Source: Clostridiaceae bacterium (lineage in GTDB: Bacteria > Bacillota > Clostridia > DSM-8532). Taken from it: 33,252 nt of DNA. The stretch spans positions 1-33,252 of the forward strand of contig JAAYXD010000256.1 in assembly GCA_012516065.1 (NCBI GenBank), in the 5' to 3' direction. Positions 1 through 33,252 of this stretch are shown piece by piece (the first letter of the stretch is position 1; every line of letters starts with the position of its first letter). The notes under the pieces were generated by a model. The model was not told where the DNA came from, did not search any database, and worked only from the letters and a program-made list of their open reading frames with translations. The position numbers were made by a program, and so were the translations under genes.

Positions 1-1353
1 GTGGACAAGCCTTGCCCGGTTATGGATCCATACAGGAGCGTGATAGCTCAGTGGATTAAGGATGATGAGCGGGCACCTCGGAAACAGCGTCACACTGCGT
101 CTCGGATATATCACAGACTTTGCGATGAATATGGGTTTCGTGGTAGCGAATCAACGGTACGGCGATATGTCAGAAGAGTTAGAGCAGAGCTAGAGCCTTC
201 GCATGTTGATCCCTTTTTGGTGCTGGAAGCTGATCCTGGAGAGATGGCTCAGATCGATTGGGGAACGGCTCAAGTCAATCTCTGCGGGATCAGGACCACC
301 GTTCATCTGTTCTGTATGAGAATGAGGTATAGCAAGGTTCCCTTTGTCTGGGCAGCGACGAATGAGCGTTTGGAGACCTTCATGGAAGGACATGTGAGGG
401 CCTTCAGCTGGCTAGGCGGTGTACCCCAGAGGATTGTCTACGATAATCTGACCACAGCGATCAAGAAGATCCTGTCCGGGCATGACAGAGAGCTGAGCGA
501 GAGGTTTGTGGTGCTGAGGTCACACTACCTGTTCGACGCGGTCTTTTGCAACAGGGCGGCTGCCTGGGAGAAAGGGACCGTGGAAAACCTTATCGGATAT
601 GTTAGGCGGAACTGCCTAACCCCGATGCCTTCAGTGGACTCGACCGAGGAGCTTAACTCACTACTGTCAGAGTGGTGCGAAACAGAACGCCGGAAACACT
701 CAGACGAATGGACTCTGGAGCTCAATGGACTGAGGAAACTACCCAAAGAGGCACTTAGAGCTTGCATTTCGAAGCTCACAGTGGTCTTCAACAAGCAGTC
801 GCTAGTGACATACGAGAGGAACCGTTACTCAGTGCCCTGCGAGTTCATAGGCCAATCCGTCAGGATCGATGCGTTCACTGACAGGATCGAGATCTACAGC
901 AAAGACAGGCTCATTGCTTGCCACAGTCGCAACTATGGGCGCAATCATACCAGTCTTCAGTTGGAGCACTATCTGACAGCGTTGGAGCAGAAGCCATATG
1001 CAGTCATGAACGCATCCGTGGTGAGGCAGTTACCGGAGCCATTTCATCAGGCATGGGAGATCCTTTGCAGACAAAGTCCCGAGCGATACAGAGAGCTGGT
1101 ATCTATTCTCCAGTTGCATAGCGAATACTCGAGGGAACAGATCGCAGGAGCAGTGAGAAAATGCTTACGAGCAGGCTGTCTCGGGTTTCGAGAGGTTAAG
1201 CAGTTACTCCTGAATGAGCACGACTACCGAGCAAGAGCATCTTCAACCGGGCTGCCTGCTTCAGTAGCCGATGTGGTCGTGCCAGTGAGTGATCCTAGCA
1301 GCTACGATGTGCTGATGGGGGTGAGAGCATGGACAGCAGCCTCACAGCACTAG
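1..1353 (+). CDS. istA: IS21 transposase IstA, N-terminus cut by window edge
   Basis: This is the DDE transposase of an IS21 element, which cuts and joins DNA ends together with its ATPase helper IstB. The visible part carries the linker with APRKQRHTA (about residues 25-33), then the catalytic core: Asp86 in AQIDWG, Asp148 in IVYDNL and a Glu in the EKGTVEN block (probably Glu195). The C-terminal part has the YERNRYSVP segment typical of the family. Family members are near 500 residues and begin with a helix-turn-helix of roughly 60 residues that is missing here, so the GTG at position 1 is just an internal codon at the window edge and not a start. The 3' end overlaps istB by 25 bp, as is common in IS21. 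No frameshift is visible, so the gene could be active if its left part is intact. Confidence 0.93.
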   Translation: MDKPCPVMDPYRSVIAQWIKDDERAPRKQRHTASRIYHRLCDEYGFRGSESTVRRYVRRVRAELEPSHVDPFLVLEADPGEMAQIDWGTAQVNLCGIRTTVHLFCMRMRYSKVPFVWAATNERLETFMEGHVRAFSWLGGVPQRIVYDNLTTAIKKILSGHDRELSERFVVLRSHYLFDAVFCNRAAAWEKGTVENLIGYVRRNCLTPMPSVDSTEELNSLLSEWCETERRKHSDEWTLELNGLRKLPKEALRACISKLTVVFNKQSLVTYERNRYSVPCEFIGQSVRIDAFTDRIEIYSKDRLIACHSRNYGRNHTSLQLEHYLTALEQKPYAVMNASVVRQLPEPFHQAWEILCRQSPERYRELVSILQLHSEYSREQIAGAVRKCLRAGCLGFREVKQLLLNEHDYRARASSTGLPASVADVVVPVSDPSSYDVLMGVRAWTAASQH

Positions 1354-2129
1354 AAGGACTGGTTGATCTGCACTGCAAGACCCTAAAGCTGCCGGGGATC
1401 AGAAGGGTGTACCGTGAACTGGCCAGAGAGGCTCTCGACAACGGTCTATCGCCAACTCAGTTCCTTTTGAGCTGCTTAGAACACGAGGCCGAGAACCGAA
1501 GGGAGAACAAACTCAAGGCAAATCTCCGAGCAGCTAGATTTCCAGCTACGAAGACACTGGATCAATTCAGCTTTGCAGAGATACCCTCGTTGCCAAAAGC
1601 CAAGGTCTTGTCCCTGGCCGACTGCCAGTTCATTCGCCAGAGGGAGAACGTGATCTGCGTCGGCCGGCAAGGCACTGGAAAGACGCACATATCCATCGCA
1701 TTGGGTATGGCAGCGATTGAGGCGGGTTTCCGTGTCAGGTTCATCAAGGCGGTCACCTTATCTCAAGAGCTGCTGGCAGCACAGCAAGAGGTCCGACTCA
1801 ACAAGTACCTAAAGAGCTGGCGAAGGATTGACCTGGTCATTCTAGATGAGCTGGGCTACTTACGGCTGGGGCCAGGAGCTGCTCCCATGTTTCAATTCAT
1901 AGCCGAACGCTATGAGACAGGGAGCATTATGGTCACTAGCAACCTGGAGTTCTCAAGATGGGAGGAGATATTTGGTGACGCAGTTATGACTGCAGCCCTG
2001 CTAGACCGACTTACACACAGATGCCATATCCTTGTCTTTGACGCAGAGTCATACCGACTCAAGGAGAGCAGACGACGGCATGAATCAGCCGATACGGCCC
2101 CGGAGAATACCGAAGACCGTGACGACTGA
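1329..2129 (+). CDS. istB: IS21 helper ATPase IstB
   Basis: IstB is the AAA+ ATPase, related to DnaC, that assembles on target DNA and directs IstA. The 266-residue product is full length. It has a Walker A motif GRQGTGKTH (residues 112-120), Walker B LVILDELGYL (169-178) with Asp173/Glu174, the sensor-like ITVTSN-type segment (MVTSN) and the late LLDRLTHRCHI block characteristic of IstB. The start ATG at 1329 lies inside the end of istA (stop at 1351-1353), consistent with translational coupling. The C-terminal about 20 residues are acidic and poorly conserved in kind. Nothing suggests that this copy is damaged. Confidence 0.95.
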   Translation: MDSSLTALEGLVDLHCKTLKLPGIRRVYRELAREALDNGLSPTQFLLSCLEHEAENRRENKLKANLRAARFPATKTLDQFSFAEIPSLPKAKVLSLADCQFIRQRENVICVGRQGTGKTHISIALGMAAIEAGFRVRFIKAVTLSQELLAAQQEVRLNKYLKSWRRIDLVILDELGYLRLGPGAAPMFQFIAERYETGSIMVTSNLEFSRWEEIFGDAVMTAALLDRLTHRCHILVFDAESYRLKESRRRHESADTAPENTEDRDD

Positions 2130-2160
2130 TGCCATGCGGACATTATTCACATTAGCCGGG

Positions 2161-2197
2161 GTGGTCAACTTTTACGTGACCAAAGTGGTCAACTTTT
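2161..2197 (+). repeat. IS21 right-end subterminal direct repeats
   Basis: The 13-base block GTGGTCAACTTTT occurs at 2161-2173 and again at 2185-2197, a period of 24 bp. Such repeated blocks close to the ends are known in IS21-type elements and act as transposase binding sites. They lie between the istB stop and the proposed terminus at 2212. Confidence 0.7.
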
Positions 2198-2232
2198 TGA
2201 TTGACGAAGACACCTAAGAATACATTATGACA

Positions 2233-2310
2233 TTAATTGCACTTTTTCCTACTTCTAGCCTGCATTGATAGGATTTGTCCAACCAAATATGACCTTTTCA
2301 TTTTATACAT
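2233..2310 (-). CDS. Short ORF of 25 residues between the lipoprotein gene and the IS
   Basis: Reading leftwards from the lipoprotein stop, a GGAGGT SD-like site is followed by an ATG at 2310 and a 25-codon basic reading frame that ends about 20 bp before the proposed IS terminus. It may be the start of a gene disrupted near the IS junction, or chance. No family is recognisable. The rest of the 2213-2338 gap shows nothing else. Confidence 0.2.
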   Translation of the reverse strand: MYKMKRSYLVGQILSMQARSRKKCN

Positions 2311-2338
2311 TGTTGTATATTACACCTCCATGATGCTT

Positions 2339-2737
2339 TCACTTACCCACATTTTTGACAAAAACCTTGCCTGTTGCACCTTTCCCGGTGATCCGTATCT
2401 CATATCTATCCGTTTCAGATACTGTTACCGTGAACAAACCTGGCTTAAGGTTGTTTCCCGTATAGGGTTCACTACCGTTTTTGCCTTTGACCACAAGGGC
2501 GATTTCTCCGTGTTCCCGGAATACCTCAATCTGCAGCACATCACCTTTCTTAAGGGACAATTCACACTTGCTATTCGAGCTCCACTCCTTAAAATCCATT
2601 GTTACCTGTGTTCCATTTGGATTCTCACGAATCACAATGCTGCCCTTAGACGTGGAGCACGCCGAGAACACTATAGCAATGGCAATCAAGAGCGGCAGAA
2701 AGATGAATATTATTCCGTTTTGTTTTCTAAAAAGCAT
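2339..2737 (-). CDS. Small lipoprotein of unknown function
   Basis: The product is about 132 residues. It begins with a short basic stretch (MLFRKQNG), a hydrophobic helix and a lipobox ending FSAC, so it should be lipid-anchored on the outer face of the membrane. The mature part opens with KGSIVIRENPNGTQV and ends with a compact beta-rich domain containing VTVSETDRYEIRITGKG. I do not recognise a named family. I chose ATG 2737 because AGGAGG lies 7 bases upstream; a longer frame to 2779 has no such site. The start lies 28 bp inside the end of the alpha/beta hydrolase gene, so the two are probably translationally coupled. A decayed paralogue sits four genes upstream in the same operon (4496-4760), with the same SIVI-ENP-GT and SETD-YEI-IT signatures. 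Confidence 0.8.
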   Translation of the reverse strand: MLFRKQNGIIFIFLPLLIAIAIVFSACSTSKGSIVIRENPNGTQVTMDFKEWSSNSKCELSLKKGDVLQIEVFREHGEIALVVKGKNGSEPYTGNNLKPGLFTVTVSETDRYEIRITGKGATGKVFVKNVGK

Positions 2738-3912
2738 GCCAAAACCTCCTTTACAAACTTTACCGGTTCGTTGATCCACGGACTGTGGCCGGAATGCTCA
2801 AACCATACGATTTTTTTCTTTGGCGCATCCAGAACCTGCATGTATTCCTCGGCCAGCACTGTGGGCGCATTGACATCGTGTCGCCCCAGGAAGAAATAGA
2901 CAGGCACATCAAGTTTGGTGTAATCCGTTCTCAGATCGATGGTATAAAGCTGTTGGTACACATGGTTGTACGTGTTGATAATGCCGCGGATGAAGTTGAT
3001 CTTGTCAAGCAGCCCATACTCAGAGGAACAGATATCCCGCAAGGTGTTGTAGCCTGGATTGTGGATTTCAGGATTGTTCGCCATATAGGCGCTGAGATAG
3101 TTCAGGTAAACCGCGCTTTTCCATGTTACGTCATCTCCGTAATAGGGTGGTTCACCATTTGCTTTAAGTCGTTCGATGAGGGCAGTATCGCCTTTGGATT
3201 GCGCGATTTCCATGGCCTTCGCGTAGTCCATCCGCTCGGTTTCGGCAAAGTCTATCATTTGCCCGGTGCCGATCAATGCGTGGTAGGACCCGGGATACTT
3301 ATCAACAAGGAAAATCCCCAAAGCACTGCCCCATGATTCACCAATCAGATAGATTTTCTCCTGCGAAAAACGCTCCTTTAAATACTCAGTCAGAGCGTGG
3401 CCATCCTCAATATAGGTCTGGGCGGTAATATTCTTCGTTTTCTCTGCATGATAGGACTTTCCAGAGCCGGGCTGATCCCAGTTGACCACAACAAAATGCT
3501 TCTCAAGTTCCGCCAGCTCATGCCGCACCGCCGCCATCTGAGTACCACCAGGGCCGCCTGCCAAGAAGAGCAAGACAGGTGCGTTTTTGTCCCAGCCTCT
3601 GACGCTGATCCACTGTTTTCTCCCGTTCAGCTCAAGTTGGATGAGCTCTGCAATGCTGTTTTGGGGCGTGTTCCCGTTTTCATCAACAATGCGCGGCGTG
3701 GAAGCGGTAAGCTGAGAAATGGTGATTAGTCCTGCGTTCAACAGCATCGTCACTGCGAAGAAGATCATTGATTGCTTCAGCCGAACAAGATGTTTGGGAG
3801 CGATCTTGTTCATCCTGCCGACAATGGCACAATATGCTGTCTGGCCCAAGAGTACGACAAGCGAAAAGACCGCCAAAACAGTTAAAATGAGGAATAGTAC
3901 TACCTGAATCAT
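2710..3912 (-). CDS. Membrane-anchored alpha/beta hydrolase (proline iminopeptidase-like)
   Basis: The 400-residue protein has two N-terminal hydrophobic helices (about residues 3-27 and 47-67) followed by an alpha/beta hydrolase domain. Visible motifs are the oxyanion-loop block LAGGPGG (117-123, a variant of HGGPGG), the WDQPGSGKS segment (145-153), the nucleophile elbow GESWGS with Ser193, a probable acid Asp346 in GRHD and catalytic His376 in HSGHSPW. The GGPG and WDQPG signatures place it near the proline iminopeptidase/S33 group, but its substrate is unknown. The SD AAGGAGG overlaps the stop of the upstream methyltransferase gene, which puts both in one transcript. The membrane anchor and lipoprotein partner suggest that it acts at the cell surface. 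Confidence 0.85.
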   Translation of the reverse strand: MIQVVLFLILTVLAVFSLVVLLGQTAYCAIVGRMNKIAPKHLVRLKQSMIFFAVTMLLNAGLITISQLTASTPRIVDENGNTPQNSIAELIQLELNGRKQWISVRGWDKNAPVLLFLAGGPGGTQMAAVRHELAELEKHFVVVNWDQPGSGKSYHAEKTKNITAQTYIEDGHALTEYLKERFSQEKIYLIGESWGSALGIFLVDKYPGSYHALIGTGQMIDFAETERMDYAKAMEIAQSKGDTALIERLKANGEPPYYGDDVTWKSAVYLNYLSAYMANNPEIHNPGYNTLRDICSSEYGLLDKINFIRGIINTYNHVYQQLYTIDLRTDYTKLDVPVYFFLGRHDVNAPTVLAEEYMQVLDAPKKKIVWFEHSGHSPWINEPVKFVKEVLACFLENKTE

Positions 3913-3930
3913 TGCTACATGAAACCTCCT

Positions 3931-4482
3931 TTATCGCTTGCTGTATAGACATTCCAGAGCGTTCCCCATCATCGGGATATCAATGATGCGGCTATCCATG
4001 GCACACAAACTGTTGTGCTCTACCAGGCTTTTTATAAGGCTTATCTTGTCCGTATCAGTCAGCGGCTCACGAAAAGCGAGTAAACCACTTGGTTTAAGGG
4101 ATTCAGCCAGCACTGGAATCACTCTTGCCAATTCCTTATCCGGAATGTCATGCAGAACAAAGTGGCAGTAAACAACGTCAAAGCTTTCTTTTGCAAGCGT
4201 AGGTGATTCCCACAGCAGGTAATCGACATTTCTATACTTCCGCAGTGTTGTGCGGCAGGCATTCAGCCATCGCTCGGATATATCCAGGCAGGTCAAATGC
4301 CCGTGGGACAGCTTCTTGGCGACGTAGTAAGCAACCGTTCCCATGCCACACCCGAAATCCAGAACCTGCTCTCCGCCATCAAGGGGCAGCCGGTCCGCGA
4401 ATGCCTGGTAGACCGACTTGCCGCAAAGACGAAACGCGAGCTTTGCTAGTAACATTTCCAAACGGGGCGGTTCATACTTCAT
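3931..4482 (-). CDS. Class I SAM-dependent methyltransferase
   Basis: This is a 183-residue Rossmann-fold methyltransferase. Motif I is VLDFGCGMGTV (about residues 40-50), followed by an acidic SAM-ribose position in TCLDIS, and a motif IV-like block YCHFVLHDIP. A short C-terminal region holds LAFREPLTDTDK. The size suggests a small-molecule or lipid substrate, but nothing in the sequence identifies it. The start ATG at 4482 follows an AGGAGAG stretch that overlaps the end of the decayed lipoprotein gene, and its stop overlaps the SD of the hydrolase gene, so it is firmly part of the minus-strand operon. Its first 12 coding bases are identical to those of the decayed lipoprotein gene. Confidence 0.82.
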   Translation of the reverse strand: MKYEPPRLEMLLAKLAFRLCGKSVYQAFADRLPLDGGEQVLDFGCGMGTVAYYVAKKLSHGHLTCLDISERWLNACRTTLRKYRNVDYLLWESPTLAKESFDVVYCHFVLHDIPDKELARVIPVLAESLKPSGLLAFREPLTDTDKISLIKSLVEHNSLCAMDSRIIDIPMMGNALECLYSKR

Positions 4483-4495
4483 TGCTTTCTCTCTC

Positions 4496-4760
4496 CTAAT
4501 TCACATTTTGACCATAACGTTTCCGGTCGCTTTTTTCGGTGATTTTGATCTCATATTTGTCCGTTTCCGATACCGTTACAGTAAAAACAGTTGACTTCAG
4601 GTTTCTTCCTGTATAGGTTCACTGCGACTCCTGTACCGCCTGGATTCTCCAGAATCACAATACTGCCCATGGGTACGTAACATCCCGAGAACGTCAGAAG
4701 GATGCCTATCACCAGCAGCTGCTTGAGCAAACGACCTACAAATGCCTTTTCATACTTCAT
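4496..4760 (-). pseudogene. Decayed paralogue of the small lipoprotein
   Basis: The open frame from ATG 4760 (SD GGAGG upstream) encodes a signal peptide and lipobox ending FSGC, then MGSIVILENPGGTGVAVN, which matches the start of the mature lipoprotein at 2339-2737. It then runs into a wrong frame and stops at 4551. In a neighbouring frame, the DNA directly after it reads YTGRNLK, then FTVTVSETDKYEIKIT, matching the C-terminal half of the intact paralogue. About 35-40 residues in the middle are therefore missing and the two halves are out of frame. Near the end, small length differences against the paralogue (around an A-run and a second A-tract) shift the frame again. A short truncated product with a lipid anchor could still be made from 4551-4760. 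Confidence 0.75.
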
Positions 4761-4778
4761 TGGCTCTCCACCTCCCAT

Positions 4779-4843
4779 AAAAAAATCAGCTGTATTTCAA
4801 GGCTCATCACTATAGTAGCAATCGAACCTGTAATACAGCTGAT
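4779..4843 (-). terminator. Large hairpin with T-run, terminator or attenuator
   Basis: On the minus strand, a perfect 12-bp inverted repeat (ATCAGCTGTATT at 4785-4796 against AATACAGCTGAT at 4832-4843) encloses a 35-base loop and is followed by seven Ts. It begins 19 bases after the kinase stop and its T-run ends right at the leader of the next gene (GGAGGTGGAG and ATG). That is the form of an intrinsic terminator separating regulator genes from their downstream genes, or of an attenuator controlling readthrough. Confidence 0.75.
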
Positions 4844-4861
4844 GTGTATCTTAAATCTACC

Positions 4862-6259
4862 TTAAACTGTGGGGAGCGTGATTCGGAAGTTACTGCCCCC
4901 GCTGCCGGAGAGAAGTACCAAATCGCCTCCATGTGCCTTTGCAATCTTTCTCGCTATGGAAAGCCCCAAGCCGCTGCCGCCGGTCCTTGAGTTGCGGGAA
5001 TCATCTGCCCGGACAAAAGGCTTGAAAATCATGGCTGCAAGCTGATCCGGTATGCCAATCCCGTCATCACTGAAATCGATCAGCACCTTGTCATCCTGTA
5101 TCATAAGGCTGACCGTGACCTGTGTTCCCTTGGGATTGTACCGCATCGCGTTGTTTGCCAGATTCTGAATGATGCGGCTGAAGCGGTCGGTATCCAGCAT
5201 TACAAAAACGCTGTCTTCAGGGATATCGAATTCGTATTTGAATCCTTCGCGCTCCAGCTGCGGCACAAGCTCGCCGCACAGCTGCCGGATATATTCGCAG
5301 ATATCTGTTTTTGCCAGCTTCAATGAGAACTCAGGGCTGTCCAACTGCGAAAGCTCAAACAGCTCGGTAAGCAGCCGGTTGGCTCTTTTGCTGTTATTGA
5401 GTATGATTTCAAGGTATTCATCCCGCTCCTGCTCAGGGATGCCCGCATTCTTGATAAGCAGCTCCGCATAGCCCTGGATACTGGACATAGGGTTTTTCAG
5501 GTCATGAGAGATGTCGAGGATCAACCGCCGCCTGTCTTCTTCCGACCTTTTGCGCAGGGAGATCTCATGCTCAATCCGGGCTGCCATGTCGTTAAAAGTG
5601 TTCTGAAGCTCGGCGAACTCATTCTTCAGGCGTAAATCCACCCGCACAGAGTAATCACCTTCCCGCAAAAGCCTAGTGCCGTCACAGAGCTTTTTCAGGG
5701 GTATGGTTATACTCGCTGCTGTAATCCTTGAATAGATAAAGGTAAAAAGTGCAAGGATCAGAAGATAAATCAGCACCACGAAGGCTATCACCGAACCTGC
5801 CCGCACAAAGTCACCTGCGGTGGCCTCTTTATTGAACACCAGGGAAAAATCCAGCCGAATGGATGTTGGGAAAGTGACAATCAGCCAAAACTCGCCTTGT
5901 GGGTGGTAAAGGATATCGTAATGATAGGGCTTACTCTTGCTTTCTGTTAAAAATGCTGTAAATTCTTCAACAGTCAATTTGTCTTTCCCAATGGTGTCAA
6001 GGCCCTTTGAATAAACAACACGGTATTCCTTATCCACAACCTGCACACCGCCGCCGTTTGCCACTACAGCGGATGCGTCAATCTGGTTATAATCCTCTTG
6101 GATAATCGCGCTGGCAGGGTACTGGTTTTTTGCCAAGGAGCCTGCAATCAATCCGCTGGCAAAGGATAAAAACATAAATGCGAGTACTGTATCCAGTATC
6201 GTCAGTAAGAAGATCACCAGAAAATCTCTGAAGAACTGATTGGACAGTTTTCTGCTCAT
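4862..6259 (-). CDS. Sensor histidine kinase
   Basis: This is the membrane sensor of a two-component pair; it autophosphorylates and passes the phosphate to the regulator encoded just upstream. The 465-residue protein has a first membrane helix (about 13-37), an extracytoplasmic domain of roughly 115 residues, a second helix (about 153-177), a HAMP linker, then the dimerisation box LDISHDLKNP with phospho-acceptor His252. The ATPase part has the N box QNLANNAMRYNP, G1 box DDGIGIPD and G2 box GGSGLGLSIA. All key residues are present. The start ATG overlaps the regulator stop by 4 bp (ATGA). The domain order is that of common OmpR-partner kinases; the signal sensed cannot be read from the sequence. 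Confidence 0.93.
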   Translation of the reverse strand: MSRKLSNQFFRDFLVIFLLTILDTVLAFMFLSFASGLIAGSLAKNQYPASAIIQEDYNQIDASAVVANGGGVQVVDKEYRVVYSKGLDTIGKDKLTVEEFTAFLTESKSKPYHYDILYHPQGEFWLIVTFPTSIRLDFSLVFNKEATAGDFVRAGSVIAFVVLIYLLILALFTFIYSRITAASITIPLKKLCDGTRLLREGDYSVRVDLRLKNEFAELQNTFNDMAARIEHEISLRKRSEEDRRRLILDISHDLKNPMSSIQGYAELLIKNAGIPEQERDEYLEIILNNSKRANRLLTELFELSQLDSPEFSLKLAKTDICEYIRQLCGELVPQLEREGFKYEFDIPEDSVFVMLDTDRFSRIIQNLANNAMRYNPKGTQVTVSLMIQDDKVLIDFSDDGIGIPDQLAAMIFKPFVRADDSRNSRTGGSGLGLSIARKIAKAHGGDLVLLSGSGGSNFRITLPTV

Positions 6260-6957
6260 GGCTTTTCTCCGGTATAATGGAGCTTGTAGCCAATGCCCCG
6301 AATTGTTTTCAGATACTTTGGATTTTGCGGATCGTCCTCAATCCGGTTCCTGATGCGGCTGATATGCACCATTACAGTGTTGTCGTCAAAATAGTATTCC
6401 TCGTCCCAAACCGCGTGGTAAAGCTGCCGTTTTGTAAAAACCTTCTCCGGGTGTTCCATAAAATACAGCAGCAGCTTGTACTCTTTTGCGCCAAGCTCAA
6501 CCGGCTCTCCGGCCTTGTAAACGCAGCATTTTTCTTTGTCTACAGACAAATCTCCGTATTCAATGGTTACGTTTGATTTTTCCTTTGGCGAAAGATACTC
6601 ATTGCTCCGCCTCAGCTGTGCGCCGACGCGGGCCACTAGCTCGGCAATGGAAAAGGGTTTGGCAAGATAATCGTCCGCACCCAGCCCGAGCCCCAGCACT
6701 TTGTCCATATCATCCGCCCTCGCGGTTAGGAAGATGACGGGGATGGTGCTGTGTTCCCGTATTTTGCGGAGCAGGTTGAATCCGTCCATCACCGGCATCA
6801 TTACGTCAAGGATTGCCAGATGAACGTCCTGTGTGGTAAGGATGTCCCATGCTTCCTTGCCGTTCTGGGCTGTCAGGACGGTGTATCCGTTTTCCTCGAG
6901 ACTGATTTTGATTAAGTTGCGGATGTCACTTTCGTCGTCCGCGATAAGGATAACCAT
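6256..6957 (-). CDS. OmpR/PhoB-family response regulator
   Basis: The 233-residue protein has a receiver domain with the acidic pair Asp7/Asp8, phospho-acceptor Asp51 (LAILDVMMP), Thr78 in FLTAR and Lys100 in LAKPF. A winged-helix DNA-binding domain follows, recognisable by ELGAKEYKLLLYF, the VWDEEYYFDDNTVMVHISRIR segment and a terminal IRGIGYKL. The gene overlaps the kinase by 4 bp. An AGGAGG lies 13 bases before the ATG at 6957, longer spacing than usual. Only about 46 bp separate it from the CPBP gene on the same strand, so both may share a promoter. It probably controls the downstream lipoprotein/methyltransferase/hydrolase genes. Confidence 0.94.
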   Translation of the reverse strand: MVILIADDESDIRNLIKISLEENGYTVLTAQNGKEAWDILTTQDVHLAILDVMMPVMDGFNLLRKIREHSTIPVIFLTARADDMDKVLGLGLGADDYLAKPFSIAELVARVGAQLRRSNEYLSPKEKSNVTIEYGDLSVDKEKCCVYKAGEPVELGAKEYKLLLYFMEHPEKVFTKRQLYHAVWDEEYYFDDNTVMVHISRIRNRIEDDPQNPKYLKTIRGIGYKLHYTGEKP

Positions 6958-7003
6958 ATGGCTTTTAACGCCTCCTGCCTAAAGGACTCGGCGATTTATC
7001 GCG

Positions 7004-7759
7004 TTATATTGACACTTCGATAATTGCAAATACGTAACCCAGACCCACAATAATAACATTTGAAATACTATGCATTACCATTGGGTAAACAACACTGTTA
7101 CATTCTTGATATGCTTTTCCATAGACTATGCCTAGAACAAAGCAGAATATCAGTTGAAGATAGTTCATATCAATTGAGAATGGATTGATAGTCCATCTAA
7201 TATGGGCGATTGAGGACAATACTGCAGCTATAATAACCTCATAGGATAAGTTTAGTCTGGTAAATCTCTTCTTCGTGTCACTGCCAACATAGAAAGTGAG
7301 GATACCAATAGGCAGAGCCCGGAACAAAATCTCTTCTGACGGCCCTGACAGCAACAGCTGGAACCCCAATGTACCCAAAACATTTTTCGCATTTAACGGA
7401 TAACCATATTGTACAGTCTGATTACCGAAATACCTAATCACACACGTGACAACAGTAAACCCAAATACTGCAGCTGAAAAAACAAGCAAGTACTTCATTC
7501 CCAGCCTTCTATCGCCCGCGCTAAAACCGAAATCAATTTCATATATCCTGTTATATATTATGATAACAAGCAGCGCAATAAGCATCTGTACCAGGTGATG
7601 TACAGATATATATGCGAAAATGCCATGTTCATCTACTACCCCATAATCAAGACTGTTAGCAATTAAGTTCCCAACTTTACTAGCGAACTGCTGGAATATT
7701 AACAGGGAGGCTATTACTAATATACTTAACCCTCTTGGATTGTTTTTACTATTCATCAT
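7004..7759 (-). CDS. CPBP-family intramembrane metalloprotease
   Basis: This 251-residue polytopic membrane protein carries the CPBP (CAAX protease and bacteriocin-processing) motifs: the EExxxR box in GPSEEILFRALP (Glu142, Glu143, Arg147), a histidine in SIAHIRW (His186), and the HxxxN box in MHSISN (His230, Asn234). Six or more hydrophobic segments are visible. The family includes enzymes linked to bacteriocin self-immunity and peptide processing; a specific substrate cannot be assigned. SD AGAGGTG precedes ATG 7759. The gene is clearly more AT-rich than the flanking chromosome and its codon use differs from the genes to the right, which fits horizontal acquisition. It is probably first in the minus-strand regulator operon. 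Confidence 0.88.
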   Translation of the reverse strand: MMNSKNNPRGLSILVIASLLIFQQFASKVGNLIANSLDYGVVDEHGIFAYISVHHLVQMLIALLVIIIYNRIYEIDFGFSAGDRRLGMKYLLVFSAAVFGFTVVTCVIRYFGNQTVQYGYPLNAKNVLGTLGFQLLLSGPSEEILFRALPIGILTFYVGSDTKKRFTRLNLSYEVIIAAVLSSIAHIRWTINPFSIDMNYLQLIFCFVLGIVYGKAYQECNSVVYPMVMHSISNVIIVGLGYVFAIIEVSI

Positions 7760-7778
7760 ACACCTCTATCATCCAATT

Positions 7779-7868
7779 CTAATTTTCCTTGTTTTTGAGC
7801 CAACAGCCGCATAAGTAGGAAGCAGCATTGCCATCATCATCGAGTATGACATCCCCATACCAGCCCAT
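7779..7868 (-). CDS. Short ORF upstream of the CPBP gene, doubtful
   Basis: An ATG at 7868, preceded by GAGGTG only three bases away, opens a 29-residue frame containing MGWYGDVILDDDGN and two cysteines, ending in KNKEN. It could be a small leader peptide, the remnant of a gene tail at the island edge, or chance. No family is recognised. The rest of 7760-7960 shows no other gene. Confidence 0.22.
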   Translation of the reverse strand: MGWYGDVILDDDGNAASYLCGCWLKNKEN

Positions 7869-7960
7869 TTTCACCTCGTGCAGACCAGCAAAACTAGAAG
7901 CTCAATGTCTAGAACCCCTTATTTAACTTTAACCTTTGACATCAATACCACTGTCTCCAC

Positions 7961-9163
7961 ATGGTGGGTGGGAGAGGCAATGTCGAGATCCCCCATCCGC
8001 TTCGCGCCATTAGCAGCCAGATCACGATCACCTTTGATGGGCTTCCGTATGGTGCCTCGAGTTTCACAGACAACCGGCAGCGTGTGATATCCGAATCTAT
8101 CAATGAAGATGGAGTCTCACAAGTCGTCGTCGACATTTCAGTAGACACGACTGATCGAACGGGCCGCGCATTTCTGCCAGTGACTGATGAGCATCTGAAG
8201 GAGTATCTCGGCACTTCCCGGCACATAACCCCAGACTACGAGCCGATCAAGGAAGCTGCCATGAAGGTGGTCGGTGATGAAAACGATGTCTATCGGGCGG
8301 TAGAGAAACTCCTAGTCTTCACCCACAACTACATTGACTACGCGTTGACACTTGAGATCTTCTCTGCTCCTGACATCTTTGAGCGCAAGCAAGGGCGTTG
8401 TACTGAGTACGCCATTCTGTTTGCCTCCTTGACCAGGGCAGTAGGTATTCCTTCCCGCCTGGTGTTCGGCTTCCGCTATAGCGGGACGACCTGGATGGGG
8501 CATATGTGGAACGAGGTCTATGTAGATGAATGGATCGCTGTGGACGCGGCTCAAGGCCAAATGGCTCCGGATGCACTTCTTGTGAAGGTCGCGCATGCAC
8601 CGAGCCTGACTGGAGAAGAGAATCTGCAAGCAACTGTCTTCACCGGACATCGCCTCAATATCGATAGCGTTACGCTGAGGGAGATCGAAGCTCCTGAGGG
8701 CGTTCCAGCCAAATCGGGCATCTACGGGAACCAGTATACGAGCCGCGAACATGCCTGCCAGATATCCGTGCCCGAGACGTGGACCATGACAAAAGGCGAA
8801 CTGGTAGGCCAGTCCATGTTGGTCATGCAAAACAAGGCGGGAGGAGCCTCGGCAGTACTCATGACCTTCGATGCTCCCATGGGCGTCAGTGCAAAGGAGG
8901 TTCTCGACGGCTCCATTCAGCAGGCGGCGACGAGGATGTCTGCTACGGCGCTATCTAGCGGCACCGCAACTCTGGGCAACCTGACCGGCGTATCAGCGCG
9001 GCTAAGAATCGACGCAGAAGGCGCGGAGGTTCTCCAGGACATGATTGTGGCAGTGTCTGACGACATAGTGTACGTGGTGACTCTCACTGCCTTGGCGGCT
9101 GCGTGGGATTTGTTCGCCCCGGATTTTCAGGAGATCAGAGACAGCTTCGTCTCTTGGAGGTAG
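7961..9163 (+). CDS. Transglutaminase-like protein, N-terminus apparently lost
   Basis: The 400-residue frame holds a transglutaminase-like (papain fold) domain with Cys147 in GRCTEYA, His181 in GHMWNEVYV and Asp195 in WIAVDAA, a complete catalytic triad. Upstream is a beta-rich part with GNVEIPHPLR, and residues from about 255 form a PsbP/DcrB-like domain (ISVPETWTM to the end). Members usually begin with a signal peptide and a longer beta domain. Here the frame opens abruptly, has no SD, and an in-frame stop lies at 7937-7939, just left of the point where base composition changes. I infer that the 5' end was removed when the island arrived. The function in the intact form would be outside the cytoplasm; whether this fragment is expressed is doubtful. 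Confidence 0.75.
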   Translation: MVGGRGNVEIPHPLRAISSQITITFDGLPYGASSFTDNRQRVISESINEDGVSQVVVDISVDTTDRTGRAFLPVTDEHLKEYLGTSRHITPDYEPIKEAAMKVVGDENDVYRAVEKLLVFTHNYIDYALTLEIFSAPDIFERKQGRCTEYAILFASLTRAVGIPSRLVFGFRYSGTTWMGHMWNEVYVDEWIAVDAAQGQMAPDALLVKVAHAPSLTGEENLQATVFTGHRLNIDSVTLREIEAPEGVPAKSGIYGNQYTSREHACQISVPETWTMTKGELVGQSMLVMQNKAGGASAVLMTFDAPMGVSAKEVLDGSIQQAATRMSATALSSGTATLGNLTGVSARLRIDAEGAEVLQDMIVAVSDDIVYVVTLTALAAAWDLFAPDFQEIRDSFVSWR

Positions 9164-9218
9164 GACCTGCGCGGCAGGAGCGGGCCGCAGGATCAACTGA
9201 CACTCCTAGCTAGATACT

Positions 9219-9260
9219 GAGAGCCATGGCAGTAACGCATCGGCGTCAGCCACGGCTCTC
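9219..9260. terminator. Hairpin between convergent genes, possible terminator
   Basis: An inverted repeat pairs GAGAGCC and TGGC (9219-9230, one mismatch between them) with GCCA and GGCTCTC (9249-9260), around an 18-base loop. It lies between the 3' ends of the convergent transglutaminase and permease genes. There is no good T-run on either side, so its role as a bidirectional terminator is a guess. Confidence 0.4.
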
Positions 9261-9330
9261 GTTTCGGGGGTATGGTAACTGGCATCGTCGGATTTTGCGT
9301 CGTCGAGTTAGCCCCGCTACTGCACTAAGG

Positions 9331-10221
9331 CTATCCTTTGAGTGCGCCCGCCAGGGTTCCTCTGAGGATCCAGCGGTTGCCGATGATGTAGAGCAGCAGT
9401 GTGGGCGCTGCCGCAATGACAGCAGCTGCTGCGTACCTTGGCATGTTGTCGGTTCCGTAGGCGTTGATGAACTGGGCGACCCGCATCTGCATCGTGAAGA
9501 GCTTTTGGTTGTTGATCATGATCAAGGTCAGCAGGTAGTCGCTCCAAGCCCCGATGAACACCAGAAGCGTCGCGAGGACTGTGGCTGGCGTGGCCAGGGG
9601 AAGCATGACCCGGAGGAACACGCCCAAGTGCCCAGCCCCGTCAATCCTCGCTGCCTCCGCCAGCTCTGACGGGAGGCTGCGGAAGAATGACCTGTAGATA
9701 ATCGTCCAGAACGGGATCCCAAATGCCGCTATAGGCAAGAAGACTCCCGGCAGCGTGTCGAGCAGGCCGAGCTGGCCGTTCAGTTTGTGCAGGGGAATCA
9801 GGACCATCTGCACGGGCACGAAGTAGCCGGTCAGGATGACGTAGAACATGACCTCGGTCCATCGGTTGCGGTAGCGTGCGAAGATGTACCCGGCCATCGC
9901 TGCAGACGGCACAGTGCAGACGATCGCTCCGATGCAGACTTGCACCGTGTTGATGAAGCCCTGGTCGATTTTGACTGCCGTCCACGCCTCTTTGAAGTTG
10001 GTCCACATGATCTGCTTGGGCAGAGCCCATGGGTAACGTGCAAACTCGAGGCGCGTTTTGAACACAAAGAACCACGGGAGGAAGAGCGGCAGAATGATGA
10101 TCAGCGCGAGCACAATCAAGATGACGAGTATGAGCAATGCCGATGGATCAAAGCCTCTGCGTCGCCGCCAACCGGTCCACCTCTTGGTTTGTTCTGCGGT
10201 GATGAGGTCTATGCTCCTCAT
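9331..10221 (-). CDS. CUT1 sugar ABC transporter permease, MalG-like
   Basis: This is one of two membrane subunits of a carbohydrate importer. The 296-residue protein has six predicted helices and the EAA loop SELAEAARIDGAGHLGVFL (about 185-203) that docks on the ATPase. It lacks a periplasmic insertion and ends in the RGTLAGALKG tail typical of MalG/LacG-type subunits. Its start overlaps the stop of the partner permease by 4 bp (ATGA). It is last in the operon regulator, binding protein, permease, permease. No sugar-importer ATPase is encoded nearby, which is common for CUT1 systems served by a shared ATPase. The sugar is unknown. Confidence 0.93.
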   Translation of the reverse strand: MRSIDLITAEQTKRWTGWRRRRGFDPSALLILVILIVLALIIILPLFLPWFFVFKTRLEFARYPWALPKQIMWTNFKEAWTAVKIDQGFINTVQVCIGAIVCTVPSAAMAGYIFARYRNRWTEVMFYVILTGYFVPVQMVLIPLHKLNGQLGLLDTLPGVFLPIAAFGIPFWTIIYRSFFRSLPSELAEAARIDGAGHLGVFLRVMLPLATPATVLATLLVFIGAWSDYLLTLIMINNQKLFTMQMRVAQFINAYGTDNMPRYAAAAVIAAAPTLLLYIIGNRWILRGTLAGALKG

Positions 10222-11177
10222 GCGATATCACCACCCCTTCGCTGCAACGAGAACTGCGCGACCGATAGGAACAGCGACATCAGGAAGATTACGACACCGA
10301 TAGCTGCTGCCAGACCGTAGTGCCAGTTCACGAAACCCTGCCTGTAAAGGACTACGGCAAGAGTCGTGGAGGAGTAGCGTGGCCCGCCCTGAGTCATTAG
10401 GTACACTATGTCAAACAGCTTGAGGCAGCCTACTGTGTTTATGATTGCGAGTATTCGAATAGGGTAAGAAACCATTGGCGCGACCACATATACGGCGTAC
10501 TGGAATCGATTGGCTCCGTCAAGTTCGGCGGCTTCTCGAATGTCGGCCGATATCTGCTCGATGTTCGCCATCAGATAGACAATGCCAAAGCCGATGTAAG
10601 CCCACGTGGCTATTGCGAACAGTGACCAGAACACGTTGCCCGAGTCGCCCAGGAAGTCGATCCTTGCCAACCAGGTCCATCCGAGTGTTTTCGACAGCGT
10701 TGCAATCACCCCGAACTTAGGAGCAAAGACGAACCGCCCGAGCATCGCCACGATGGTCGAAGGAATGATGCTCGACATGTAATAGACTACGCGCAAGACG
10801 CCGGTGAAGCGGCTCTTGTATGCGACGAGAGAGAAGGCGATGAAGAAAGCAAGCGGGATCTGAATGACAATACTCCAAAAGGCCCAGATGAGGACATGAA
10901 CAAAACCAGCCCGGAATTCCTCGGAGTGGACACCGAATATCAGTGCTCTGTAGTTCTCTAGGCCGATATAAGTAGATTCACCCACACCGCTGGTTTGCAT
11001 CAGAGACGTGCGGAATGTCTCTTCTATGGGATAGAACATGAACACTAAGAGAAATGCAACAGCAGGAAGGAGGAACAGCAACTGGAAGATAAGTCTGCCG
11101 TAGTCGTACTTCTTCTTCCGCGGCACTTCGTGCCAGTTTGCCTGGGCGAGGGGAGCTGCGTCCGGGCTGCCGCTCAT
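10218..11177 (-). CDS. CUT1 sugar ABC transporter permease, MalF-like
   Basis: This 319-residue membrane subunit partners the MalG-like protein. A cytoplasmic N-terminal tail (about 25 residues) leads to the helix LLFLLPAVAFLLVFMFYP, and further helices follow, with the EAA loop ADIREAAELDGANRFQYAV (about 211-229). The YLMTQGGPRYSSTTL segment near the C-terminus is typical of MalF/UgpA types. GAGGAG lies before ATG 11177. A 112-bp gap separates it from the binding-protein gene, with a strong 4-bp overlap to the next permease, so the three are one transcript. The substrate should be an oligosaccharide or glycoside, by family. Confidence 0.93.
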   Translation of the reverse strand: MSGSPDAAPLAQANWHEVPRKKKYDYGRLIFQLLFLLPAVAFLLVFMFYPIEETFRTSLMQTSGVGESTYIGLENYRALIFGVHSEEFRAGFVHVLIWAFWSIVIQIPLAFFIAFSLVAYKSRFTGVLRVVYYMSSIIPSTIVAMLGRFVFAPKFGVIATLSKTLGWTWLARIDFLGDSGNVFWSLFAIATWAYIGFGIVYLMANIEQISADIREAAELDGANRFQYAVYVVAPMVSYPIRILAIINTVGCLKLFDIVYLMTQGGPRYSSTTLAVVLYRQGFVNWHYGLAAAIGVVIFLMSLFLSVAQFSLQRRGGDIA

Positions 11178-11289
11178 TCTCTACCAACTCCTCGTTGACA
11201 ATGGATCTGCGCCGAGTCTGACGAGAGTCTGTGTGAGGCGCAGGATCCCCTGCGCCCCACACACGCCTGAGGTCCAAGAGCCATCGCTG

Positions 11290-12555
11290 TTACTTGACTG
11301 GCCCCAACGCCGCGGCAACTAGGTCTTCATAGGCTGCCAGAGCCTGCTTGACATCTGTCTCCGGCATGAAGAAGCTCTGGATTGTCGTGTTCAGCGGAGT
11401 AGTGACTGCCGGCGGCAGATCCTGGTCCCACCAGAACTGAATGGCCTCGGCTGTGCCGAAGACCTCCGCCGCCATCTGGGTCAGACGGCTAGGAGCCGGA
11501 ACTCCAGGCACCGAGCAGATTCGGCCAGGATCAGCAGAGCATGCCTCTACGCTCATAGCATACTCCATAAATCGCACAACTGCATCCACCTTGTCAGCTG
11601 CAGTGATGCTCGCTGCAAAGCCGATGTCGGTCTGACCCATGATGTCTGTAAGCTTCCCCTTTCCGCCGGGCATCTCTGGGAACGGGTAGAAGCCAAGGGT
11701 CTGATCAGTGAACTCGGGATCGGAGTACTGGGCGCACATCCAGGAGCCGGTGACGTGCATGGCAGCCAGGCCGATCGCCATTGACACCTGGGCGTCGCCG
11801 TATGCTTCGCTCAGAGGAGTCTCACCGAAGTACCCCTTCTTGACCCAATCCTGGTACTTCTGGGCTGCGAGGACGAAAGGCTCGCTGTCGAAGCGTATCT
11901 GTCTTGACCGGGCCTTCTCGAACGCATCGATTCCACCGTAGCGGTCGACGAGATACATGTAGAGTGCCAGCGTAGGCCACAGATCACGGGCTCCGCATGC
12001 GAAGGGCTGAATGCCGTTGGCCAGGAGAGTGTCCGCAACCGCCTCGAGCTCTTCGACAGTTGTAGGTACCGTCAGACCGAGCTCTTCGAAGACCGGCTCG
12101 TTGAGGAATACGCCTGCAACTGCGAAGAACGGAGCTACGCCATAGACCTTGCCTTTCCAGGTCATCGCACCCTTCGCCGCCTCACTGCACTCGATATGAG
12201 CCAGTTCCTCGGTCAGGTCAAGGAGTCTGCCGGCATCCGCATAGCCACCCATGACAGAGCCGCCCCAGGATTGGAAGATGTCCGGCATACCAGAGCCGCT
12301 CGCCATGACGACCTTCACCTTGTCCATCAACCCCGGGTCGCCCAGCGCGACATAGTCGAGCTCGATGTCCGGGTTGGCTGCCTGGAACCCTTCAACAACC
12401 TTCTTGATGTACTGGTGGGCAGGGTCGTCGTCTGGCAGGTCACGTCCCCAGACAGTCAGCTTGACCTTGCTTTGGGCAAACGCCGGTAGTGCCCCTGCAA
12501 GCAGGACAAGTCCCAAGAGAACAAGTACCAAGACAACGCTTCGGGTCCTGAACAT
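11290..12555 (-). CDS. Extracellular sugar-binding protein, CUT1 type
   Basis: This is the receptor that delivers sugar to the two permeases encoded next. I place the start at ATG 12555 (421 residues), because AAGGAGG stands 8 bases upstream and the protein then opens with a classic signal peptide ending LPAFA before QSKVKLTVWGRD. The mature part shows features of family-1 solute-binding proteins: VVEGFQAANPDIELDYV, MPDIFQSWGG and the C-terminal region MEYAMSVEA. There is no cysteine at the cleavage site, so it is not a lipoprotein. That is odd for a monoderm and suggests an outer membrane or another way of retention. The gene is preceded by about 280 bp holding a 22-bp palindrome that is the likely operator. 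Confidence 0.9.
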   Translation of the reverse strand: MFRTRSVVLVLVLLGLVLLAGALPAFAQSKVKLTVWGRDLPDDDPAHQYIKKVVEGFQAANPDIELDYVALGDPGLMDKVKVVMASGSGMPDIFQSWGGSVMGGYADAGRLLDLTEELAHIECSEAAKGAMTWKGKVYGVAPFFAVAGVFLNEPVFEELGLTVPTTVEELEAVADTLLANGIQPFACGARDLWPTLALYMYLVDRYGGIDAFEKARSRQIRFDSEPFVLAAQKYQDWVKKGYFGETPLSEAYGDAQVSMAIGLAAMHVTGSWMCAQYSDPEFTDQTLGFYPFPEMPGGKGKLTDIMGQTDIGFAASITAADKVDAVVRFMEYAMSVEACSADPGRICSVPGVPAPSRLTQMAAEVFGTAEAIQFWWDQDLPPAVTTPLNTTIQSFFMPETDVKQALAAYEDLVAAALGPVK

Positions 12556-12756
12556 CGCAATACCTCCTTCTTTTTCACGAAGACGGTCACTAGAGATTTC
12601 CACTCGTTCACCGACTGACTTGCTCGATCTCCCACCTCCCCGGGACCGGAATGCACCTTCCGGAATTCGCGTCACACAGTCTCCACACAGTGATAGACAA
12701 CGAGTGGTTCAACGCCAATACTTAGGTCTTGCGTGCGTTTTCTCTGCAATACAGGG

Positions 12757-12778
12757 ACATCACAAACGTTTGTGATGT
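12757..12778. promoter_or_regulatory. 22-bp perfect palindrome, probable LacI-type operator
   Basis: The core TCACAAACGTTTGTGA is flanked by ACA and TGT to give a perfect 22-bp palindrome about 200 bp upstream of the sugar-binding protein start. Almost the same core (TCACAATCGTTTGTGA on the minus strand) lies right before the neighbouring LacI-family gene. The central CG is typical of LacI-family operators. It should be bound by the regulator encoded at 12834-13892. Confidence 0.82.
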
Positions 12779-12833
12779 ACGCTTCAACAGAAGATTCCAA
12801 TATCCTGCTTTACTTCGCAATGTTGACAGACGG

Positions 12834-13892
12834 CTACTGCCTTTGTTGCGTTACAATGGCTTCTGGCTGGTCGGAGTCTCTACATACGGTCGTAGACTTG
12901 CGGACAATCAGCTCTGGGGGATGGCAGATCTTCGTCCCATCTCCCTGTTCCGGATGGTTGAGACGAGAAACCAACAGCCTGGCAGCATCTCTGCCCATCT
13001 CATATCTGGGTTGCCGAACGGTTGTGAGCGGTGGGTTGGTCAGCGAGGAGAACTGCAGATCATCGAAGCCTACTACCGAGATGTCGTGTGGAACTGACAA
13101 CCCTGCCTCTGCGATGGCTTGGAGTGCGCCAAAAGCCATTGAGTCGTTGGCTACGAATACTGCTGTGCACAACGGCCTCGTCTCAAGAAGCGTCTTCATA
13201 GCGGAATAGCCGGTTTGCCAGACAAACGTCCCTTGCACAACCAGGTTTGGAGAGAACGCTATGCCTGCCTCATCCAGCGCTTTGCGATAGCCCTTGAGTC
13301 TGTCGGCGGCCACCTCGACATCGAGAGTTCCAGTGATGTGTGCGATTCTGGTGTGGCCGCAATCGATCAGGTGCTTGGTGGCGATATAGCCGCCCATGAC
13401 ATTGTCTACCCAGATGCAGTTCATTCTGGGATCGCGGTAGCTCCTCTCGATTACGACAAACGGAGTCCCTTTGTCTACAAGGCTCGAGATGTAGGCTTTC
13501 TCCTTTACATTGCTGCCTACGATGATCATCCCGTCGACTCTTTGGGCATCGATCATCCTTTGAACCACCCTGCTCTGCTCCAGACTCTCGTACGAGTTTG
13601 AGAACAGGAGGGTATACCCGGATTCACTCGCTACGAACTCCAGTCCCTTGATGATGCCTGAGTAAAACGGCTCAGAAATGTCGGCCATGATGACTCCGAT
13701 GGTCATGGTCCGTCTTGTTACAAGGGTGCGTGCAGCCGCGTTCGGATGATAGCCCATCTCCTTCGCTGTCTGAACTATCATCTGGCGAGTGGATTCCTTA
13801 ACCCCGTATTTGTTGTTGAGAGCCCGCGATACCACGCTGGGCGAGACCCCGACGTGGCGTGCGATGTCTTTGATTGTGACCAATTTCACCAA
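12834..13892 (-). CDS. LacI-family transcriptional regulator
   Basis: The protein has an N-terminal LacI helix-turn-helix (TIKDIARHVGVSPSVVSRALN) with a hinge region PNAAARTL, then a periplasmic-binding-protein-like effector domain (MTIGVIMADISEPFYSGI, GFDDLQFSSLTNPPLTTVRQP). It should bind a sugar and release or bind DNA in response. The frame opens with TTG at 13892 and GTG at 13889; TTG at 13880 (AGGA nine bases upstream) would give the common MVTIKDIA start, so the exact start is open. The gene stands first in the minus-strand transport operon. A 16-bp operator half-match sits 13 bp upstream of 13892, so it probably controls itself as well as the transport genes. Confidence 0.92.
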   Translation of the reverse strand: MVKLVTIKDIARHVGVSPSVVSRALNNKYGVKESTRQMIVQTAKEMGYHPNAAARTLVTRRTMTIGVIMADISEPFYSGIIKGLEFVASESGYTLLFSNSYESLEQSRVVQRMIDAQRVDGMIIVGSNVKEKAYISSLVDKGTPFVVIERSYRDPRMNCIWVDNVMGGYIATKHLIDCGHTRIAHITGTLDVEVAADRLKGYRKALDEAGIAFSPNLVVQGTFVWQTGYSAMKTLLETRPLCTAVFVANDSMAFGALQAIAEAGLSVPHDISVVGFDDLQFSSLTNPPLTTVRQPRYEMGRDAARLLVSRLNHPEQGDGTKICHPPELIVRKSTTVCRDSDQPEAIVTQQRQ

Positions 13893-13904
13893 TCCTACAT
13901 GACT

Positions 13905-13920
13905 TCACAAACGATTGTGA
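13905..13920. promoter_or_regulatory. LacI-type operator before the regulator gene
   Basis: TCACAAACGATTGTGA is a near-perfect 16-bp palindrome that differs by one base from the core of the 12757-12778 palindrome. Its place just before the LacI-family start implies autoregulation. Confidence 0.78.
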
Positions 13921-14048
13921 TAACCTAATACGCCACGAAATGCGAGTATCCTTCTTCGAGTTTGGTAGGTTAGTCGATTGGCGGGATTGCCTAGAGACAA
14001 GTGCCCCTTGCAGGCATCTTCGTGCTGCCTACTGGGGTGTCGTCCAGG

Positions 14049-14717
14049 CTAGTGGTTGGGCGGGCTGGCAGTATCGGCACCAGACAGCGCACCGATCGAG
14101 CGGTTTACCACCGTGACCCCGCTGATAGCCAGAAGGACGGAGATGCATACAGACACAATGCTGTCAGCATAGGCAGGCCAGTGACTCTGAGGATAGAGCT
14201 TGTGCATCAACAGTACCGCGAGAACTGCGCAGTCTGTTGCGGTCTTGGCTCTGTAGAGACGCCATTGAGCCTCTACTACCGGCGTGGACCGCTCGTCCGC
14301 CAGCCTCCTGAAGCGCCTCCAGAATGCCATGTTAACCAAAGCCCCTGCTGAAACTACGAACATGCCTAGCGACAGGTTCCCCGCTTCGACAGGAGACAGC
14401 ACCTGCGCAACTGCTCTTACAGCAATGGCGCACGCAGAGACGATCATCGCTGCAGCCGTAACCAGGCTCGCGACTCCCTCACGGCGAGGGCTCGGGTAGC
14501 CCCGGTTGCCCGGCTCACTCGAGCTGCGCCAAACGACCAGCCACGACACGAAGACGCCTATGAACTCGCTGGTGCGGCGAAGGAAATCCCCGAGAAGGAC
14601 AGCCGTGCCGCCGATCCAGAACGCAGCTCCAGATGTGAAGGGTGCCCACGCGCTCAGAATCCACGCCACTCGCAGGGTTCTCTCGCGGGATGTGGCGGTG
14701 GAACTGGTCGAATTCAT
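14049..14717 (-). CDS. Membrane protein resembling a cation diffusion facilitator
   Basis: The 222-residue protein has about five to six membrane helices. The segments TAVLLGDFLRRTSEFIGVFVSWLVV and YADSIVSVCISVLLAISGVTVVNRSIGALSG resemble helices 2 and 6 of CDF cation transporters, the latter with the family's usual DxxVxxxIS pattern. It has no C-terminal cytoplasmic domain and the metal-site residues are not obvious, so transport of metals is not secure. The start overlaps the stop of the kinase-like gene by 4 bp (ATGA), giving a tight two-gene unit. The surrounding DNA has the normal G+C of the region. An unrelated membrane protein is possible. Confidence 0.6.
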   Translation of the reverse strand: MNSTSSTATSRERTLRVAWILSAWAPFTSGAAFWIGGTAVLLGDFLRRTSEFIGVFVSWLVVWRSSSEPGNRGYPSPRREGVASLVTAAAMIVSACAIAVRAVAQVLSPVEAGNLSLGMFVVSAGALVNMAFWRRFRRLADERSTPVVEAQWRLYRAKTATDCAVLAVLLMHKLYPQSHWPAYADSIVSVCISVLLAISGVTVVNRSIGALSGADTASPPNH

Positions 14718-15496
14718 GGGATGCCCAGTCCAGTCAGGAACGGTGCTAACAGGGCGGCTAGCGCTGCGACAGCGATCGGGATGGAGAGCGTGTCAAGTCC
14801 CTTGTGGCTTGTCGCCTCCACAAATCCCGCTGCCACCGCTACCACAGCTGCCGTGAGGAGGCTGGCTGTCACAGAGGCTCTTGCGAGGAACACCAGGACA
14901 GGGACCAAGACAACGAACGATGTCACGATCATCGCGCCCATGCCCTCAAGTGTCTTGGCTCTGTCGAAAATGCGGCACCTGAAGTGTTTCTTGCCCAGCC
15001 GCTTACCGACCACCGCCGCTGCCGCATCGCCGAGTCCCCAGACCAGGAGGCCGGCTGCAACGTAGAAGCGGTATGTGGGCCCGAGTATTCCCCAGAACAC
15101 GACAAGCAGGATCGTCATAGTTGCCTGAACATACAGCGCTTGCTGGATGATCTCTCGGAACCCGGCGGTCCTCGAAATGGATATCTGGCGGACGGATTTT
15201 ACCTTTCCACCTATCCACATAAGGGCGAGTCCCACCGAGAATATGCCGCCGACAGCAGTGACAGCAGCGTACCAGTTCCTGAAGTGGAGTATCAGAATGA
15301 GCGCCGAGGTGCTGCACATCACGTGGTAGCTCTTTCTCACGAGTTCCCGAAGCACGGATCCGGCCCTTACTGCATGGCTGTGCTCTCCGACTCCTGTGCG
15401 CCGGGCAAAGATACTCAAGCCTGCGATGGCCGACACGAAGATGATATAGTAAACGACCAGGGCAATAGCACCTGTCAGATCACGAGTTAGCTGCAT
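14714..15496 (-). CDS. Dolichol/phytol kinase-like (CTP-transferase fold) membrane protein
   Basis: The 260-residue protein has about seven helices and the signatures of the polyprenol kinase/phosphatidate cytidylyltransferase superfamily: RKSYHVMC after the first helix, GLGDAAAAVVGKRLGKK and RAKTLEGMGAM in the middle, and VEATSHKGLDTLSIPI near the end. The last two blocks are typical of dolichol kinase (SEC59) and phytol kinase relatives, which phosphorylate isoprenoid alcohols using CTP. In bacteria the substrate could be an undecaprenol-like carrier or another isoprenoid alcohol; the sequence does not decide. I chose ATG 15496 with GGAGG six bases upstream; an upstream frame to 15610 lacks this. 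Its promoter region lies within the leader opposite to the plus-strand operon. Confidence 0.75.
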   Translation of the reverse strand: MQLTRDLTGAIALVVYYIIFVSAIAGLSIFARRTGVGEHSHAVRAGSVLRELVRKSYHVMCSTSALILILHFRNWYAAVTAVGGIFSVGLALMWIGGKVKSVRQISISRTAGFREIIQQALYVQATMTILLVVFWGILGPTYRFYVAAGLLVWGLGDAAAAVVGKRLGKKHFRCRIFDRAKTLEGMGAMIVTSFVVLVPVLVFLARASVTASLLTAAVVAVAAGFVEATSHKGLDTLSIPIAVAALAALLAPFLTGLGIP

Positions 15497-15660
15497 ACTT
15501 GTCCTCCAGTCATCATAGTGGAGAAATCCACTAGTAGGGTATTCAGGATTGAGCGGTCCATTCCTGCAGACGCGGTGCTTGCTGAGCGCAATTCGAACTC
15601 GGATAGACACTCACGCCGGAAACAGACACTCGCGCCCGAACGAGCGTCTGGAAAAGCCGC

Positions 15661-15854
15661 AGCGCAATTGCACGCCGGCGATTGCGCAGTGCCGTTGCTG
15701 CACACCGCTGCACGCGCTCGAGTTCCGCTTCCTGGCGCGCGAGTGATCGAGAAAATCACCGCACTGAAGAAGGAATATCCGGGAACTCTAGTGAACATGA
15801 ACAGTGACGCGATCCGGTTCCCGTCGATGCCCGCTTCAGAGCAAATATGCGCAA
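15661..15854 (+). promoter_or_regulatory. Leader A: ordered repeat blocks shared with leader B
   Basis: This is the 3' part of the 378-bp stretch 15497-15874, which has no gene I accept. Three blocks are shared in order and near-equal spacing with 19438-19623: (1) AGCGCAA at 15661-15667 and TTGCGCAG at 15682-15689, an inverted pair separated by 14 bases; (2) GCAC then AGAAGGAAT within 15761-15776, with GAAAAT just before; (3) the 17-mer AGAGCAAATATGCGCAA at 15838-15854. The rest has diverged. A protein-binding site set or a structured RNA leader could both explain this. Confidence 0.6.
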
Positions 15855-15874
15855 GAGAGGGGCCAGCCGAGTCC

Positions 15875-17410
15875 ATGCCCGAAACCGACTCCAGGATGAG
15901 ATGGACTGCTCTTCCTGACATCGAGAAGATGCCTGACAGGCCGCGGGAAAGGCCGCTAGACATCCACTCCAGAGCCGCAGAGGCCGACAGGTTTCTGATG
16001 GATCCCGCCAACGGGGTTCTTCAGGTGGATCAGGCGGCGAGACACTACTTCTCCGCTCTCCTGGGCAGCAGGTCGCGGGAGCTCATAACGTATGGCTGTG
16101 TCGTCGCAGGGAAGCTCCTCAGAGGAGACGGTGCAGATGAGCTGCTTCCAGCCCTGGAGAGCTTCTACCATGATCGCTTCGGCGTGTTCATGAACTCGCC
16201 GTCAGATAGCGAGAAAGTCCGGGTCGGTGCAATCGAGTTCTGGTACCTGATGAATGTAAACGCACTTGCTTACGCAGTCATAAGGGCGGGCATGAATGGC
16301 AATGACTACGTCAGCGAGCTCTTCAGAAACAGCATGGACAGGATCGCTGTGATGGCCCGTGACGTCGGGCACGACTTCAACCACCAGGGCTATCGGTTTG
16401 CAGAGGGCGCGCCGTACACCAACGAGGACTTCTACCGCCAGCCCGATTCTCTAGCCGGCTATTCGTATCTCATGCTTGCCGCACACGAGATGTTCGGCGA
16501 CCGCAGGTATCTTGACGAGTCACTCGGAGCGATGGAGCGATACCTCGAGTTTGACTCCAATCCGTGGTACGAGATACCCAATGGAGCTATGGGATCACTT
16601 GCGGCTGCTCGCTTGAGTGCATTAGGTTACTCGGTTGACGTGGAGAAGGCGCTCAGCTACGTCTTTGACGCCAATACGGGCAGCATGGTCTTGGGCGAGT
16701 GGGGAGGCAGACCAGTTGACGGGCTGATGGTCGGGTGGAGGGGGCGATCCAGAGCGGAGGCTATCAGCTCGGTATATAGCATGGAGAGCATGGTGGCACT
16801 GCCATACGTACTGCCAATCGCTAGATACGAGCCGAGATTCGCGCGCGCGATCGGCAAGTATGCGCTGAACGTGATGGCGAATATCCGCCTGTTCTACCCG
16901 GACTTCCTGCCCGAGGATCACCAGTCGAGGCCGGACTTGCACCCATCTATCCCGTACGAGAGGCTTATGAGGGAGTACGAGGGCAAGTCACCCTATGCGA
17001 CTGGTGATTCGGCCGGCCACAGATCTGTGTATGGCGGCGGGTATGCCCTGTGGTGGGACGCTGTGGTGGAATCCACATGTGATGACTTCATTCTACGACT
17101 CGACACGACGAAGACCGACTTCATGAAAGAAGCTGCCTATCCGACCTACCTGTACTACAACCCGTGGCAGGATGAGCGCTGCGTCACTCTGGATGTGGGG
17201 AGTGTCAGATCAGATCTCTACGAGTTGACGTCGCATAGTTGTATCAGCCAAGGAGTGAGCGGGAAGGTCAACCTGCGGCTGCAGCCGAGGGACGCCATCG
17301 TGGTAGCGGTCGTGCCCTCTGAAGGAAAGGTCAAAGCCCGTGGTCGAGTCCTGGAGATCAACGGGATTGCGGTCGACTACAGATGGGATGGAGGAGTAGA
17401 AAGATGGTAA
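15875..17410 (+). CDS. Uncharacterised glycan-linked protein, probable alpha/alpha toroid
   Basis: I do not recognise a named family. The roughly 511-residue protein has helical repeats rich in aromatic and acidic residues (FWYLMNVNALAYAVIRAG, DSLAGYSYLMLAAHEMFGD, YLDESLGAMERYLEF, GAMGSLAAARLSALGY), the pattern of alpha/alpha-barrel glycosidases and epimerases, and a beta-rich C-terminal part (VTLDVGSVRSDLYEL). No signal peptide is visible. Possible catalytic blocks are HDFNHQGYRF and YATGDSAGHRSVYGGGYALWWD. The open frame runs back to 15518, but the shared leader block 3 ends at 15854, so I place the start at ATG 15875 (ATG 15797 and 15896 are alternatives). Its stop overlaps the phosphorylase start by 7 bp, so it probably acts on the same glycan. 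Confidence 0.72.
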   Translation: MPETDSRMRWTALPDIEKMPDRPRERPLDIHSRAAEADRFLMDPANGVLQVDQAARHYFSALLGSRSRELITYGCVVAGKLLRGDGADELLPALESFYHDRFGVFMNSPSDSEKVRVGAIEFWYLMNVNALAYAVIRAGMNGNDYVSELFRNSMDRIAVMARDVGHDFNHQGYRFAEGAPYTNEDFYRQPDSLAGYSYLMLAAHEMFGDRRYLDESLGAMERYLEFDSNPWYEIPNGAMGSLAAARLSALGYSVDVEKALSYVFDANTGSMVLGEWGGRPVDGLMVGWRGRSRAEAISSVYSMESMVALPYVLPIARYEPRFARAIGKYALNVMANIRLFYPDFLPEDHQSRPDLHPSIPYERLMREYEGKSPYATGDSAGHRSVYGGGYALWWDAVVESTCDDFILRLDTTKTDFMKEAAYPTYLYYNPWQDERCVTLDVGSVRSDLYELTSHSCISQGVSGKVNLRLQPRDAIVVAVVPSEGKVKARGRVLEINGIAVDYRWDGGVERW

Positions 17411-18366
17411 AGCTGAAGCGACTTGGAGTGGTCCTGAGACCAAAGGACGGGCCGAACGGCAAGTTCGCTAAGTTCAACGCGGGTATGGTCGCTGAGAACG
17501 ATACTGTTCACATGCTGTACAGGTGGGGCGAAAAGGAGGAACCCCGAACGGACTACAGCAAGATATACCACGATGCCCCCTACGCTCAGAGCTTTGTCAG
17601 TTACGCTCGATTGAGTCTGGATGGAAAGCTGGTTTACGATTCGGACAAACCGGTCATCTATCCGACCACTCCTCTAGAAACACGCGGATGTGAAGACGCC
17701 AGGGTAGTCCCGTTCGAAGGCAGCTACTACATCTTCTACTGCGCGTACGACGGAAGAAAGGCGAGGATGGGCGTAGCCAGCACTCGTGACTTTGAGCACT
17801 ATTGCAAACTCGGCATCATCGAGGTCTTCGCGTGGGACAAAGACCACTACATATTCCCCGAGAGGATCAACGGCAAGATCGCCTTCGTCCACCGCGTCGA
17901 GCCGAATATCCAGATAGACTACTTCGATTCGTTTGCTGACCTGCTGAACCCGAAGAGCTGGGACAACTACGAGGAGAAGGTGGAGTCAAGCACCGTTCTC
18001 AGGGCAGCCTTTGAGTGGGAAGGGTTCAAGATCGGCGGGAGCGTACCCCCGATTAAGACTGACCAGGGCTGGCTCTTCCTTTACCACGGGGTGGACTCGA
18101 ATCGAATCTACCATCTAGGTGCTGCTTTGCTGGATCTGAAGGACCCGTTTGTTGTAAGGGCCCGACTGCCCTATCCGATTCTCTCGCCTGAGGAGGATTA
18201 CGAGGTCAACGGGCATTACCAGGGTTGCGTCTTCCCGCAAGGAGCCTATGTACATAACGGCGAGCTGTACGTATCGTACGGCGCTGCTGACGTGAACGTG
18301 GCTATCGCGAAGGTGAACCTCGACGAGCTTATAGATGAGCTGAACAGGCATCCGGTGAGAAGTTAG
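17404..18366 (+). CDS. GH130-type beta-mannoside phosphorylase/hydrolase
   Basis: The 320-residue protein has the five-bladed beta-propeller signatures of GH130: FNAGMVAENDTVHMLYRW (about 24-41), ETRGCEDARVVPFEGSYYIFYCAYDGRKA (about 92-120), HRVEPNIQI, LFLYHGVD and YGAADVNVAIAKVNL. The conserved EDAR and the Asp in CAYDG (Asp116) match the family's substrate and catalytic region. GH130 enzymes split beta-mannosides with phosphate, giving mannose 1-phosphate; some members are hydrolases. It lacks a signal peptide, so it acts in the cytoplasm on imported oligosaccharides. I chose ATG 17404 because AGGAG lies 8 bases upstream. Overlap with the previous stop and a short gap to the LacI gene make one operon. 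Confidence 0.85.
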   Translation: MVKLKRLGVVLRPKDGPNGKFAKFNAGMVAENDTVHMLYRWGEKEEPRTDYSKIYHDAPYAQSFVSYARLSLDGKLVYDSDKPVIYPTTPLETRGCEDARVVPFEGSYYIFYCAYDGRKARMGVASTRDFEHYCKLGIIEVFAWDKDHYIFPERINGKIAFVHRVEPNIQIDYFDSFADLLNPKSWDNYEEKVESSTVLRAAFEWEGFKIGGSVPPIKTDQGWLFLYHGVDSNRIYHLGAALLDLKDPFVVRARLPYPILSPEEDYEVNGHYQGCVFPQGAYVHNGELYVSYGAADVNVAIAKVNLDELIDELNRHPVRS

Positions 18367-18401
18367 GAGGCGCTATCTGCAAAACTAGGAGGCGTTATCT
18401 G
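18364..18401 (+). repeat. Tandem duplication carrying two Shine-Dalgarno sites
   Basis: The 16-base unit TAGGAGGCGCTATCTG at 18364-18379 is repeated with one change as TAGGAGGCGTTATCTG at 18386-18401, a 22-bp period. The first copy overlaps the phosphorylase stop; the second lies immediately upstream of the LacI ATG at 18404. Each copy carries AGGAGG. The second is 11 bases from the ATG and the first about 33. This is probably a small leader duplication that may affect regulator translation. Confidence 0.8.
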
Positions 18402-18403
18402 TA

Positions 18404-19420
18404 ATGGCCGTTACAATGAAGGACATAGCAGACGCACTAGGAATGTCGATCAGCACTGTATCGCGCGCCCTGAGCAACAAGGGACGGATTGGTGAAGAGA
18501 CCCGATCGCTCGTATTCGAACAGGCCCGAAAGATGGGCTATGCAGTGAGGTCGCCCACAGGGAGGAGGGTGCCTGCAAACATAGGGATCGTATTCAGCAA
18601 GCGGCTCAATTCTCTGACACAAGATCCATTCTACAGCACAGTGATGGTAGGCGTAGAGCAGGAGTGCAGCAAGTACAACTACCAGGTGGTCTTTTTGACC
18701 ATCGACCAGGAAGACGGGGGTCGCATCTGGGCTCTGTACAACGAACAGAGGCTAGACGGGCTCATCATGGTCGGTGGAGACATCAAGCAACAACTGGTCC
18801 AGCAGGCCTTGGATAGGAAGATCCCCTTGGTCTTGATCGACAACAGGCTTGAGGGGCTGGATGTGGACTGTGTCGTCACAGACAACCGCGGCGGCGTGCT
18901 AAAGCTGATGAAGCACCTTTATGATCTCGGGCATAGACGCATAGGCTTTATCGGCGGGCCGCTGTCCCATAGCTCGCTGAATGAGCGCTTCCGCACCTAT
19001 CGGGAGTTCCTGAGTGAAGCTGGAATCAAGCCGGGCGAGGAGTGGATCTGGACTCACGGGGCCCCTGGTCCGCAGATCGAAAAGGGGTATGAAGGGATCA
19101 AGGCTCTTGCCGAAGGCGGCCTCAAGGTGACCGCACTCATAACCGACAATGACAACACTGCGATCGGCGTCCTCAGAGGTTGCGCAGAACTGGGGATTCG
19201 CGTTCCGGACGATCTCTCGATCGGTGGGTTCGACAATACAGCTATGGCTGAGCATGTATCGCCTGCCCTAACGACGGTGCATATTCACAAGATGGAGATG
19301 GGTGAATTCGCAGCGAGACGACTCTACGATATAATGTCGGGCGCGAACTCCGTTCCAGTAGTCATCACACTTGCCACCAGCCTTATCTGTCGTCAGTCCG
19401 CGCGCCCGCTAACTGCCTGA
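18404..19420 (+). CDS. LacI-family transcriptional regulator
   Basis: The 338-residue regulator has an N-terminal helix-turn-helix (VTMKDIADALGMSISTVSRALSNKGRIG) and the sugar-binding effector fold (NIGIVFSKRLN, QRLDGLIMVGGD, LIDNRLEGLDVDCVVTDN, GHRRIGFIGGP, IGGFDNTAMAEHVSPALTTVHI). The ATG at 18404 is preceded by AGGAGG in the second of two tandem leader copies. It is third in the plus-strand unit after the toroid protein and the phosphorylase. A likely operator lies just after its stop. It is distinct from the other LacI gene, whose operator core (TCACAA-CG-TTGTGA) is not found here. The effector would be a mannoside or the sugar imported by the downstream transporter, by context. Confidence 0.92.
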   Translation: MAVTMKDIADALGMSISTVSRALSNKGRIGEETRSLVFEQARKMGYAVRSPTGRRVPANIGIVFSKRLNSLTQDPFYSTVMVGVEQECSKYNYQVVFLTIDQEDGGRIWALYNEQRLDGLIMVGGDIKQQLVQQALDRKIPLVLIDNRLEGLDVDCVVTDNRGGVLKLMKHLYDLGHRRIGFIGGPLSHSSLNERFRTYREFLSEAGIKPGEEWIWTHGAPGPQIEKGYEGIKALAEGGLKVTALITDNDNTAIGVLRGCAELGIRVPDDLSIGGFDNTAMAEHVSPALTTVHIHKMEMGEFAARRLYDIMSGANSVPVVITLATSLICRQSARPLTA

Positions 19421-19428
19421 TGACCCGT

Positions 19429-19440
19429 GCAAACGTTAGC
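19429..19440. promoter_or_regulatory. Possible LacI-type operator
   Basis: GCAAACGTTAGC is a 12-bp near-palindrome centred on CG (one mismatched pair), the form of LacI-family operators. It lies 9 bases after the regulator's stop and runs straight into the AGCGCAA block of leader B. Assignment to the regulator at 18404-19420 is inferred from position only. Confidence 0.4.
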
Positions 19441-19623
19441 GCAACAGCGTGTCCAATTTTGCGCAGCTAGGACCGATGTAGCTATGCTCTCTGGCCATCC
19501 GGCATCCGGATGAGCTGACGAAGAAAATGTAGCACAAAGAAGGAATGTGAAGACGGATTAGAGAATAATACGGTGAAATTGAGCATCCAGTCTTGGCAGC
19601 CTAGATAGAGCAAATATGCGCAA
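19438..19623 (+). promoter_or_regulatory. Leader B: ordered repeat blocks shared with leader A
   Basis: The 242-bp gap between the LacI gene and the NHL/Yip1 gene carries AGCGCAA at 19438-19444 and TTGCGCAG at 19459-19466 with the same 14-base spacing as leader A, then GAAAAT followed by GCAC and AGAAGGAAT within 19532-19546, and the identical 17-mer AGAGCAAATATGCGCAA at 19607-19623. The distance from the second to the third block is 60 bases here and 61 in leader A. A short hairpin CATCCGG-CAT-CCGGATG lies between blocks at 19496-19512. Confidence 0.62.
19579..19607 (+). promoter_or_regulatory. Predicted sigma-70-type promoter before the NHL/Yip1 gene
   Basis: TTGAGC (19579-19584) and TAGATA (19602-19607) are separated by 17 bases, a good -35/-10 arrangement. 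Transcription would begin within or just after the shared 17-mer, so that block may overlap the start site. The matching positions of leader A do not give as good a -10. Confidence 0.45.
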
Positions 19624-19662
19624 CTCATTGCTTCGACTTGTGAGGAGTCAGGAGGGAAGGGG

Positions 19663-21813
19663 TTGCTGGCTAGGGACTCCATCAGGTGCCTTGCGGTTGC
19701 ACTGTTGGTTGCAGGTGCTCTTATCAGCGGCCTGCCCGCGTCGCCCGGGGTTGCTCAAGCCGATCCGTATCCGAGCTACACGTACGACTTCTGGAAAAAC
19801 CCTGTCCCCGCCCCGCAAGCATACCTTCCCACGAGAATCATCAGCGGAGACGATATCGGTGCCGGGCCGCTGAATCAACCAAGGGATTTGTTCGTAGATG
19901 CCAACCGCAACGTGTACATAGTAGACACTGGCAACAACCGCCTCGTCTGTCTCGATGAGAATTGGAACCTAAGGCTGGTTGTCAGCGAGTTCTTCCACGA
20001 CGGGCAGGTCGACCGCTTCAGGACTCCGCTCGGAGTTTGCGTGACGGACGATGGCCACATTTTCGTTGCGGACCGCGGGAACGGCCGTATCGTCGAGCTG
20101 GACGGCGAAGGACGGTTTGTCAGGCAGATCGGCGCGCCTTCGAGCGATGCCGAGGGCCTGGTCGCGGCTGACTTTGTGTACCGCCCGTTCAAGGTGGCGG
20201 TGGACCGGGTCGGCCGCGTGTATGTGCTGGCCGAAGGCGTCTATGATGGCGTTATGGTGTTCGATCTTGCCGGCACCTTCAGAGGCTTTATAGGGAGTCC
20301 GAGGGTGAAGCCGACGATAGCGGACATCTTCTGGACCCGCTTTGCCACAGAAGAACAGCGCAGCAGAATGGCGTTGTTCTTGCCCACCGAGTACAACACT
20401 ATCGACCTAGACGACACCGGGTTTCTTTACGCGTGTGAAAAAAACCAGGTCAGAAGGCTGAATCCAGCCGGTGTGGACGTTCTCAGGAGGAGCGGATTCC
20501 ACGACCCTGTGGGAGACGTTTCTGTTGCAGATCAAGCATGGCAGGAACCGTCGTATTTCGAGGACGTGGCCGCCAGGGAGTCGGGGATATACAGCGTGCT
20601 GGACCGCCAGCGCGGCCGAGTCTTCACCTACAACTCAAACGGCGAACTGCTATACGTCTTCGGCGGCATTGGGTACGCCAGAGACCTCTTCTCCAGTCCG
20701 GCAGCCATAGACTCTGCAGGGATGCAGATCCTCGTGCTCGACAGGCGTCTGAACCACGTGGTGGTGTTTGAGCCGACTGCGTACGCGCTTGCGATCCATG
20801 CCGCACTCGACCTCTACCACTCCGGGCGATACGATGAGTCGGCAGCGGTGTGGAGACGCGTTCTGGACTGGAACTCCAATTACGACCAGGCGTACAGCGG
20901 AATAGGCCGCTCTCAGTTCATGAAAGCGGAGTACACTGCGGCTATGCGCAGTTTCCGCTTGGGGAACAACAGAAAGGGGTACTCGGACGCGTTACGCAGA
21001 TACAGGGAGCAAGTGATCAGAACCAACTTCAACTACATCGCTCCGGGTGTTGTCTGCCTCGGGTTGGCCGTCTGGGGGATACTGAGACTTCGCAAGAGCC
21101 GCATCAGTGACAGAAGCATCGGCAAGGCTGAGTCCTCGCTCAGGCAGGCCGCGCCCGCTGATACTGACAGATCGCTTGGAACTAGACTCCGGCAGTTTGG
21201 CCGTGGGATCCGATATGCCCTGTTCGTGGTCTTCCATCCCTTCGACGGGTTTGACGAGCTCAAGAAGCGGGGCAAAGAGGCGGTTTCTGCTGCAACGGCA
21301 ATACTGGTTCTCGTCGTCTTGACTTATGTTGGAATGAGCCAGTACACAGGGTTTGTTTTCAACACGAGAGATCTTTCGAAGGTCAACGTCGTGTTTCTGG
21401 CTACATCGGTGCTGTTCCCGTTCCTGCTCTGGTGCGCCGTCAACTGGTCCCTCACCACACTTGCGGACGGCAAGGGCACATTCCGAGACATATATGTCGC
21501 GACAGCGTATGCGCTGTCTCCCATTGTGATCATAAACGTCCCGCTCACACTGATAAGCAACGTGTTGGTCCAGGAGGAGGGCTCCTTCTACTACCTTTTC
21601 CTGGGCATCAGCCTTGCCTGGTCGCTGATATTGATCCTGATCGCGATGATGTCGATACACGAATACGAACCCGGCAAGGCAGTCTGGACAAGTGGTTTGA
21701 CTGTCGTAGGCATGGGAACTGTCGTGTATCTTGGGATTCTGTTTTTCAGCGTGATCAATGTAATGGCAGGGTTCGTTTCCTCGATCCGTACCGAACTGAT
21801 ACTGCGATTGTGA
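19663..21813 (+). CDS. Secreted NHL-propeller/TPR protein with Yip1 membrane domain
   Basis: This 716-residue protein is a domain fusion. It has a signal peptide (about 1-32, ending GVAQA), then NHL-type beta-propeller repeats (LNQPRDLFVDANRNVYIVDTGNNR, FRTPLGVCVTDDGHIFVADRGNGR, YRPFKVAVDRVGRVYVLAEG; about 60-360), a TPR-like pair of helices (ALDLYHSGRYDESAAVWRRVL; about 378-435), a membrane helix near 460-475, and a C-terminal Yip1-like domain of about five helices (from about 515). The start is TTG 19663, supported by AGGAGG with 7 bases spacing. The propeller should lie outside the membrane. It leads the big plus-strand operon, 12 bp before the DUF5696-like gene. Similar NHL/Yip1 proteins sit next to DUF5696 and sugar ABC genes in other Bacillota; the role is unknown. 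Confidence 0.82.
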   Translation: MLARDSIRCLAVALLVAGALISGLPASPGVAQADPYPSYTYDFWKNPVPAPQAYLPTRIISGDDIGAGPLNQPRDLFVDANRNVYIVDTGNNRLVCLDENWNLRLVVSEFFHDGQVDRFRTPLGVCVTDDGHIFVADRGNGRIVELDGEGRFVRQIGAPSSDAEGLVAADFVYRPFKVAVDRVGRVYVLAEGVYDGVMVFDLAGTFRGFIGSPRVKPTIADIFWTRFATEEQRSRMALFLPTEYNTIDLDDTGFLYACEKNQVRRLNPAGVDVLRRSGFHDPVGDVSVADQAWQEPSYFEDVAARESGIYSVLDRQRGRVFTYNSNGELLYVFGGIGYARDLFSSPAAIDSAGMQILVLDRRLNHVVVFEPTAYALAIHAALDLYHSGRYDESAAVWRRVLDWNSNYDQAYSGIGRSQFMKAEYTAAMRSFRLGNNRKGYSDALRRYREQVIRTNFNYIAPGVVCLGLAVWGILRLRKSRISDRSIGKAESSLRQAAPADTDRSLGTRLRQFGRGIRYALFVVFHPFDGFDELKKRGKEAVSAATAILVLVVLTYVGMSQYTGFVFNTRDLSKVNVVFLATSVLFPFLLWCAVNWSLTTLADGKGTFRDIYVATAYALSPIVIINVPLTLISNVLVQEEGSFYYLFLGISLAWSLILILIAMMSIHEYEPGKAVWTSGLTVVGMGTVVYLGILFFSVINVMAGFVSSIRTELILRL

Positions 21814-21825
21814 GATGAGAGCCGG

Positions 21826-24801
21826 ATGGAGCGGAGGGTTCGCACAGTCCCAAAACCGAGACTGTTTGCCCTGTTCATCGTGTTGGCCTTTGCCGCGCCC
21901 CTGTGCACCGCAGCCGCAACCGTCCCCAACGGCATGCAGCTTGTGGCTGAGACCGAGTATCTGTCTCTGTACGTGAACGAAGCCACGACCGAGATCGCAG
22001 TGCTGGACAAGAGGTCCGATGTCTTGTGGCACTCGAATCCTCCGGACAGAGATCTGAGGAGCGGCGCCGCCTCGGAGACGCTGAGAATCGCCTATGCAAC
22101 GCCGAACACGGACCGAGTTGAGATGGATTCGTACAACCACAGCGTGGCATTCGGGCAGTACACGATAGTCCCAATAGACAACGGAGTGAGAGTCGAGTAC
22201 CGCATAGGGGACGAGTACAAGAGCGTCAAGTACGTCTTACCGCAGCTCATCAGCGAGAGCAGAATGAACGAGATCCTCTCGAAGGTTGCCAGTGCATCTG
22301 ACAGGCGGTTCATCCTCGATCACTACGTTCTGATCTCGCTGGAGCGCGATCCGGATCTGCCCGAGATCGATCTCGGCAGGTCGACGCGACCGTGGTGGAA
22401 GTTCTGGCAGACCGGCTCCAGACCGGCAATCGATGAGTCGAGTGTCGACAGCGTGGAGACCATCCTCTTTGGAGGACATAGACTCGTGGCCAAGGACGAC
22501 ACCCTGACATCGCGTCAGCAAACCATAGACCGGCTGGAGCGCGAGATAGAGGAGTTGAGGAAGAGCGGAGAGGCAGAGGATTCCGCGCAGATGCAGAGAC
22601 TGCTCCGCGATCTCAATAGAGCGGTCTCGTACTACGAAAGCGACCGAGCCAAGCTGGTGTGGACCCTGGTTTCGAAGTACAGGGGGACGATCGTCGCGCA
22701 GTACGGCCGTGTAGGCGGCCGCAGCGACATCCAGTCCATCAACGACCTGACGCAAGACGATTTCAGAGCTCTCCGCAACTCCCCGACATACATGCTGAAT
22801 ACGGATACGCCTTTTTACCTGGCAGACATGGAGCAGATCTTTGCCGAGGCAGGCTACACCATAGCGGACATGTACGCCGATCACGTGCATTACCGTCTGG
22901 AACCGCCGATCAAAAGCCTCGAGGTGTTCGTCATTCCGATAGAATACAGACTCGATGGAGACTCTCTCGTCGTCAGAATCCCAATGGAAGAGGTAAGCTA
23001 CCCGCACGAGGTTCCGACGGAGTTTGAGCTTGACTTCGAGGATCCGGGAGGCAACGTCATCAGGTACAAAGAAGGGGGCAAGAGACAGACATATCCGCTG
23101 TACCAGATCGATGTGTTGAGGTGCTTTGGAGCAGCCGGATCGGACGAAGAGGGGTACATCTTCGTGCCCGACGGGTGCGGTGCGCTGATCTATCTCAACA
23201 ATGGCAGGACCGACTATCCCATCTACAGCGAACCGATCTACGGAGCGGACCGGTCGATACCGGTAGAGCAGGCAGTGCCTTACGAGAAGCAGCCCAACTG
23301 TCTTCCCGTTTTTGGCATGAAGAAAGGCGAAACGGCTTGGTACGCAGTCATCGAAAAGGGTGAGGCAGTAGCCAGTGTTCGAGCTGACATAGCCAGGACG
23401 CGGGATTCATACAACGTCGTCCTGGCATCGTTCAGCACGATGTCTCGCATGCTCATCGATACCGGCGGGGGGAAGGTCATGACCTATCAGCCCAGCCTGT
23501 ATCGGGGCGATATCCAGATCCGGTATTTCTTCCTCTCGGGGGAGTCTGCCGACTACGTCGGAATGGCGAAGGGGTACAGGGGTTACCTCATAGCCAAACA
23601 CGGCCTGAAGAGAGTCGATGAGAACAGCCTGCCGATGTTCGTGGAGTTTGTCGGCGCGGTGACCAAGGTGCAGCCCGTAATGGGCGTGCCTGTGACGGTT
23701 CCCGTGGCGCTCACCACGTTCGAAGACGCAACCACAGCTGTGCGCGAGTTGCTCGGCGCCGGCATCGAAAACATAAAGGTGCGATACAGCGGATGGCTCA
23801 GCGGCGGGCTGCTTCATGACTTCCCCGCCAGGGCCGCTGCTGAGAAGGCGCTTGGATCGTTCGATCAGTTCCGGCGCCTCGTTGAGTTCCTTGACAAGGA
23901 AAGCGTCGACTTCTTCCCAGACGTCCGCTTCCTCGAGGTGACTACTCGAAACACCGTATTGGATGCTCTTGATATCAGGAGGGACACTGCGAGATTCCTC
24001 AACGGTCTGATGGCGACAGTCTCTGAGTACGACCCTGTGACTCTCACGCCGAGCGGCGTCAACGCCCGGTATATCCTATCGCCGTCCGCTCTCCCGGATC
24101 TGGTCGACAGCTTCCTCAAGGACTACCTCCGATATGGCAACAAAGCCCTGTCTCTCGGCGATCTCGGAGCAGAGGTGAACGCGGACTACCACAGGAGCCG
24201 GTTCGTCGACCGCCAGCGCGCCCGGGAGATCATCGAAGAGCAGTGCAAGAAGATCAGTCAGGCAGCGGGGCTGCGCACTCTCTTTACAACGGGCAATGCC
24301 TACGTCTTCCCGTATGCGCGACACATCGTCGACGTTCCCACAGAGTGCACGGGTCACGGTCTCGAGAACGAAGCAGTGCCGTTCTATCAGATAGTCGTGC
24401 ATGGACTCATTGACTTCGCGGGCGCTCCGATTAACTCAGTGGCCGACACTAGGAAAGCAAAGCTCAAGGCGATTGAGACGGGCGGCGGCCTGTATTTCAG
24501 ATGGATCACAGGCGATGTATCGATACTCAAGGGGACCGATTTCGCTGATCTCCTGAATGTGGAGTATCAAAGATGGAGAGACGATGCCGTCGCAATGCAC
24601 CTCGAGGTCAGTGGTGCGCTCAAACCTGCACGGGGACGTCTCATAGAGAACCATGAGAAGCTTGCGGATGGAGTGTATCGGACCACGTATGACAATGGAT
24701 ACGCCGTGGTCGTCAACTACAACAACACCCCGATCCAGGTAGGCGGGCTGACAATAGATGCGTACGGATATTGGCTCGGGATGGGAGGAGAGGTTCATTG
24801 A
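21826..24801 (+). CDS. DUF5696-like large secreted protein
   Basis: The 991-residue product has a signal peptide (about 1-30, ending CTAAA), a beta-rich N-terminal part, a predicted coiled coil at about 220-280 (RQQTIDRLEREIEELRKSGEAED and after), and a large C-terminal part with a pattern I associate with DUF5696: EYRLDGDSLVVRIPMEEV, GYIFVPDGCGALIYLNNG, VGAVTKVQPVMGVPVTVPVALTTF. The C-terminal region may be a TIM-barrel-like glycan-active domain, since family members travel with glycosidase and sugar-transport genes; that is inference. The gene follows the NHL/Yip1 gene by 12 bp, with only a weak SD. Its stop overlaps the TTG start of the permease by 4 bp (TTGA). Family assignment comes from recall, not from a search. 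Confidence 0.7.
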   Translation: MERRVRTVPKPRLFALFIVLAFAAPLCTAAATVPNGMQLVAETEYLSLYVNEATTEIAVLDKRSDVLWHSNPPDRDLRSGAASETLRIAYATPNTDRVEMDSYNHSVAFGQYTIVPIDNGVRVEYRIGDEYKSVKYVLPQLISESRMNEILSKVASASDRRFILDHYVLISLERDPDLPEIDLGRSTRPWWKFWQTGSRPAIDESSVDSVETILFGGHRLVAKDDTLTSRQQTIDRLEREIEELRKSGEAEDSAQMQRLLRDLNRAVSYYESDRAKLVWTLVSKYRGTIVAQYGRVGGRSDIQSINDLTQDDFRALRNSPTYMLNTDTPFYLADMEQIFAEAGYTIADMYADHVHYRLEPPIKSLEVFVIPIEYRLDGDSLVVRIPMEEVSYPHEVPTEFELDFEDPGGNVIRYKEGGKRQTYPLYQIDVLRCFGAAGSDEEGYIFVPDGCGALIYLNNGRTDYPIYSEPIYGADRSIPVEQAVPYEKQPNCLPVFGMKKGETAWYAVIEKGEAVASVRADIARTRDSYNVVLASFSTMSRMLIDTGGGKVMTYQPSLYRGDIQIRYFFLSGESADYVGMAKGYRGYLIAKHGLKRVDENSLPMFVEFVGAVTKVQPVMGVPVTVPVALTTFEDATTAVRELLGAGIENIKVRYSGWLSGGLLHDFPARAAAEKALGSFDQFRRLVEFLDKESVDFFPDVRFLEVTTRNTVLDALDIRRDTARFLNGLMATVSEYDPVTLTPSGVNARYILSPSALPDLVDSFLKDYLRYGNKALSLGDLGAEVNADYHRSRFVDRQRAREIIEEQCKKISQAAGLRTLFTTGNAYVFPYARHIVDVPTECTGHGLENEAVPFYQIVVHGLIDFAGAPINSVADTRKAKLKAIETGGGLYFRWITGDVSILKGTDFADLLNVEYQRWRDDAVAMHLEVSGALKPARGRLIENHEKLADGVYRTTYDNGYAVVVNYNNTPIQVGGLTIDAYGYWLGMGGEVH

Positions 24802-25697
24802 AGACTGGCAGGCTTCTTCCCAGGCTTTCACTGAACTCGCAGCGGTCTCTCATGGGATTTGTCTTCACTTGCCCGTTTGCCATTGGGTTCGCCCTGTTTC
24901 TGCTGTATCCGTTCGTTCAGTCCATACTGTTCAGTTTCAGCGAATTGAGCCTGTCTCCGGAGGGTTTCACGACGAGCCTGGTGGGCCTGAAGAACTACCA
25001 CCGCGTCCTGTTCGTCGATCCTCGGTTCCGGAGGGTGTTCGTGGAGACGATAGGAGGCCTGCTCATTGACATACCTGCAGTGCTGATGTTCAGCTTCTTC
25101 GCGGCTACCATCCTCAATCAGAAGTTCAAAGGCCGGCTCTTGGCGAGGATCGTGTTCTTCTTGCCCGTGATCCTCGGCGCAGAGGTCTTTGTGCAGATCA
25201 ACCAGACAGAGTACATGAGTCAGGCTCTGGGAATGGCGTCCAAGGGAATAGTGGACATGCAACAGATGAAGGTCATATTCGGAGGCACCAGGGCCACGGA
25301 GACTGTCGTAGAGTTCCTCATGGACTCCATCAACCGCATTCCGCAGATCATCCAGGCGTCCGGTATACAGATACTGATTTTCCTCGCCGCGCTTCAGTCG
25401 ATTCCTGCATCTCTCTATGAGGCTGCGGACGTAGAGGGCGCGACGGGTTGGGAGAGTTTCTGGAAGATAACGTTTCCCTTGATGGTTCCGATGTTCATGG
25501 TCAACATCGCCTACACAGTTATTGACACGTTCACCTCGCCCTCCAACCGGCTGATGATGTACATCAAGTCTTCAGCCTGGACCGGAGGGGGCTACGGAGT
25601 TAGTGTGGCGATGGCGTGGTTCTACTTTTTGGCACTGATGCTCATCCTTGGGATCGCCATGGCCATTGTGTCTAGAGGTGTCCAGTATGAGAGCTAG
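24798..25697 (+). CDS. CUT1 sugar ABC transporter permease, MalF-like
   Basis: This is a 299-residue importer subunit with six helices, a first helix in FTCPFAIGFALFLLYPFVQ and the EAA loop SLYEAADVEGATGWESFWKIT (about 205-225). I chose TTG 24798, which overlaps the DUF5696-like stop as TTGA and has GGGAGGAG upstream at proper spacing; the frame also reaches back to another TTG at 24771. The stretch with repeated methionine and isoleucine (VDMQQMKVIFGGTRATETVVEFLMDSINRIPQI) between helices is longer than usual and typical of the LplB-like subgroup in Bacillota. It pairs with the next permease, overlapping it by 11 bp. Confidence 0.92.
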   Translation: MKTGRLLPRLSLNSQRSLMGFVFTCPFAIGFALFLLYPFVQSILFSFSELSLSPEGFTTSLVGLKNYHRVLFVDPRFRRVFVETIGGLLIDIPAVLMFSFFAATILNQKFKGRLLARIVFFLPVILGAEVFVQINQTEYMSQALGMASKGIVDMQQMKVIFGGTRATETVVEFLMDSINRIPQIIQASGIQILIFLAALQSIPASLYEAADVEGATGWESFWKITFPLMVPMFMVNIAYTVIDTFTSPSNRLMMYIKSSAWTGGGYGVSVAMAWFYFLALMLILGIAMAIVSRGVQYES

Positions 25698-26670
25698 TGT
25701 GAACCTGCGTGCCAGTGCAGCTGTCGGAGGGATCAGGACGCTATTGGCTCGGCGTCTGTTCAACCCCGCTCGACTGGGCGGCTTGACGTGGGCGACGGTC
25801 CGAGCGGTGCTTGTCGCAGGCATTTCATTCGTCGTAGTGTTCCCGCTGCTTGTGCGAATGACTCTGGCCTTGAGGGCTGTTGAAGACATGATGGATCTGA
25901 CTGTGAACTGGGTGCCTCGCAACTTCACTGTGGTGAACTTCCAAATAGCCATGAAGCACATGGGCTATCTCAAGTCCGCCACCATCACAACGGCCATCTG
26001 CTCGCTCCTCGCCGCGATCGAAGTCGCGGTATGTATGATGATAGGCTACGGATTTGCCCGTTTTAGCTATCCGGGTTCGCGGTTTCTCTTCGCATTGGTC
26101 CTCTTGAGCCTGATGGTTCCGCCGTCTGTGGTGATGGTGCCGCTGTTCCTGAACTTCAGGTACTTCACAGTCTTTGGCCTGCTCAAGGAACCCGGACTCA
26201 ACCTGATCGGCACGAGTTGGCCCCTCATCATGATGGCCTTGACTGGAACCGCTAAGAAGAACGGGCTCTTCATCTACATAGTCAGGCAGTACTTTAGGGG
26301 CATGGCCCATGAGTTGGAGGAAGCCGCGTACGTCGACGGCGCAAGTCCGTTCAGGACCTTCTTGAGCGTGATGGTGCCCAATGCAGGGCCGATCCTGATG
26401 ATCGTCTTCTTGTTTTCGTTCGTATGGCACTGGAACGACTTGTTCTACAGCGATCTCTTCCTGAGAGGCATCACAGTGCTGCCTCTCGCCCTGCAGTCCT
26501 TGACAGAGAGGTTTGCGTACTCCTGGTCAGATCCAAACATTGACGGATCGCACATTACACTCGTCAGCAGCGCGGCGATGCTGCTGTACATCGCACCGCT
26601 CTTGGTCCTCTACGGCGTGCTGCAGAGGCACTTTGTAGAGAGCATAGAGAAGACTGGCATCGTTGGCTGA
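25687..26670 (+). CDS. CUT1 sugar ABC transporter permease, MalG-like
   Basis: This is the second membrane subunit (327 residues). It has a long N-terminal tail of about 40 residues, six helices and the EAA loop ELEEAAYVDGASPFRTFLSV (about 209-228). The MVPPSVVMVPLFLNFRYF segment is the usual MalG-type helix 3 region. ATG 25687 lies inside the end of the previous gene (11-bp overlap), so the two subunits are coupled. A 130-bp gap follows before the binding-protein gene, which has its own strong SD. That gap also has two GTGACATG sequences 31 bp apart, of unknown meaning. Confidence 0.92.
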   Translation: MRASVNLRASAAVGGIRTLLARRLFNPARLGGLTWATVRAVLVAGISFVVVFPLLVRMTLALRAVEDMMDLTVNWVPRNFTVVNFQIAMKHMGYLKSATITTAICSLLAAIEVAVCMMIGYGFARFSYPGSRFLFALVLLSLMVPPSVVMVPLFLNFRYFTVFGLLKEPGLNLIGTSWPLIMMALTGTAKKNGLFIYIVRQYFRGMAHELEEAAYVDGASPFRTFLSVMVPNAGPILMIVFLFSFVWHWNDLFYSDLFLRGITVLPLALQSLTERFAYSWSDPNIDGSHITLVSSAAMLLYIAPLLVLYGVLQRHFVESIEKTGIVG

Positions 26671-26800
26671 GACCCGGTGTCGTGCGGGGAGGGACAGTCT
26701 GGAGGTGGCTGGTGTGACATGAGCGCCTTCACGGGGCAATCGGGGTGACATGTAAGGCACCGATGAGCAATAACAGAAAGCGGTGAAGGAGGCATCTATC

Positions 26801-28147
26801 ATGCAAAACCGACTGAACTGGTTGATTGCCTGTGTTGTTCTGGTCGCGCTTGCTTTGGCAGTATCCGGCATCGCGATGGCAGGGGAGTACGACTTGGGCG
26901 GCAGGATCGTCAAGATAGCTGCTGTGCAGGTAAACGAGGGCATGCGCGAGTACTTTGAATCCGGAGACGGCAGAGGGCGGATCCAGCTGGTCGAGCAGGA
27001 GTTCAACTGCAAGATCGAGCTCGTGCCGTTCGCCTGGGACGGCGGCGAGAACACCATCATGACGACGATTCTCGGAGGCGATCCCATAGGCGACATCATC
27101 TACATAACAAATAGATGGATACCTGTGCTTGCGCAGAACGGCGCGCTTCTGCCGCTCGATGAGTACCTGACAGACGAGTACTACGAGAGCCTTCCCGGAA
27201 TGCACAGTAACATGAGGGAGATCTACTCGACCTACCAGGGCAAGGCCTACGCATTCTCGGTCAACGGTTACTACCCGAGGAACTCGGATATCGGCTCCTC
27301 TCAGGGCTGGATCTACAACCGAGACATGTACAAGGAAGCCGGCCTGGTCACCCCGAACGAACTCCAGGAGGCTGGCGAGTGGACATTTGAGACAGCGAGG
27401 CAGGCTGCAACCAAGCTCACGAGGGACGTTGACGGCGACGGCCAGATCGACGTCTGGGGCGTGCACTTCCGCATCGATGAGTGGCCGATCGATCCTGAGA
27501 TGGCTATGTACGCGAACAACGGTGGCATCCTTGTGCCCGGCGAGGACGGCAAGATGGTCTTTGGCGGCAACAAGGAAGAGGCTTTGACGGCCATTCAGTG
27601 GATCAGAGATATGGTTAAGGTAGACAAGACTGTTCAGATCGGCGACTATTATGATGGGCGTGCAGAGTTCAACCGCAAGACCAACGTTCAGCTCAGGCTC
27701 GACCTGTTCGCCGTGCCCGCGCATGCTCAGGAAGTTGATTTTGACTACGGCTGGGTGTTCTTCCCGAAGGGACCTAATGCTGACGACTACATCAACCCGG
27801 TCTGGGGCGTCGACTGCCTCGTTCTGCCGATCACGTGCAAGGAGCCCGAAGCAATGATCGCTCTGGGCAGCATGCTGTTTGAGACTACTGCCGACTACAG
27901 GGACATAGACGAGTACGACGAAGAGTTCGTCGAGTACTTCATGCCCTTCGTCAAGGACCGCGCCTCTCTTGAGACGATCAGGCAGATGGTGTTCAAGGTC
28001 AGGCTATGGGACAATGTCCCCACCATGACGGACGACTTCAGGTTTGCTCTGACAAAGGCCATTCTTGGGGACGAGAGCGCGAAGTCGGTCATGGATGCGG
28101 TGGCTCCGATTGTCCAAAGCCAGATAGACGAAGCCTACAACAAGTAG
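26801..28147 (+). CDS. Extracellular sugar-binding protein, CUT1 type
   Basis: This 448-residue receptor belongs with the two permeases encoded just before it. A signal peptide (about 1-27, ending GIAMA) leads to GEYDLGGRIVKIAAVQ. The family fold shows in EFNCKIELVPF, DIIYITNRWIPVLAQNGALLPLDEYL and WIYNRDMYKEAGL. Residues 209-217 (DVDGDGQID) form an EF-hand-like calcium loop, seen in several sugar-binding proteins of this type. There is no lipobox cysteine after the signal peptide. ATG 26801 follows GGAGG at good spacing; an upstream GTG frame to 26783 is less likely. The position fits uptake of products released by the upstream secreted proteins. Confidence 0.9.
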   Translation: MQNRLNWLIACVVLVALALAVSGIAMAGEYDLGGRIVKIAAVQVNEGMREYFESGDGRGRIQLVEQEFNCKIELVPFAWDGGENTIMTTILGGDPIGDIIYITNRWIPVLAQNGALLPLDEYLTDEYYESLPGMHSNMREIYSTYQGKAYAFSVNGYYPRNSDIGSSQGWIYNRDMYKEAGLVTPNELQEAGEWTFETARQAATKLTRDVDGDGQIDVWGVHFRIDEWPIDPEMAMYANNGGILVPGEDGKMVFGGNKEEALTAIQWIRDMVKVDKTVQIGDYYDGRAEFNRKTNVQLRLDLFAVPAHAQEVDFDYGWVFFPKGPNADDYINPVWGVDCLVLPITCKEPEAMIALGSMLFETTADYRDIDEYDEEFVEYFMPFVKDRASLETIRQMVFKVRLWDNVPTMTDDFRFALTKAILGDESAKSVMDAVAPIVQSQIDEAYNK

Positions 28148-28184
28148 GACGACTCCCGTCCTGAACGCAGATGCTGAGCACTTC

Positions 28185-28211
28185 GGGGCGTCGGTGCTCT
28201 GCCGATGCCCC
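28185..28211 (+). other. Stable hairpin after the sugar-binding protein gene
   Basis: GGGGCGTCGG (28185-28194) pairs with CCGATGCCCC (28202-28211) through ten base pairs, one a G-U, around a 7-base loop. No T-run follows, so it is not a clear terminator. It may protect the 3' end of the transporter message or dampen transcription into the ABC-2 genes. A second small hairpin (CTCCGA/TCGGAG, 28239-28257) lies just before the ATPase start. The 28148-28277 gap shows nothing else. Confidence 0.5.
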
Positions 28212-28277
28212 CTGCTCGCCATTGGGTCTCCTGCAGGACTCCGACCGAGCATCGGAGATGATGGGGTGGAACAGGCA

Positions 28278-29231
28278 ATGGCCGTGATACGGGCCCGCCA
28301 CCTAACTAAGCGATACGGCAAACACCTGGCTGTCGACGGGCTGAACCTGGACATAGGGCTCGGAGAGATATACGGTTTCTTGGGCCCGAACGGCGCCGGA
28401 AAGACTACCACGATCATGATGATCCTCGGACTGCTGGAGCCAACTTCCGGAGAGATCAGCCTGTTTGGACGTTCTTCAAGCAAAGAGCGGGCAGACCAGC
28501 GATCGAGGATCGGAGTGGTCACTGAGACTCAGCACTTGTACAACGATATGACCGCCCACGAATACCTCATGTTTTTTGCGGACTTCTACAGCATCGCATA
28601 CAAGCGCAGAAAGGTGGACGAGGTCCTGAGCAGATTGGGACTCTATCAAGTCAGAAACAGATCTGCAGGAGCTTTCTCCAAGGGCATGAAGCAGAAGCTG
28701 GCGTTGGCACGGGCGCTGCTTCACGACCCGGACTTGCTGATCCTCGACGAACCCGTCTCCGGCCTTGATCCCCTCGGCGTGAAGGAGGTCCGCGACATTA
28801 TCCTCGAAGAGAACTCCAAGGGCAAGTCTTTGCTGATATCTTCCCATATCCTGTCAGAAATCGAGAAGACATGCCACAGAGTTGGAATAATCAACAAGGG
28901 AGTCCTGGTGGCAGAAGACACGATGGACGGAATCAAGCGGTCGACAGCATCGGAGATCCGCCTGGAGATTCTCCTTGAGGCGATCCCTGACGGTTTGCTA
29001 AGGCGGCTGTCGGACATGCCCTTTGTCGTTTGGGCCGAGATCAAGGGCGACAGCGTGCGTTTGACGGTCAAGGCCGATCGAGACCACCGAGGCGAGATAT
29101 CCAGAACGGTGGTGGAGTCGGGAGGCGTCATATTGGGATTTGCTGCGCACGAAGTGAGCCTTGAGGAGGCGTTCATCACCATAACAGAGTCAAATGTGAA
29201 CCGGCTGGTGAAAGGGGCGGGCGAGCCGTGA
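28278..29231 (+). CDS. ABC-2 type transporter ATP-binding protein
   Basis: The 317-residue ATPase has Walker A GPNGAGKT (36-43), a Q-loop in TETQHLYNDM, a signature segment AFSKGMKQKLALARAL (about 132-147; FSKGM in place of LSGGQ, common in exporter ATPases), Walker B LLILDEPVSGLDP (153-165) and a switch His in SSHILSE. The C-terminal 90 residues form the accessory domain usual for ABC-2 export ATPases (EVSLEEAFITITE). It is not a MalK-type sugar ATPase, since the regulatory TOBE domain is absent, so it probably does not energise the nearby permeases. ATG 28278 has only a weak SD. The stop overlaps the GTG start of the next gene (GTGA). Confidence 0.92.
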   Translation: MAVIRARHLTKRYGKHLAVDGLNLDIGLGEIYGFLGPNGAGKTTTIMMILGLLEPTSGEISLFGRSSSKERADQRSRIGVVTETQHLYNDMTAHEYLMFFADFYSIAYKRRKVDEVLSRLGLYQVRNRSAGAFSKGMKQKLALARALLHDPDLLILDEPVSGLDPLGVKEVRDIILEENSKGKSLLISSHILSEIEKTCHRVGIINKGVLVAEDTMDGIKRSTASEIRLEILLEAIPDGLLRRLSDMPFVVWAEIKGDSVRLTVKADRDHRGEISRTVVESGGVILGFAAHEVSLEEAFITITESNVNRLVKGAGEP

Positions 29232-30061
29232 AACGGCCGTATCTGATATGCGCTGCGAGTGCGGTCGCTCGACGAGAGCTTAGACATTCGTTCTATGGAC
29301 TTGGCCTTTATACTGTCCTGACAGTGTGTTTCCTCATCTCTTTCTACATCGCAAGGAGCTATGCGGATAGCATGCTCCAGGGCGGGGTCGCCATCTCCAA
29401 ATGCCCGCTGGAGTATCCGGCTTACCTGACCACAACCATTCTTGCGCTATACCTCGCTCTGTGTGCGTCAATATCCGTGTCGCGTGAGCGAGACCAGGGA
29501 ACTCTTGAGGTGCTCTTCTGCGGGCCGATGAACCACGGTTCCTATTTGATGGCCAGGTTTTCCGAACAGATCGTGCTTTTCTGCATTGCGCTCTGTTGTG
29601 TGACAGTGTACTTCACAGTGATGTCGCTGGTGTCAGGTCTCGAGCTGGGGTTGAGGTTTTGGTCGACGATCGCCGGCTCAGTTCTGCTCGCCTCGTATAC
29701 GAGCGCATTTGGGCTCTTGGTGTCTGTGTTGTCGAAAAACCCCCGCACCGCAACGGCAGTATTTCTGCTGGTCAACTTGATCCTTATCGGGATCCGGACT
29801 GCCGCATCGGTTCTCAGCGGCACTTCCAACGAGGTGTTGTCTGCATCAGTGATCTACCTAAAGCTGGCGACCGTAGTTGCCGACAGAGCGCTGCGCTGGG
29901 TCTCTCCGTTCTCCTATTGCACGTGGCTCACTGATGCGGTGGAGCTCGGGGACGTGCGCATAGTCGCGATCATCGTCGCCGCCGCGGTGATTTACACCGC
30001 TCTCCTTCTGAGTCTTGCAACAAAGGCCTTGCAGAGAAGGGGGGTCAGGACAGGGCAATGA
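29228..30061 (+). CDS. ABC-2 type transporter permease
   Basis: The 277-residue protein starts with GTG 29228 overlapping the ATPase stop. It has about six helices. The pattern ASAVARRELRHSFYGLGLYTVLTVCFLISFYIA, ALYLALCASISVSRERDQGTLEVLFCGPM (a typical RERDQGTLE element after the second helix) and VLSKNPRTATAVFLLVNLILIGIR marks the ABC-2 family of exporters, where it forms the membrane channel with the preceding ATPase. The substrate is unknown. It overlaps the next gene by 4 bp (ATGA), so the three genes act as one module placed inside a sugar-uptake operon. Confidence 0.85.
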   Translation: MKRPYLICAASAVARRELRHSFYGLGLYTVLTVCFLISFYIARSYADSMLQGGVAISKCPLEYPAYLTTTILALYLALCASISVSRERDQGTLEVLFCGPMNHGSYLMARFSEQIVLFCIALCCVTVYFTVMSLVSGLELGLRFWSTIAGSVLLASYTSAFGLLVSVLSKNPRTATAVFLLVNLILIGIRTAASVLSGTSNEVLSASVIYLKLATVVADRALRWVSPFSYCTWLTDAVELGDVRIVAIIVAAAVIYTALLLSLATKALQRRGVRTGQ

Positions 30062-31440
30062 CAGCGCTCGCTCCAGTTACTGCGCCAAGCCGGACTTCGG
30101 TCCTGTGCTTCCTGGTTGGATCGATGCTCCTGATGTCATGTGCCTTGCATTACGCAGCCGCTTCCTCTGTTCCGGAAATGGAGGATCAGTTCGTATACGG
30201 CCTGACCGTTTGGGATGGTCTCACATATACTAGCGGACTCTCCCCACAGCCGATCGATGAGATCCACATCATTGCCGACTCTGACAACATCCTTGCCCCC
30301 TATGACACGAGAGCCTATTTTTGGCCGATCACCGGCGAGTACGTGGCGGACTGGTCGAGCAAGCAGATCTTGGTTGAGGGCGTCCTCGAGGTGATTCTCG
30401 ATGGACGAGTAGTCGAGACCATTGCTCTCGAGACGTATACTCTTAGGTATCCGGAGGGGTTCAACAGCCTGAACGTAGAGGTCTTGACCGGTGACAGGGC
30501 CCTTGCTGCACACGAGGAGTACAGGCAGGCGGTCAGTGATTTCAACGAGGCGGCAGACCTCTACAGACAGGCGCTCGCAGAGTACAACTCGACGATCGCA
30601 GAGATGTTCAGACAGATGCGCGAGGAGGGAAAGACGTTCTCCAAGGAGGAGATCCCAACTCCTCCGACAGAGCCCGAGCCTCCGTCATACTACGTACAAT
30701 CGGTTAGGAAGGCGTTCGTCGTCAATCTCCCGGGCGGTCAGTACACCATTCGAGTGAGACAGGACGATCGAATAGTGCCTGGAAGCACCAAGAAGCTCTA
30801 CGTGTTTGACCCGAGAAGGTCGGGGCTCTCGTTTGTCGTTCGTCCGGAAGACAGCTACACCGTTGCCCTCAGGAGCGACTCCGAAGAGCATACGCTGTAT
30901 CTTGCGAAAGACATTCCGCTGTACATCCAGCTGTTCGACGTTGAGGAATACAGCTCTTACCACTACACTCGCCTGATGAACTCTGCAAATCCCACGGCCG
31001 GACTGGGCATGCAGAACGAATACGTATGGGTTATCAGCAGCCCTCAGAGACCGGACTTGAGGATACGCGTGTATCGTGGAAACCGGATCGTATCCGAGAT
31101 CGATGAGAAGCCGTACCAGGTGGTTCAGACTCAGAGTTCGGCGTTGGGATACACGATAGTGGAGTGGGATCCCACAGCGACGGAGATGATGGGCCCCAAA
31201 CCCACCTTCAGCGCGTTCAGGCTGCATGTTCCGCCCGGAGAGTATCGCTTGCAGGCTGTGTTCTCCTCCGGAGAGCCGATCAGCGGGGGCGGGCGCGCGC
31301 TCAGAGGAGTTCGCAAAATCGGGCACTTCTGGTGGACTGCTCTTGTTCCGCTATTCTTGGGCCTTGGTGTATACACAGTGCGGAGGTATAGCATTGGTAC
31401 GCTGCAATCCGCAGCGACGAGACTTCCGGAGGACAGTTGA
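30058..31440 (+). CDS. Membrane-anchored beta/coiled-coil protein of unknown function
   Basis: The 460-residue product begins with a hydrophobic helix ending MLLMSCALHYAAASS (about 14-37), which could be a signal anchor or a lipobox (LMSC, with an unusual Met). An outside beta-rich domain follows, then a coiled coil (about 148-190; DFNEAADLYRQALAEYNSTIAEMFRQMREE), a proline-rich joint (about 199-209), a second beta-rich domain and a C-terminal membrane helix (about 428-446, WWTALVPLFLGLGVY). Both ends would be in the membrane, the middle outside. I recognise no family. Coupling by 4-bp overlap to the ABC-2 permease suggests a part of that exporter, for example an adaptor or accessory protein. 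Confidence 0.75.
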   Translation: MTALAPVTAPSRTSVLCFLVGSMLLMSCALHYAAASSVPEMEDQFVYGLTVWDGLTYTSGLSPQPIDEIHIIADSDNILAPYDTRAYFWPITGEYVADWSSKQILVEGVLEVILDGRVVETIALETYTLRYPEGFNSLNVEVLTGDRALAAHEEYRQAVSDFNEAADLYRQALAEYNSTIAEMFRQMREEGKTFSKEEIPTPPTEPEPPSYYVQSVRKAFVVNLPGGQYTIRVRQDDRIVPGSTKKLYVFDPRRSGLSFVVRPEDSYTVALRSDSEEHTLYLAKDIPLYIQLFDVEEYSSYHYTRLMNSANPTAGLGMQNEYVWVISSPQRPDLRIRVYRGNRIVSEIDEKPYQVVQTQSSALGYTIVEWDPTATEMMGPKPTFSAFRLHVPPGEYRLQAVFSSGEPISGGGRALRGVRKIGHFWWTALVPLFLGLGVYTVRRYSIGTLQSAATRLPEDS

Positions 31441-31458
31441 TCGCAGGCCCAAGCTCGA

Positions 31459-31475
31459 CCCGGATGTCATCCGGG
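31459..31475. other. Hairpin sequence in the gap before the phosphatase gene
   Basis: CCCGGATGTCATCCGGG folds into a 7-bp stem with a 3-base loop, located in the 148-bp gap 31441-31588. It resembles, with the arms swapped, the CATCCGG hairpin in leader B. No T-run follows, so the role as a terminator is doubtful. Confidence 0.4.
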
Positions 31476-31588
31476 ACACCAACTCCCCAGTGACGGCGAT
31501 AGAGAGAAGGGGTGCGAGGAGGATTTCTCGCCAGGTGTCGAAGTAATGACAGGACTGCTAAGGATGGAAATTGGAGAGGAAGCCGTCC

Positions 31589-32296
31589 ATGCGACTGTAC
31601 ATCATCAGACACGCAGACCCGGACTACAAGAACGACACTATCACTGAGATTGGTCACAGAGAGGCCCAGGCATTGGCGAAGCGGTTGGCTTCGCATGGTC
31701 TTGACAAGATCTATTCCTCGCCAGTCAGGCGTGCCGTCGACACCGCCCGTTACACCGCAGACTTGCTGCAGCTCGACCTCAACATCGAGCACTGGACGAG
31801 AGAGCTGTGGCCCGAGTTGGCGCTGAAAGCAACCCAATGGGGAGACATATTCGCGATCGATGTGCCAGGGGAAGTCTTCAGGGGCGGAACAGAGATGCCC
31901 ACTCACGATACTTGGCACAGGATACCTGTGCTAAAGGACCATGCAGCTCGGGAAGTATATGAGGAACTCAAGGTCCGCTCCGACGAGTTCTTGAGCAGGC
32001 ATGGGTATGACCGCGAAGGCGGTCGTTACAGATGCACTCGACCCAATGAAGAGCAGATCGCCGTGTTCTGCCACGGCGGGTTCGGCCTCACCTGGCTCGC
32101 ACATCTCCTCGAGATCCCTGTCACTCTCGTCTGGTCCGGCTTCTGGCTGGCGCCGAGTTCTGTTACAACCATCCTGTTCGACCAGCGCTCATCCGACTGG
32201 GCTGTTCCCAGATGTATCGGTTTGGGCGACGTGTCGCACCTCTATGAAGCAGGGTTGCCGGTCCAACCGAGGGGGATCATCGCCAATTTCCGCTGA
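31589..32296 (+). CDS. Histidine phosphatase family protein
   Basis: The 235-residue protein starts MRLYIIRHADPDYKND, with the RHxD variant of the phosphohistidine motif (Arg7, His8), then SSPVRRAVDTARYTA with a conserved Arg, a Glu in LWPELALKATQ and the second catalytic histidine in FCHGGFG. The family (phosphoglycerate-mutase-like) contains many small-molecule phosphatases and some mutases; with a 1-phosphate-generating GH130 enzyme nearby, a sugar phosphate is an attractive substrate, but this is inference. I chose ATG 31589 with GGAGAGGA upstream; the frame reaches a TTG at 31571. It lacks a signal peptide, so it acts in the cytoplasm. Confidence 0.88.
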   Translation: MRLYIIRHADPDYKNDTITEIGHREAQALAKRLASHGLDKIYSSPVRRAVDTARYTADLLQLDLNIEHWTRELWPELALKATQWGDIFAIDVPGEVFRGGTEMPTHDTWHRIPVLKDHAAREVYEELKVRSDEFLSRHGYDREGGRYRCTRPNEEQIAVFCHGGFGLTWLAHLLEIPVTLVWSGFWLAPSSVTTILFDQRSSDWAVPRCIGLGDVSHLYEAGLPVQPRGIIANFR

Positions 32297-32323
32297 ACCC
32301 ATTCCGAATGCGAGGTGTGAGAC

Positions 32324-33252
32324 ATGGGTGCCTATGGTTTTGAGGTTGCCTTCTACTGTCCCGTCTCGGAACTCGTCGCGAGACGCCCGATCGACCAGGT
32401 AACAGGAGAGTTGGAGCGACTCAGACAACACGTCAGGTTAACAAAGGTCTATCTGGAGACCTACAGGAGCGGAGTCCTGATCGAGGAGGACAGGATGCTC
32501 GAACTCAAGCGGCACTTCCTCGAGCAGGGGATCAAGGTTTCGGGAGGCATCACTTGGACTCACGGCAGGCGTCGGGAAAACCCTCTACAGGGCGGGTTCG
32601 ACACCTATTGCTATACCTCTGCCGAGACCAGAGAGGAGATCCGAAACATCGTTGAGTTCACGGCCAGACTGTTCGACGAGGTGATACTCGACGATTTCTT
32701 CTTCACCCCATGCAAGTGCGATGAGTGCCGAGCTGCAAAGGGCGCACGAAGCTGGAGCGAGTACCGCTTGGAGCTGTTGCAGCACATATCGGAAGAGTGC
32801 ATTGTTCAGCCTGCCAAAGCCGTCAATCCGCGCATCTCGCTCATTATCAAATACCCGAACTGGTATGACCACTACCACCTGACCGGCTACAACCTTGAGG
32901 ACCAGCCGGAAGTGTTCGACTACGTCTACACCGGGACCGAAACGCGTGATCCGCTGTATAACCCTCAGCACCTTCAGGCGTATTTGGGCTATTTCCTGAT
33001 GAGATATTTGGAGAACGTCAAACCCGGATGCAACGGCGGGGGTTGGTTTGACCGCTTCAACTGCAACGGAAACCTCAACTACTACGTCAACCAGGTCAAT
33101 GTCACGCTCTTCTCCAAGCCGAGAGAGGTCACTCTGTTTTCTGCAAACAGCATGGTCGACACCATATTCGCGCCGCTGGCTGGATACGCGCTGGAGAAGG
33201 GCAGTGAGGTAGTGCGGCAGCTCGGAAACCCGGTGGGAGTTCCCTGCTACAA
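32324..33252 (+). CDS. DDFFF/CxC conserved protein, C-terminus cut by window edge
   Basis: An ATG at 32324 opens an uninterrupted frame to the window edge (309 full codons). It reads MGAYGFEVAFYCPVS, continues with VYLETYRSGVLIEEDRMLELKRHF and FCYTS-like TYCYTSAETREEIRNIVEF, then EVILDDFFFTPCKCDECRAAKGARSW, YPNWYDHYHLTGYNLEDQPEVF, YVYTGTETRDPLYNPQHLQAY and NGGGWFD. The beta-strand pattern and the Asp pair at the end of a strand suggest a TIM-barrel glycosidase-like fold; the CKCDEC cysteines look like a metal or disulphide site. I know similar proteins as conserved hypothetical proteins in Bacillota and Bacteroidota but no assigned activity. No signal peptide is visible, and it sits 27 bp after the phosphatase gene. 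Confidence 0.72.
   Translation, partial: MGAYGFEVAFYCPVSELVARRPIDQVTGELERLRQHVRLTKVYLETYRSGVLIEEDRMLELKRHFLEQGIKVSGGITWTHGRRRENPLQGGFDTYCYTSAETREEIRNIVEFTARLFDEVILDDFFFTPCKCDECRAAKGARSWSEYRLELLQHISEECIVQPAKAVNPRISLIIKYPNWYDHYHLTGYNLEDQPEVFDYVYTGTETRDPLYNPQHLQAYLGYFLMRYLENVKPGCNGGGWFDRFNCNGNLNYYVNQVNVTLFSKPREVTLFSANSMVDTIFAPLAGYALEKGSEVVRQLGNPVGVPCY

Follow-up and report, generated by a model that had tools for sequence, protein, structure and literature searches.

An AT-richer block of DNA lies between an IS21 element and a truncated transglutaminase-like gene in the window analysed here (the whole stretch of 33,252 nucleotides, contig C313 of bin G000, the nominal genome), and the question it raises is how the block came to lie there. 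The original prediction was that the block and the IS element were acquired together in a single event that cut an existing gene. Our analysis supports the block and the cut, and it suggests a different route of entry: the block is probably one end of a rumA-type serine-integrase element that inserted at a secondary site in the transglutaminase gene, and was later hit by IS21.

Composition and borders of the block

The G+C content of 2213-7960 is 0.465 (46.5%), compared with 0.558-0.574 across 391 windows of equal length in the right flank; overall, the DNA to the right of the block is 56.5% G+C. Codon use was tested by comparing a codon model of the right flank with a codon model of G000, the difference being expressed in log units per codon. 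The right-flank model was favoured by all 13 flank genes tested (0.087 to 0.241), by the transglutaminase gene (0.089) and by the two IS21 genes (0.045 and 0.134), and the difference for the six intact genes of the island ranged from -0.284 to +0.008. The codon shift of the island is real; it is weak for most of the six genes and strongest in the protease gene at 7004-7759, which has the lowest GC3 among the genes tested.

The left border is the IS21 terminus at 2212, where the matches to the end of this element also stop in many of the 34 matching genomes (398 searched); together with this conserved terminus, the presence of istA and istB, both recognised by Pfam, identifies the element. On the right, DNA homology to the intact transglutaminase gene of G100, a genome of another class, starts at 7959 (ACATGG...), with all sequence leftward being different and G100 being colinear with the window downstream of the junction. 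The G100 protein has 660 amino acids with an N-terminal hydrophobic, signal-like segment, and the frame in the window starts at its residue 261. A search of 398 genomes of the phylum found transglutaminase homologues in eight, including the window's own, at E 1e-20 or better, the closest of the others being G100 at 75% identity. Six of the seven other homologues are closed frames of 646-737 amino acids. For the remaining 400 codons compared with G100 the dN/dS is 0.139, a value that may stem mainly from the period when the gene was still whole. A search for the lost N-terminal half in G000, run with no positive control and in a genome that is probably not the true host, did not find it.

These results bear out the predicted AT-richer island with a change of composition and codon use on both sides, and the six intact genes between the IS21 and the truncated gene do all lie on one strand, the minus strand. 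That an acquired block cut an existing gene is likewise supported, as about 260 N-terminal residues are missing relative to the G100 gene, which is the uninterrupted relative, with the missing N-terminus, that had been proposed as a check. The opposite case, relatives with the same short gene and no island, was not seen: the seventh homologue (L154, G299:C84, 1327-2142) is short (271 amino acids, without the N-terminal domain), but it has its own signal-like start.

Table 1. Features of the window, with strand and the basis of each assignment.
Feature	Position	Strand	Basis
IS21-family element: istA (cut by contig start) and istB, right terminus 2212	1-2212	+	Pfam Mu-transpos_C_2, IstB_IS21; IS-end matches
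AT-richer acquired segment, probably one end of a rumA-type integrative element	2213-7960		Composition and both borders
Lipoprotein (LP), about 132 aa, last operon gene, start inside hydrolase gene	2339-2737	-	Conserved, with invariant residues in 25 other loci
Alpha/beta hydrolase (AH), N-terminal hydrophobic segments, related to proline iminopeptidase family	2710-3912	-	Pfam Hydrolase_4/Abhydrolase_1 above cut-off
Class I SAM-dependent methyltransferase (MT)	3931-4482	-	Pfam Methyltransf_12/25/11 above cut-off
Decayed second lipoprotein gene copy	4497-4765	-	Translated start and end of a lipoprotein, not in one frame; similar to lipoprotein genes by BLAST
HAMP sensor histidine kinase (HK)	4862-6259	-	Pfam HAMP, HisKA, HATPase_c; SHDLKNP box
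OmpR-family response regulator (RR)	6256-6957	-	Pfam Response_reg, Trans_reg_C
CPBP/Rce1-like intramembrane protease, outside the conserved operon	7004-7759	-	Pfam PF02517
rumA/rlmD C-terminal tail H-V-E-T-V-V-L-M-S-K-V-K-V-K-stop, attachment-site-like scar	7919-7963	-	Match to rumA tail consensus
Transglutaminase-like gene without first 260 codons	7961-9163	+	Pfam Transglut_core; 75% identical to residues 261-660 of G100 homologue

Host of the contig

The G000 bin is about 43% G+C, with sampled contigs mostly at 41-46% (two of the 19 with readable sequence are at 34-35%, and four more short contigs had none). In 4-mer use the island resembled 13 G000 contigs (correlations of 0.57-0.85) more than the right flank (0.38), and the IS21 resembled the right flank (0.67) more than the 13 contigs (-0.10 to 0.31). 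The DNA of 7990-27900 gave only short matches among the relatives, in 10 of 61 genomes including its own, and the right flank had no match in G001 and G002, which belong to the genus of the bin. G100, on the other hand, matches the right flank at 72-79% over most of 9300-28200. Because the transglutaminase gene and the right flank match G100, and the flank does not match G001 or G002, the contig comes most likely from a bacterium like G100, of another class, and is misbinned in G000, judging from these sequence comparisons; the alternative would be a large transfer into G000. The island is Clostridia-like. The prediction that the block is foreign consequently needs qualifying: it is the AT-richer, foreign part in its true host, but it is not foreign to the nominal G000, since that genome has two further copies of the operon described below, and there it is the flank that is foreign. 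A contig binned with one organism can come from a recipient of another class, and this matters for inferring gene transfer from metagenome bins. The genes of the flank (7990-33252), matching G100 at the same 72-79%, encode sugar ABC transporters and LacI regulators.

A rumA tail at the right junction

On the minus strand, 7963-7919 reads HVETVVLMSKVKVK-stop, which is the end of rumA/rlmD. Of the 33 bases of the tail (7963-7931), 29 match the consensus built from five rumA tails, the runner-up within the window reaching 20/33 and the reversed window likewise 20/33. On both strands of 517 kb of other loci, a single place had at most eight mismatches, and it is itself a remnant resembling a tail, in the Lutispora module locus L010. 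The bases of the rumA tail are kept at silent positions between genera, and the junction breaks exactly at the tail's His codon, the point at which rumA tails in this group switch type. The sequence CATGT at the junction is common to the intact G100 gene and to most rumA tails, as seen at this one junction only.

The comparison covered five rumA genes whose tails are of the HVETVVLMS type and five of the HVEC type, some of the fetched stretches being short. A serine recombinase was found near three of the five HVETVVLMS genes (L137, G010 = L157, and G041 = L162, the last a fragment), and none near those of G036 (16 kb fetched) and G059 (2.6 kb only); near the HVEC genes there were none (0/5) within the fetched stretches.

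Comparable arrangements have been described. CTn5 of Clostridioides difficile 630 has moved between rumA and the adhesin gene CD1844, and its end bears a rumA-like C-terminal piece (PMC4320837); the likeness to the island lies in this piece and in the disruption of an unrelated surface-protein gene by an element with such an end. As far as that description of CTn5 goes, the island differs in showing one end only, without integrase or conjugation genes, and in that the interrupted gene encodes a transglutaminase-like protein. In streptococci, ICEs with single serine integrases target rumA, exchanging its 3' part, and insert in coding genes, secondary sites included (PMC4701971); the island is from a different phylogenetic group and has a different cargo from the elements described there. 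The 3' end of rumA is also presented as a hotspot in Dehalobacter (PMC11578063). Two features of rumA-type elements are found at the island, namely a replacement rumA tail at the end and a junction core common to rumA and the target gene.

Because the G100 gene is intact, a rumA tail stands at the junction, recombinases lie beside like tails and there are published precedents, we favour insertion of a rumA-type element as the probable origin of the block, the common core of five bases being short and counting against this reading. The island would be the right end of an element whose serine integrase inserts into the 3' end of rumA (rlmD), bringing a replacement tail. In a G100-like bacterium this element would have used a secondary site inside the transglutaminase gene, at the CATGT common to rumA, leaving the last 400 codons beside its rumA tail and the first 260 codons beyond its other end. 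Later, an IS21 copy of the host's own kind would have landed in or beside the element. The contig ends within this IS21, short of the element's other end; the window's open reading frames in 2213-7960 include no gene for an integrase, mobilisation or conjugation, and the integrase and that other end would lie off the contig. The cargo nearest the element end would be the CPBP protease gene and a five-gene operon.

Perhaps, alternatively, a piece of clostridial chromosome ending in rumA was joined to the transglutaminase gene by illegitimate recombination, without an integrase. This would agree with an island that has no integrase gene and a common core of only about five bases, and also with the operon's other sites, which are not at intact rumA genes (there were none in the fetched flanks of 31 module loci, and only L010 and L033 have tail-like remnants). 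However, the break at precisely the His codon where the tails change type, the conservation of silent positions between genera and the recombinases beside such tails in the same group make such an event unlikely. We consider it quite unlikely that the assembler joined the DNA of an AT-rich bacterium to that of a GC-rich one, even though the contig sits in the bin of a different organism with an estimated contamination of 4.71%. The AT-rich block is placed between two pieces of GC-rich type, the IS21 and the flank, so that two false joins would be needed, one at an exact IS end and the other at a known type of integration core where only a few common bases were available for a false overlap.

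The joint entry of IS21 and block in one acquisition that cut the gene had been suggested by the IS21 abutting the block and by the cut itself, and this is the part of the original prediction that we abandon as very improbable. The IS21 has the composition of the flank, and nearly all its relatives belong to classes other than the bin's, one of them being in G142, of the same family (f78) as G100. Moreover, the scar on the right is a junction of integrase type and not an IS end, and the ends of an IS21 leave the rumA tail at that border unexplained. With insertion of a rumA-type element as the preferred reading, the event would be a further example of a known process, with a widespread operon for which no description was found, and a base-level case of secondary-site insertion by an apparent rumA-type element for which a related genome provides the uninterrupted gene for comparison.

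Other sequences related to these tails were noted. Short frames of the type DIN..xS.HVE(T/C)V..., detached from rumA, occur in L010 (10863-10964), L033 (5779-5991, just upstream of the operon), L163 (587-694) and L161 (9477-9611), and may be displaced tails, lying at the opposite ends of elements. L160 (G008:C13), with a 34-base match to the tail, has two more recombinase genes. In the nominal genome, L137 (G000:C157, 2-8561) is a restriction island on a rumA-type element: after a rumA tail come a serine recombinase (434-1408), then a cytosine DNA methyltransferase (2957-4132; Type II MTase in PADLOC) and an AAA-type restriction gene (4996-5976). The 28-mer of the junction was not found in viral contigs.

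The five-gene operon and its distribution

The operon consists, in order, of the genes for the response regulator, histidine kinase, methyltransferase, alpha/beta hydrolase and lipoprotein. Searching genome contigs with the kinase gave 31 loci, or 33 with the two further G000 copies, and all five genes are present in 23 of the 33; elsewhere genes are missing from the locus, several of these loci lying at the end of a contig. Different loci have mostly unrelated neighbours. Of 61 relatives, a number that includes G000, 12 have a match at E 1e-200 or better. In the tree the copy in the window is grouped with L011, the C132 copy of G000, L033, L010 (Lutispora) and L021 (100/99 support, six rows). 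The kinase of a copy in Lutispora thermophila DSM 19022 shows 86% identity. In comparisons of the window copy with five copies, the regulator had dN/dS values of 0.05-0.07, the kinase of 0.09-0.11, the hydrolase of 0.08-0.12 and the lipoprotein of 0.25-0.28; those of the methyltransferase were 0.17-0.41, with 0.41 coming from the C132 copy, in which the frame is apparently shortened. The operon is widespread, conserved as a unit, under purifying selection and found repeatedly beside different genes. The CPBP protease has a homologue (42%) near the operon in one other locus only, L022.

The original prediction described these genes as a self-regulated surface-protein module, of which one lipoprotein remains as the surface protein; the operon is otherwise a two-component system with a methyltransferase and a hydrolase, and the CPBP protease is outside it. 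The hydrolase carries GESWG, D and H motifs and the kinase an SHDLKNP box, which we take to be catalytic. The proline iminopeptidase model TIGR01250 gave 63.8 bits with the hydrolase, below the curated cut-off of 167.65, and no solved relatives of this protein were found at E 1e-10. VanR models are among the best NCBIfam matches of the regulator (scores of 249.4 and 238.9, with cut-offs of 460 and 350), as is VanS among those of the kinase (202.7, cut-off 400), all being below the curated cut-offs. In contrast to VanR/VanS, the pair in the island has no van resistance genes with it, its partners being the methyltransferase, hydrolase and lipoprotein.

From the gene order and what is known of the families, the kinase would sense an envelope signal and the regulator would control its own operon, so that the pair probably controls the methyltransferase, the membrane-anchored hydrolase and the lipoprotein in response to such a signal. 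A broader proposal is possible, although doubtful: the operon may be a self-regulated, as yet uncharacterised cassette for envelope response, carried between Clostridia, and in this case over a class boundary, by serine-integrase elements that target rumA, its kinase-regulator pair controlling three proteins that jointly modify or inactivate an envelope-directed compound. A literature search for such an operon found no paper, which is not evidence of absence.

Several other assignments were considered and set aside. The model of the lipoprotein (mean pLDDT 81.7) is a plain beta-sandwich. In the PDB it comes closest to GOLD domains (query TM-scores of 0.45-0.52) and carbohydrate-binding modules, matches too weak to give a function. 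Among the four island proteins submitted to PADLOC, only the methyltransferase matched a model (mad2, over 118 residues), and this match is generic, so a defence role was rejected. Carriage by phages or plasmids was rejected as well: no stretch of the viral contigs matched the kinase patterns, and the hydrolase had matches at E 1e-40 in 10 of 72,556 plasmid records, all below 60% identity.

In L011 (6301-10900) the lipoprotein gene lies between the kinase and methyltransferase genes, in the position of the window's decayed copy. In L007 (G000:C132, 855-11110) the operon copy adjoins a serine recombinase and transposase fragments, labelled as IS21 and IS66-like pieces from a reading of the sequence.
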